Notes under the pieces: model-generated
Database searches by the model: none
What the model saw: the letters and a program-made list of their open reading frames with translations, nothing else
What the model was told of the DNA's origin: nothing
Part shown: in pieces, positions 1 to 64,000 of the stretch
Numbering within the stretch: the stretch's first letter is position 1
Layout of the letters: each line of letters begins with the position of its first letter
Position numbers and translations under genes: made by a program
Source of the DNA: Ceratodon purpureus
Taxonomy: Eukaryota > Streptophyta > Bryopsida > Pseudoditrichales > Ditrichaceae
Direction of reading: 5' to 3'
Length of the DNA stretch: 64,000 bases
NCBI GenBank assembly: GCA_014871385.1
Contig: CM026429.1
Span: forward strand, 5,517,892 to 5,581,891

Positions 1-1352
1 TACCAAATCAACATTGTGGAAACTTCAAATCTACGGATTCTGAATTCTTCCAAACTCACTATTGGATATACAAATCCATGGTTTTTGAATACAAAATATA
101 CAGATTTTTCATACAACTCTATGGCTTCTAAAATCCACCAAAGTCTATGTATATATGATGATTATCTGAAATTTTCAAAGATGGTGAAATGTACCACAAA
201 GAAACATTTTCTACATGAGGTTTTGTAGAAATGTATATTTCTGTCTGGATTTTCCCGTGGATATGAAGATTTCATTCTTTCCTAAATCTACAACTGCTAA
301 AGAAACTTGGAAATCTCGTCATAGAGGAAATCATGTGGGAAATGCTCAATTCCCACATGACATTCATGTGGGAAATGGGTAATTTTTCCCACTTGAGACA
401 TTTCCACATGACATCTGACTCTTTGTTATTTTAGGTAGGAAATCATTACCTTTCCCATATGGGAACATGCCCAAGTTTCCCTGAACTGCAGTCTATACCC
501 ATTCACAAGTGAATTAATCTTTTGGCTCTTCAAACAATCCAAAAGAAACTGCTCCTTCACTGCAAGAATCAGACGCCCTGCCCCCTTTCACTTTCGTTGT
601 ATAACTTCCAAGAGGAGTACTGGTAAGCTTCAGCTGTCCCAACTTTGTGTCATTCAAAGGTGAAAGTAGACAATCAATGCATCAGATTCTGCAATTTTTT
701 CTTTAGCTCAACACACATAAGTGGATGATTCTCAGTTTAGAGAAGCGACATAAAGGACCCACTGGTGATGATTGCCTATATTGGAGCGTCTCCACAAAGT
801 AGAAGATTCATGATTTGAATGTTACTTGCTCCACTAGTGATTGCTTCAGCAAGTTCGATGGAATTGATTCCTATTTTTAGCCTATGGGAGAAGCTAGTGA
901 GTGAGAAGCAACATAAAAAACAAGGAAAACGAGCCTTTTATGTATTTTTAGTGGGTGAAAACTTAAAAGTAACAAATTTGCAGTTGAAAGCGTCGGGTTT
1001 GCTACTTCTACACTTTGAAGTGTCTCTTGAGCTCCCTCGACCATATTCTTCAATATTGCTTGTCTATGTAAGGTTAGTAACTCAATAAATACCAAGCAAT
1101 AAACCTTTCCCTTTTCATTAAGATAAGTCCAAAGTAGCCCGGGTAGAAAGTTCCCTATTTTTATCATTGATTAGTAAATAATAAAATTTAAAAAATTATA
1201 TAAAATTATAGAAATGTTTAATTTTTTATATTAATTAATTAAACAATATACTAGTTTTTTGTCTTTAACTTCGAAAACAAATAAGGAAACAAGGATTGGA
1301 AGATGTAAGGAATGCTCATGTGGCTGGAAGAAGATCTACTCCATCATTGGAA
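1..1352. other. AT-rich intergenic DNA with clustered short inverted repeats
   Basis: I see no convincing gene. The ORFs here are short and unlike any family I know. At 331-374 an 11-bp word (TCATGTGGGAA) and its reverse complement alternate three times (331-341, 350-360, 364-374), with related copies just downstream, so the stretch could fold into alternative hairpins. Confidence 0.5.
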
Positions 1353-1573
1353 CAAAGGCAAGCTATATTATCAACATCCTTGGGACAAAGGCAAGCTATA
1401 TTATCGACATCATTAAGATAAAGGCAAGCTACATATCAACATGATTAAGGAAAAGGCAGACAACCGGGCTATATTATCAACATTAGAAAATAGCTTCGTC
1501 GTTAAAATAATGGTGAACAACCGGGCTATATTATCAACATTAGAAAATAGCTTCGTTGTTAAAATAATGGTGT
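1353..1573. repeat. two adjacent short tandem repeats (33-bp x3, 57-bp x2)
   Basis: A 33-bp unit containing AAAGGCAAGCTA starts at 1353, 1386 and 1419, with a partial fourth copy from about 1452. It is followed by a 57-bp unit starting with ACAACCGGGCT at 1460 and again at 1517, and these two copies are nearly identical. Both units share the words GCTATATTATC and TCAACAT, so the 57-bp unit probably grew from the 33-bp one. The short ORFs running through the array have no recognisable product. Confidence 0.85.
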
Positions 1574-2630
1574 ACTATATTATCAGCGCCAAAAGACTTC
1601 TAATGATCTTAAATTTTGGTAATGAGACAAGAAGTGTGGAAAATGCCTCTGCCATTGAAAACTTGCCAATAGCCACATACAATGATGGAGAAACAACTCA
1701 CTAGTACTTGTAGACCGCTAGCACTTTTAAGAGGATTTATAGGATTGGTAGGAGGTTTTAATTCAATCAACCTAGGATTTTTTTTTCCTTGGACAAAGGT
1801 GATCTTCTTGAAAGTGAAAATCAAACAAAATTATGTGATTATCACCACCATTATCCCATCATTTGATAACACAAGTTACACACAACATAATACCACATGA
1901 ATTATATGGTCATTTCTCTTGGTCCAAGATTGATTTTACATTTAGTGAGAGGCCCAAAAGCATCATCACTTTAGCGCAGCTATTGCCGTAGAATCGTTGC
2001 TTTTCAATCAACGAAGATTGCAACAGCTTTCTCGAGCATCCAATGCAACGACAATATCGCAAATTCCAAAACTAGCCATGCCAAAGAATCGCTCATGGCC
2101 GACATTTTTTTGTATTCTCCTTGCGCCATGTACATTGCCTCTACAAGATCAGTCAACGCGCCACAATGATGACGACCGAGGCATCCAAGGGGCGGAAGGA
2201 TCAAGATTTTTCTTTAGATGAAGGGAGGCAAATGTGTAGTTCTTTTATTCATGTTTAGCAGGACCCGATTGTAGGCAAACGGCTAGCACGTTGGAGCATT
2301 TTGAAAAGAATCGCGAAACACTACTTGAATGTAAGCCACCTAGGAGGGAAGATAGACCATCTCAAAGTTTGGAAACTAAGTGAAGGGTGATTAAGTACGA
2401 TGTTGCCAAGTTGTGGCTGTGTATTTGTAAATTTTCAATTTGCAAGAGATTGGCATGTCCTTGAAGGATGCACTTCAAGGCTTGCTTGAGTTGTAACGCG
2501 TGAAACACCCAAAGCAACAAGGTTTCCTTTACTTGCACTGCTAGACAATTTCAAAGGACATCTTGTGCTAGTTCGTCTCTGTAAGCAAAGTTTGAGCCCG
2601 ATAGACTGTAAAGACATTCCTTAGCCAATG
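1574..2630. other. intergenic, nothing recognised
   Basis: Mixed-composition DNA with only short ORFs on both strands. No domain, repeat or RNA gene could be recognised. Confidence 0.4.
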
Positions 2631-2634
2631 AAGC

Positions 2635-2766
2635 AACATCACAGTGAGTCGGACCTGGCTTCAAGCAATAGGCCGCTCTCGGACAACCTCACCAGCGCAA
2701 ATTACATTAAGGTCAAACCAGCCTCCGCGAGTAAGCGACCTCAGTGCCCAACCGACAACTGAGCTA
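2635..2766 (-). mobile_element. tRNA-derived SINE-like head
   Basis: Read on the minus strand, 2766-2752 gives TAGCTCAGTTGTCGG, a close match to the RNA polymerase III A box of tRNA genes. A B-box-like GGTTTGACCTT lies about 35 nt further on (2719-2709). The sequence between and after does not make a tRNA cloverleaf, so this looks like the head of a tRNA-derived retroposon and not a tRNA gene. I could not define a poly(A) tail or target-site duplication. Confidence 0.45.
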
Positions 2767-3340
2767 CTTCATAATCCACATTATTTTACAATCAAAGTTA
2801 GAACATGTCTTTTTTAAAGTCATTATTCACTGTGTCATTAACAAATATCTTTTAAGTCAACTAGATCTACCTAGCAAGCTTTTAAGTTTCTGGCATGAAC
2901 CACCCAACCATGAGGTACTCTCCAAGGCTCTAACCCAAATATATATTGTAGAAATATAAAGTGGGTTCCTCTTAGTCTTAGAGGATCTTATATATCTCCC
3001 CACCATGCCGCAGTTGCTTTCTAAAGTTAAGGAACAATTACTACTTAAAGTAAAAGTACTTTCCTTTTTAACTTGAGAACCTTCTAGAATAGAACCTTTT
3101 AGAGAATGTTTTCTTAATTCTCTTAGTTCTAATGCAACTAATATCTTAGTCTTGACTAACTCTTTGATACATTAGCTTAGTCTTTGACTTATCATAGCCA
3201 ACGCTACAGTAAATTAACAATCCTACATTATTTGTAGATTCTAATTTCTAAAATTTCTTAATTATATTGTTTAAAAAATATGCTAAATTTACATTGCCAA
3301 GAGGAAAAATGGAAACAAAACATTTTTGTATTTTTGACTA
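2767..3340. other. intergenic, nothing recognised
   Basis: AT-rich DNA with no recognisable gene or repeat structure. Confidence 0.4.
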
Positions 3341-3517
3341 GGATCCATTCACCATAATACGTACCAGTGAAGGTGTCATCAGTGGTTTTTGTCATCAGCC
3401 GTTTTGTTCCTCTTTGTGGTGAATAACCATAGAAAATTTGAGGTGGCAATGTTATGAGTAGTTTTCAAAACACTTACCGACGAGGCGGGTGTGGTACGTG
3501 TTTTGGTGAATGGACCC
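3341..3517. mobile_element. MITE-like element with 26-bp terminal inverted repeats
   Basis: The left end (3341-3366) and the reverse complement of the right end (3492-3517) match at about 23 of 26 positions, sharing TCCATTCACCA and ACGTACCA. The 177-bp unit has no coding capacity. I cannot see a clear target-site duplication, so the superfamily is unassigned. Confidence 0.6.
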
Positions 3518-5161
3518 ACCATACGATTTTAACTTACAATAATATAAAAATCTAAATAATTTAATATGAAGATTTTGATTAAATAAATTAAAAGACTATA
3601 TTATTAAAGTAAGGCAAGATGTTTCTTTAACCCCTAACTATCCTTAAAACCCAAAATGGGTTTTTGCAATTTCGGGCAGTCTAGATGGGGAGGTTGAAAG
3701 TAATTTTTTTTTTCAATATTTTTACTGGATGCTTCCTTTTTGGTAAGGTCTATGTAGTAAAAATTTTGAAGCCAAATTCCAATTTTAGAACCTTCATCTA
3801 GAAATTTTAGGTTTCAAGTCCAAAACGGGCAGTCTAAAATTAGGTGTTTTTTTTTTTAAAAAAATTGAAATATGTTCATAACCAAATCACTACTCAAATT
3901 CCATAGTGATCCAAGTCAAAAAGTTTACCAATTTTACAAGGGCAGCCTCCAAAACTTACAAAGACAAGCTTCACAGTTTTTAGTAATTTTTGAACTTTTA
4001 CTTTAAAAATTTGTCAAAATTCGAGATTTTTGAATTTTCTAAAAATTATTTTTTCCAAAAATAAAAATTTTATAAAGGTACCTATTCACCGTTCGCTTTT
4101 TCTTAAGCTCTCAAATTGTTTTTGTAATGCATGTTTTACTATTTTGTCAATTCTATACCATCTCATAGAAAATAATTTTTATGAAGGTCTAAAAAGCGTT
4201 TTTTTGGCCTAAAATTTTGCATGAGCATACCTAACCTAGTTAGCTACATGGAAAAAAATGTGACCAAAATTTTTGAAGTAATAATCATCAAGTCTCTCTT
4301 TGGCCCATTTGCACCATGCCTCTCGGCCAAGGCCCAAAACAATATCTGCTGAAACTTTGAACACTACGATCTCACTAATGAAATACATCCAACGGTTGAA
4401 ATTTGGATAAGTTCTTTTAAGTAGGGTTAGGTACAAGATCTTACGGTTGAAGTTCCAAAAACAGTTTTAAAATTTGTTTCATATCCTCGGGAGGGCATAG
4501 TGGTAAAAATTCGCAGTTTTGAGGATTCAAGCTTTCAAAAACACAAGGAAATTTAGGGGTTAAAATACAAGTGCCCAACATAGTACATAATGTAATGGTT
4601 GGACTTATAATAGTTAAAATAAAGGTTATTAAAGTGGGTATACAACACTCTAAAATGTAAAAAAAATCTTTATATTTCAATATAACTCTAACCATGGAGA
4701 AGACTTACAAAATGAGTTAGTATTTCAATTCTTCTAATTAGACCAAAAAAATTCTCCTCTCCACGCACTTGCTAACACCAAATGCAACACCCTTCAATAA
4801 GAATCCAATTTTTTTTGTTACAAGTCTTTTAACTTCATAAAGTTTGCTTCAAAGGTTTTTGCTTTGGTAACGCCATTAAAGGCAAAATGTTAGTTCATAG
4901 AGCAGTAAAGTACCTAGTATTGCTCCGGCAAAAAACTAAGCTTCACAAACTGACGTCAATGATCTATGCTCTCTTGCTCATAGAAAACCCAATGGTTTTG
5001 AGTGTAAAGTTGTCACTTTTAATTTTTCAATAAATAGAAAATGCAATAAATACTACTTTATTTTGAGTGTTGTATCCATTCTAACTCAAAGTAGGAATTA
5101 AAAACGACATGCTGACTACCATACGTCAATAGTAGGTTTGTTCATAAATAATCCTTTTAAA
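3518..5161. other. AT-rich intergenic DNA
   Basis: Long homopolymer-rich AT DNA. Several short ORFs exist on both strands but none has recognisable motifs or codon structure. It may contain eroded transposon sequence, which I cannot identify. Confidence 0.4.
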
Positions 5162-5321
5162 CACTATAAGAAACCTGTGTTTTTTGTGACGTGCAACTAT
5201 TTTTATGTTAAGTTTGATGTTGTAGCTAACGTCTTCATGTTACGTTTGATGCTAATGTAAACATAAAAATATGTACTCGTCACAAAAACTGCGTCATAAA
5301 AAACACGGGTTTCTTATAGTG
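5162..5321. mobile_element. CACTA-type MITE (160 bp)
   Basis: The element begins CACTATAAGAAACC and ends with the inverse (GGTTTCTTATAGTG at 5308-5321). The inverted repeats extend roughly 28 bp with few mismatches. It is flanked by AAA on both sides (5159-5161 and 5322-5324), fitting the 3-bp target duplication of CACTA (En/Spm) elements, whose ends characteristically start CACTA. There is no coding sequence, so it would have been moved by a transposase supplied elsewhere. Confidence 0.85.
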
Positions 5322-5497
5322 AAAAAAAAACTAAAAAAATTTGGAAATTTTAGGGATGTAAAAGCAAAAATATGAAAAATTATTTTAAGTATTAATTGTA
5401 TATTTTTAATCCATCTAATTTTATTTTTAGTGTTCTTTTCAAACTTACAAAGATTCAAAAATTCAAATTTTGGGAGACGAACCTGTTATCAATGTAT

Positions 5498-5937
5498 GGT
5501 AAGGTAGAGAAATCAAAAACCATGAAATTTGCCCTCAAGTCGTGTGTTAGAGTTGTAGTAAAACACGGAGGCGATAGACTGATAACAAAGAGTTTCTACA
5601 TGACCAACCAAGTTTTGGTCGACCAGCTAGATTTGCCATATAATGTTAAGTTGTGGTTTTTTTTAGTAGTTTTACGTCCAGTTTTTTGTAATATTAGTTA
5701 ACTACTTGAGGACACCATCACATTTGGTTCAAGAAGAGTCAAGTATACAAGAAGTGGGTTTGACAAACTTCCCACTTTCAGAAATTCTAGACAATTATTT
5801 ATGAGGAATAAAAATTCAAAACAAGATGCATTGTTCATCATTTCCTCTTCATCTCACAAAAATTTAGAGAATTTCTATCTCTATCCTTTCTAGCCGAATC
5901 ACCTTATTTTCACAGTTTTTGGTTTCTCTACCTTACC
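5498..5937. repeat. inverted repeat bracketing 440 bp
   Basis: GGTAAGGTAGAGAAA at 5498-5512 reappears inverted near 5937, and the arms match over about 24 bp with one or two mismatches. The interval carries a short ORF (to 5701) of unknown nature. It could be an old terminal-inverted-repeat transposon, but no target-site duplication is visible. Confidence 0.4.
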
Positions 5938-6312
5938 CGCGAGGTTCATGCTTTATTGATACCAGAGAGAATCAAATGTTGGCACAACGCAGTACAATAG
6001 GGTACCAATCAAAATGTCGTTTTTGAATTTGCTGTGAGAAAAATTTCAGCACTGCCAACTCCCGAGAGCTCAAAAATTGGCATTTTATCAAGAATTTTTT
6101 ATCAAAGCATTATCTTTTAAGTTAATTGCACAATAGAACCGAGTGTGGCTTCGCCGGTGAACAAAGCTTCACAGGCAACAGACTAACGTCGATGATCCAT
6201 GCTCATGCTCATGATCACGTAGTCCTAGTGAGTGGAGTGGAGTGCCGAGGCGATGGTGTTGCAGAGGTGCAGGGATGCTTTGATAAGGATGTTGTGATTG
6301 AAGTTGTGCGTG

Positions 6313-7732
6313 ATTTACCAATGGTGGAGGTTCCAGTTCGTCGAGGAGAAGCCACCGGGGGATGCGGTGGCGGAGGAGCTCAAGGACTTGAAGATGGTGT
6401 GCAGCACCAGTGGGCGGGGCCACATCGTGCTCGGGGCCCAGGATGCCATGCTGCATGTGCTGGATCGCGGCTTGAAGCTCTCCTACACCTTCCAGGCCCA
6501 CTCGGATCGTGTCGCGTATATTCAGCAGCTCAAGGTATGGTTGTTTCTCCCGAAATCCCCCCTCAGTCGCAGCAGCTTGCATTGCTCTGGCAATAGGTTG
6601 AATTGAGGTTCCGATCGATTGATCGACAATGGCCAACAAAAGATGGACAAAGACTGGTCTGTGGGCCTCGGCAGGAGGATCATTTGTTTTAGTGATTGTG
6701 TTTAGACGATGAGGTCGTCTAGTCTTGTGCTAGAGGATTGCAGGAGCTTATTGCAGGGAAGTCTGTACCAGGTTTGGTGATGAGAAGAATTGGGTAATTC
6801 TGTAGGCGATCTTTCTGTTTCAACAGGTTGAAATTAGGGTTCCAACCGAATGGTCTTCTATTAGGATGGGTCGAGAATGAGCCACAAAAGATGACAGTGA
6901 AGGTTTGTGGGGCCTCGGGTACATGTGAAGGATTTTGATGTTGTCAGTGATTGATTTAAGTACTATGAGGTTGTCTGTTCTTTGGTAGATGATTGTAGGA
7001 GGTGATGGTGGGTGCATTTAGGTGGTCAGTGGATTGATGATGGGTTTTGTCGGTATTTTATTTTTTATTTTTCAGCGACGTCATGTGCTGATGTCTTTGG
7101 GGGAGGACGAAGCTCCATCGACAGGATTTTATTTGAAGATGTGGGATCTTGACAAGATGCAAGCAGAAGGCTCGAGTACCACTGGGCCTGCGTGTGTTTC
7201 CTTATGGATGTGAAACCAAGACCTGCAAATAAATTTCTGTGTGTTTGTGAGTAGTATTCAAAATGATTTGATATTAGCGATTTGTATGGTGCATGGGAAC
7301 TGGGAAAAGAAGCCGAATTGTTCATGCTTATGGGAATCCAGCAACTGGATGCCATTATGGATTTAATGATTGAACTGGCTTGGAAACACTGTGTTGATTC
7401 AGATTACGTCGTTTTTGGTGTACGAGGAGGCTCCTCCAATTCTTCTCGTTTGCATTGGGCTCGACTCTAGCGAAATCTACTGTAAATGCGGTGATATTGC
7501 CCGAAATCGTGTCACCAGGCTAAGACTTGCAGTGGACCCAGCTGTTGATGGCCAAAAGCCTGCCTCTCCTGTGACGGGATTGGGTTTTCGCGTTGAAGGT
7601 CAAATTCTCCAGCTTTTCGCAGTGACTACCGCGTCCATACATCTTTTCGATATGCACAAGAAATCTCCACAGAAAAATGATATTGACCAGATCGGAACAG
7701 AAGGACGGTGTGTTGCAATTAGTGATAATCAG
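6313..7732 (+). pseudogene. VPS11: VPS11 (HOPS/CORVET subunit) N-terminal fragment, start codon lost
   Basis: Three exon-like blocks match the N-terminal beta-propeller of plant VPS11, a core subunit of the HOPS and CORVET vacuolar/endosomal tethering complexes. Block 1 is 6313-6534 (74 codons, then a GTATGG donor) and includes YQWWRFQFVEEK and a LDRGLKLSYTFQAHS stretch. Block 2 starts at 7076 after a TTTTTCAG acceptor (LGEDEAPSTGF, KMWDLDKMQ) and runs into a stop near 7213. Block 3 is 7403-7732 (110 codons: EEAPPILL, GDIARNRVTRL, VTGLGFR) and ends at a GTAATT donor. The codon expected to be ATG before the tyrosine of YQWW is ATT (6313-6315). Nothing resembling the remaining three quarters of VPS11 follows, so this is a truncated pseudogene. 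Family assignment is from memory of the VPS11 N-terminus. Confidence 0.8.
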
Positions 7733-8186
7733 GTAATTGAATACCAACCCTAAACTTGAGTGCTTGCAATTCGCTGGAAACGTAGTTGCTGCCGATAGCT
7801 GCTGTAACAAAATTGGAGTACTGGAAGGATTCGACGATGGAATGTGCACTGGAGGAGTCTGAAGCAAGGATTCTTCGTGATCTTGGTGCTTTTGTCCACA
7901 GTGAGCACCATGAGCACAACTTGGTGCCATGCTTTTACTCCTGTCAGATTAGTACTTCCCCTCTCGCTGGAATCTCTTGTGAATCGCCCTATCTCAATGT
8001 TTCGTTGGTAAGATGACGCAGTCTAGCAATCGATCAGTCGGAGTGTCACAACTTGGACGGGAGTCCCATCTTCCACTGTATACGAGCGGTAAATCTCTTG
8101 AAAGCCATTCGAGTGTTAGTCGCTTGTCCCACATTGACAGACGTTCAATTTTCTCTTAGTCCTAGTCTTTCCTGTTTCCACTTCCG
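7733..8186 (+). other. unassigned segment between VPS11 fragment and LRR fragment
   Basis: An open frame at 7786-8016 (76 codons) has natural-looking composition but no recognisable domain. It could be an exon of the LRR gene that follows or another gene scrap. No splice pattern convincingly joins it to either neighbour. Confidence 0.3.
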
Positions 8187-9119
8187 AACCACCTAACCGA
8201 TGCAAGCCTATATTGCAAACATTTGCCGACGCTAGTCTGTGAGAATCCTCATTTAGAAACGTTGACAGTAGGTGCAGGTGGTCTGAATTTCGTGGCCCTT
8301 GCAGAGGCCATAGCTTTCTGCCTATCGCGGAACACTGTTTTGAAATCGTTCACGCTCCAGATTCTAGTCCGTGACTACGAACTGCACCGCGAGTCATTGG
8401 AGATTCTGTTGAGGCGATTTACTAGTAGTTTACCCAGCGAAGCCAATGCAGATCTCAAAGAGCTGGCGTTGTATTTACAATATTTGGATGGGCACTTCAT
8501 GGACGCCGTAGCGAATTTGGTGTGCTGCAATACTACCCTAGAGAAGCTAGACCTTCGTTTCTTGGAGTTTAGGTCAAATTTGAAGGACGGCAAATCGTCA
8601 TGGAGAGAGATTGGCAAAGCGCTCGAGGTTAATCGGACTCTGAAGGAGTTGAGCTGTTTCTGCGATCTTGCAGCCCTCAGAGAGCTTCTTGTTCCGTTCG
8701 TTCCAGATTGCTATGGTCGTCAACCGAATACCACCCTTGCTACACTTCGTCTGTTTGTCTCAAACGTAGTCAATGGCCGATGGGATCAGACATTCGTGAA
8801 TAATCTGGGCTTGATTTTGAGGGATCTGGCCTCCGCATTGGGATTAAATAGCACCTTGAAGCACGTGCAATTAATTTACAAGTGGGTTGGGTATGGGATT
8901 TACCACGTGAAGTATGTCACCGACAGGAATTTAGGGAGGATAGAATTTCAGATTCAAGAGATCCTGAAGACGATGATTTCCAATGAATTAGCGAACACCA
9001 GCTTGGAGACTTCGGCAGTGGGAAACTGGACTCTACTACGAGTTGGTACAGAGTGGCAAACGAGCTACCAAGGGCCATGCCTGAGAGAGCAAACCAAAGG
9101 TGAGCATTGTCAGCTCTGA
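8187..9119 (+). CDS. leucine-rich-repeat (ribonuclease-inhibitor-like) protein fragment
   Basis: The frame is open for about 310 codons to a TGA at 9117-9119. It shows repeated LRR signatures of the N-x-T-L-x-x-L type: NTVLKSFTL, NTTLEKLDL, NRTLKELS, NTTLATLRL and NSTLKHVQL, spaced like the 28-29 residue repeats of ribonuclease-inhibitor-type LRRs, plus an early ENPHLETLTVG repeat. There is no ATG at the beginning. The LRR pattern extends upstream of the first in-frame methionine to about 8187, so this is an exon or a 5'-truncated gene. No NB-ARC, kinase or other effector domain is found nearby. It may be part of a receptor-like or cytosolic LRR gene, but I cannot tell whether it is functional. 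Confidence 0.6.
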   Translation, partial: NHLTDASLYCKHLPTLVCENPHLETLTVGAGGLNFVALAEAIAFCLSRNTVLKSFTLQILVRDYELHRESLEILLRRFTSSLPSEANADLKELALYLQYLDGHFMDAVANLVCCNTTLEKLDLRFLEFRSNLKDGKSSWREIGKALEVNRTLKELSCFCDLAALRELLVPFVPDCYGRQPNTTLATLRLFVSNVVNGRWDQTFVNNLGLILRDLASALGLNSTLKHVQLIYKWVGYGIYHVKYVTDRNLGRIEFQIQEILKTMISNELANTSLETSAVGNWTLLRVGTEWQTSYQGPCLREQTKGEHCQL

Positions 9120-10530
9120 ACAATGCAATCAAATCATGGCTTCTGCAGACGATGTTAGTAATGGAGTAGAGGTTGAATTGTTGTGAAAGGATACTGACAT
9201 TGCACCGTCACCTCTCTTGCAGAGTATACTGCGAAAGTGAAGATGACCCCGTGAAAGGTACGCAGCACAGTGCTCGGTTTTTCATTTTAGCTTCAGTTTG
9301 GTATTCAGGCATCAGAGATTCTCGATGGAACAACACTTAAGTAGATGGATATTTTCCGGACTCCGGATATTCTGGCTTTGAAGTTCGTTTCGTAGATGAA
9401 ACCGATCAACAATCTTCAGAGGATCGGTTAGAGGGATAGATTGTTCATCCCACTCACCGCTAAAAAACATTATGTGGTGCAGGAGGCAACGTACTCTGGA
9501 ACCAACACTTATATACAGGCTCCAAGGGGCCATGTACTCGCACCGCGCCTTAGGCGTTGGCAGATGCTCGTTGCAATTTGATTTCACTTCTCACTACGTT
9601 TCATAGCATCGAAAGATTTGTCCGGTTCTCTTTGAATGGCAATATCTTCTCTGATCAGCAGAAACGTGTTCCTGCCTGATTCACGCAAGAGTAGACCTTG
9701 TGCTTAGAATTTAGCTGCTATTAGCAGACAAGCAGGTACAGTCGTTCAGATTCCCTAAACACATTTTTGCTAATAATGATTGTTTTACATTTTTGTTACC
9801 AAGTATGTATCGAGCATCATTTCATTGAACATTGTAGACTTGATGACAACTAGTGGTTAGCTTGAATTGAATAGTTCCGCAGCCTGTTGTACGGTTCTTA
9901 GAAATTGTGTCTTATATATTACTAAAGAATAAATGTTCGTTGTTTTTTGCTTACTAGATATGATTTGAGAATGAGGTATCATCAAGCTTGTAGGATTGAG
10001 ATGGAGTAATCATTACATGCATGTTCATTGAATTTCAATAAAGTGTGAAATTTTGGGATGTGAAATTATAAGTTAGATGGTGCATTGGAATGCCAAAGTT
10101 GCACGTCTATATCTATAGTATTTTGGTATTTTGTTACTGGAGCCCATATCAAGACGACAATAAGTTGATACAAGCCATGGAGTATCATCGGATGCCGTTG
10201 AATGAGTGAAGACATGTCCGCTCAAAATGATGGCCAAGTTAGTGAATTTAGGCTTCATCCGTCACTGAATACGAGAAATTTGAATGCGATGGTCAAGATA
10301 CTCTATGTACAAGAAGTTATAGCGTTGATCATGAAGAAAAATCGAGATTCCAGACACATCTGGCACAAGCGAATTGTGCAATTGTGCGACTGAATGTATG
10401 CTGTTATGGTGAATGATGGTAGTAAATACTGGGTTATAATAGAATAATATATCTAGAGGTTGGATTATTTGATCGAACAGCAATCACATCGTCAACTGCT
10501 ATTAAGATTAGCGACGTATTCTATGATTAA
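9120..10530. other. intergenic, no gene recognised
   Basis: Several ORFs below 100 codons occur on both strands (for example 9312-9587 minus and 10460-10759 plus) but none carries recognisable motifs. A possible 3' UTR of the LRR gene occupies the first few hundred bases. Confidence 0.4.
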
Positions 10531-10873
10531 AGCACCGACATCCTGGTTGCGAATGATTCATGCTTGCAAAACCAGACTCCCTGATGCATTGATAATTAAT
10601 CTTTTTAATTCTACAAGAAACCCACTGATGACAATGGTATCCCAGAAGGTGAATGCCTATCTCTACTTCGCTAAGACCACAGTCGTAAATCCATATCCTA
10701 GGGTCTGGATAATTCAGCCCTTCACCCAGCATGGTAGAGGACCTCTACATTATCTCTAAACGAGGGTGAGGGTCAGCGCGAGCTGCGTTTGAATCATCAT
10801 CCGTGACCTACACTAACATCCACCGCTGCATACCAGGATTAGACCTGACATGCATCACCCCGCTTCAATAGAT

Positions 10874-12820
10874 TTACGCCAGGATGGCCGAGATAACACC
10901 GGCACCCACGGTTCTGCCACCCTCCCGGATAGCGAACCTCATCTTCTCCTCGCACGCCACTTCATTCACCAACTCCACAGTGAGCTTCACCCTGTCGCCG
11001 GGCACCACCATGTTAACCTCGTCGCCAGAGTCTGTCTCAATGTTCAGGACTCCACCCGTGCAGTCGGTCGTACGCATGTAAAACTGGGGCTTGTAACCCT
11101 TGAAGAAGGGTGTGTGGCGTCCTCCCTCCTCCTTCTTCAAGACGTACACTGACGCCTCAAACTTCGTGTGTCCCTTGATGGTTCCTGGCTTCGCCAACAC
11201 CATGCCCCTCTGGATGTCAATCTTCTGGATACCTCGCAGAAGCACACCCACATTGTCACCCGCCAGTGCCTCATCCAGCAACTTCTGGAACATCTCCAGT
11301 CCAGTCACGGTTGTGGTCCTCGTCTCGCGAAGCCCGACCAGCTCCACCACATCACCCAACTTCACGATACCACGCTCTACACGTCCCGTCGCCACAGTTC
11401 CACGTCCAGTGATCGAGAACACGTCCTCGATGGCCATCAGGAAGGGCAACTCGGTCATACGCTGCGGGATGGGGATGTACTGATCCACCTCGTCCATCAG
11501 CTGGAAAATCTTGTCCACCCACTTGTTCTCGCCCCTGGCAGTCTTCGGGTTCTCCATCAGCGCCTCCAGCGCCAGCAGAGCAGACCCGGACACAATTGGG
11601 ATATCATCGCCCGGGAACTCGTATGAGTTCAGCAACTCACGCACCTCCATATCCACGAGGTCCAGCAGCTCCTCGTCATCGACCTGCATCAAGATTGAGC
11701 CGAACCTCACCATTAATTCACCATAATGCAAACACAATTATAACCTAGAAAAAAACTGTACGCATTGAGAATCCTCTTCCAAATCATTATCCACAAACCC
11801 CACCGTAAAAAGCTACCTAGAAATTGATGGATAACCTCAACTACTCCTCACCATACATTCAGATCCGACAAACCATTCTAAAATATCCATTATCTTCCAA
11901 ACCTTTCGTAAACCCCTCAGCTATGTGAATTGGCCGTATCATACTTATATCCATTACCAAGTGCCAATTCCTACTAAAAATAATTCAAGGCCGCGAATTC
12001 ATCAGAAGAGCCAATGCAAACCGGATAATTAATAGGCCATTCTAAGATAGGTGTTCCATAAACATCTTAGCCACAGAATTTGGTGAAGTCGCGGCCATAT
12101 CCACAACCAAACTCTAATTTAAACTTCAGACAGACCGTTCCCTCAAATTCATTACAAAACCAAAGAAAACTAAGAAATTCACAAGACCACAAAAATCCCA
12201 ATTACCTGGTCCTCCTTGTTCATGAACACCACCATGTTCGGCACGCCGACTTGCTTCGCCAGAAGGATGTGCTCCTTAGTCTGGGGCATGGGGCCATCGG
12301 CACCAGACACGACCAGAATAGCACCATCCATCTGGGCAGCACCAGTGATCATATTCTTCACGTAATCAGCGTGCCCAGGGCAATCCACATGGGCGTAATG
12401 CCGGGAAGCCGTCTCATACTCCACGGTCGCGGTATTAATCGTAATACCACGAGCACGCTCCTCCGGCGCGGCGTCAATCTCATCATACCGCTTCGCGGCG
12501 CTACCTCCCTCAGCGGCGAGCGCCATGGTCAGGGCCGCAGTAAGCGTGGTCTTCCCATGGTCGACGTGACCAATGGTGCCAATGTTCACATGCGGCTTCT
12601 TCCGGTCGAACTTCTCCCGAGCTGCGCGCACGACGAGCGGGGCCGCGCGGGCGGCGTCGCGCCCCGCGGACGCCACGCCCTGGAGGTGCTGCACGCCGTT
12701 GCCGAAGAACGCCGACGAAATGACGACCGCGACGCGGAGCGTGGGCTTGGTGGTGGTGCTCCCCGACACGGAGGGCGGCGAGAGCGCGGCCCGGCAGCTC
12801 ACATCCGCGACGCACGCCAT
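10874..12820 (-). CDS. tufA: chloroplast elongation factor Tu precursor, copy 1 (two exons)
   Basis: Exon 1 is 12820-12206 (205 codons, donor GTAATT) and exon 2 is 11683-10874 (269 codons plus stop, acceptor ATGCAG). The 522-bp intron is in phase 0. The 474-residue product matches the usual length of nuclear-encoded plastid EF-Tu precursors. Residues 1 to about 67 are rich in Ala, Ser, Thr and Arg, like a transit peptide. The mature part begins near [20 protein letters not shown]. GTPase motifs are intact: G1 GHVDHGKT, G2 RGITI, G3 DCPGH and G4 NKED at the exon junction; domains 2 and 3 follow ([25 protein letters not shown] at the end). It would deliver aminoacyl-tRNA to plastid ribosomes. 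The gene and its G-rich 5' flank are far more GC-rich than the surroundings. Assigned as EF-Tu with high certainty and as plastid-targeted by inference. Confidence 0.95.
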
Positions 12821-13480
12821 TGCGAAGACGAGCGCTCGAATCCCCGAGGCGGAGCTGGCGAACCCTAGCGGGGGTGGATTGCCTTGAGGAGACGAGAGGG
12901 GGCGAATGGAGGTCTGGGAGACGGGGGAGAGAGTGAAGAGGGGATTGGGGTGGGGAAAAGGGGGAGACGGTGAGGTTCTAGTCTGTGGCGATGGAGTTCG
13001 CTCTGTGGGCGTTGCGCTGGGCGCCCTTCGATCTGGATAAGGCGATGGGGGTCTCGGAGCTCTTATCGGTTGTGTGGGTTTTATGGTTGGGGGGTGAGGG
13101 GGAGGGGTTTTGGGAGGGGAGGATCTGGGGGGAATCTTTGGTGCGATTCGGTTTTTTGGGTTGAGGGGGAGATGTTGTGTTTGGTGTGTGAGATTGAGAG
13201 GTGTTGTGTTGGTGCTACGTGTATTCTATGTTTTGGTTGAGGTTTTTGGTGGTAGGATGGTTTTATGCGGTGCGCTGTCGTTGTTGATGTTTTTGACGTT
13301 TTATTATTGGGATGTGTCAGGTCTTTTTGTCTGTGGTAGTTATGTAGATTTAAGGGAAATCTTTATTGGGATTCAGATATTTGGGTCGTGGGGTGATATT
13401 GTGTTTGGTGTGTGAAATCAAGAAGTACTGCATGATTGCCTAGTATATTCTATGTTCTGGTTGTCTGTTTTGGCGGTTGG
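12821..13480 (-). promoter_or_regulatory. GC/G-rich 5' flank of the EF-Tu gene
   Basis: Upstream of the EF-Tu start codon the plus strand is very G-rich (several GGGG runs between 12880 and 13170), then grades into AT-rich DNA. It is likely the 5' UTR and promoter of the minus-strand gene. The minus strand is correspondingly CT-rich, common for plant housekeeping leaders. I cannot place a TATA box or start site with confidence. The same sequence lies upstream of copy 2. Confidence 0.5.
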
Positions 13481-15843
13481 GTGGTTTGATTGAGTAGGTT
13501 GTTGCTCGAGTATATTCTAAATTTTAGTTGTCAGTTTTGGTGGTTGGATGGTTTAATCCAATTGGTTGAAACTTTTGACCTTTTACAACTTGGAGGTGGC
13601 ACAATTCTTATGAATGACGTTCATCCACATATAAAAAAAAACCTTTATTTGAATTTAGAAGGAAATGTTATTTTTGATGCATGAATTTCAGAAGTACTTG
13701 GTCATTGACATGTGTATTCTATATTTTGGTTGCCAATTTTATAGATTAAATAATTTTATCAACTGCAATGTCACTATTTTAACTTTTTATGTTTGGCTGT
13801 TTGGAATTGGCGGATTTATATAAATGGCAGTCATCCAATTTTTGAGAAATAGTATAAAATTCTATGGTTTGCTTGGCTATATGCATATGTGAAGTTTACA
13901 AAAAATAAATGATAAGTGAATGTTTTGTGCATCATTTTATGTTGAAGTAATTCACTAAAAAACCATTGTAGGATTAGTCAAAGAATAAATTAGATGAATA
14001 GTATAATTCTAAAAAGAATGGTTTTTAAGTGTTTTAAATTTTGTTTCTTATTCTTAAGGCTATCCAATAAACTTGAAATTGAAAAATATATATATTTCTA
14101 CACCTTTGGTGCAAATAACTCACCTCATTAGATTAGGTTAAATTGTAATTATATCCAATTATTAACCTCAATGTAAAATTATAGAAGTGGGACAATAGAA
14201 TCATCAATTATTTCCACATTTGTGTACCATTTTAACAGTGTAGTAGACCATTTTCACATTAGACTTAGGAGTGTAAAAAATGGAGACTATTGATGGTTCA
14301 AATGCAATTAGAGTGTGAGATAAGTTGAACGTTGTATTATTTCATGTATATGTGTTACAAAATTAATAAATCTACAACTAGTACAACTATTTGAAAGCAA
14401 GGTTAACCTCAAAATGTGTAAATTCACACCAAAGTTGAAAACATAGCATACAACATAAGATTAAATGATAATAGAATGAATAATGTCATGTAGAAATATG
14501 TTAAATATTTTTCAATTCAAAAAGTGCAGAACAATTTAGGAGTTATTCTTCAAGCTTGGTTCAAAGTGGTTGTTGCAATCAACATTAAATGATGTATTTG
14601 TTGTACTTGGAATGATTTCATGTCATTAAAAAGTTTTAGATGAAAAATGAAGTTATAAACATTTCTTTCTGTTTTCATGAATTATTAACTACATATTTCA
14701 AACTTTCTACCAAGGAAAATTTTAATTACATGGTATCAATATATTTACCTTCTCCAAAGTTAAAAATTAATGAACACAATCTGTAAACCTTTACATAATT
14801 TATATTGACCTTTAGTTGTCACTATTTTTTATTCTTTAAGAAAGTACATTCATTTATGGGGAAATGTAACCTGTGGTATAAATGTGCGAAATATTTTTTC
14901 TATTTTCACCCTCATTTATTTTCCTTCTTACTTCTAAAATTAAATGGCATATAATTAATTCATTCTTCTTGAACCTAAAAGATTTATACTATCAAACAAC
15001 CTTCATCTGATGAATAACAATGACTTCAAGATATACCATCTCTACAACAACTAAACCAAGAAAAATTGCACTTCATATTAACAAACAGCTTTTTTTGACA
15101 CCAACACATTCAGAAGGAGCATTAGCAAAAAAATTAGAACTACATGAGTTAGAACAAAAAAGACATAGTTAATTCATTGGAGAATAGAAAATATTAAAAA
15201 TTAAAAAATGAGATGGAAGAGTATCTCAAATAAATTTCAAACTTTCATTTATAAATAATGAATTAATCTACATGAAATTCAATAATAAATATGTTGTGAA
15301 TATACTATACTTTTTTTAATATATGGAATGTTCTTTTATTTTGACGATTTCATAAAAATATCCTTTGAATGTATATGGTTTTAAAACCTCTTTGGTAGCA
15401 AATTTCTTAGCGAATATGCAAAGCAAGATGTTTCATTCCTTTTATCCACTATGAACTCCTCTATCATACCCTAGTCCTACTATCCACATTTATGCCACTT
15501 TATTTTGTACTCTAATAAGAGAAAATTCATTTTTATGTGCTTAGAAATATTATAGAATGATTTGAATTGAACTTCAAATGCTAACACATAAAAGTATTTT
15601 TTATGGCTATATCTAGTTTTCAATATGAAATCTACTTATTACAACCAAAATAAACATTTCTATTGTGTTTTGGAAAATGTTCTTTTTTTAAATTGCCATT
15701 TGTTGTAAATGATATTATTTAACATTCTTCTTTTATGTAATTCAGATATAAAATATAAAAAATTTATTTCAATTTTATATGACTACATATTGATGTTGTG
15801 ACGTGTATAGATTACAGTGTGGCAAATGTGGATGGTAGGACTT
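13481..15843. other. AT-rich intergenic DNA within duplication copy 1
   Basis: No gene is recognised. It is useful as the empty-site reference for the SINE inserted in copy 2: the undisturbed target AAATGGCATATA is at about 14942-14953. Confidence 0.6.
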
Positions 15844-15939
15844 CCCATTATAGTTACTATGCCTACTTTAGATTTAACCACAATATTACAACCCATTATA
15901 GTTAATAAGCTTACCTTATATTTAACCACAATATTGCAA
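15844..15939. repeat. 48-bp tandem repeat x2
   Basis: CCCATTATAGTTA starts at 15844 and again at 15892. The units share the ACCACAATATT segment and are followed by a third partial start (CCCATCTTC). The minus-strand ORF here merely reads through the repeat. The same array is present in copy 2 near 39007. Confidence 0.75.
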
Positions 15940-16069
15940 CCCATCTTCAACACTATACCAAAACACAACATTAATATTGCTCAAATTTAGAACAATGGCA
16001 CTACCGGTACACCTCTAATGAAGCTAGTGTTACAAGATTTTGTAATCTTTTCTACTAGAACATTCTTCT

Positions 16070-17865
16070 CACTCACATCTCTTTTAATGAATGAAAATAA
16101 AAAATGATATCATTGCAAACTGAAATACAATCCAAGTATTACTTCATATGGTAACTTAATGTGAATATAATAAACATCATTCAATAATCTTATCCAACAT
16201 GGTGTTTGCAGAGTGCCATGTGGTTAATGGACTTGGAAATGAAAATGTGGTCAATATAGAAAATACAATAAGACGTGTGAGAAATCTTTAAGAATACATT
16301 GAATTTGAATCAAGTGACACTTTGTAAATGACTTTGATATTCATTCAACAATTCCAATTCAATTCATCTTTGGTGGTTTATGATCCAATACACTGATTAT
16401 GTAACAAAAGAAAAGAATTATAAGAGTAGTATTCTTTTGTATTACATAAAAAGAAGCCTAATTACATAAATATCATAAAAATATGAAAGCCCATGCACAC
16501 ATGGATCAATGAAATTGATATATTTTATAATCAAATAAAGGTTTATGGCTTTTACTAAGATTCTATTTTTATTTTAAATAATATTGAAACATTTATCATT
16601 AAAAATGATCAACATTGTAAATTTTTTATGAATGAAATAATCTTTTAATAATTCAGAAGGTTCCATTCAAAATAAAACTTTAAAATTTGAACATATCCTT
16701 CAAAAACACCACACAACATTTTCTTGGATTTCGTTCATGATACTAAGTCAAATCTAATATTAATTTATCAACAATTTTTGTGTGAATATGAAGTGAAGTC
16801 AGAGGCTTCTACTAAAAATTTGATTACTTAGTTTTTTTAATAATATTGAAATTATAAAATGACAAATAAGTTTCAAAAACCTTCAATTCTAATAACACTT
16901 TTCACAACACCTTATAGTAAATGCATTTAAATAAAAGCTTCAATGGCCACAAAATTTATCATATCTAAAACTAGAAATTCATACAGAATTTAACAACTGA
17001 TTCAATCTTTTGAAATAAAATCAGTGCACTTGTATAAAACATAGAATATGGCAATTATACTAAATATCCATCAAATTTATTGTAACACACTTTATTAAAT
17101 ATAAATTTGAAGTATCATATAAAATAGATCATTCATACTTCTCTTCATAAATTACATATTCCTTACAAAATTCATAGCATTTACTTAAAAGTACAATAAA
17201 TAGAAAATAGAAGTACAAGTTGTAATTTCATCATAGCTAAGCACCTAGATGTTCTAAATTATTTTTGATAGATATATTAAGACTTTTGTAGAGATAAAAT
17301 TTTGTTGAAGTGTAAATAGTTGGTTTATAAAAAACAACTAATCATTGTATATATAATACATCCTTGATTTGAAAGTACTATTGGACAATGCTATAGGCAT
17401 AATAGTATAAAAATGCACTTATTTGAACATGTTATGTTTGCAATTTATTGATGATTATATTTATGATTATTCATTTCATATTTATCTAATATAAATTCTA
17501 TCAAATATCTACAAATATAGTATATAAATACTCAATAGATAAAATCAATGTTGAAAATGAAAAACAACAAAATTAATGCTTTAATTCAAATTTTAAAATA
17601 TTTCTATGAATCAAATAAATTTATTTTTTCATAACTTTTTTAATTATATAATTTGAATTCTATAAATATTAAAAAATACTTTCTTAAAACAAACAAAATA
17701 CAGTGTGTGTTTATAGTATCTCTTTGAAACTTCTAATACACAAGTCTTTGAAACATATTTAATTAAAATATGTATAATTTATAACATTTATTGTAAATTG
17801 AATGGCAATATATATGCAAAAAAATAGCTCCTTCATATTTAATTTTTCTCTAGAGTTTCTATATT
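16070..17865. repeat. AT-rich dispersed repeat, copy A
   Basis: This part of the duplicated segment also occurs a third time, more diverged, at about 60785-63765, starting at the shared motif CACTCACAT and TTTAATGAATGAA and ending after CATATTTAATTTTTCTCT. It has no coding capacity. It is therefore either an independent repeat family or part of an older segmental duplication. Confidence 0.8.
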
Positions 17866-19035
17866 CTTCAAATTTATTCATTTTTTCTTAATTTAGAATT
17901 ATCTATAAACAAACCTGCTACCCTGTAACTATGATTCGTATTCATTTGAAGATACTCCCTTTTTGATACATGATTTAATCGTCCATTTTGATGTACACTC
18001 TTATAAATCAGTTGGATTCATGTACTCGATTCAATAATTATCAAACTTCCTTAGTATTTCAGTACCTTCCAAAACATGATAAAAACTAAAAAAATCAAAG
18101 TCGAGTTGCAATCATTTCATCATAACTGGTAGCTGCAATCGTTTAATATTTCATGTTGGTAGAGAAATTAGAAAATAACTTAGGCTGTTGTTAAAACATT
18201 GAAAAGCAGTTACCCAACTGGCTTATCGTTTTATGTAATTTGCACATGCCTGTTTCATAATGCCCGGAACCATTAAAAGTGCCACAAAATTTTATAAATG
18301 TTGAATTTAGCTCACCATTTCATACCGTTTGACCAAGTGAATTTGCCAATTTCAATAAGAGTTGGTTCTCTTTGACCAAACGCTACAGTAGCTGCCAATG
18401 TTCAGGAATTGATATCCCAATCAGAAATTGGTATCTCAAAGGAAATTACTTTTAGAAAGACTTCTCACGAACAAATTTTTGAATTTCTGAAATGTACTTT
18501 CAATGCCATATACATTAAATTGGTCACTTCTCATTATGTTGGCCACTCAAATAGTGTGATTTCAATTAAACTTCTCTCTTTATTTGAATAATGTGACGGG
18601 CAATATAAACAAGATTGGCCAATTTAATAAATATGGCAATTAAATCATAACTCTAGCAATGGCAAATGGACTGCAGTAGTCAAGACCCTTGCAAACCAAA
18701 ACAAGTGTTGACCTTTACTTCGGGAGGAAACTGTTACAATACCAAATTTCAACATTGAGTCAAGCTGGTGAACCAAACCAAACCAAGACAGTAAAATGTT
18801 TCCGATGGATATCATTCAAATTTTCAGTAGCTACAGTAAACAGCCAACAACATAATAAGTATGCAAATAATCAGCACCGAATTGACCCAATCTGGCATGA
18901 CATCGATCACGAAGGGAAAGTATGAATTAACATCTTAAATTCATCCTCAATGTGGTCTACTAACTCAGGTAGCGACGCTCTTGTGTCGATGCTGCGCATC
19001 AATCTCATAGCATCTTCAACTATTTAATACACGTT
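17866..19035. other. right part of duplication copy 1, no gene
   Basis: AT-rich sequence with one 60-codon ORF (18409-18591) conserved in copy 2. I see no recognisable product. Confidence 0.5.
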
Positions 19036-19370
19036 TGTTGTCTCTGTCCTCTTAGGCAGAGACTATGTGGAGACTTCCCCCATCAACTCAATCTGAAAGT
19101 CCAATGACCTATCCACAACCCTTTTCACATTTAGAAACATGATAGGGTATATTTTGTATCCATTTTCACACTTAGGGTTGTGGTTCCGATTGGTGGTGAC
19201 GAGGCAGTTTTCATGCAGTTTGATGAACAGTATTATGTGATGAACAGACTTCTCATCCATCTTCTCATCCCCTCCCCGTAAACTCCGCAAGGGTTTCGGT
19301 ATCCTGCACGGGTAGGGTTTCGGGTAGTTTTGGTGTGGTTCGGGGTCAGGTGTTCGTTTTTTGATTCTGT
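19036..19370 (+). repeat. truncated copy of the HDAC-gene 5' flank
   Basis: From TGTCTCTGTCCTCTTAGGCA (about 19036) the sequence matches 52740-52990, then jumps by deletion to match 53385-53460 (TAGGGTTTCGG, GTGTGGTTCGGGG). The source-like copy lies directly upstream of the class IV HDAC exons. This segment is joined on its left exactly to the end of duplication copy 1 and on its right to the putative SCC4 5' region. Confidence 0.8.
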
Positions 19371-19967
19371 AGCAGATGAGCATTTTGTTGCAATTGGTTA
19401 GACAGTGTAGTGTTTATCGGAACCATGCACGCAGAACAATAGTTTAGGGTTATGATGTTTGAGTTTTGGTTGTGAGTTTATTGAGGGCTTTTGATGAGTG
19501 TGCACATGCTGTTGAGAGATTTGGGTTTTTTTTCCTTTGCTGGTTGTGAAGCTTTGCTGCGTAATCGAGAAGGGATTCGCCGAACGACCTGACTGCGAAC
19601 AAGAACATGAAACCAACTGCAACTGAACTTCGGAGCAGATCAATCTGGGACATGAAGCGAATTGGTATCAGAACAAGCAAAATGAGTTCAAGTCCAATTG
19701 TCGACCTCAATTAGGGTTTCACTCTCACGATCCACCATCGCCATCGCCATGCCTGCCAACAGCTTCGCCGTGAGACGCACCGCGCTGGTCGGGGGAGCTC
19801 GGGACCGGTTCCGTGGCGATTCAGTCGAATCAACGACTGGTTTCGGTGATGGACGCGGAGGAAGTCAGGGGAGGAAGATGTAGGGTTAGGATGGGAGTTG
19901 CGAGGGTTACGAGCTTGAGCTGAGATTGAGCTGGAGGAGGAGCTGGAGGAGGGGGAGGAGTGTGGCG
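19371..19967 (+). promoter_or_regulatory. putative 5' flank/5' UTR of the SCC4-like exon
   Basis: GC content rises toward 19700-19960 and the plus strand becomes GA-rich just before an ATG, as in plant leaders. It contains the plant leader motif TTAGGGTTT at about 19710. The minus-strand ORFs here are low-complexity shadows (Ser/Pro runs). Confidence 0.4.
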
Positions 19968-20036
19968 ATGGAGTCGATAGCGGAAGGGCTGTGGCAGTTG
20001 GCGAGGCAACACGAGGTAGGCGGGTGTATCGCGCAG
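19968..20036 (+). pseudogene. putative first exon of SCC4/MAU2 (cohesin loader), orphaned
   Basis: ATG at 19968 opens 23 codons reading MESIAEGLWQLARQHE and then VGGCIAQ, ending at a CAG/GTAGGC donor in phase 0. This resembles the start of plant SCC4/MAU2 proteins, the TPR partner of the SCC2 cohesin loader (they begin MES-AEGLW-LA--HE as I recall). No downstream SCC4 exon is visible. Instead the Helentron-like element begins within about 0.5 kb. It is either a gene truncated by the rearrangement or a captured 5' fragment. The assignment rests on a short match. Confidence 0.5.
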
Positions 20037-20499
20037 GTAGGCGGGTTTCAGCCCCGAAAGAGTGATACTTTCCTTCCTTCCGGCAGAAGTTGGACAAGAG
20101 TGAGCATTAAGATCCTGTTCATTAACATCAGTACAAGCTATTAACACAGATTTTAGAGGCCGGACGTGAGTGATGTTTGGTTGTTAACTCGTTGCTGAAG
20201 TAGCATTTTTTCCTGAGACACAGGCTCAGCGTGGATTTCATTTTAACATTCTCGTGTGAAACTTGAGAACTGTGTTTCAGATAAGTTATTTAGCGTGGAA
20301 GCTTACTTGATCACTAGTTTAGATTACTTTGAATGTTGCTGAAAGAATTGTGTGAATGAGGTTGTTGAGACTTGAAACATGAATGGAAGTGAATTGTTCG
20401 CGATTTGAAAATAGGGTCGGAGGCTCGGTGAAAATGAGGTGTGTGGATAAAGCCTAAGTGAAGGGAATGGCAAGAGGCGGAGGGAGAGGTCTTGTGGTC
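20037..20499. other. presumed intron/transition into the Helentron
   Basis: Sequence following the SCC4-like donor, with no gene. The left end of the transposon lies somewhere between here and 21016. I cannot identify a definite 5' terminus. Confidence 0.3.
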
Positions 20500-21016
20500 A
20501 TCTCTTATAAGGTGAGCGCATCATTAAATTGATTGACCCCCCTCACATGAGGCCCCCCCCCCCCATTACCACAGCTGAAGCCCCTATTACCACAATTGAA
20601 GCCCTCATCACCATACTGAAGCCCATTTCTCGAGAAGCCTATTACCAGTGAGGCCCGTACATCTAGGTAAAGCCTATCTTTATCACCATTCCTTATCACC
20701 ATCTGACATTCCACGTCAAGCTTGGCACCTTCTAGATTGAAAATAATTAAGAACTACTACATTAAAATTAGATTATAAATAATTAAAAATTATTAAATTA
20801 GAAATAAATGAGTTTGGTGATAATGTTGTCGTTAAATTAAAATTAGGTTAAAAGTAGGTAAAGAAGCGGTGCATTGAATGAAGTTTGGTAGGATTTTTTT
20901 CAATATAATGAACTAAACATTCCGTCATTCTCATTCTCTTTGATTTGCGTCTTGTCTTCTCATTTTCTTCTGATTTGCATCTGTATTCATACTTTTGTGT
21001 GTTTTTTTTCTCAACC

Positions 21017-22441
21017 ATGGCACTTCCTGCTAGCAAGTCTAGAGCAAGGTTGGTGGTGTCTGTAGATGATCTTACTGAGGGTACTAGAGACGTAGCATTT
21101 GAGGGGAAGATTTTGTCTAGGTATGGAAATTGGGATCCAACCAAGGATGTCAAACATCCCTATCTTCATTGTGATTTACTTGATAGAGAAGGGTACACTA
21201 CCATTACGATGAGTTTGGTGCGCCCTCAGATTGAACAGCATGAAGGGAAGTTGAATGTTGGATCATTCATTCGTATAGAGAACTTCGGTGTAGCTTCCAA
21301 GTCTGAGAAGTCGTTTGAGAAGGGTGATATGCCTGTTGTGTTGAAGGTCCAGTCTACCACATCTGTCACCACCATATCTAATGGTGGTGAAAATGAGTTC
21401 ATTCCTAAGTTTTATCATAGTGATAGCATTGCTGAGTTTCGTAAACGCTCCCATGAACAGTGGCCAACAACAACTATTGCTGTCTGTGTCATTGGTATCA
21501 GAGGCACATATGGTCGTTATCACCAGCTAGTGATAGCTGATGGATTTACCGAAAGTGATAACGACATTGTGGCACTTGGTCCCCAATTCCAGAAAGAATA
21601 CAACCAGATCGTTGAAGCTTTCAATAGTGGTCAATGTGTTATGGTTTTGTTTAAAAACCTTAGTGTTTCTCAATCTGGAGAGCGTTACCTTCGCATAGAA
21701 GCAAGCACAATTAAATCATCTGTTGTTGACAACTTCGTCCAAATGCAATTGCAGTCTATCCACAACAGATTGTGTTCTACAACTCCAGCTTCAACAAGAG
21801 AGGTATTTTATTTTGACAATCATTTTCAATCGATTTACTTTTAAGATTTATATTAAGTTTTAGTAACTGTATTGTATTATTTTTTGCAGATTTATGGGAC
21901 ATTAGCAATTGCTAGTCCAACAGTAGCTGCTTACAAATACGTGTGCAATAAGTGTAATCTCTCCAACCTCATTGTTGTTGAAGAAGGTTTCTATTGCAAC
22001 GTATGTCACAGCCCTCAACCTGTTAGAAAGCAAGCATATCTTCGTGGAAGGATTTCTACAGCTACTCAAGCAGTCACTATGTACCTTGAAGGCCAGTGGC
22101 TACAAACTCTTGTAAGAATGACAGAAGAACAATTTTTGAAGCTTTCAAGAGGAGAACAGATCAAGATGCTTACTGCTTTCCGGATCAAAGGTACATTTTG
22201 GTTAACTCCTATGGCTATTTTGAATGGATTTGAAGAAGATATGGATACTAGCAACTTCAGTTCTTTGGATATGCCTACTTCTAGTGCCGGAAGACCTCTG
22301 AGTTGCACACAAGATTCAGTTCCAGGGATCGATATGGAAGGAGATGGAGGGACTCCATGCACTCAAAGGTACAAAAGGAAACTTGACAATGACAATGTAG
22401 GAGCATCTAGCAATAAGGTTAAAAAGACTTTGAAGCTGTAG
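21017..22441 (+). CDS. RPA70-like single-stranded DNA-binding protein of the transposon
   Basis: Exon 1 is 21017-21802 (262 codons; start chosen because AACCATGG is a good context and follows a pyrimidine-rich leader) and exon 2 is 21890-22441. The 87-bp intron has GTATTT and TTTTTTGCAG ends, phase 0. The product is 445 aa. OB-fold-like regions occupy the N-terminal half (VSVDDLTEGTRDVAFEGKI, then GKLNVGSFIRIENFGVAS). Exon 2 encodes a CxxC...CxxC zinc ribbon at C281, C284, C298 and C301, as in DNA-binding domain C of RPA70. It is shorter than host RPA70 (about 600-800 aa) and lacks the N-terminal protein-interaction domain, as seen in Helitron-encoded RPA proteins. The probable role is protecting single-stranded transposon DNA during rolling-circle transposition. 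The frame is intact. Confidence 0.8.
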
Positions 22442-22652
22442 AACTTCAAACATGCTTCAATTTGTGAATGCAGTTTGGTTTTTTTAATGCAAATATATAT
22501 TTGACTTGAAGGGGCATGCCTCCACATTTGCAAAGATCATTTTACAATTTTCTATACGCAGTCTTCCATCTACATTCTTTCATCGCAGTCTTCCATCTAC
22601 ATTCTTTTATCCCAGCCTTCCATCCACAACTTTCTATCCGCAGTCTTTCATC

Positions 22653-22950
22653 CGCTTAAACAGTCTTGCTTAAACAGTTTTATTTAAACAGTCTTGCTTA
22701 AACAGTTTTACTTAAACAGTCTTGCTTAAACAAAAATACACTTATTCATTCAAACAGTTTTGCTTAAACAGTCTTGCTTAAACAGTTTTACTTAAACAGT
22801 CTTGCTTAAACAGTTTTACTTAAACAGTCTTGCTTAAACAAAGATACACCTATTCATTCAAACAATTTTGCTTAAACAGTCTTGCTTAAACATTGTTTAC
22901 ACTTACTCATTCAAATAGAATTGCTTAAACAAAGATACATTTATTTTTTG
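22653..22950. repeat. 14-bp minisatellite (TTAAACAG-type units)
   Basis: Alternating units ACAGTCTTGCTTAA and ACAGTTTTACTTAA are repeated many times, degenerating toward 22950. A CAGTCTTCCATCTACATTC-type repeat leads in from 22558. The array lies between the RPA-like and OTU genes. The same unit and a similar lead-in recur at 55780-55975. Confidence 0.9.
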
Positions 22951-23213
22951 AAACAATTTTGCTTCAACGAAGATTCATCTTTTCAAAAGATTTTGCTTGA
23001 AACAAAATGTGATTTTATATGATTTTATAAAAAAAATAACTTAAATGGTGATTTTTTTCTTTAAAAAAATGAAAATTATTGAGATATGCACAACGAACAG
23101 ATATTACAAATTACATTATTGCTAATATTTTAAGTAATTGAAAAATCAAAATGAAATTAGGTAATATTCCTTCAACTGCATTTGCTTAAATATTGTAGGT
23201 ATAATTACAGAAC

Positions 23214-23294
<81 letters not shown>

Positions 23295-23357
23295 AAATAA
23301 GAAATTTTGTACATTACTTGATTTAGTATAAAAAGTAAATAGTGAAAACATATTACA
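22951..23357. repeat. AT-rich spacer with a 71-bp (AT)n microsatellite
   Basis: A pure AT dinucleotide run spans 23219-23289. The rest of the spacer is AT-rich DNA with no ORF, leading to the OTU start codon at 23358. Confidence 0.9.
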
Positions 23358-24194
23358 ATGGCAATCATAGATAGGAAATTAGCAAATTGTAATTTACAAC
23401 GTAATACAGCGTATAGGTATGTTGTTGGTGATTGTTTATTTGATTCAATAACATATCTTTTACATTATGATATTTCTTCAGAAATTCTTAGAATAAATAC
23501 AATGCAACATCTTGCATTTTGTATATCGTTAAATACTCCAAAAGCTCTACAAACACTTGATTTTGAATTGAATGAAGATTGGTTGCATGATTTACATACA
23601 GGGATATTTAATGCTCAACAATACATCCAAAGAATGTCTTTAAGTGCAAGACAAGGAGGACTTTGGGGAGATTTTACTGCAATTAAATGGATATCTGATT
23701 ATTTTCAAAGACCTATTTATGTTTGGTCTACTGAAAGTGGAAAAATAATAGACAAAGAGGGATGTGAGTTTCACTTGGAACCATTTCATATAGCTTTTGG
23801 TTCAAGACATTTTGAACCTATAGAAAAATTAAATCAAAGCATGCCAATAGTTTTGCCTATAGAAAACACGGAAACAGAAATAATAAATTTAGAATCAAAT
23901 AGTTTATATAAAGAATTAGATTCACAGAATATATGGAAATCAAGTACTTGTGAAAAAGAACAATTTGTACAATCATACACTCAGTCAAAGATGATGAATA
24001 TTGAGGATTTTAATTTAATCAATCAAAGTAATGTGGACATTGAAAAAATACATACCAATATTGAACCTAAAACAATAATAAATAGTATCCAAAGTAATTC
24101 ATTGAATGTTTATGAAAAAACGGATATTGATGATTGTGGTATAGTAAATGTCATTAATGAAAAAATTGAAAATAATAAAAAAATGATGATCTGA
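23358..24194 (+). CDS. OTU-type cysteine protease domain of the Helentron
   Basis: A 278-codon frame. The catalytic cysteine is in the motif GDCLFDSI (C26), a conserved middle motif follows (GGLWGDFTAIKW around residues 100-111), then RPIYVW, and the catalytic histidine is in SRHFEPI (H151). This is the OTU arrangement. OTU enzymes cleave ubiquitin linkages; in Helentrons the domain is normally fused in one ORF to Rep-helicase. Here the frame ends at a TGA just after a run of A residues (24176-24183). In another frame the coding sequence continues (next entry), so the stop is best explained by a one-base slip in the A run. Residues 155-278 are low-complexity, Asn/Ile/Glu-rich linker. Confidence 0.8.
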   Translation: MAIIDRKLANCNLQRNTAYRYVVGDCLFDSITYLLHYDISSEILRINTMQHLAFCISLNTPKALQTLDFELNEDWLHDLHTGIFNAQQYIQRMSLSARQGGLWGDFTAIKWISDYFQRPIYVWSTESGKIIDKEGCEFHLEPFHIAFGSRHFEPIEKLNQSMPIVLPIENTETEIINLESNSLYKELDSQNIWKSSTCEKEQFVQSYTQSKMMNIEDFNLINQSNVDIEKIHTNIEPKTIINSIQSNSLNVYEKTDIDDCGIVNVINEKIENNKKMMI

Positions 24195-24538
24195 ACAAAA
24201 CTAACATCAATAAAAAATATAACAAATTAACAAACAACACTCAAAATAGTGCAGCAAATACTAAGAAAAGGGAAAAAAGAATGTTTTGGAGTTTAGATCT
24301 TAATAATACTTTAAAAGGTTTTATGTTGGAATCGGCAACAAATAAAGAAATTGCTACAAGATTTTTGCTTGAAAGGAAAGAATTAAAATTGTCCATTGAC
24401 CAAGTGATGCGTCATATTAGAAAGATTAAAACGGCATCATAAAAGATAAAGTTAATACAACTAATATAAATGAATACGATTCAATTAAAAAGGATGTAAA
24501 TGAATGTGTTTTTAATTTAAAAGGTAAACCAAAGATGT
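24195..24538 (+). pseudogene. frameshifted linker with helix-turn-helix-like segment
   Basis: In the +2 frame coding resumes up to a TAA at 24440-24442. From 24281 it contains a segment beginning MFWSLDLNNTLKGFMLES, then NKEIATRFLLERKEL and VMRHIRKIK, which resembles a Myb/SANT-like or other DNA-binding helix-turn-helix. A further shifted frame covers about 24444-24590 before the Rep frame begins. Together these imply at least three indels between OTU and Rep in an originally continuous polyprotein. Confidence 0.5.
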
Positions 24539-27118
24539 ATGATGAAATCCAAAATGAATCTACTTCAATTGAAGAAGATAAAAAAATTTATATTCAATGA
24601 AATTAAAAATAAAAAACGGTCTTATACTAAGTGGAAAGAAATGGATGAATCATTGAGAATAATATTGAATGAACAAGAAAATAATACATTCCTTGCTAAA
24701 GCAACTTTATTTGTTGATAAAAATCCAAAACTACAAAAAACTCCACTACAAATAGTAAAACGAATGAAACTTATTTCATCTAAAGTAAAAAATAATTTTC
24801 CATTAGATAAAACTTTATCCCAAAAAAATTTAACCAAAGATAAGTTGGCTAAAGTCATAAAAAAAAATAAGGATCCTTTTATTATATTTCAAAACAAAAT
24901 AAAAGATATTCCAATCTATCCATGTACATGTTGTGAAAGGTTAAATTTTATTTCAAAAACTATAGTGGCATGTGAAAAAAATTTGAATAAGATGAATAAT
25001 GTATTAAAATATAATTTACAATTGATAACAAAAGAAAAAATATACGTATGTAATTTTTGCTTAAAATCAATTAACAATTCTATGGTTCCTAAATATTGTG
25101 TTCCAAACAACCTTTCTAGAAATTCCATTATTGAATCTGTCAAAAAACTTACAACATTGGAAGAAAGATTAATATCTCCACGTATTGCATTTGCGCAAAT
25201 CCATAAATTGTACAATTATGGCCAATACAAATTACATGGAAGTATTATAAATGTTCCAGCAAACATTGATCAAACTCAATCTTTACTTCCTCGATTACCT
25301 GAAGATGGTACAACAATCGGAATATTACTAAAACGTCGTCTAGAATATCGTTCTCCCTATATATCTGGAAATATTCGACCAAATTTAACAATGTTAGCTT
25401 TAAAAGATTTACTTGAAACACCTCTTTATAAAGAATGCAATGTTTATATTCGTCCACAATGGAATAGTTTGTTTGCATTACACATGCAATCAAGTTTAAA
25501 TCTAGATACAACAAATAATACAATTGAGGATATGACAAATGAAGACAACTTTGAAGAAGATATAGAAGGACCACCAAGTGAAACTTTAGTACATAATTTT
25601 TTAGATTCAGAAAAAATTTATGATTTCTATAATATGATTTCTGTTGCTCCAAGCCAAGAATATTCTCCTATTGGAATTTTTAAAGACAAACACAGTGAAG
25701 AATTGAATTATCCGACACTATTTTACGGCCATCCACGAGAAGATAAGATTTCCAATAACTTTTCCTATCATCAAATAGCAAGTTGGGAAATTCTACATAA
25801 AGATCATGATTTTGTTACAAATATACAAAATATATTTTTCAAAGCAATTAAAATTTGTATAGAAAAAATTAAAAATTCTAGTTGGATTCGAATTCAAAAA
25901 GGAAAGTTATCCGGACGTACACTAACAGCTGGTCAAGTTTCTCAAGAACCAAATCTTGATAAAATTTTAGAATCCCATATAGGTTTTCGTGATTTAGAAA
26001 AACTTCGAACATCACCTCATTATATTGAGGGATTAAGAAAAAACTTATTTGCTATGATTAGACAATTAGGACCACCAACATTTTTCATCACATTAACAAG
26101 TGCAGAGCGATTGTGGGAGCCGTTGATTGAAGCTTTGTATAAACTGAATAGAGAAAACCTTAAACTACCAGAATTTAATAATTTAGATTCCACTCATATT
26201 GTAGAGTTAATAAGATCCGATCCGGTGACTTGTGCATTATATTATAATCACCGTACAAAAGCTTTTCGAGAATTGCTTCAAAAAGAGTCTTGTATTTTAG
26301 GTGAAGTTGTTGATTTTTTCTTTGTCACGGAATTTCAACACCGTGGAAGTGAGCATGAACATGCACTTATTTGGATAAAAAATGCACCAAAGTTTCGAGT
26401 AAATTCTAAAGAAGAAATTGAAAATTTTGTTGAAAAATATATAAGTACAGACAAAAGTTTATTGCCTTCAATCTTACAAGAGGCACAAACACATAAACAT
26501 TCACGCACATGTAGAAAAAAAGGTCAATCAATATGTAGATTCCACTATCCACTTCCTCCAATGAAGCAAACAACAATTTTAGAGCCTTTAGAGAACACGG
26601 ATGCTAAAACATTATTGTATTTACAAAACAAAGCTAAAGATATTTTTTTATACTTAAAACAATTAGAAACTGGAATAGACATGAAATTTGAAGATTTTCG
26701 TAAAAAATTCCAAATGGATGAAGAAACATATATTTTAATTTTACGCAGTCAATTAAAAAGGCCTCAAGTATTTTTGAAGCGAACACTAAATAATATACGC
26801 ACAAATGCATTTAACAAAAACATTGCACATACATGGTTTGCAAATACTGATATTCAATTTATTCTTGATCCATATGCTGCAGCTACATATTGTACATCAT
26901 ATATGACAAAGGTAGATAAATCAATAACAACAGAGTTAAAATCAATCTTACAAAAATGTATTAATGATAAAAGTGATGCTAACTTGAGAATTTTAAAACT
27001 TGGCAATGCTTTTTTAAATGCTCAGCAAATGTCAGCTCAATTAGCAATTTATCTTGTTTTGTCTATTCCCTTGTATCATTGTTCCCCTTCTTTTGCATTT
27101 ATAAATACTTCGCCATAA
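24539..27118 (+). CDS. Helitron Rep (HUH endonuclease) region
   Basis: The open frame has 859 codons. The N-terminal part has the Cys pairs typical of Helitron zinc fingers (PCTCCERLNF about residue 128, VCNFCLK about residue 170). The HUH nuclease signature is EFQHRGSEHEHALIW with H606 and H608. The catalytic tyrosine motif is YCTSYMTK with Y784 and Y788, preceded by LDPYAAAT, close to the two-tyrosine motif of Helentron Reps. Rep would nick the transposon ends and join strands. The frame stops at TAA 27116-27118 within a motif that normally continues (SFAFINTSP). The same frame then runs on to 27308, hits a second TAA, and continues directly into the helicase ORF, so Rep and helicase were one protein. 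Confidence 0.9.
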   Translation: MMKSKMNLLQLKKIKKFIFNEIKNKKRSYTKWKEMDESLRIILNEQENNTFLAKATLFVDKNPKLQKTPLQIVKRMKLISSKVKNNFPLDKTLSQKNLTKDKLAKVIKKNKDPFIIFQNKIKDIPIYPCTCCERLNFISKTIVACEKNLNKMNNVLKYNLQLITKEKIYVCNFCLKSINNSMVPKYCVPNNLSRNSIIESVKKLTTLEERLISPRIAFAQIHKLYNYGQYKLHGSIINVPANIDQTQSLLPRLPEDGTTIGILLKRRLEYRSPYISGNIRPNLTMLALKDLLETPLYKECNVYIRPQWNSLFALHMQSSLNLDTTNNTIEDMTNEDNFEEDIEGPPSETLVHNFLDSEKIYDFYNMISVAPSQEYSPIGIFKDKHSEELNYPTLFYGHPREDKISNNFSYHQIASWEILHKDHDFVTNIQNIFFKAIKICIEKIKNSSWIRIQKGKLSGRTLTAGQVSQEPNLDKILESHIGFRDLEKLRTSPHYIEGLRKNLFAMIRQLGPPTFFITLTSAERLWEPLIEALYKLNRENLKLPEFNNLDSTHIVELIRSDPVTCALYYNHRTKAFRELLQKESCILGEVVDFFFVTEFQHRGSEHEHALIWIKNAPKFRVNSKEEIENFVEKYISTDKSLLPSILQEAQTHKHSRTCRKKGQSICRFHYPLPPMKQTTILEPLENTDAKTLLYLQNKAKDIFLYLKQLETGIDMKFEDFRKKFQMDEETYILILRSQLKRPQVFLKRTLNNIRTNAFNKNIAHTWFANTDIQFILDPYAAATYCTSYMTKVDKSITTELKSILQKCINDKSDANLRILKLGNAFLNAQQMSAQLAIYLVLSIPLYHCSPSFAFINTSP

Positions 27119-27310
27119 CAAGAACGTGAATTTGTTTTAAAACCACAACAACAACTTCTTAAATTGGACAAAGATTGCACAGATGTGATGTGTAAATCTA
27201 TAGTAGATAAGTACTTAGATAGGCCAAATGGCTTAAAAGATATATGTTTAGCAGAATTTGTAGCAAATTACAATCATAATAACAAAAAATTGTCTATTCG
27301 AAAAAAATAA

Positions 27311-29932
27311 AAAATTATTAGATTTGTTCATTACAATAAATTCAAAGATTTGGAAAATTGGTCACGAGAACAATTATTGTTATATATCCCATTTTTTGAA
27401 GCTGAAGAATCTCTAAAAAAAGAAAAACCAACTTGGAAAGAAGCTTATGATGAAGAAATTGAAAAGATCTTTTTGATGCAAAATTTTTTCAATTATCAAA
27501 TTACAAAAGAATCATCAACAGATTGTGGTGATGATGACGAGTGGATCAACTTACAAGAAATAGCATCTAATTTAGCAACTTCAAAATATTTTAGCTTGTG
27601 GAATGATTCATCTATTGAAAATACCCAATCAATACCGATTAGTATGAATGTGGAAAAATATGATCTAACTACAGATATTTATATAAAACCATATTCTAAT
27701 TATTCATATAAAAGTACATTACAAGATAATAATTGTATCTTAGAATTAATGAAAGAAGAAGAATATTTTAAAATACTTCGATTATTAAATGAAGAACAAA
27801 GAGCAATTTATGATGATGTAATGTATAGAAAAAGAGTTCATTTTGATGAACCAATATATTTATTTCTCACAGGAGGAGCGGGAACTCGAAAGACATTTAC
27901 TCTTCAAGCTATTGTACAAGGATTGTTGCGTATGTATCACAAAGATTTAAAATCAGATCCTTTAAAAACAAAAGCATTGTTAATGGCATTTATAGGCAAG
28001 GCAGCATTTAATATTGGCGGAACTACCATACATTCACATTTACACATTCCCATTAATCAATCACTTTCAAATCTTGGAAAATTATCGTCGGAAACACTTA
28101 CCAAATTAAATGAACAATATGAACAATTGAAATTTATGGTTATTGATGAAATATCACTAGTAGGTGCTAGAATGTTAGATGCCGTGGATCAAAGATTGCG
28201 TTCAATCAAACATGTACAAAACAAATTTTTTGGAGGTTTGGATGTAATAGTCACTGGAGATTTTTATCAAGCACCACCAGTACGAGATAGATGGATATTT
28301 CAAAAACTTGATCTTGGACTTAATGCTATAGCACCAAATTTTTGGCATGAATACATTAAATGTTATGAATTAAATACTGTTATGCGCCAAAATGATGTGA
28401 TGTTTATCAACATATTAAATAGATTTAGGAAGGCATTGCATACTATAGAAGACATAGACACAATAAATAATTTGTGTTTAAAACAACCTCCAACAAATTC
28501 ACTAATTCCTTATTTATTTTATACCAATAAAGATATGATTGCGCACAATAATAAAGTGTTTCTTAATGCTGAAGGGCAAACATATCATTTTGAAGCAACA
28601 GATATTAGGCATCCTTCTTTACCATCGTCTTATCAAATTCCAAATAATCCAAATTTGACAGCAGGACTTCATACAACCATCAAAATCAAACAAAATATGC
28701 TTGTAGAACTTTGCAATAATTATGCAATTTTTGATAGACTTGTTAATGGAGCAGATGGTTTATTTAAAGCAACAACATCATTTTCTAATAAATCTTACAT
28801 TTGGATACATTTTTTTAATATAAAAGTAGGCAATGCTACAAGACTTTCTAACTCTCATTTGTATACAGATATAAATATAGATTCTACTTGGACTCCTATA
28901 GAACCAATTGTTAAAGAAATTAGAATTGGTGAAAATCAAACACATCTCATAACTCGTAGACAATTTCCTATTCAACTAGCTGCTGCAAGAACAATTCATC
29001 GATCTCAAGGTTTGTCATTGGATGATGTTGCTTTTAATCCATTTGGTGTGAATAAACATGGATTGGCTTATACAACTTTATCACGCATACGAACTAAAGA
29101 AAAATTGTATCTACTAGCTCCGTTATCAAAATCCAACTTCCAAGTAGATGTACTAGTACGTGAAGAAATGGAAAGGTTAACAACACAAGCAAAATGGCAT
29201 TTACTTGTACCAATGTTAAAACCATTACGTAATTCTCATATAATCATTCAAAGTATCAATATAAATTCTTTACGAAAACATCATTTGGATTATAAAAATG
29301 ACCATAACATGCAAGCTTCACATATTTTGTGTTTTCAAGAAACTAAGATAAATGAAGTAAATGAAATAAGTGAATTAATTGATACATCTAGATATAAATT
29401 TATCCACATTAAAGATAAATATGGCTTGCTCATGATGTATGAATATCAAATGCAATGTGCATCATTTCAAACAAAGACTTGTAATGGGTCGGAGTTTATA
29501 GCAGCTTCTTTTAATCTGAGAACCCATAACGCAATATATGTTATCTCATTATATCGTAGTCATTCAACCAAAATTACAAACTTTTTGGAAATTTTAGAAA
29601 TTTTAGTAAATGAAGCACCAATAGAATGTCCAATCATTATTTTAGGTGATTTTAATGTAGATTTATCTAATGACAGTATTCAACATTATGAAATTGAAAT
29701 GATTTTACATAGCATGAACAAAAATAATCTTAAACAAAAAATTTTGACATCAACTATCCAAAAAAATTCTTTAATAGATCATATATGGTCAAACATACCT
29801 AGAACTGATACAAAATATGGAGTTACAGATGCCTATTGGCCTGATTATCACAAACCTATTTTTTGTGCTTTTAAATTGCCAAGTTCATTACCAAAATATA
29901 TTAGACAAATCCAATCATTTCGTTTCACATAA
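27311..29932 (+). CDS. PIF1-like helicase fused to AP-endonuclease domain (Helentron)
   Basis: The frame is open from just after the TAA at 27308-27310 to 29932. Numbering from codon 27350: Walker A GGAGTRKT (G175-T182), Walker B VIDEIS (D266, E267), GDFYQAPPV, a late IHRSQGLSLDD motif and AYTTLSRI, the PIF1/RecD-like SF1B helicase set. The C-terminal about 230 residues form an exonuclease-endonuclease-phosphatase/AP endonuclease domain: NINSLR, FQETK, ILGDFNVD (D767, N769), LIDHIWSN and YHKPIF. The helicase would unwind the donor strand and the endonuclease may assist target or donor cleavage. An oddity is arginine 180 (CGA at 27887-27889) where the P-loop normally has glycine (GTGKT), likely damaging to ATP binding. 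Confidence 0.9.
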   Translation, partial: KIIRFVHYNKFKDLENWSREQLLLYIPFFEAEESLKKEKPTWKEAYDEEIEKIFLMQNFFNYQITKESSTDCGDDDEWINLQEIASNLATSKYFSLWNDSSIENTQSIPISMNVEKYDLTTDIYIKPYSNYSYKSTLQDNNCILELMKEEEYFKILRLLNEEQRAIYDDVMYRKRVHFDEPIYLFLTGGAGTRKTFTLQAIVQGLLRMYHKDLKSDPLKTKALLMAFIGKAAFNIGGTTIHSHLHIPINQSLSNLGKLSSETLTKLNEQYEQLKFMVIDEISLVGARMLDAVDQRLRSIKHVQNKFFGGLDVIVTGDFYQAPPVRDRWIFQKLDLGLNAIAPNFWHEYIKCYELNTVMRQNDVMFINILNRFRKALHTIEDIDTINNLCLKQPPTNSLIPYLFYTNKDMIAHNNKVFLNAEGQTYHFEATDIRHPSLPSSYQIPNNPNLTAGLHTTIKIKQNMLVELCNNYAIFDRLVNGADGLFKATTSFSNKSYIWIHFFNIKVGNATRLSNSHLYTDINIDSTWTPIEPIVKEIRIGENQTHLITRRQFPIQLAAARTIHRSQGLSLDDVAFNPFGVNKHGLAYTTLSRIRTKEKLYLLAPLSKSNFQVDVLVREEMERLTTQAKWHLLVPMLKPLRNSHIIIQSININSLRKHHLDYKNDHNMQASHILCFQETKINEVNEISELIDTSRYKFIHIKDKYGLLMMYEYQMQCASFQTKTCNGSEFIAASFNLRTHNAIYVISLYRSHSTKITNFLEILEILVNEAPIECPIIILGDFNVDLSNDSIQHYEIEMILHSMNKNNLKQKILTSTIQKNSLIDHIWSNIPRTDTKYGVTDAYWPDYHKPIFCAFKLPSSLPKYIRQIQSFRFT

Positions 29933-30647
29933 CTTCGATAATATAAATTTACTAAATTGTTCTTTCATGTATCTACTAAATTTCTTATGCACAGTTTTTA
30001 ATGTATCTACTACAGAAATCTAATTTTCTTCTTAAAAAAGACAATTGTGATACATTCATTCTCCAAAACAACTTATAAGTATCACCTAATATGTCCAAAA
30101 TTTGTTGCTCTCATTCAACAAGTAAGCCATTGTTCTCCAAGATAAAAGCCAAATACTCCAAAATAGGACAACCAATTCTAAACAATAGTTGCTCTTGTAC
30201 TCAATAATTTTTGTAAATAAATTTATTACTTTTATAAATTTGAATAAAATTTATTTATGAATTCAAATAAAATATTCTTATAAATTAAAAAAGAATATTC
30301 TAATAAATTAAAGAAGAATATTCTTGTAAATTAAAGCAACTTTTTTTTATGAATTAAATAATAAGAGTAGTTATTTATAAATTAAAGTATCTACAATATT
30401 ATTGTAAGTAAAGTAAAATGTTTTTATAAATTAAAGAATTTTTTTTCTAAATTAATTAAAACATCTTTATATATAAAAGTAAAATATCTTGATAAATCAA
30501 AGTAAAATTTCTTTATACGTTAAGATTAAACGTTTTAATGCTTTAAAGTCATTTTTTTAGAATTTAAAGTAAACTATTATTCTAAAGTAAAAAAAACTTA
30601 ATGTGAACCTGAAAAATGAATAGATTATATTACAATTATTAAAACTT
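29933..30647. repeat. AT-rich spacer with degenerate TATAAATTAAAG repeats
   Basis: From about 30230 to 30560 the words TATAAATTAAA and GAATATTCT recur at irregular intervals, as a decayed tandem repeat. There is no gene. It lies between the endonuclease domain and the last ORF of the element. Confidence 0.6.
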
Positions 30648-31145
30648 ATGAAAATTATGTTTTATATCCTTCACAAACAAGACCAAAAGATTACAAGTCT
30701 GGGTAAATTAAATGACAAATTGGCTGATTGGACAACACACGTTTTTATACATGATGAACAATGTTATGAGTCTTTGCAACAATTATGTGATGCATATGAC
30801 CACAAAAAAATATTTTATAATAATAATTTAAAAGACAAATATTTAATAGATCCATCCTTGCTTCAAAAGCCTATGGAAATTTCATGGCTACGACCATGGA
30901 AAGGATTAAACTCCAATGATTACATAACATTAAGCAATGCTTGCTTAAAATCTCCACAAACCTATTTTTTTGAAGGATACGATATCAAAAATGGTATATT
31001 TAAAACTCATACAATTAATTATTTATCAAATAAAATGAAAATAACTAATGATGTCAATAATGTATACCGCTGGTTTGAATTAAAAGACAATCCTTCTACT
31101 CTTGATTCAGATTTTGGAACATGTGATACATCAAAATTTCAATGA
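30648..31145 (+). CDS. uncharacterised 165-aa ORF at the 3' side of the Helentron
   Basis: ATG at 30648 opens 165 codons with the same AT-rich, Lys/Asn-biased codon use as the transposon proteins. It has no signal peptide, membrane segment or motif known to me. There is a compact central stretch with several aromatics (SWLRPWKGLNSNDYITLSNA, then YFFEGYDI), suggesting a folded domain. Position, strand and composition place it inside the mobile element. It could be an accessory protein, a captured host exon or the remnant of another element. I do not assign a function. Confidence 0.55.
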   Translation: MKIMFYILHKQDQKITSLGKLNDKLADWTTHVFIHDEQCYESLQQLCDAYDHKKIFYNNNLKDKYLIDPSLLQKPMEISWLRPWKGLNSNDYITLSNACLKSPQTYFFEGYDIKNGIFKTHTINYLSNKMKITNDVNNVYRWFELKDNPSTLDSDFGTCDTSKFQ

Positions 31146-31295
31146 TGCCAACAAGTTTCCCAAACTAATCTTCAAGACAAGCCCTTAGATAAGGCAATTG
31201 GAATACATACAACAATGAATTTTAATCTAAAGAAAACTTTTTGGATGATTTACAAAGGTGAACTCATCACCTCAATCTTTGATAAGCCGCAGGGC

Positions 31296-33240
31296 TCAAC
31301 TGTTAAGGAAAGCTCGGAATGAGACGTATACACAGTTTGAACTCGAAAAGCATCTGTGAAGAGTTCTTGCCTGTTTCTTCAGAGGGGATCCTATACAGTC
31401 GGGAGGATTAGCAGGCTTGATAACAGCTGTGGATACCAGCAAGTCTACACCATTAGGAGGTCCCTCTAAATAAAAGAATGTCTTTTGAGGTTGTCCATCC
31501 AAGTGAAACTTGCCTTCGAGCAGAACCCATTCTTTACTTGAAGCCTTCACCCTAGCAGCTTGTCAACATTTCATCAGAGACCAAATCAGTTTATCGCTCA
31601 CAAACAAGTGACTATGAAGAGCAGGAATGATCTGCCAATACTCCCTCAACTTCATCAACAAATAGTACTTTCAAATGCAGACTTGGAGAAGGAACAAGTA
31701 CACAAATCGTCTTGCTAGTATTCAAATAAAGTAGAAAGTGGGACTGAAGCCAAATCCAGAAATAAGAGCTTTAAAAAGAAGCATACCTTCCAACAGACAA
31801 GTAACGTGTTTTGGAACCTCCATATTCAAGCCGAACTGTAGCCAACACATAAGCTCCTTCATGAGGCATTCCAGCAGTGCGGACCATTGCAATCACAAGA
31901 TATGTTTCATTAGGCTGCACTAGACCAGTGATTTCTTGCTCGATCCCCTGCCATCCCTCTGTCCTGTCCAAAGCCAAGGCAAAAGGTTTTCCCCTAGGTC
32001 CCATTATGCCTTTCCATCCGTGTAAACCTGAATGATTTACTTTGCAGCAGATTCCTGACCACCCCTGAACTCCAGTGTTGAAAGTCGGATTGAGAAGCAC
32101 ATTCCCCTCAACGTCTACTTCCTTAGGTTCCTCCACTAAGAAATCCTGCCATTTGAGTGTGAAAAGCAGGGTATTTTCAAACCATGATGGTCGAATGTAA
32201 GTGAAAATTCGTTAATCATTTGTATAAAATAGTAAAGAAATGACAAAGCATACGACACGATATCTTACAGGTTCAGGCTTTGATGGTGCAATAGAGAAAC
32301 AGCTAGCAAGTATATCTATCCCAATTGGAGGTCCTTCCAAGTAAACCAAAGCTTTGACAGGCGCCATGCTTACTTCCATCTTGCCCTTGAGAAACGCCCA
32401 TTCTCGTTTCGAGACAGGGCCACTGCATAGCGAGAGAGAGAAAATGACAAATCTTGACATAGTGGTACCAGGTGATAAAGTATCAATGAAGGAAAGAGGC
32501 AGCACATCGTGCGAATGAGAAACACACCTAGCCTTGACCAAAAACGAAGGGCAAGGACCCGTTTTAAAACCTACACCGTCCCCGCCCTCCGCTACAACCA
32601 TCCTTGAGAGCACAAGTTTTCTTAAGAACCAAACTTTCTTAAAAATCGTTTCGGTTTGATTGAACCTCTTTAGAACATTGATGTAAATCTCAAAGTACAA
32701 GTTAGGGAAGCGCATGCGAACCTGGCAAGAGTGGTGTAAGTGACCTTGCCCCCTGCACTTTCAAGCTTTAAAGTAGCCCGCACATCAGCTAGCTCAACAT
32801 CACCAGAAATGGAAACGCAGGCTTCTACTTTGTACTCCACACCTGCCTAGACGAAAGGTGAGATGCAAGATAAGTGACCAAACCCAGCCAACCCTACTTA
32901 TCAATTCTGATAACCTAGCTAGTCCATGTTTCATAAGGTATCAGAAATGAGAAAGCACAACAGCCGACTTTCATAAGTATGTACTTCACAAGCTAGATTT
33001 CAGTGCTTGGTGTAAGATTCTACCTTCAATCGGCTCGTAATATCTTGCGCAATACCCTGCCACAACTATGTCCGATTGTGCGCAATGCAATAAAACTGAT
33101 GCCCACTTGGAGGAGCTCCGCATTGAGGCAGCCTATCGCTAATTGACATCGAGCAAAGAGGCTGCCAGCCATGGTCTGAGCCCCATATGAATGAAGGATT
33201 GACAATCAAATTCTTCGACCCAGCCATACCAGCTGGTGTC
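31296..33240 (-). pseudogene. GH10 xylanase-like gene fragment: tandem carbohydrate-binding modules only
   Basis: Minus-strand exons encode two CBM4_9/CBM22-like modules typical of plant GH10 xylanases. Module 1: about 33240-33024 (NLIVNPSFIWGS, then WQGIAQDITS), 32842-32722 (GVEYKVEACVSISG, DVRATLKLE) and 32422-32269 (EWAFLKGKMEV, YLEGPPIGIDILA). Module 2: 32145-31787 (NVLLNPTFNTGVQGWSG, GWQGIEQEITG) and 31551 to about 31420 (EWVLLEGKFHL, FFYLEGPPNGVDLL). Splice sites and phases fit. In module 1 a TAG interrupts the frame just before LWQGIAQDI. The catalytic GH10 barrel is absent. In an intact enzyme these modules bind xylan in the cell wall. It is a decayed partial copy lying between the Helentron and duplication copy 2. 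Confidence 0.85.
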
Positions 33241-33367
33241 TGCCAATAAATGCCGTCCCCTTCTGTACTTGTTCTCCAATGATAAAATCAACTTGCACTA
33301 GACAGAGATTCCGAAATTCTGCAGGCTTGGACAGAAATTGAGCAAGTTCATTCACAATGCAAGAGCT

Positions 33368-33404
33368 GCTATAGCATAACAGGGCTCAACTGTTATGCTA
33401 TAGC
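33368..33404. repeat. perfect 15-bp inverted repeat at the duplication junction
   Basis: GCTATAGCATAACAG, a 7-nt loop GGCTCAA, then CTGTTATGCTATAGC. The last three bases are the first bases of duplication copy 2 (which starts at 33402). The 16-bp word CAGGGCTCAACTGTTA inside it (33380-33395) also occurs at 31290-31305. Confidence 0.95.
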
Positions 33405-33745
33405 ACCGACATCCTGGTTGCGAATGATTCATGCTTGCAAAACCAGACTCCCTGATGCATTGATAATTAATTCTTTTTAATTCTACAAGAAACCCACTGA
33501 TGACAATGGTATCCCAGAAGGTGAATGCCTATCTCTACTTCGCTAAGACCACAGTCGTAAATCCATATCCTAGGGTCTGGATAATTCAGCCCTTCACCCA
33601 GCATGGTAGAGGACCTCTACATTATCTCTAAACGAGGGTGAGGGTCAGCGCGAGCTGCGTTTGAATCATCATCCGTGACCTACACTAACATCCACCGCTG
33701 CATACCAGGATTAGACCTGACATGCATCACCCCGCTTCAATAGAT

Positions 33746-35692
33746 TTACGCCAGGATGGCCGAGATAACACCGGCACCCACGGTTCTGCCACCCTCCCGG
33801 ATAGCGAACCTCATCTTCTCCTCGCACGCCACTTCATTCACCAACTCCACAGTGAGCTTCACCCTGTCGCCGGGCACCACCATGTTAACCTCGTCGCCAG
33901 AGTCTGTCTCAATGTTCAGGACTCCACCCGTGCAGTCGGTCGTACGCATGTAAAACTGGGGCTTGTAACCCTTGAAGAAGGGTGTGTGGCGTCCTCCCTC
34001 CTCCTTCTTCAAGACGTACACTGACGCCTCAAACTTCGTGTGTCCCTTGATGGTTCCTGGCTTCGCCAACACCATGCCCCTCTGGATGTCAATCTTCTGG
34101 ATACCTCGCAGAAGCACACCCACATTGTCACCCGCCAGTGCCTCATCCAGCAACTTCTGGAACATCTCCAGTCCAGTCACGGTTGTGGTCCTCGTCTCGC
34201 GAAGCCCGACCAGCTCCACCACATCACCCAACTTCACGATACCACGCTCTACACGTCCCGTCGCCACAGTTCCACGTCCAGTGATCGAGAACACGTCCTC
34301 GATGGCCATCAGGAAGGGCAACTCGGTCATACGCTGCGGGATGGGGATGTACTGATCCACCTCGTCCATCAGCTGGAAAATCTTGTCCACCCACTTGTTC
34401 TCGCCCCTGGCAGTCTTCGGGTTCTCCATCAGCGCCTCCAGCGCCAGCAGAGCAGACCCGGACACAATTGGGATATCATCGCCCGGGAACTCGTATGAGT
34501 TCAGCAACTCACGCACCTCCATATCCACGAGGTCCAGCAGCTCCTCGTCATCGACCTGCATCAAGATTGAGCCGAACCTCACCATTAATTCACCATAATG
34601 CAAACACAATTATAACCTAGAAAAAAACTGTACGCATTGAGAATCCTCTTCCAAATCATTATCCACAAACCCCACCGTAAAAAGCTACCTAGAAATTGAT
34701 GGATAACCTCAACTACTCCTCACCATACATTCAGATCCGACAAACCATTCTAAAATATCCATTATCTTCCAAACCTTTCGTAAACCCCTCAGCTATGTGA
34801 ATTGGCCGTATCATACTTATATCCATTACCAAGTGCCAATTCCTACTAAAAATAATTCAAGGCCGCGAATTCATCAGAAGAGCCAATGCAAACCGGATAA
34901 TTAATAGGCCATTCTAAGATAGGTGTTCCATAAACATCTTAGCCACAGAATTTGGTGAAGTCGCGGCCATATCCACAACCAAACTCTAATTTAAACTTCA
35001 GACAGACCGTTCCCTCAAATTCATTACAAAACCAAAGAAAACTAAGAAATTCACAAGACCACAAAAATCCCAATTACCTGGTCCTCCTTGTTCATGAACA
35101 CCACCATGTTCGGCACGCCGACTTGCTTCGCCAGAAGGATGTGCTCCTTAGTCTGGGGCATGGGGCCATCGGCACCAGACACGACCAGAATAGCACCATC
35201 CATCTGGGCAGCACCAGTGATCATATTCTTCACGTAATCAGCGTGCCCAGGGCAATCCACATGGGCGTAATGCCGGGAAGCCGTCTCATACTCCACGGTC
35301 GCGGTATTAATCGTAATACCACGAGCACGCTCCTCCGGCGCGGCGTCAATCTCATCATACCGCTTCGCGGCGCTACCTCCCTCAGCGGCGAGCGCCATGG
35401 TCAGGGCCGCAGTAAGCGTGGTCTTCCCATGGTCGACGTGACCAATGGTGCCAATGTTCACATGCGGCTTCTTCCGGTCGAACTTCTCCCGAGCTGCGCG
35501 CACGACGAGCGGGGCCGCGCGGGCGGCGTCGCGCCCCGCGGACGCCACGCCCTGGAGGTGCTGCACGCCGTTGCCGAAGAACGCCGACGAAGTGACGACC
35601 GCGACGCGGAGCGTGGGCTTGGTGGTGGTGCTCCCCGACACGGAGGGCGGCGAGAGCGCGGCCCGGCAGCTCACATCCGCGACGCACGCCAT
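33746..35692 (-). CDS. tufA: chloroplast elongation factor Tu precursor, copy 2 (two exons)
   Basis: Exon 1 is 35692-35078 and exon 2 is 34555-33746, structure identical to copy 1, product 474 aa. Over exons and intron I see a single difference: G at 35592 versus A at 12720, giving Thr instead of Ile at residue 34, in the predicted transit peptide. GTP-binding motifs, switch regions and the C-terminus are unchanged. The 5' flank is also duplicated, so both genes plausibly keep the same promoter. The mature proteins would be identical, so any difference between the paralogues would be in dosage or import efficiency. Confidence 0.95.
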
Positions 35693-36352
35693 TGCGAAGA
35701 CGAGCGCTCGAATCCCCGAGGCGGAGCTGGCGAACCCTAGCGGGGGTGGATTGCCTTGAGGAGACGAGAGGGGGCGAATGGAGGTCTGGGAGACGGGGGA
35801 GAGAGTGAAGAGGGGATTGGGGTGGGGAAAAGGGGGAGACGGTGAGGTTCTAGTCTGTGGCGATGGAGTTCGCTCTGTGGGCGTTGCGCTGGGCGCCCTT
35901 CGATCTGGATAAGGCGATGGGGGTCTCGGAGCTCTTATCGGTTGTGTGGGTTTTATGGTTGGGGGGTGAGGGGGAGGGGTTTTGGGAGGGGAGGATCTGG
36001 GGGGAATCTTTGGTGCGATTCGGTTTTTTGGGTTGAGGGGGAGATGTTGTGTTTGGTGTGTGAGATTGAGAGGTGTTGTGTTGGTGCTACGTGTATTCTA
36101 TGTTTTGGTTGAGGTTTTTGGTGGTAGGATGGTTTTATGCGGTGCGCTGTCGTTGTTGATGTTTTTGACGTTTTATTATTGGGATGTGTCAGGTCTTTTT
36201 GTCTGTGGTAGTTATGTAGATTTAAGGGAAATCTTTATTGGGATTCAGATATTTGGGTCGTGGGGTGATATTGTGTTTGGTGTGTGAAATCAAGAAGTAC
36301 TGCATGATTGCCTAGTATATTCTATGTTCTGGTTGTCTGTTTTGGCGGTTGG
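35693..36352 (-). promoter_or_regulatory. GC/G-rich 5' flank of EF-Tu copy 2
   Basis: Identical or nearly so to 12821-13480, with the same G-runs on the plus strand. Likely leader and promoter of the minus-strand gene, shared by both copies. Confidence 0.5.
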
Positions 36353-37813
36353 GTGGTTTGATTGAGTAGGTTGTTGCTCGAGTATATTCTAAATTTTAGT
36401 TGTCAGTTTTGGTGGTTGGATGGTTTAATCCAATTGGTTGAAACTTTTGACCTTTTACAACTTGGAGGTGGCACAATTCTTATGAATGACGTTCATCCAC
36501 ATATAAAAAAAAACCTTTATTTGAATTTAGAAGGAAATGTTATTTTTGATGCATGAATTTCAGAAGTACTTGGTCATTGACATGTGTATTCTATATTTTG
36601 GTTGCCAATTTTATAGATTAAATAATTTTATCAACTGCAATGTCACTATTTTAACTTTTTATGTTTGGCTGTTTGGAATTGGCGGATTTATATAAATGGC
36701 AGTCATCCAATTTTTGAGAAATAGTATAAAATTCTATGGTTTGCTTGGCTATATGCATATGTGAAGTTTACAAAAAATAAATGATAAGTGAATGTTTTGT
36801 GCATCATTTTATGTTGAAGTAATTCACTAAAAAACCATTGTAGGATTAGTCAAAGAATAAATTAGATGAATAGTATAATTCTAAAAAGAATGGTTTTTAA
36901 GTGTTTTAAATTTTGTTTCTTATTCTTAAGGCTATCCAATAAACTTGAAATTGAAAAATATATATATTTCTACACCTTTGGTGCAAATAACTCACCTCAT
37001 TAGATTAGGTTAAATTGTAATTATATCCAATTATTAACCTCAATGTAAAATTATAGAAGTGGGACAATAGAATCATCAATTATTTCCACATTTGTGTACC
37101 ATTTTAACAGTGTAGTAGACCATTTTCACATTAGACTTAGGAGTGTAAAAAATGGAGACTATTGATGGTTCAAATGCAATTAGAGTGTGAGATAAGTTGA
37201 ACGTTGTATTATTTCATATATATGTGTTACAAAATTAATAAATCTACAACTAGTACAACTATTTGAAAGCAAGGTTAACCTCAAAATGTGTAAATTCACA
37301 CCAAAGTTGAAAACATAGCATACAACATAAGATTAAATGATAATAGAATGAATAATGTCATGTAGAAATATGTTAAATATTTTTCAATTCAAAAAGTGCA
37401 GAACAATTTAGGAGTTATTCTTCAAGCTTGGTTCAAAGTGGTTGTTGCAATCAACATTAAATGATGTATTTGTTGTACTTGGAATGATTTCATGTCATTA
37501 AAAAGTTTTAGGTGAAAAATGAAGTTATAAACATTTCTTTCTGTTTTCATGAATTATTAACTACAAATTTCAAACTTTCTACCAAGGAAAATTTTAATTA
37601 CATGGTATCAATATATTTACCTTCTCCAAAGTTAAAAATTAATGAACACAATCTGTAAACCTTTACATAATTTATATTGACCTTTAGTTGTCACTATTTT
37701 TTATTCCTTAAGAAAGTACATTCATTTATGGGGAAATGTAACCTGTGGTGTAAATGTGCGAAATATTTTTTCTATTTTCACCCTCATTTATTTTCCTTCT
37801 TACTTCTAAAATT
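36353..37813. other. AT-rich intergenic DNA within duplication copy 2
   Basis: Counterpart of 13481-14941. No gene recognised. Scattered substitutions relative to copy 1 begin near 37218. Confidence 0.6.
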
Positions 37814-37825
37814 AAATGGCATATA

Positions 37826-38104
37826 TTCACGCGCCTCCGGAGCGCGGCCGGTTCCGAGCACCATAGGTGGCTCCGGTGCTTAGTCTGGTGCGTCGTTAGA
37901 GTCACTAGGTACTGGTTTCAGGTAGTTGTTTCGGTTTTTCAGGTTTGGTAGTCTTATCAGGTACATAATACGATAAATATCTCGCCAGTTGGGTTACCCG
38001 GCTTGGTTCGGCAGCGGTGTAATTTCTTATTGCAATGGATCTTTCACCATTTGACTCAAAAAAAAATAAAAAAAATAAAAAAAAATTAAAAATAAAATAA
38101 AATA
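37826..38104 (+). mobile_element. SINE-like retroposon with A-rich tail, private to copy 2
   Basis: A 279-bp insertion flanked by the 12-bp duplication AAATGGCATATA (37814-37825 and 38105-38116). The empty site with a single AAATGGCATATA is preserved in copy 1 (about 14942-14953). The body is GC-rich relative to its surroundings and ends with ATGGATCTTTCACCATTTG and a long A-rich tail. Its last 80 bp match the element at 60507-60784. A B-box-like GGTTCCGAGCACC occurs near the 5' end. There is no coding capacity, so it would depend on a LINE reverse transcriptase. Confidence 0.85.
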
Positions 38105-38116
38105 AAATGGCATATA

Positions 38117-41100
38117 ATTGATTCATTCTTCTTGAACCTAAAAGATTTATACTATCAAACAACCTTCATCTGATGAATAACAATGACTTCAAGATATACC
38201 ATCTCTACAACAACTAAACCAAGAAAAATTGCACTTCATATTAACAAACAACTTTTTTTGACACCAACACATTCAGAAGGAGCATTAGCAAAAAAATTAG
38301 AACTACATGAGTTAGAACAAAAAAGACATAGTTAATTCATTGGAGAATAGAAAATATTAAAAATTAAAAAATGAGATGGAAGAGTATCTCAAATAAATTT
38401 CAAACTTTCATTTATAAATAATGAATTAATCTACATGAAATTCAATAATAAATATGTTGTGAATATACTATACTTTTTTTAATATATGGAATGTTCTTTT
38501 ATTTTGACGATTTCATAAAAATATCCTTTGAATGTATATGGTTTTAAAACCTCTTTGGTAGCAAATTTCTTAGCGAATATGCAAAGCAAGATGTTTCATT
38601 CCTTTTATCCACTATGAACTCCTCTATCATACCCTAGTCCTACTATCCACATTTATGCCACTTTATTTTGTACTCTAATAAGAGAAAATTCATTTTTATG
38701 TGCTTAGAAATATTATAGAATGATTTGAATTGAACTTCAAATGCTAACACATAAAAGTATTTTTTATGGCTATATCTAGTTTTCAATATGAAATCTACTT
38801 ATTACAACCAAAATAAACATTTCTATTGTGTTTTGGAAAATGTTCTTTTTTTAAATTGCCATTTGTTGTAAATGATATTATTTAACATTCTTCTTTTATG
38901 TAATTCAGATATAAAATATAAAAAATTTATTTCAATTTTATATGACTACATATTGATGTTGTGACGTGTATAGATTACAGTGTGGCAAATGTGGATGGTA
39001 GGACTTCCCATTATAGTTACTATGCCTACTTTAGATTTAACCACAATATTACAACCCATTATAGTTAATAAGCTTACCTTATATTTAACCACAATATTGC
39101 AACCCATCTTCAACACTATACCAAAACACAACATTAATATTGCTCAAATTTAGAACAATGGCACTACCGGTACACCTCTAATGAAGCTAGTGTTACAAGA
39201 TTTTGTAATCTTTTCTACTAGAACATTCTTCTCACTCACATCTCTTTTAATGAATGAAAATAAAAAATGATATCATTGCAAACTGAAATACAATCCAAGT
39301 ATTACTTCATATGGTAACTTAATGTGAATATAATAAACATCATTCAATAATCTTATCCAACATGGTGTTTGCAGAGTGCCATGTGGTTAATGGACTTGGA
39401 AATGAAAATGTGGTCAATATAGAAAATACAATAAGACGTGTGAGAAATCTTTAAGATTACATTGAATTTGAATCAAGTGACACTTTGTAAATGACTTTGA
39501 TATTCATTCAAAAATTCCAATTCAATTCATCTTTGATGGTTTATGATCCAATACACTGATTATGTAACAAATGAAAAAAGAATTATAAGAGTAGTATTCT
39601 ATTATATAACATAAAAAGAAGCCTAATTACATAAATATCATAAAAATATGAAAGTACATGCACACATGGATCAATGAAATTGATATATTTTATAATCAAA
39701 TAGAGGTTTATGGCTTTTACTAAGATTCTATTTTTATTTTAAATAATATTGAAACATTTATCATTAAAAATGATCAACATTGTAATTTTTTCATGAATGA
39801 GATAATCTTTTAATAATTCAGAAGGTTCCATTCAAAATAAAACTTTAAAATTTGAACATATCCTTCAAAAACACCACACTACATTGTTTTGGGTTTCGTT
39901 CATGATACTAAGTCAAATCTAATATTAATTTATCAACAATTTTTGTGTGAATATGAAGTGAAGTCAGAGGCTTCTACTAAAAATTTGATTACTTAGTTTT
40001 TTTAATAATATTGAAATTATAAAATGACAAATAAGTTTCAAAAACCTTCAATTCTAATAACACTTTTCACAACACCTTATAGTAAATGCATTTAAATAAA
40101 AGCTTCAATGGCCACAAAATTTATCATATCTAAAACTAGAAATTCATACAAAATTTAACAATTGATTCAATCTTTTGAAATAAAATTAGTGCACTTGTAT
40201 AAAACATAGAATATGGCAATTATACTAAATATCCATCAAATTTCTTGTAACACACTTTATTAAATATAAATTTGAAGTATCATATAAAATAGATCATTCA
40301 TATTTTTCTTCATAAATCACATTTTCCTTACAAATTCACAACATTTACTTAAATTACAATAAATAGAAAATAGAAGTACAAGTTGTAATTTCATCATAGC
40401 TAAGCACTTCTAGATGTTCTAAATTATTTTTGATAGGTATATTAAGACTTTTGTAGAGATAAATTTTTTGTTGAAGTGTAAATAGTTGGTTTATAAAAAA
40501 CAACTAATCATTGTATATATAATACATCCTTGATTTTAAAGTATGATTGGACAATGCTATAGGCATAATAGTATAAAAAATGCACTTATTTGAACATGTT
40601 ATGTTTGCAATTTATTAGTGATTATATTTATGATTATTCATTTCATATTTATCTAATATAAATTCTATCAAATATCTACAAATATAGTATATAAATACTC
40701 AATAGATAAAGTCAATGTTGAAAATGAAAAACAACAATATTAATGCTTTAATTCAAAATTTTAAAATATTTCTATGAGTCAAATATATTTATTTTTTCAT
40801 TACTTTTTTAATTATACAATTTTAATTCTATAAATATTAAAAAATAATTTCTTAAAACAAACAAAGTACAGTGTGTGTTTATAATATCTCTTTGAAACTA
40901 TTAATACACAAGTCTTTGAAACATATTTAATTAAAATATGTATAATTTATAACATTTATTGTAAATTGAATGGCAATATATATGCAAAAAAATAGCTCCT
41001 TCATATTTAATTTTTCTCTAGAGTATTTTTCTCCAGAGTTTCTATATTCTTCAAATTTATTCATTTTTTCTTAATTTGGAATTATCTATAAACAAACCTG

Positions 41101-42017
41101 CTACCCGGTAACTATGATTCGTATTCATTTGAAGATACTCCCTTTTTGGTACATGATTTAATCGTCCATTTTGATGTACACTCTTACAAATCAGTTGGAT
41201 TCATGTACTCGATTCAATAATTATCAAACATCCTTAGTATTTCAGTACCTTCCAAAACATGATAAAAACTAAAAAAATCAAAGTCGAGTTGCAATCATTT
41301 CATCATAACTGGTAGCTGCAATCGTTTAATATTTCCTGTTGGTAGAGAAATTAGAAAATAACTTAGGCTGTTGTTAAAACATTTGAAAAGCAGTTACCCA
41401 ACTGGCTTATCGTTTTATGTAATTTGCACATGCCTGTTTCATAATGCCCGGAATAATTAAAAGTGCCACAAAATTTCATAAATGTTGAAGTTGGCTCACC
41501 ATTTCATACCGTTTGACCAAGTGAATTTGCCAATTTCAATAAGAGTTGGTTCTCTTTGACCAAACGCTACAGTAGCTGCCAATGTTCAGGAATTGATATC
41601 CCAATCAGAAATTGGTATCTCAAAGGAAATTACTTTTAGAAAGACTTCTCACGAACAAATTTTTGAATTTCTGAAATGTACTTTCAATGCCATATACATT
41701 AAATTGGTCACTTCTCATTATGTTGGCCACTCAAATAGTGTGATTTCAATTAAATTTCTCTCTTTATTTGAATAATGTGATGGCCAATATAAACAAGATT
41801 GACCAATTTAATAAATATGGCAATTAAATAATAAGGATGCAAGTAATCAGCACCGAATTGACCCAATCTGGCATGACATCGATCACGAAGGGAAAGTATG
41901 AATTAACATCTTAAATTCATACTCAATGTGGTCTACTAACTCAGGTAGCGACGCTCTTGTGGCGATGCTGCGCATCAATCTCATAGCACCTTCAACTATT
42001 TAATACACGTTTGTTTA
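38117..42017. other. right part of duplication copy 2, AT-rich, no gene
   Basis: Contains the second copies of the 48-bp tandem repeat (from about 39007) and of the dispersed AT-rich repeat (about 39233-41050). Only a 60-codon ORF shared with copy 1 (41593-41775) is open, and it has no recognisable product. About 208 bp present in copy 1 are deleted near 41836. Confidence 0.6.
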
Positions 42018-43233
42018 GATTCACGTCCACATGCGATCACTGCGAAGAAGCGCTCTCTTTGTTCCTTAGGTGGTGTCCTATCCCAATCGGGAACGACACA
42101 AGATGCAGAAACTGGAATGTTCTCAATGATCCATCAACATGATGACGATCGATAAACTCAGACGGTCATTCTGAGTAACTTGTTCCAGTGATATTCAAAT
42201 CATACACCATTCATTCCCAACTGACTTGGAGAACACACAATCGTCATAAGTCTGCCTGGGACTGTTTGCATCCATTCTCACGGACGTTCATCGCTTCTTC
42301 CACGATTCCTGCAACTTGCAGCGGACCTGGACTCAGTCTGGCGGAGCTCCGAGCAATGACTCAGTCTGGGGTCCAGCAATAATTCCACTTCCCCGACTAC
42401 AGCACAGTGACACCACTCACTTAGTCGGCCTTCACCGTATTAAGAGAGCGAGGGTTTCACCTGTTTCCGACGGCCTGCGAACCCTTTCAGGATGTGTGTG
42501 CAGCTCAGTAGCAGCGGTGCATCATATTGGTGTTTGAGGTGAGTGGGTTTCCTTCTTTGTCGATCGCCATAAACTCATAAGCTTTGAGAGTCGACTTGAA
42601 GTGTTCATTGTTTGATCTGTCGACTCACTCTAAGTTGGAAATCTTACTTTTGTTTGTGATTTGAAGCGGAGGATTTGGGTTGGTGGCTTGATGTTAGCCG
42701 ATGCTTCTGGTGGTCATCTTCTGGTAGACTTGCTTTCATGTGATCGCAGTCGTATTCAGGGCCCGGTAGTAACCACTTCCACCTCTGTCGGTGGTTTGTT
42801 TCGTAAGATTGATGAAGAGTTTAAATGAAGTAGAATATCTTGAAATGTTTCCCTAGACATGCTAGTAGATGAAGTTGTGGAGCAGAAGCTTCCTAGTTTT
42901 TATTTTTTTTGTTTTGTTTTTGTGAAAGGCTTTTTATGGCTTTCTTTCAAGCTGGGCGTCAAAGAAGTTCATGAGCGGCTGGTGAGTTTCTTCAGTGCTG
43001 GTTTGTTTGATAATGGTCGATTCTACTGTAGCAATATACAGTAGCAATGAACCAAGGATTTGTGGTGAACACTAGTAGGTGCAGAAATTGAGGCCTTTAT
43101 ACAACTCATATCTTGGTCACCTTGTGTTTTCCCTAGTACCTGAGTCCAGACCCACCATATTCTATTGTAGCTCTCTTGTTTATAACATCCCAGGAAATCC
43201 TCTGCTGATCAATTATTTGGGTGTATGAAACAG
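42018..43233. other. intergenic / possible 5' part of the COV-like pseudogene
   Basis: Moderate GC content. A 27-bp sequence starting ACCACTTCCACCTCTGTCGG (42772-42798) recurs exactly at 44171-44197. There is no confident exon. Confidence 0.4.
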
Positions 43234-43706
43234 CGTGATTCTGTTGCCAATTGCCGTCACATTCTACATTACGTGGTGGTTTATCAGATTCTTTGACGGC
43301 TTTTTCTCTCCAATTTATGAGTCGCTCAGGATCCATGTGATCGGTAATCTACAGTCAGGGTTTTGCTATGCTGCTGTGCTAAAGTCAGATTTATCATTTT
43401 ATTCTCAGTTTTCCTTATTTGTGAGGCTTTCATAATCACTTGAGTACAGTTTAGGGATTTTTTTGTAATTATGAACTGGAGAGAGTGTGTGAACTAGCTG
43501 GTGATGAATCTGATTCGAGTTGGCACTGTTGCAGGGCTCGGATTCGTGACTTCATTTGTGTTCATATTTCTGGTGGGAGTATTCGTGTCCTAGTGGATCG
43601 GAGCATCCGTGTTATCGGTGGGTGAATGGTTCATCAAGCGCATGCATGCCACTGGTGAAGCACATCTACTCTGCTTCTTAGCAGATCAGTGCTGCTATTT
43701 CTCCAG
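43234..43706 (+). pseudogene. DUF502 / COV (CONTINUOUS VASCULAR RING)-like pseudogene fragment
   Basis: Block A is 43234-43343 (acceptor ACAG, donor GTAATC), encoding VILLPIAVTFYITWWFIRF and DGFFSPIYESL. Block B is 43535-43706, encoding GLGFVTSFVFIFLVGVFVS, then GEWFIKRM and HIYSAS. These are the transmembrane core motifs of plant COV/LIKE-COV proteins (DUF502), Golgi membrane proteins linked to vascular patterning. The copy is dead: TAG at 43591-43593 within the membrane segment, a duplicated ATGC (about 43642-43649) that shifts the frame, and a second TAG at 43679-43681. The N-terminal and C-terminal exons were not found. Confidence 0.8.
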
Positions 43707-44465
43707 GTACAGCTTCATAGCGCTTCAGGAACTTCAACGTCACATATTGTGTGTTGTCTAAAGAGTTTTGAGATACCGTGGTATCAACTGTACGAACGAA
43801 TACAACAATACGTTTCTTGTACGGCGATGATAATAAACACAACTCTGAATCTTAACTCGAAGAACTAAGTGTGTACCTCTTGTAAAGCAAGCGTATGAAA
43901 TGTTCTTAAGAAAACGAAGGGTAAAACGCAAGTTGTATATCTAAGTAACGGCCGTGGTTCCACCTCCATTTAGCGAAAATCCAAGTATTAAGTAGCAGTA
44001 GAGATTAACCACTTGTCGTGGCCTGCATACAATCGGATTGTTTGGGCACTCTTTATATCTGTAGCTCGAGTCCCTATTTTGGCACTGCTGAGAGTACTCT
44101 GAATCTCATCTTGGATGACAATGTTCAGGTCTACTTGACAGCGTGCTTGAACCAGGCAGTCTCCCTCTCGACCACTTCCACCTCTGTCGGTGGTTTGGCG
44201 CTCTCAAAATCTGTCTGTTGAAAGGAGTTGTACGGTCAGCGTAATTCTAACTTGCACCCTATTCAGATCGGAGAAGGGGTACCAGGCAAAGGTGGGGCTG
44301 ATTCCATAGCACAGAAGACCAGAAAGTAAGTTAATCTCACCTTGTCTTGCCAACACTGTTCATCGTACTGTCGGTAAGCCTTGGTGAAGTGCAATTGTGC
44401 GACCAAGGTGGCTCTTCACATGACCATCTTTCTCCCGATCAATAGATGCTCGTGACCGGACAGCC
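43707..44465. other. intergenic region upstream of the TNL gene
   Basis: No gene is recognised. It includes the second copy of the 27-bp direct repeat (44171-44197) and presumably the TNL promoter and leader. I cannot place a TATA box reliably. Confidence 0.4.
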
Positions 44466-47400
44466 ATGGACGATGAGTCTCTCGAGCTATGGCGGCCTGG
44501 CAAACGTCACCGAGGCCAATGCTCTTCTTCATTTGCAGCCACGGACGTGGATTACGACGTGTTCCTGAACCACCGTGGGCCTGATGTGAAAGCTGGCTTC
44601 ATATCCCACTTGGATGAAGCACTTCGGACTGCTGGGTTGAATCCGTTTCTGGACAAGGCATCTTTGAAGAAGGGGCATCCTGCTTTCAGGTCCATAAATG
44701 ACGCTTTGGAAGTGGCGAAGATCCATGTTGCAGTTGTTTCGAAAGGATACGCAGAGTCGAAGTATTGCCTGAATGAACTGGTGGCCATGATGAGGAGCGG
44801 AAAACCTGTGATTCCTGTGTTCTATGACGTGGAGCCTGTGAACCTGCGATGGGTGGAGAGTGGCCCGTTTAAAGAGGCATTTGAGAAACACAAGTTGAAG
44901 AGAACACCGGAGGAAGTGGAGGAGTGGAGGGATGCGCTTCTCAAGTTGGCGGAAATCACTGGGATTTGCTTTCGTCTGTCTGATTACAAGGGGTAAGATT
45001 GTTTCCTAGTTATAGCAAAACAATGTTATCCAAGTTTTAGTTGTATTATACTTTCTTGAGAAAGTTAAGGAAAAAAAAGTTGGAGGTTGTATTTGGTTGG
45101 AGGACAATGTAAAGCCAGGGCTCTCTTGTTAGTGGACATGTGTTTGCAGCATATATGTGGAGAGTAATGGAAGGGAAGGAAGCGTTTGCGTTAGAAGGAT
45201 GATCTATGTTGTTTTGTTTTGGTTAAGGGTTATTTCTAGGCACTTCTCATTCTATTGGATCATTTTTCTAATTTGAAAAGAAGATATATACTTGAAGAAC
45301 CACAATATAGGAAATTGTTGAAAGGTGACTCGCTTGCTGTTCATTGTAGGAATGAAGCAGAGCTCAAACAGGAAGTGGTGAATGTTGTATTGTGCTTCAC
45401 ACGTAGACTTGAGGCAGTGCCAATTGAGCACCACCTCGTGGGAGTGGAAGAACAGATGAATGCATGCATCATGACGATGGAGGAGCTTATGTCTGGTCCT
45501 ACAAGATTGTTGGGCCTTGTTGGTATGGGTGGAATTGGGAAAACCACTCTTGCTAAAACAATTTACAACCATTTTGTTGCTTGCAAGAAGTTTCAAGCCA
45601 TGAGTTTCTTGCAAATGGATCACAATCCACTTCCAAGCATGGAAGCGGTTGGATCTTGTTTGTCGAAGAGGTTGCATAAACAACTACTCAAGGATATTTT
45701 CAATGTACCACACAAGAGTCAAGGGAGCTATAAACATTGGTTTGGTAAGATATCAAGTCAGGGGCCAATATTGGTTGTTTTGGATGATTTGCGCAAAAGA
45801 AGTGAGTTTGATCAAGTCATTCTTGACATGAGCCTTCTTGCTCCTGGGAGTTGCATTATTGTCACATCTCGTGATCGACACATATTAAATGAAATTGGTG
45901 GACAATGCAACATTTTCTTTCATGAAGTGAAACCATTGGGGAGTGATAATTCTCAACAGTTGTTCAACTTCCATGCATTTGGTAATGGTAAAGCTCCTCC
46001 AAAGTTCAAAAGTTTAGCCAACGATGTAAGCAAAGCATGTGAGGGTTTGCCACTAGCATTGAAGGTGGCTGGCTCAAGTTTGAGTGACAAGAAATCGGAT
46101 GAGGATTTGAAAGGCATATGGCCCGAGGCAGTGGATGCTTTGAAAGAGGATACCAATGTCTTAAATGTCTTGAGATGGAGCTACAATTGCTTATCAAACC
46201 ATGAAAAGAAGATGTTTTTGGATATAGCGTGCATATTTTGTGGATGGTGGAAAGACGAGGCCATGGAGATTTGGAAAAGTTGCAAAGAATCTTTATGTTG
46301 TGGTTATAAGACACTTCATACATCTTTGGCGAAGTTGATTGACAAGTCATTGATTGTCATTGATATGACTCAAAGATACAATGGAGGTGTTTTAACCATG
46401 CACGGCCTTCTACAAGAATTGGGAAGGAAAATAGGAATGGATGATGGAAGTCATATATGGGTGGAGGAAGGCACATGTGGAGTAGAAGTCATCAATCAAG
46501 TAAGTTTATAAATCATGTAGAATTGATGAAGTTGTATGAAGATCCTATTTGAATTGGGAATGATGACATTTTGTAATAGTGAAGTGTAACTTAAATATAA
46601 CTCTTGATTTACAAAATGAGATTCATGATTAAAGCATAGCATCTTTTAATCTATTATGCGATTTAGGTAGAGTTTTTATCTTTTTGTTTTGGAATCATTC
46701 AATTCAAGCTCCTTTATTAATGTGTGCACATTGATGTCATAAATTAGGGGCCAAGGAAAGTAAGGGCACTCAATTTTGCATATGGTGGAGAGTATGAATT
46801 GGGGTTTGAATATTTCACAAAGATGACCAATCTACATTTCCTTGTATTTGATGGTTGTTTTCTTACTGGTGACCTAACAATTATCTCTAAGAAACTACGA
46901 TGCTTGCGGTGGAGGCATATGCCAATGATTCAACGACCTCCTATATTGAATCTTACCAACTTGATATCCTTGGACTTTTCTCATAGTACTAGGGCAGCTA
47001 GTTTATGGGCAGAATCGAATCCTGTTCTAGAGGTATGTTACGCTATTTATACTTTCATTTCCAAATATTTTAAGCTGCATGTGCTTTTGGTTATAAAGGT
47101 TGTAATTATAAGAAATACCTTGATGAATTAGTAAATTTAGTATTGCTTGATGTTTTGAATTTTGCAAAATTTGACATAAAGTGTAATATGAAAATCTTAA
47201 CAAATTTTTATCAAGAACAACAATAGTTTTGGAATATTATGAATACAATCATAAATTATATAAAACATTAATTCATCAAGAGAACAAAGTGTAGTTATTA
47301 GATTCAATATTACTAAATTTTGCAAAGAATTGTCAAGTTTACTAATTTATCTAATATTTGTTAAATTATCCAATGATCATTTGCTATCAAAATATATATT

Positions 47401-48714
47401 AAAAAAATAAAAATAGTTATACTTTATAATTTATATTCTTTGTTGACTTTTTGTAATTAAAAAACTCACAATTGAAGTTCAAATTGGAATCTACCAAACG
47501 CAATCCATTCTTTGGATGCATGGTCATTTTAGAATTGAGTTTTGATAAACCATATCCGTTGTGCTTCCCAGGGTTGCCCAAACTTGCTCAATCTTGATAT
47601 GACGAATTGCACGTCAATCATTACTCTCCCGGATTCCATAGGGCAGTTATCTCGACTCCAACTATTAGACTTAGATGGATGCACGAATTTGCAGAAGCTG
47701 CCAAGTACAATTGGACAACTCACACAGCTCGAAAAACTCCGCATACAAGAGTGTGAAAGCCTAGAATCATTGCCGGATTCCATCCCTACCCTGCCTCGGT
47801 TGCAACACCTTCTCATGTACACATGCACATCCATGTCCAAGGTGCCAGAGACAATGGGGCTCATGACGGGCCTTACCAGGTTTGATACAGACCTTGCGAC
47901 TGAATGGCAAGCAGTCGCTGTTGGACAACAACACGGGCTCAAGAAACTCAGTGTATATAATTGCAGTGACGAGGCAATCACATGGCTCGATAGAAACAGT
48001 TCACTCGCCCATCTCCACCACCTTTCCTACTTTTTCTTTCAAGACTGCCCGGCCATGAGCAAGCTCCCTCACACCATCGGACTCCTCACGAATCTGGACT
48101 GGCTCGACTTATGGCGTTGTGAGAACTTGCGGGAGCTCCCCAACTGCATCGGACAACTCAAACTGCTCACTGGACTGTACCTGGAAAGATGCAGCAGCCT
48201 GGAGACTCTGCCTGATTGTTTGGGTGGCCTCACGAGTTTGGAACAGCTATTGATTATGCACTGCAGATCCCTCACCAAGCTCCCAGAGTCCATCGGCCAC
48301 CTGTCCAGGCTTGAGGTGTTGTTGATTGAGGGGTGCGGTGAGTTGCAGCCACTCCCGGAGTCTCTCAGGCAGCTGAGTGGGCTGTGGAGGTTACACATAT
48401 TGGATTGTGGCAGCCTGGAGGGTTTGGGTGTGCTGAGAGTGTTGCCAGGCCTTCGCATTTGGGGATGCACTTCCGTCACCACTCTTTCAGGATCATGTCT
48501 AATAGTTTTGGACAGAAACTATGATAGTGATCCTTCTTGGTACTGGTACGACGACTTCAACGAATATCTCTTCGTGCGCAGAGATTTGACGGAAATGCGA
48601 GTGGTGGAAGCAAATGATTGTGGGTTTCTACGCCTCGTGCAAGATGCTGAGAGTGGACGGTCAATTTTGCAACGAGTCCACAAGCTGGACTGTTGTCAGT
48701 TGATCACGTTGTAG
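44466..48714 (+). CDS. TIR-NBS-LRR (TNL) immune receptor, four exons
   Basis: Exons 44466-44992, 45350-46499, 46748-47032 and 47572-48714 join in frame (3105 bp, 1034 aa) with GT-AG introns; the start ATG has a good context (AGCCATGG). Exon 1 encodes the TIR domain (DYDVFLNHRGPDVK, then SKGYAESKYCLNEL; E104 corresponds to the catalytic glutamate of TIR NADases). Exon 2 is the NB-ARC: P-loop GMGGIGKTT (K240), kinase-2 LVVLDD, RNBS-B IIVTSRD, GLPLAL, and MHG (526-528) where MHD is usual. Exons 3 and 4 encode LRRs of plant TNL type (LPDSIGQLSRLQLLDLDGC and about ten similar repeats). It would be an intracellular pathogen sensor signalling through TIR-made nucleotides. All expected domains are present and uninterrupted. 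Confidence 0.93.
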
Positions 48715-48901
48715 AACAGAGAGGCAATCTGATTTCTTCAAGACCTGTGCACATGGCAGCTGACCGGAAGAGCAGAGTGGTTTGGAATGCGGAGTGCGAG
48801 TGAAGGGTTCTCGTGATCCCTGACTTTGGATGTGGAGGCGCAAATGTTGGACGATCTTTTTGTGGGTGTCCGCTCCAATAGCAGACTACTTGAAGAATTT
48901 T

Positions 48902-49800
48902 CAAATGTAAGTGCAACATGGTGATGATTGGTAGCTTCCCCATCTTTTAGGGTCTCGAATGATTTGCTCAAGAGAATTTTTAAATGTAGGGTTTTGCAAG
49001 TGTCTTTGTCGATTTCACCAAGTGCGCAATTCCTTTTGATTAAAAGTAGTTCTGCCGAACATGTGCTGGCCGGTTTTGTTAAGAACTCAAGGATTCGCAT
49101 GAAATTGTGGTGTTGACACTTACTTTTCTTCTGTAGAAATTGGCATGTCGCTGTGCTGTTTGGTGTCAAGGTTTTCTTTTTATGAAGATTGCATTTACTT
49201 TTGCAGCCTTGTTTGCTCGTAGCGCTCAAGGCGACGGTGGAGTCAGGCTGAGGGTAACATGAATTGTTCAGCAGCTTTGAGGCTGTAGTGCCGTCAATGC
49301 AGTCGATATGAGTCCAATTTGTCTTCAGTCGTTGTTTTGTATCGTCCAAATGTAAGTGCAACATGGTGATGACTGTCAAAGACTACTACTGAAATAGTAC
49401 TATTAGTTTAGTAGCTTCCCCATCTTTTAGGGTCTCAAGTGATTTGCACAAGAAAACTTTAAAATGTTGGGTTATGAAAGTGTCTCTGTTGATTTGACCA
49501 AGAGCGCATTTTTATCTGGCGAACGTGTGCTGACCGATTCTGTTCAGAACTCTAGGGTTCGCATGAAATTGTGGTGTTGACACTTCTTTTTTTCTGTAGA
49601 AACTGGCAAGGTACTATGCTGTTTGGTGTCAAGGTTTTCTTTTTATAAGATTGCGTTTACATTTGCAGCCTTGTTTACTCGTAGCGCTTTAGGCGACGGT
49701 GGAGTCAGGCTGAGGGTAACATGAATTATTCAGCAGCTTTGTGGCGGTATTGCTATCAATGCAGTTGATGTCCGGTCAATTTCTCTTGAGGCGTTGTTTT
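48902..49800. repeat. about 445-bp tandem duplication downstream of the TNL
   Basis: Unit 1 (from 48902) and unit 2 (from 49347) both start CAAATGTAAGTGCAACATGG and share long stretches (TAGCTTCCCCATCTTTTAGG, GTGTCAAGGTTTTCTTTTTA, GACGGTGGAGTCAGGCTGAG). Unit 2 has a short insertion near its start and more substitutions. No coding capacity is seen. It is probably TNL 3' UTR or downstream DNA that has been amplified. Confidence 0.85.
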
Positions 49801-51430
49801 GTATCGTGCAAGTGTGTCGATAAATCGGGTCTAAGTTGGTGAAGACCGATTGTCTCAAATGGAGTTTCTCCTACATCACTGACGATGCAGGCGACGCGGT
49901 GACATGGTTTGACTTGGCTTACATTGAAGCTGTAGTTGTGGGACTTCGTGATTATTCCGCGTGGCAAGTGTTCACATTTGCAGTGTAGCTGTGTGTGAAG
50001 CACTGCAGAAGATGAGCTAAAGAGTAGAGTTTTATTGCATTACTCTTCTGCTCAGCAAGGTGTAATTTTACCGAGTAACTACGACGTAAACAGGACAAGG
50101 TGTCTGCTTTGTTAGAAGATCTCTGTTACTTTTTTATGGAGTCTTACCCAAATTGAGGGAGTCTTGATACATTCGGGACTGAACAGGTTCTGCCAATTCA
50201 TGTTTTCTTTTTAACGTCAGTCACGTGATTGTTTCGTGAAGCTCTCTTATATGAGAGTGTATATTATGCTCACAGTCTTGTAGACTGCTTCAATATCTAA
50301 TTGTAAGTTTTTAAGATGAGACATGGTTTGACTTGGCTTGCATACAGTAGTTGTGGGAGCTATAGTTCAGGACTGTGAATGTTGCTGCTAAGTATTTTTA
50401 TTTTGCTGTGATGTTGCACTGGATGATAGGTACTTGTGAGTAGAGATATGATTATGTCGATAAGAGGGTACATTACTTGTAGACAGGACAGAGTTGTTGT
50501 TTTGTGAGAAGGCTTGTGTATATTTTGTGTGGATGTTCAACCTAATTTGGAAGGGATTTCAATACCTCCAGGACTGATCATGTTCTACCGAATTCCGTTT
50601 TCCTATTTTTGTCTTGAGTTTGAGATTGCTTTGTGAACCTCTCTGAAGATGTTCGTGTATCTGCTCACTGTTTGAATATGTATATTTTTATACCTCAGTT
50701 CCAATCTTACCTGTAGTTACAGTTACATTTGCAGTGTAGTTGTGTGTGTAGCACTGTACAAGATGGACTTGTGAGTGTAGTTTTATTGCAAACGCTCCTG
50801 CTCAGCAAGTTCCAACGAGAAACTACAAGGTAAACAGGACAGTGTCTGTTTTGTCAGAAGAGTTCCGCTTATATTTTATGGATTGTTATCCGAATTGAGG
50901 GCGTTTCCATACATATGGGACAAAACACGTTCTGCCAATCCTTGGTTTTTTTTTTTAGCATCAGAAAGTTGGAATTGTTTGGTGAACGACTCTGAATTGA
51001 AAATGTATATTCTGCTCACAGTCCTTTTGGCTGTCCCAAAATCTAATTGTAAGTTCTTAAACTGTGACATGCTTTGACTTGACTTACATTTTGTTGTGAT
51101 GCTGCACTGGACGATACAAAGTTGTGAGTTGGGATATGGAGTTGTCGATTTGCTACATTGCTTGTCAACAGGACAGAGATGTTGCTTTGTATGACGGGTT
51201 GTGTACATTTCGTGCGAAATTTCAGCCCAACTTGGAAAGGATTTCAATACCTTCAGGATTGCCCATGTTCTACCGAGTTTCAGTTTCTTATTTGCTCCAG
51301 AAGCTTTTTTATAACCCTTTCCTACGACGTTTATGCATCCGCTCCTTGTTTGATAATGTATAGTTTTGAACTTCATTTCCGATCTTTTCCTGTAATTGCA
51401 AAGAAACAAGATTTGGAAAAGTGTACATGA
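49801..51430. repeat. higher-order imperfect tandem repeat (about 750 bp made of about 375-bp halves)
   Basis: A unit starting near 49985 (GTGTAGCTGTGTGTGAAGCAC) recurs near 50735, and its second half (about 50330-50700) recurs at about 51065-51430 (shared: GGATTTCAATACCT, ACAGGACAGAG, TGTTCTACCGA). The two halves of each unit also resemble one another (both carry ACAGGACA and TTTGT followed by a CCxAATTxxGGAxxG-like line). The long ORFs here, such as the one at 50876-51613 minus, are spurious. Confidence 0.7.
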
Positions 51431-51695
51431 AGTTTTCGAATAAAAAACTGCAGAATGCTCTCGGAATGTGAGGAAGATCCAAGGCAGACAACAAGAAAAG
51501 AATGATATATTGACACTTCTGTTACAGCGCTCACCCCAAGATGAGTGATCTATCTGAGCACATCTCAATTTTCCAACGCACCGGCTAAATTCTCCAAGGA
51601 CTGCAATGCGCAATCAAAAATTCTGCTACAGTTGCAATTCTGCACACAAGGGCTTCCAGCCAGATTTGCTGAATCTTAACTACACTCACTGAATC

Positions 51696-52362
51696 TTATC
51701 TACAGTCCGGATGAGTATTCAAACCCTGATATGAAGGACTCTGCGGCGTACCAGGACGGGGAGCGGGAGGAGCCGTTTCCATGCACGGAGGGTTGGCAAT
51801 CGGTGCTGCTCGTTGATAGCAAGACTTCCACATCTCCACATACTGTGCGAACATGAGACCCAGAGCTGTCCAGAAAACACAAGTCAGTGATAGACCATGG
51901 GTGGATGGACCGTACGACAAACAGTAAATTCAGTTCAGTGACAATAATGTATGAAGCTTGCGAGGTGGCAGGCGTAGAACAGTGAACAGATGAAGATGTT
52001 GAGAACTCACTCTCGTTTTGGTATTGCATGGCAGCGGCAGCTACAACTCCGTTTTCTGGCATACGCAAAGCACAATCGTGCGTCCGAGCTAGGTCTGACC
52101 CGAGAAATTGCTCTGGTACTAGTCCCGGTGGTTGGAAAGGAAATGGAGCAGCAGCTAGTTGTGGATGCATTAGATAGGGAGATGGAGGAAAAAATGGGTT
52201 AAACAAAGCGCCAGGAGGCCTGAATGGATAAAAATTGTCGAGCGATCCCCTGAATTGACATGTGCGACAGCTTCTCGCGTTCATAGGAACCATAGCTGGA
52301 GAGTCCGTTCCTGGGCTCTGACTGCTTACTGGGATGAAACCCCCTGGAGGTGGTGTGCTCAT
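51696..52362 (-). CDS. small proline-rich protein of unknown family (two exons)
   Basis: Exon 1 is 52362-52011 (117 codons plus one base, donor GTGAGT) and exon 2 is 51865-51696 (acceptor GGACAG), giving 173 aa. The first 90 residues are rich in Pro, Phe and Gly (SLDNFYPFRPPGALFNPFFP). A short CRTCQF motif sits near residue 32. A helix-like, better ordered segment spans the exon junction (AAAMQYQNETLGLMFAQYVE, then MWKSC). The tail is again proline-rich (PPAPRPGTPQSPSYQG). There is no signal peptide or membrane segment. I do not recognise the family. The clean splice phase and conserved-looking junction argue for a real gene. Confidence 0.6.
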
Positions 52363-52738
52363 GCCAGTGGGGCAAGCTGCATTCGAAGATCCAGCTATAT
52401 CACAACACTGCGCAGACCAAGTGGGAGTAACAGGAACTACTTGAGTTTGAGCGCCATCACTCCACTCTCTCCAACCTCCTCAATCAAGAAGGGTAAGACC
52501 AATTCCACTTAGTAACAATCAGTGTTCAAAAGAAGCAGAAATTATAATCACGAAAAGTTTCAAGACTATTTACCGGTTGAAACAAATGGCGTCCCACTTG
52601 TAAACGGAGTGCTCGGACGTACAGTCGGTGTCGGTGGCGACTCAGATGTGTCGCGTGCCGCGGGTATTAAGCTTAACGTTTTGAGACCGCATACAGGGGA
52701 GTCAACCTGGGATGCACGTGGATATAGCGGTACAGGTT
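52363..52738. other. intergenic between the divergent proline-rich gene and HDAC 5' region
   Basis: A 78-codon plus-strand ORF (52522-52758) has no recognisable domain. The region probably holds the upstream sequence of the minus-strand proline-rich gene. Confidence 0.3.
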
Positions 52739-53987
52739 TATTGTCTCTGTCCTCTTAGGCAGAGACTATGTGGAGACTTCCCCATCGACTCAATCCAAAA
52801 GTCCAATGACCTATCCACAACCCATTTCACATTTTGAAACATGATAGGGTATATTTTGGATCCGTTTTCACACTTAGGGTTGTGGCTCCGATGGGTGGTG
52901 ACTAGGCAGTTTTCATGCAGTTTGACGAACAGTATTATATGATAAACAGACTTATCATCCACTTCTCATCCTCCTCCCCGTAAACTCCCCAACGAAATGC
53001 ATCCACGCCCTCCCCCACATCCATCCAAGTGACCGCGAGCTTGGAGCCCAGTCTGCGTCGTTCCGCTATGCGCATTGCAGACCGTCTCCTCGCAGCGTCG
53101 CCCTCCCGATAGCGGACCCCGCTCCTCCCCGACTTTTTCCCCCGCTCGCCTCGCGCCTCAGGTACGATCTCGTCTCCTCGTTCCGCCTCGCTTCGCTCTC
53201 CATTTCGGTAATTTTCTTGCCTTTTTCCGTGGCCGGAGGTGGAAGTTCCACCACCCAGGGTTTCGTTTGGGGTTTCGTGGATGTTTTGAGGAGTGACATT
53301 TTGCGGCGTTGCGTGACGCGAATCCAGTGCTGGTGGAGGTTTCCTAGTTGCGGTGTGGTGGCGGTTGTTCTGGTTCGGTGTTCTGCGCCGGTAGGGTTTC
53401 GGTTAGTTTTGGAGATCTAGATGTGGACATTGGTGTGGTTCGGGGTTAGGTGCTCGTTGATCCGGTTTAAATAGCTGGCGTGAGCGTGTGGTTCAGGATT
53501 TTTCCTCTCTGAGAATCGTCGTGCAGGTATACTTTCGGATATGTTTTCGATTTTTTGTGTCATCTGGAACTGATCTGCCTGCTTCTGGTTTTGTTTCGAG
53601 GTGGCTCGGTAGCCCTGATGATTGATTGATCAACTCGATCTATTTGGATCTGGAGGGTTTCAGCGTTTTTGGAGCTGTACTCTGGATTTTTGAACTTCGA
53701 TGATTTCGGGCATTTTCTCTCTCGGGTTATGTCCAGTGGATAGGACCTGGTGAAATTTTTAGTCGTGGGTTGGAGTTTTGGGGGGTTTTGGATTGGTTTT
53801 GGACTTTGAAGTTAGCGTTGGGAGCTGGAGCCTTGAAGATATCATTCCCTGGTTGTTTCGTTTTATGAGTATGATCCTCAAATTCGCATACTTTTCAGTA
53901 GTTGTCATGATTGAGTTGCTTCTTGTTGGATTGTTTTAAGGTGAGAGTTTGACCTGGGTGCTGTGTCGGTTACAATTTGCAGTGACA
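52739..53987 (+). promoter_or_regulatory. 5' flank and leader of the class IV HDAC gene fragment
   Basis: 52740-52990 is the longer copy of the sequence also found at 19036-19290, and 53385-53460 matches 19300-19370. CT-rich DNA at 53080-53200 looks like a leader, and a TTTGCAG acceptor at about 53975-53981 just before the ATG suggests a 5'-UTR intron. The ORFs on both strands here are low-complexity and probably not coding. Confidence 0.5.
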
Positions 53988-55279
53988 ATGGCATCGTCTG
54001 TGAGCTTGGAAGGAGACCAAGTGAAGCAGAAGCAGCGTATTGAGGCCAGTAAACTCTACTTCAATGTACCTCCGGACGAGAAGGCAAGTTTTGTACTAAT
54101 TTGCATTTTTCCATCTTCCAGTCTGAATTGTTGGGAGGGAACATTAGTGACAAGGATTGAAATGTACTGCTCCTTGAATCTATTTTTTGTATGTGGTCTT
54201 GATACATTTTGCATTTTAACTGGATGCAGGATCCGGTCGTGTATTCAAGTTCTTATAACATCTCATTTCTGGGCATTGAAAAGCTGTGAGGCTCTTTCCT
54301 GGATCCCTAATCCTCATTCGTCACCTTGCCTATCATTTGCAAGTGCAAAGGAATTGTAACATTTACAGTGTAAAAAATCTGTGCAAGTTACTGTCATTTT
54401 CTCATCACTCTCGTACTCATATTTTCAACTGAAATCTTCGTGAAAAGTAGTTGCAAATAAGATGCTAATGGAAATACTTCAAGTTTTGTAAGGTTACCAT
54501 GCTGACACTGCACCAACAGAAAAATTGAAATACTTTAGCGAGCAAGTTCCAAGCGTTGTAAAATATCTGAGTGGTGTTTCCCCAATGGTCTGCAGGCATT
54601 CTTTTGATGCATCGAAATGGGGCCGCATACAAAAATTCCTCGCAGATGAGGGAGTTCTGAAACGGAAACGCATAGTGGAACCTCTTGAGGCTACTAGGGA
54701 TGATCTTCTCGTGGTATGTTATGTCACCCCATTTTTATATCCGTTTCATTACTATGTCGGTTTCGCTTGTAAGAAAACACATTTTCTCCTTGAGTTAGTG
54801 AGTGATTGAACAAGGGTTTAGGGTTTAAGTTCCGGTGAGGAGACTGTACATGGTAAGCGAGCTCATCGAAGAAGGTTAAAGTGTCCTTTTTCTTTGTAAT
54901 TATATCTGTATATTTTTATATATTATGTAGATTGTTGTCAACAGTTCAATTGACGCAGGTCTGTCGCACCGATTACAGGTACACACTGAAAATTACCTAG
55001 ACAGCTGAAATAGCAGTTCAGTTGTGACAGAAATTGCAGAGGTAACTTGTTATGCTTGCTCCCGATTCAGTGTGCACTCATTTCCATTGAGATCCTTCAC
55101 CCATCCTTGCTTTGTTATCCAGAGTCAAAACTTAAGTGTTTATAAAGGACTTTACAGCCCAGTTCATGATTTCAGTTCAAGACATTCTAAGTCTGGTCAT
55201 AAATAACCAGGTGCCACCAATAGCGCTTCTGCCGAACTTTCTAGTGCAGTGGAAAGTCCTTCAGCCCTTCCGAAAACAG
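53988..55279 (+). pseudogene. class IV histone deacetylase (HDA2/HDAC11-like) 5' fragment with in-frame stop
   Basis: Five exons fit the N-terminus of plant HDA2: 53988-54083 (to PPDEK), 54230-54285 (DPVVYSSSYNISFLGIEK), 54596-54713 (HSFDASKWGRIQKFL, EPLEATRDDLLV), 54979-55041 (VHTENYLDS, stop, NSSSVVTEIAE) and 55211-55279 (VPPIALLPNFLVQWKV, PFRKQ). Phases agree throughout. The first intron has an AG/GCAAGT donor, a GC-AG intron. TGA at 55006-55008 sits where leucine is expected. After exon 5 the donor GTAAAT is present but no further exon (the catalytic His-His and metal-binding Asp region) follows. The encoded 134 residues are about a third of a normal enzyme. HDACs of this class remove acetyl or longer acyl groups from lysine; this copy cannot. 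Confidence 0.85.
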
Positions 55280-55779
55280 GTAAATTTCACCCCAATTGAA
55301 GGCTCTCTACTCTATAAAATTGATCGAGTTGATCAATCGATCTATAAGTATTTGCTCCTGAGCAGATCCTAGCAACCCTTCTGAGCTTTCATGCGTGTAT
55401 CATTCGGATGGTCAATCTTCTATCAAGGTTCTTCATTCAGCAATTTATCAGGCTGCTATATGGAAAAATGCCTCGCAGTTTCGTTCATTTCTTTCGTTCG
55501 AGACTTATTCTTGTCCTGTTGCTTTCATTTTGTCTTTGGAATAACTGTGTCTCAAAATCATCTGCAGCATTTGTCTTTCACAGTACAGCTACATGAGGCC
55601 CTTATGTAGTCCTTCGGAAGCGTCCTCTAATTTCAGAGCCTGCAAAAGCTGTTAGTTGTCCTTCAATTCTTTTTGAGATCTCACCACGTAACTAACAGGA
55701 CACATGTCTTTTTACAGAACCCATCTGCAGTGGCCAAAGTTTGATTGAGTTTTGGGAGGAAGGAAACCACAATTTGCAG
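55280..55779. other. unassigned sequence after the last HDAC exon
   Basis: Probably intron sequence of the HDAC gene up to its truncation point. Short ORFs only. The breakpoint into repeat DNA is near 55740-55780. Confidence 0.35.
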
Positions 55780-56100
55780 TCCGCAGTCTCTCATCTACAC
55801 CCTTTCATTCACAATTCATCATCTACGTTTTCACATCTACAGTCTCAAACAGTTTTACTCCAACAGTTTTACTTAAACAGTCTTGCTTAAACAGTCTTGC
55901 TTAAACAGTCTTGCTTAAACAGTCTTGCTTAAACGGTCTTACTTAAACAGTCTTGCTTAAACACTTATTACTCAAACAGTTTTTACTCAAACTCAAATAG
56001 TTTTTGCTGAAACAATTTTACTCAAACATTTTTTACTCAATCAATTTCACTCAAACAATTTATATCCAAACAGTTCCACTCAAACAAATTTATTTATATG
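55780..56100. repeat. second array of the Helentron-type 14-bp minisatellite
   Basis: TCTTGCTTAAACAG units are repeated in tandem (clearest 55865-55965), degenerating to ACTCAAACAGTTTT variants up to about 56090. They are led in by GCAGTCTCTCATCTACACC and ATCATCTACGTTTTCACATC, similar to the lead-in of the array at 22558-22950. Confidence 0.85.
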
Positions 56101-57630
56101 AATAGTACTGCCTATATGATTTCATTTACACAGTATTGTTTACATGGTTTTGACAAGATGGTTTTGTTTGAATGATTTTACCTCAATGGTTTTGTTTTCG
56201 TCTTAATCGAAAGTTGATCAAGATTCTATTGAAGATTATCAAACCAAATGTGTTTGTGTTAAACAAATGTAGTTTTGTTTTATGGAAATTATGAAGAAAA
56301 AATATCTAATTTTGTTATCTAATTCTTATTGATTTAATTTAGAATAGAAATACACTATACTATTTTCAAGGATCATTACATTTATTAGTTTTAAAATGCA
56401 TTCTATGTGTTTCAAAATAAATTCAAAAAAATAGTAATCCAAGGCAGTTAGATGGTAAATCATTTGATTAGGAAAGACAACTTTTTATGTATAACCAATA
56501 ATTTTATCATTCTATATGAGATTATATAATAAATTTGACATCAAACAATTATTTTACAATGATACATTGAAACTAAAGTATTCCAAAGATTAAACTTTAG
56601 CTCAAAAGTTTATAGTAATTTTATGGCAACATTGACCTTGGGAAAGATAAACTTTCAATATTGAAGTGTAATTTTTTTTTTTATTGCTTGACATCTCTAC
56701 AAAATCTGGCGTTTTTTTTTTTTTAATTGTAAGTAAACAATGAATATATTATAATGTAAGACATTAGGAATATCCAAAACAATTAGGAAGTAAAATTTTA
56801 CAAGATTTTATATAAAGAAATGCAATACATTTTCAACAAAAAATAGAAATTATTTTTATTTTTTATTAGTCAAATCATTGTTTAAAACATTTAGTAGAGG
56901 TGGAGTTGATTACATTTCATTTAAAAGAAAAATATCTGAATGTTTATTGTAATGTTATTTCCAACAAAGCTAGACTGTAGTCTTGGTTGAAAAATCTTGT
57001 AATATCAAAGGTCCAATAAAACATGCTCTTTTCATATCATTTGAATTCTATATATTACATTTTTCTAGAAAAAATTAGACCTCTTTTATAAACATATTTT
57101 AGCCATCAATTTAAGCAAGTTGATTACCATTTTTTACAACTAATCTTTATCAAAATTAATAATAATTTTATAGCAATATTTTAACAAAATGTTATTATCA
57201 CCTAAAGGACCAAGTGTTTGTTGTACAAACAATTGAGATTCTACACAAGTTCCTACAATGTCAATCTTCAATGTGATTTTTTGAAAACATTTGTGGAAAT
57301 AAGAAATTAGAAGAGCTTTTAGTGCATATAATTTGTAGTTCTACTATAACTCCAAAAAAAAAAGAAGTTGTGCTCCTTTAAGTCATGAACTCCAATTTTT
57401 TTGCCACAGTCCTATTGTACCTTTGATTTTTATACAAGTCACAATATGATTTATTTTAGACTTCCAAAAAAAAATTATTTCAATTATGAAAATATCTCCC
57501 TTTATCATTTTTCAAAAGTTTGCTACATTATTTTATTTTATTTTAAAATATATATTTTTGTAAATTAACATCGTACGAACTTGCCCAAAATTTCAATTGT
57601 TTGTGGAATGGACACTTGGCCCTTTGTGGG
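56101..57630. other. AT-rich DNA, possible non-autonomous Helentron remnant
   Basis: No ORF or gene. Extreme AT content resembles the spacers of the Helentron at 20.5-31.3 kb, and the minisatellite at its left edge is shared with it, but I found no Rep, helicase or defined termini. Confidence 0.35.
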
Positions 57631-60449
57631 TTATTGAGGACAGAGCATCACGGTTCCACCGTTCTTGTTAATGACATCTTTGGAATAAAGGGTCATTATG
57701 TTCGGGTCTCTTGGCTGCAACGGCTTCAAGGCTGATCGCTTCGTCAAAATGTGTTCCACTCTTGGAGCATCCATACCTGCTCGTTTAAGACCTCTTTTAG
57801 TTCTTTCGACTGGAAGAGAGTTGCAAGCAGGACCACTGCTCACATTTTCGTTCTGAATGTGGGTTCCTGATATCCTCATGCGAGTAGCTTCACCAACAAG
57901 GTCATCCTTGGTGCCGAGCCATCTGAATGCAGGTTTGCGATTCTCCGCAATGTGAGTCTGCACAATTTCAGCTGAACCGTTCAGTTCTACGATCTGTAAC
58001 GTGTTCGAGAAACAGCCAGGTGTACATAACAAAGCATATAATTGGTTATTAAGACGTACTCTGAAGGTAAGTACATCTTTTTCAACCTCAGGTGAGTCTA
58101 TATTTCACAATGACAGAATAGAGAATGCTTAAATCATTGGGCAATTGTTAACAGCAGTATATGGACACGATAACATGTAACTCGTCAAAGTTGAGAACCT
58201 ACCTTCTCAATGAGTTGTAACGACGAAAGGATGTTCGCAATATCGTACAATCGCCTCACTTTAGCTGCCATTGAAAGACTTCAATGTTACTACAAGGATA
58301 CCCGCGAGTGTAGATCAGCGACGACTCGTTACTAATGCACTGACACCACAATGAAAGCTTTATGTACTTACTCTTTAGTTTGGAGGCATCTTTACAATCA
58401 CCAAGCAGAAGCCGAGCTGCATCTTCAAGAGACACAACTTGCGACTGGGAGACAAGGAAAAGCTGAACAAACTTCTGGCTCAGGAGCCCCAGTGACTTCT
58501 CACGCCGGCAGTCTGAAAGGACACAATCATGTCAATATAACCGACTCAGACCTGGCACCAAAAACTGTGATTTCTTCAGAATCGCTCAACTTCTGCTTGA
58601 GGCAGCTATATGTCATTCGCTATGGAAACAAACTATTACCAAGAAAGGGAGGACGATGTTACCTGCTTCAACTTTGGAGGCGGCACTTTACTTTGCTGAG
58701 ACTGGACTGAGGTACATCCCTCCGATTCTTGTGAAGCAAATGTTTTCCTCTCTTCATCCTCATCATCGGAAAATTCACAATTCTGCAGAGCAGTGGTTCT
58801 AATCAGAAGAAGTAAAACCCAATCCATGGACGTGAAAACGAATCAAAGCTGTCAAGGTAGACATGAGCAATACTCAGTCAGGAGTAGCTATTATCAGCTA
58901 AAACCTGGAGTACTAACATCACATCAGGGAACGCACTTCTGTGCACAAAAATACTAGACCATGTACCACAAACGTACTACTCTGCCGACTAGGAAGACAC
59001 CTGTTAGCAAACTACTAGAAGAAGAAACAGCAATCGGTCCATCTCCAATTCCAAACTCACTTCATGCTGGAAGGATGGAATGTACACGACTCACATTTGT
59101 TGGCCTGCTTTCCTCACTAGTGGTATTGGCGTACTCTCCTAATCCATAATCTCGTAAAGCCGCTTCCTGCGCAAATCAGAGGAGAGGGAAGTATTAATGC
59201 AGGCTCGAGTTGCTAAGTAAAACTAACATGTTTAGCATATCTCCAAAGTAAGAGCAAGCTGTCCTTTCATATGATAGCATGCATCAAAACAAACAGCTCA
59301 GATCTAAGTTAAAGGCGTTCAGCACCGGACCTCTATGAAAATATCATACCTTCATTGTTTCAAGGGCTTGAGACAACCTTGAGGATCCATGCCATGATGT
59401 ATATCGGTTTTTAGCTTTTCGAACGAGAATCTGCGCAATAAAAAAATGCACTGATTTGAGATTCCCTAAGGAAATACTTTCAGACTCTCAGATATTAACG
59501 ATACACCATTTAATAACCTCTAGCTGTAACCACCAGACTGGAGGGAATAAGAGGTTCAACTAAACAAATCGTCATGTTTAAATTCTTTCATCGCTTACAG
59601 GATAGTCCAGTCCTTGTCTGAACGATATGCACACAGAGAATAAGAGCACCCACCTCTATACTTTCGAGAACATTCACAATGTCATAAATACGCCTCCTTT
59701 CAACACCTAAACTACTCGCAGCTTCGTCAAGACTAATGCATTCTCCTTCCTCTGCCCCATACAGGTTCAAGAAGCTGCAACACAACATGGCCATTATTAG
59801 CAACACGTATGCGCAACACGTATGCGCAAAACTAGCAATCGGAACCCTTTTCGGAGTTTTGCCGCGGGAAGCAACCCCACCACAAAACAAGCGCATTCCG
59901 TGTTAAAGAAAAAGCAAAAGAGGACGAATGCTACTGTTTCAATCTGTGCTACAGACACTAAAGAGCAAGGCAAGGCATTCTCGCGTCAATGATGTAAAAG
60001 TTTGATTCAAATGTTAGATAGATCGAATCACTAGATTCCAGGCTTGACAGGTTGCCTACGACGTTCCGCATTGAGAAACACCCATCTTCATTTGCCAACA
60101 AACGCTCTGAAAGCCCTCAGAGCTGAATAAACTCGACTTCCATGCGCATACTCTCGCGAACTAACCCGGGATTAAAAAATGGCTCACGCTTTAAGAGATC
60201 CTGTAACGTAACGCATGTGTATTCGCTCAAATGGAAAACTCACTTTTCGCATAGAAGGCCCAAAGATTTATCCTTGCGATTGTAAGAATGAGCTCGAGTG
60301 TCGGCGTCCGATTGCAGATGGTTCTCCGCGTCGACAGACGGCGACATGCTCTGCGCGGACTCATCCAACAGTTCATATTTCAATAGTAGTCGGCCTCTTG
60401 ATACTACCACCGCTTCTGGGCACCTGATTTTCCTTCCCACAGGCGACAT
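57631..60449 (-). CDS. DEL: atypical E2F (DEL/E2Fe/E2F7-8 type) transcription factor, eight exons
   Basis: Exons: 60449-60244, 59774-59654, 59430-59350, 59166-59095, 58782-58692, 58512-58372, 58264-58203, 57957-57631; joined 1101 bp, 366 aa. Two E2F DNA-binding domains: the first SLGLLCENFLNLYG, then [16 protein letters not shown] and [13 protein letters not shown]; the second [17 protein letters not shown], then [20 protein letters not shown] and [11 protein letters not shown]. Duplicated binding domains and no DP-dimerisation or Rb-binding region define atypical E2Fs, which bind DNA without DP and repress E2F targets, restraining endoreduplication. Length fits plant DELs (about 350-400 aa). 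Exon 5 must use the GTAAAG donor at 58691, not the stronger-looking one at 58662, to keep domain 2 in frame. An acidic SDDEDEE stretch links the domains. Confidence 0.88.
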
Positions 60450-60490
60450 TACCCTGTTCGAAATCCATGACCGAAACTCCCTACCTTACT
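60450..60490 (-). promoter_or_regulatory. truncated 5' end of the DEL gene with an out-of-frame ATG
   Basis: On the minus strand an ATG at 60468-60466 in good context (GGTCATGG) opens 31 codons ([20 protein letters not shown], then [10 protein letters not shown]) in a different frame from the DEL start at 60449. It is either an upstream ORF or the original N-terminus cut off by a one-base frameshift. Recognisable gene sequence ends near 60486, where the dispersed repeat begins. Confidence 0.5.
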
Positions 60491-60506
60491 CACTCACATA
60501 TTTTTT

Positions 60507-60784
60507 TTTTTTTTTTTTTTTTTTTTTATTTTTTTTTTGAGACAAATGGTGAAAGATCCATTGCAAAAGGAACGAAAATTACACCCTTGCGAACCAAGCC
60601 AGGCCAAAGCCTGGCTGGCGAGGATTATGTTTATGATTCTGCACTATCTAACAAGGAACAAAACGAAAGACGACTCGCTAGCTGGACCTGCGCGGGGATC
60701 GCCTGTGTCACGGTACATGAAAGCCGATGTAGACTGGTGGTCCTCCTGCAAGTCAGAAGCGCCTAGCGAAACCTGGCCCGAGGA
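60507..60784 (-). mobile_element. SINE-like retroposon (second member of the family)
   Basis: Minus-strand orientation, bounded by the 16-bp duplication CACTCACATATTTTTT (60491-60506 and 60785-60800). It starts near CTCGGGCCAGGTTTCG and ends with GTGTAATTTTCG, TTGCAATGGATCTTTCACCA and a poly(A) tail (the T-run at 60501-60538). The 3' 80 bp match the element at 37826-38104 while the 5' halves differ, suggesting subfamilies or a chimeric head. It inserted into the dispersed AT-rich repeat, close to the DEL start. Confidence 0.85.
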
Positions 60785-61853
60785 CACTCACATATTTTTT
60801 AATGAATGAAAGATAGAAAATGATATCGTTACAAACTGAAATGCAGTCCAAGTACTACTTTATATGGTAATTTAAGGTGAATATTGTAAACATCATTCAA
60901 TAATCTTATCCAACATGGTGTTTGCATAGTGCCATGTGGTGAATGGACTTGAAAATGAAAATGTGGTCAATATAGGAAATACAATAACATGTGTGAGAAG
61001 TCTTTAAGAATATATTGAATTTGAATCAAGTGACACTTTGTAAATGAGTTTGATATTCATTAAGAAATTTTGATTCAATTCATTTTCAATGGTTTATGAT
61101 CAAATACACTGATTATGTAACAAAAGAAAAGAATTTTAAGAGTAATATTCTTTTATATTACATAAAAAGGAAGCGTAATTTCATGAGTGACATAAACATA
61201 TGAAACGACATGCACACATGGACCAATGAAATTGATATATTTTATAGTCAAATAAAGGTCTTTAGTTTTTACTAAGATTCTATTTTAATTTTAAATAACA
61301 CTGAAACTTTTATCATAAAAAATGATTAAAATTGTAAATTTTTCATGAATGAATTAAACTTTTAATAATTTAGAAGGTTCCATTCAAAAAAAAAGCTTTA
61401 AAATTTGAACATATCCTTCAGAATCACCATACTAGTAGTTAAATTTTTCTTGGGTTTTGTTCATGTTACTTAGTTAAATCTAATATAAATTTATCAACAA
61501 ATTTTTTATGAATAAGAATTGAAGTCAAAGGCTTCTACTGAGAATTTTATAACTTACTTTTTTTATAATATTGAAATCATAAAATAACAAATAAGTTTCC
61601 AAAATTTGTCAATTCTAACAAGACTTTTCACAATACCTTACAGTAAATGCATTTAAATAAAAGCTTCAATGTCCACAAAAATAACTATAAAACTAAAAAT
61701 ACACACAAACTTGAACAATTGATTCAATCTTTTGAAATTAAAAAGTGCATTTTTATAAGAATAGAATATAGCAATTATACCAAATATCCATAAAATCTAT
61801 TGGAATATATTTTATCAAATTTGATTTTAAACTATTCAAAGTATCATATAAAA

Positions 61854-62107
61854 GCACCATATTTGTTAAATTGAGATTTTTTTAGAGTCTTAATTTAATG
61901 TTTGATTGTAGATTTTTCATTGATTTCTTGATTGATTCTAAATTTGTCAATTTTTTTTATTATATATGGGAAGATTATCCTTGAGTCGAGGATAATTTAT
62001 AATTAGAAAGTCAAAAAAAAGTTCAAATTGTCTCAAATAAATTGCTGAAATTGTAGGCAAAAAGTCTCAAAGTTCAAAAATTGTCTCAAAATAACTAATA
62101 TGGTCAT
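61854..62107. mobile_element. 254-bp MITE-like insertion in the dispersed repeat
   Basis: Absent from the collinear positions in copies A and B. The ends are imperfect inverted repeats (left GCACCATATTTGTTA; right end inverted ATGACCATATTAGTTA), and TAAAA flanks both sides (61849-61853 and 62108-62112). Non-coding. Confidence 0.6.
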
Positions 62108-62340
62108 TAAAATAAATCATTTATACTTCTCTTCATGAATTAAATACTTCCTCACAAACTCACAACATTTATTTAAAAGTACAATGAAGAGAAAATAGAA
62201 GTACAAGTTGTAATTTCATTATAGCTAAGCACTTATACGTTTAAAATTATTTTTGATAGATATATTAGGACTTTTGTAGAGATAAAATTTTGTTGAAGTT
62301 TAAATAGTTGGTTATAAAAAATAACTAGTCATTGTATATA

Positions 62341-63263
62341 CAATACCCACCAACAAGTTTAGGTTCATAGTAGGAAGAGCTAGTATACTTCTTATTTTCA
62401 ATTGGGCACCATGCCCTCAAAACTAATCTAAATTGCAAAGTACAGATTACATAAGGAAGATAGTAGAATCTTTTGTACCAATATAGGAAAAAATCCAAGA
62501 AGAGTGGAAAATTATCTAATAACTTTAGCATATTTTAACATACTTTTTAGTATCTACCTTTGGTTGTTATGAAGGCCTTCATAAAGTGAGATATGTTGAG
62601 AAATAGAATCTTATTATCTCTTGAGAAATCTCTTTTGATGCCTTTTGTATAGATGTGAATCACACTGACAAATATTGAATGGAGTTGGCGTGATAAGCGT
62701 TGACGTGGTTCGTTGTGAAAAAGTAACATACACATGGGGCTTGGATTAGCACATATGAGATGGTTTTGATGAAATTTACTACATTTTAGACAATTTGGTG
62801 TTTGTTTCATGAAATTTGGTCATTTGAGGTCAGAGATATGATCATTTGAAGTTACACTTCTTTATGGTGACACTTCAGTTTGAGTATGAAAGTCTAAAAT
62901 TAAGCTGCTTAGTAAGTATAATTCATATTTTTTCTAAAATGAAGTTGCATTTATACAAAAAGAATTGGAAGAGCTTTCTATCAAGATGGTTAAAGTTATT
63001 CTTTATGGCATACCTCAACGTAGAAAGCCCCTTATAAGAACTAAGGGTGAATAGTAGATACTGCGTAAGGAAAATGGTACAATATCACATATTTTTCATT
63101 TTTTTGGGAAATCTTTCACATAATGGTATAAAGGACTCCATTATCTTTCCAATACACTTTGCAATTGGCAATTTGGATCTTTTTTGAGAACATGGTGATT
63201 GTTTGAAAATTGAGAGATGTTCTCCTATTTGTGTTGTGAACGCAAACTTATTGGTGGGTACTG
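62341..63263. mobile_element. 923-bp TIR transposon with TA target duplication (Tc1/mariner/pogo-like ends)
   Basis: Left end CAATACCCACCAACAAGTTT (62341-62360) matches the inverted right end CAGTACCCACCAATAAGTTT (63263-63244) at 18 of 20 positions. Both flanks are TA and the insertion is absent from the two other copies of the repeat. Ends beginning CAGT and TA duplications are typical of Tc1/mariner/pogo elements. Short ORFs inside have no recognisable transposase motif, so it is a deletion derivative or decayed copy. Confidence 0.75.
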
Positions 63264-63765
63264 TACAATAGATCTTTGATTTTAAAGTACCAATGGACAA
63301 TGCTATAGGTATAATAGTATAAAAAGGCACTTATTTGATCATGTTATGTTTGCAATTTATTGGTGGTTACACTTATAAGTATTCATTTCATGTTTATCTA
63401 CTATAAATTCTATTAAATATCCACAAATATAGTACATAAATACTCAATAGATAAATCAAAGGTGAAAATGAAAAATGATAATATTAACGCTTTAATTCAA
63501 ATTTTAAAAACATTTATGTGAATCAAATGTATTTACTTTTTCATTAATTTTTCAACTACATAATTTAAATTCTATAAATCTTAGAAAGTATCCTCTTAAA
63601 ACAAACATAATATGGTCTGTGTAGTATCTCTTTAAAACTTCTAATACACAACCGTTTGAAACATATTTAATGAAAACATATATACTTTATAACATTTATT
63701 GAAAATTGAATGGCAATATATATGCAAAAAAATACCTCTTTCATATTTAATTTTTCTCTTGAGTA

Positions 63766-64000
63766 TGATATCAACTATAATTTATAATTTTATTTTATTT
63801 GAAATCCTAGTTTATGTATAATACAATTTTTTTACCTTATACCAATGAGTTCATTGAAGAACAGCCATCTTCTAAATGCAACATAATTGTCTCTTTTTTG
63901 CAATATTTGTATTAGAAGCCTTTTACAATATCCTTTTCAAAGCTACCAACAAATGATCAATAAGATTACTGTAATAAGGTAACTTTAATAAGGTTCACCT
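63766..64000. other. AT-rich intergenic DNA at the window edge
   Basis: No gene recognised. Similarity to the dispersed repeat stops near 63765. Confidence 0.4.

Follow-up and report, generated by a model that had tools for sequence, protein, structure and literature searches.

The stretch of DNA analysed here, a window of 64,000 nucleotides from the moss Ceratodon purpureus, raises the question of whether a large element combining RPA, OTU, Rep, helicase and endonuclease modules belongs to an intermediate or mosaic lineage of rolling-circle transposons, as an initial annotation suggested, or to a class already known. The window holds one copy, from 19034 to 31278, of a multi-copy rolling-circle transposon with three genes in the order RPA-like (with one intron), OTU-Rep-helicase-endonuclease and the remnant of a second OTU-bearing gene, all on the plus strand (Table 1). 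With high confidence we regard this copy, which lacks its 3' end and most of the second OTU-bearing gene, as a 3'-truncated, decayed Helentron, i.e. an endonuclease-bearing, non-canonical Helitron. The Helentron class and its gene set are known, mainly from animals and fungi; the moss host is the unusual feature. Among the matches listed, no report of a Helentron in plants or mosses was found by title or abstract start.

The search of the source genome that the initial annotation proposed, for full-length copies defining both ends, yielded nine sister copies that contain a Rep locus and pair both ends (11.8-25.5 kb), and some sister copies have open genes. These nine paired copies and the E-values of the named domains (5e-6 to 8e-32) exclude chance. 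The limits first proposed, 20500 and 31289, did not hold in detail. The 5' end lies at 19034/19035, about 1.5 kb further left, and is shared with sister copies; 29 of the 40 places scored (out of 54 candidates) start at query base 5, which is 19034. Sharing continues to about 19735 with the copies at C6:93.48 and 95.70 Mb and to about 19234 with the copy at C6:43.32 Mb. On the right, the copy stops at 31278, and this is a truncation: because the same block leads into more element sequence in sister copies, we rejected 31278 as the true 3' terminus.

Table 1. Features of the window. A slash marks the terminus; empty cells, no entry.
Feature	Position	Strand	Evidence or remark
5' terminus T/TTGTTGTCTCTGTCCTCTTAGGCAGAGAC, subterminal inverted repeat and first hairpin arm	19034..19075	+	start common to sister copies
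5' region common to several copies before cargo diverges	19076..19735	+	copy comparison
Cargo piece 1	19730..20046	.	96% to C1:13744123-13744433; query began at 19730, which sets the left limit
Cargo piece 2	20052..20450	.	93% to C4:19420391-19420781; query ended at 20450, which sets the right limit
One unit of ~80-bp repeat, tandem in several sister copies	20510..20600	+	copy comparison
RPA-like gene, exon 1	21017..21802	+	DUF223 in 7/7 relatives, best E 4.1e-5; also in sister copies
Predicted intron, GT..AG	21803..21889	+	splice sites judged by eye; family B split at same place
RPA-like gene, exon 2 (encodes CxxC..CxxC zinc ribbon)	21890..22441	+	sequence comparison
Tandem repeats and (TA)n microsatellite, separating RPA-like gene from polyprotein	22557..23289	.
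OTU cysteine-protease domain (polyprotein N-terminus in sister copies)	23346..24194	+	PF02338 27.5 bits, cut-off 23.3
OTU-Rep linker, frame-shifted piece	24179..24442	+
Rep with HUH motif, two tyrosines (by eye) and DUF6570	24521..27118	+	PF14214 80.3 bits; PF20209 50.2 bits
Pif1-like helicase and C-terminal exonuclease/endonuclease/phosphatase	27311..29932	+	PF05970 111 bits; PF03372 36.4 bits, cut-off 24.5
Internal remnant of second gene (OTU2 and ~600 aa without family match)	30624..31145	+	open in a sister copy
138-bp block common to copies; window copy ends at 31278	31141..31278	+
98% copy of C9:5426429-5428522, piece of a CBM_4_9 gene	31275..33381	.	source ~121 kb to the left; 4-base overlap with element
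Second, gapped copy of left-flank segment 10528-19034	33399..42015	.	contains empty site 42010/42011
Second element, both termini, no Rep match	52735..57670	+	end comparison

The termini read TTTRTTGTCTC.. and ..CCGTTCTTGTT, not the 5'-TC/3'-CTRR of canonical Helitrons (Helitron1). They carry an inverted repeat (5' TCTCTGTCCTC versus 3' GAGGACAGAG) of 10 bp in nine of ten 3' ends and 11 bp in the remaining one; the inverted repeats of mite Helentron families span 12-15 bp (PMC4067079, in part). Hairpins occur at both ends and a T-run at the 5' end. In sister copies, as in a second element of the window, the 3' stem-loop ACGGTtccACCGT sits 7 bases from the terminus, the 3' end of the first window copy being lost. 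An empty site, ACACGT/TTGTTTAG, is present within the window at 42010/42011 in a T-rich stretch; the window copy no longer has its right flank. A T-run precedes the core in the 5' ends listed and 3' flanks are mixed, so that the Helentron rule of insertion into a TT or T-rich target without duplication may or may not hold here.

Matches to PF02338, PF14214, PF05970 and PF03372 confirmed the OTU, Rep, helicase and endonuclease modules, and the GSEHEHALIW motif reported for Rep is present. These modules form a single frame of 2195 aa that is open in two sister copies on C4 (dN 0.0017, dS 0.0061 between them; dN 0.0032, dS 0.0123 from one of them to a copy on C8). In the window copy, frameshifts and two in-frame stops interrupt this frame. 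Its helicase-endonuclease part lies in the same frame as Rep, with the two stops in between; the endonuclease match occupies residues 650-828 of the helicase frame, i.e. it is fused at the C-terminus, and the ATP-binding loop of the helicase differs from that of two sister copies. Two element families, A and B, have Rep proteins that are about 56% identical; this divergence shows age, not origin. In family B the OTU and endonuclease matches (22.3 and 20.0 bits) are both under the Pfam cut-offs (23.3 and 24.5). Rep motif 2 reads RGSEHEH in family A and RGSEHDH in family B, with E in the published P/L position; passages of PMC4067079 assign S before P in this motif to Helentrons and L to Helitrons. 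In Pfam, the second gene matched OTU at 18.6 bits, under the cut-off, and no other family confidently (best E 0.05).

The RPA assignment stood in part. The gene is present and its CxxC...CxxC ribbon is whole in three of the four sequences compared, the last cysteine being lost in one from family B, but the window copy scores 15.8 bits for DUF223, below the cut-off of 24.6. All seven relatives match DUF223 (E up to 0.5), one locus scoring 24.8 bits in one search and 24.3 in another; a host RPA1 frame is itself just over the cut-off (24.7 bits) and also contains PF08646. Searches of the RPA-like protein against the PDB, as a single sequence and as a profile, gave no match (one unrelated hit, E 1.4), and hhalign comparison with host RPA1 was not significant (E 0.26 and 0.077; reversed control 0.24). 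Two single-sequence AlphaFold models had mean pLDDT values of 31 and 40, unusable as evidence of the OB folds of an RPA. The protein encoded at 21017-22441 is only probably an RPA. Between the window and a C4 copy, exon 1 shows few changes and gives no signal of constraint (dN 0.0049, dS 0.0058).

Whatever its identity, the RPA-like gene belongs inside the element. The sister copies place it within the boundaries; a position outside them was one of the outcomes that the initial annotation had named as refuting its proposal. It lies 1.6-5.1 kb ahead of 16 of 26 Rep loci, in both families, and is missing within 25 kb upstream of eight of them; within 15 kb, it accompanies 17 of 21 Rep loci of Helentron type versus none of 69 other Helitron-type (PF14214) loci. 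It might instead be a recent capture from the host that rides with one family rather than a stable part of the element. Its GC3 (0.36-0.385, versus 0.17-0.22 in the polyprotein), its position directly after the cargo region and the 19 of 37 RPA-like clusters that have no Rep of Helentron type within 25 kb would fit such a capture. However, families A and B share the gene (40-44% identical) and the gene order around it; it is split before the ribbon exon in both, differs between them by 0.47, 0.32 and 0.62 at codon positions 1, 2 and 3, and is constant while cargo varies from copy to copy. We therefore consider recent capture quite improbable.

The proposal of an intermediate or mosaic lineage was not sustained, because the combination on which it was based, a fused endonuclease with additional OTU and RPA ORFs, is already stated as the known Helentron set in the passages available from Thomas et al. 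(2014; PMC4067079). The published intermediate, the proto-Helentron-Pi of Phytophthora infestans, resembles our element in its Helentron-type Rep/helicase and in gene capture, but is described there as having no endonuclease, a Helitron-like structure and a target between A and T; since our element has an endonuclease, we rejected intermediate status. A mosaic origin could also mean that a canonical plant Helitron acquired the OTU and endonuclease modules independently. RPA genes are indeed known in plant Helitrons (PMC4067079 and PMC4683698, both in part), and canonical Helitrons occur in this same genome. One of these, however, scores 863 bits against Helraiser, whereas our element scores 54-63 bits; the 69 other PF14214 loci lack this RPA-like gene within 15 kb (a different RPA would escape notice), the ends are not TC/CTRR, and the Rep motif has the S given for Helentrons in PMC4067079 (in part). 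This origin is thus extremely improbable.

In a Rep-helicase tree, as the initial annotation had suggested building, both families fell outside the group of Helraiser and the canonical moss Helitron with 100/100 support, in a set of five sequences without an animal Helentron and with long-branch and composition warnings. Two scans of viral contigs were made for comparison proteins: the first matched 41 stretches and gave no relatives, and the second gave, among the matches listed (at least 600), eight distant helicase matches that were left unused. Domains, subterminal inverted repeats and hairpins, the S of the Rep motif and the position in this five-sequence tree all bear out the description as Helentron-like.

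As portrayed in passages of PMC4067079, Helentrons of the mite Metaseiulus, Culex and Drosophila share with our element a fusion of Rep, helicase and endonuclease, an OTU ORF, an RPA ORF (here only probable), subterminal inverted repeats, a 3' stem-loop, an inverted repeat that lies partly within the 5' subTIR, a T-rich target (here only possible), non-autonomous derivatives and gene capture (here apparent). Unlike them, our element has a moss host, an N-terminal OTU within one 2195-aa frame, a second OTU gene (with ~600 aa without family match) and an inverted repeat of 10-11 bp; its RPA-like gene has an intron, whereas the mite Helentron RPA is described there without one. Helitron2 of Chlamydomonas (PMC4067079, PMC5148889; both in part) is similar in its asymmetric inverted repeats and hairpins at both ends, but Helitron2 proper is described with just one Rep/helicase ORF and without the endonuclease found here. 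Canonical Helitrons and Helraiser (PDB 7lcc) share the HUH Rep and Pif1-like helicase and differ in TC/CTRR ends, a GLPH motif and, in the animal form, the lack of an endonuclease.

Helentrons have been reported mostly from opisthokonts, and the few plant hits of a 2014 survey were ones for which contamination could not be ruled out (PMC4067079, in part). The sequence might accordingly be an arthropod or fungal contaminant, or have arrived horizontally, and the AT-rich polyprotein (GC 0.28-0.32) is in keeping with either. Against contamination, the contigs that carry the window and the nine copies with both ends measure 17.6-110.5 Mb (one further Rep locus is in a 39-kb contig), the empty site is in the window, and cargo is 93-99% identical to other places of the same genome. 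Contamination is very unlikely, and we consider the two foreign sources taken together unlikely. For this genome, both-ended, multi-copy elements in chromosome-sized contigs answer the doubt about contamination raised in PMC4067079 (in part). We consider it more likely than not that a land plant here harbours established Helentrons, resident for a long time and active recently, of which two families (Rep ~56% identical) have kept the RPA-like gene and polyprotein together, one with a second OTU gene, have captured host genes and are dense on C6, a very large chromosome that may be a sex chromosome; the karyotype of Ceratodon purpureus includes one sex chromosome near 110 Mb. Because canonical Helitrons coexist with them, as does a third Rep/helicase group, this genome suits tests of when RPA, OTU and endonuclease joined the branch. 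For the moss Physcomitrella, an extra RPA paralogue has been described and contamination considered (PMC4683698, in part); another possibility is that this paralogue is a candidate Helentron RPA.

By analogy with known Helitrons and Helentrons, Rep would nick a single strand at the 5' end; this strand would be peeled off by the Pif1-type helicase, coated by the RPA-like protein and stopped by the 3' hairpin, and would then join a T-rich target, nicked perhaps by the endonuclease. Joined ends, the mark of a circular intermediate, have been reported for a Fusarium Helitron (PMC5148889). For the OTU domain, possible roles are processing of the polyprotein and action on host ubiquitin. Reading past the end or template switching would pick up host DNA, and copies do carry different cargo. 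Cargo matches sequences elsewhere in the genome at C1, C4 and C13 (the last near 3.784 Mb). The element appears to have acquired fragments of host genes. Template switching probably also cut the window copy short: the order at the joint would run from the element to a piece of a gene ~121 kb away and then to an element-free copy of the flank. TIR and NB-ARC genes are also found in the window.

The modules named in the initial annotation are all present on the forward strand of the window copy (window at C9:5517892-5581891 of the 362.5 Mb genome; C numbers denote its contigs): an RPA-like gene, followed by OTU, Rep with DUF6570, a Pif1-type helicase and an exonuclease/endonuclease/phosphatase domain. 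Rep lies in the same frame as the helicase, with two stops between them, the OTU-Rep part is frame-shifted, and the helicase ATP-binding loop differs from that of two C4 copies. These two C4 copies are open from OTU to endonuclease in a single frame of 2195 aa, so that the window copy is a decayed polyprotein.

Features of the window
Feature	Window position	Strand	Remark
Element	19034-31278	+	5' terminus at 19034/19035; breaks off at 31278
RPA-like gene	21017-22441	+	
Piece of second gene	30624-31145		internal
Copied C9 segment	31275-33381		98% to C9:5426429-5428522
Duplicated flank, first copy	10528-19034		
Duplicated flank, second copy	33399-42015		with gaps
Empty site	42010/42011		
Further repeat	16070-17856; 39233-41026; 60785-63764		86-89%
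Resistance-type gene (putative)	44424-48714		
Second element	52735-57670		both termini

The initial annotation left room for the RPA-like gene lying outside the element, but comparison among copies places it inside: it belongs to the element. In all three sister copies compared it is contiguous with the polyprotein (95.6-97.2% DNA identity). Among 26 clusters of Rep matches, including the window copy, an RPA-like match lies upstream on the same strand at 1.6-5.1 kb in 16 and at 10-13 kb in two; eight have none within 25 kb, and 19 of 37 RPA-like clusters are unpaired with a Rep of the element's type. PF14214 matched 90 places, 21 of the element's type, and an RPA-like gene was found within 15 kb of 17 of these 21 versus none of the other 69, in a search that covered relatives of this RPA-like gene only, so that any RPA of another kind next to other Helitrons would have escaped it. 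Family B is 56-57% identical in Rep and 40-44% in RPA to family A, which includes the window copy; gene order is the same, with the RPA-like gene 2.8 kb upstream in all three family B places (C4:0.19, C6:33.8 and C6:98.0 Mb). For a further related Rep (61%), at C3:17.22 Mb, no RPA-like gene lies within 25 kb. GC3 is 0.36-0.385 in the RPA-like gene versus 0.17-0.22 in the polyprotein (L031:3778-9999, a genomic stretch), a contrast seen in both families.

The RPA-like protein is probably an RPA. DUF223 matched seven of seven relatives at E values up to 0.5 (best 4.1e-5); one genomic place exceeded the cut-off in one search, and its frame fell slightly below it in another (24.3 bits). Comparisons with PDB and host RPA1 gave no usable match, and fold prediction gave no usable model.

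Against Helraiser, an animal canonical Helitron, the canonical moss Helitron L064 scored 863 bits and the element 54 (window copy) to 63 (C4 copy), the helicase being its best stretch. A five-row tree split Helraiser and L064 from group C and families A and B with support 100/100; it included no animal Helentron and carried long-branch and unlike-composition warnings. DUF6570 was found in both families and group C and is absent from L064, and the family B matches to OTU, at 22.3 bits, and to endonuclease, at 20.0 bits, fall below the cut-offs. Rep motif 2 reads RGSEHEH or RGSEHDH, with S at the diagnostic place, which according to PMC4067079 is S in published Helentrons and L in Helitrons. The same paper describes OTU and RPA ORFs accompanying the fused endonuclease in Helentrons, and therefore the gene set of the element is already known; plant hits in that survey are given there as few, short and possibly contamination. 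New here are the occurrence of the element in a land plant, within large contigs, an RPA-like gene that is split by an intron, and a second gene with OTU; the literature searched yielded no earlier report of a plant Helentron, although one may exist. A third Rep/helicase group, missed by a search with the window Rep at E 1e-5, was seen at C4:22041700-22050000 (L065), where a 2454-aa open frame (L065:2-7363) carries DUF6570 and, at its C-terminal end, a Ulp1-like Peptidase_C48 domain (23.5 bits, cut-off 20.7).

Right of the polyprotein, family A sister copies carry a second gene that starts with an OTU-like part (PF02338, 18.6 bits, below the cut-off of 23.3), then a gap rich in repeats that looks by eye like an intron, and a 602-residue frame in one C4 copy; the window retains an internal piece of the gene. 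The frames that correspond to this 602-residue frame in the C8 and C2 copies (428, 173 and 348 aa) matched no Pfam family at E up to 1, and by eye one family B copy has no such frame of at least 90 aa in the 6.5 kb right of its polyprotein.

The ends of the element differ from those in the initial annotation: left-end comparison among copies moves the 5' terminus ~1.5 kb further left, and the right end is not a 3' terminus, since the window copy breaks off within sequence that sister copies continue. Among the best-scored ends (40 of 54 candidates for the 5' end, 40 of 94 for the 3' end), nine same-strand pairs flank a Rep place, at C2:22.89, C4:6.43 and 7.40, C8:2.49 and C6:8.19, 22.55, 43.31, 93.48 and 95.69 Mb, and span 11.8 to 25.5 kb. 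The 5' core TTGTCTCTG is exact in 10 of 13 ends examined (one mismatch in three) and the 3' end CACCGTTCTTGTT in nine of ten (one mismatch in one). The 3' GAGGACAGAG pairs as an inverted repeat with the 5' TCTCTGTCCTC, which doubles as a hairpin arm, and a 3' hairpin with a 5 bp stem lies 7 bases from the end. Such subterminal inverted repeats and hairpins are attributed to Helentrons and their derivatives in PMC4067079, and PMC5148889 reports, for Helitron2, inverted repeats that are asymmetric and a hairpin at either terminus, and termini of a similar kind for Helentrons. The longest both-ended copy (25.5 kb) includes L056:1-706 (C2:22.91 Mb), GC-rich and repetitive by eye. The second window element, of the same type and without a Rep match, has inner repeats and a 5' end 92% like the first element's (window self-comparison), and matches the C8 copy at 97.5% over its last 40 bases.

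The moss Ceratodon purpureus has very large sex chromosomes. Contig C6 (110.5 Mb, about 30% of bases) holds 11 of the 26 Rep places, 17 of the best 40 scored 5' ends and 29 of the best 40 scored 3' ends, an excess that is suggestive only, because the searches score best candidates only.

Two open C4 polyproteins differ by dN 0.0017 and dS 0.0061, and one of them differs from the C8 copy by dN 0.0032 and dS 0.0123, figures consistent with selection during recent spread; RPA exon 1 of the window and C4 copies (dN 0.0049, dS 0.0058) is uninformative in either direction. Cargo varies by copy and sits between a common 5' region and a common ~80-bp repeat zone. The cargo of the window copy has counterparts at C1:13.744 Mb (96%) and C4:19.420 Mb (93%), and a 1016-bp cargo piece in the C6:93.48 and 95.70 Mb copies matches C13:3783964-3784977 (99% over its full length); these places would be host sources of the cargo.

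Self-comparison of the window found the left flank repeated to the right of the element, at 99.8% identity in the first 4.4 kb and about 97.5% thereafter, a recent segmental duplication ending at the element. At the empty site the second flank copy reads ACACGTTTGTTTAG where the first meets the element's 5' end. The copied segment, whose C9 counterpart lies ~121 kb leftward, overlaps the element by four bases (ATCT), and the first 14 of the 17 bases preceding the second flank copy recur at 31292-31305. Replicative template switching would account for all these features, in an order of events that is inferred. By eye, the duplicated segment includes an EF-Tu-like frame; the further repeat sits in both its copies, with a third copy near the right window edge. 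The putative resistance-type gene comprises TIR and NB-ARC frames, followed by one that by eye seems rich in leucine.
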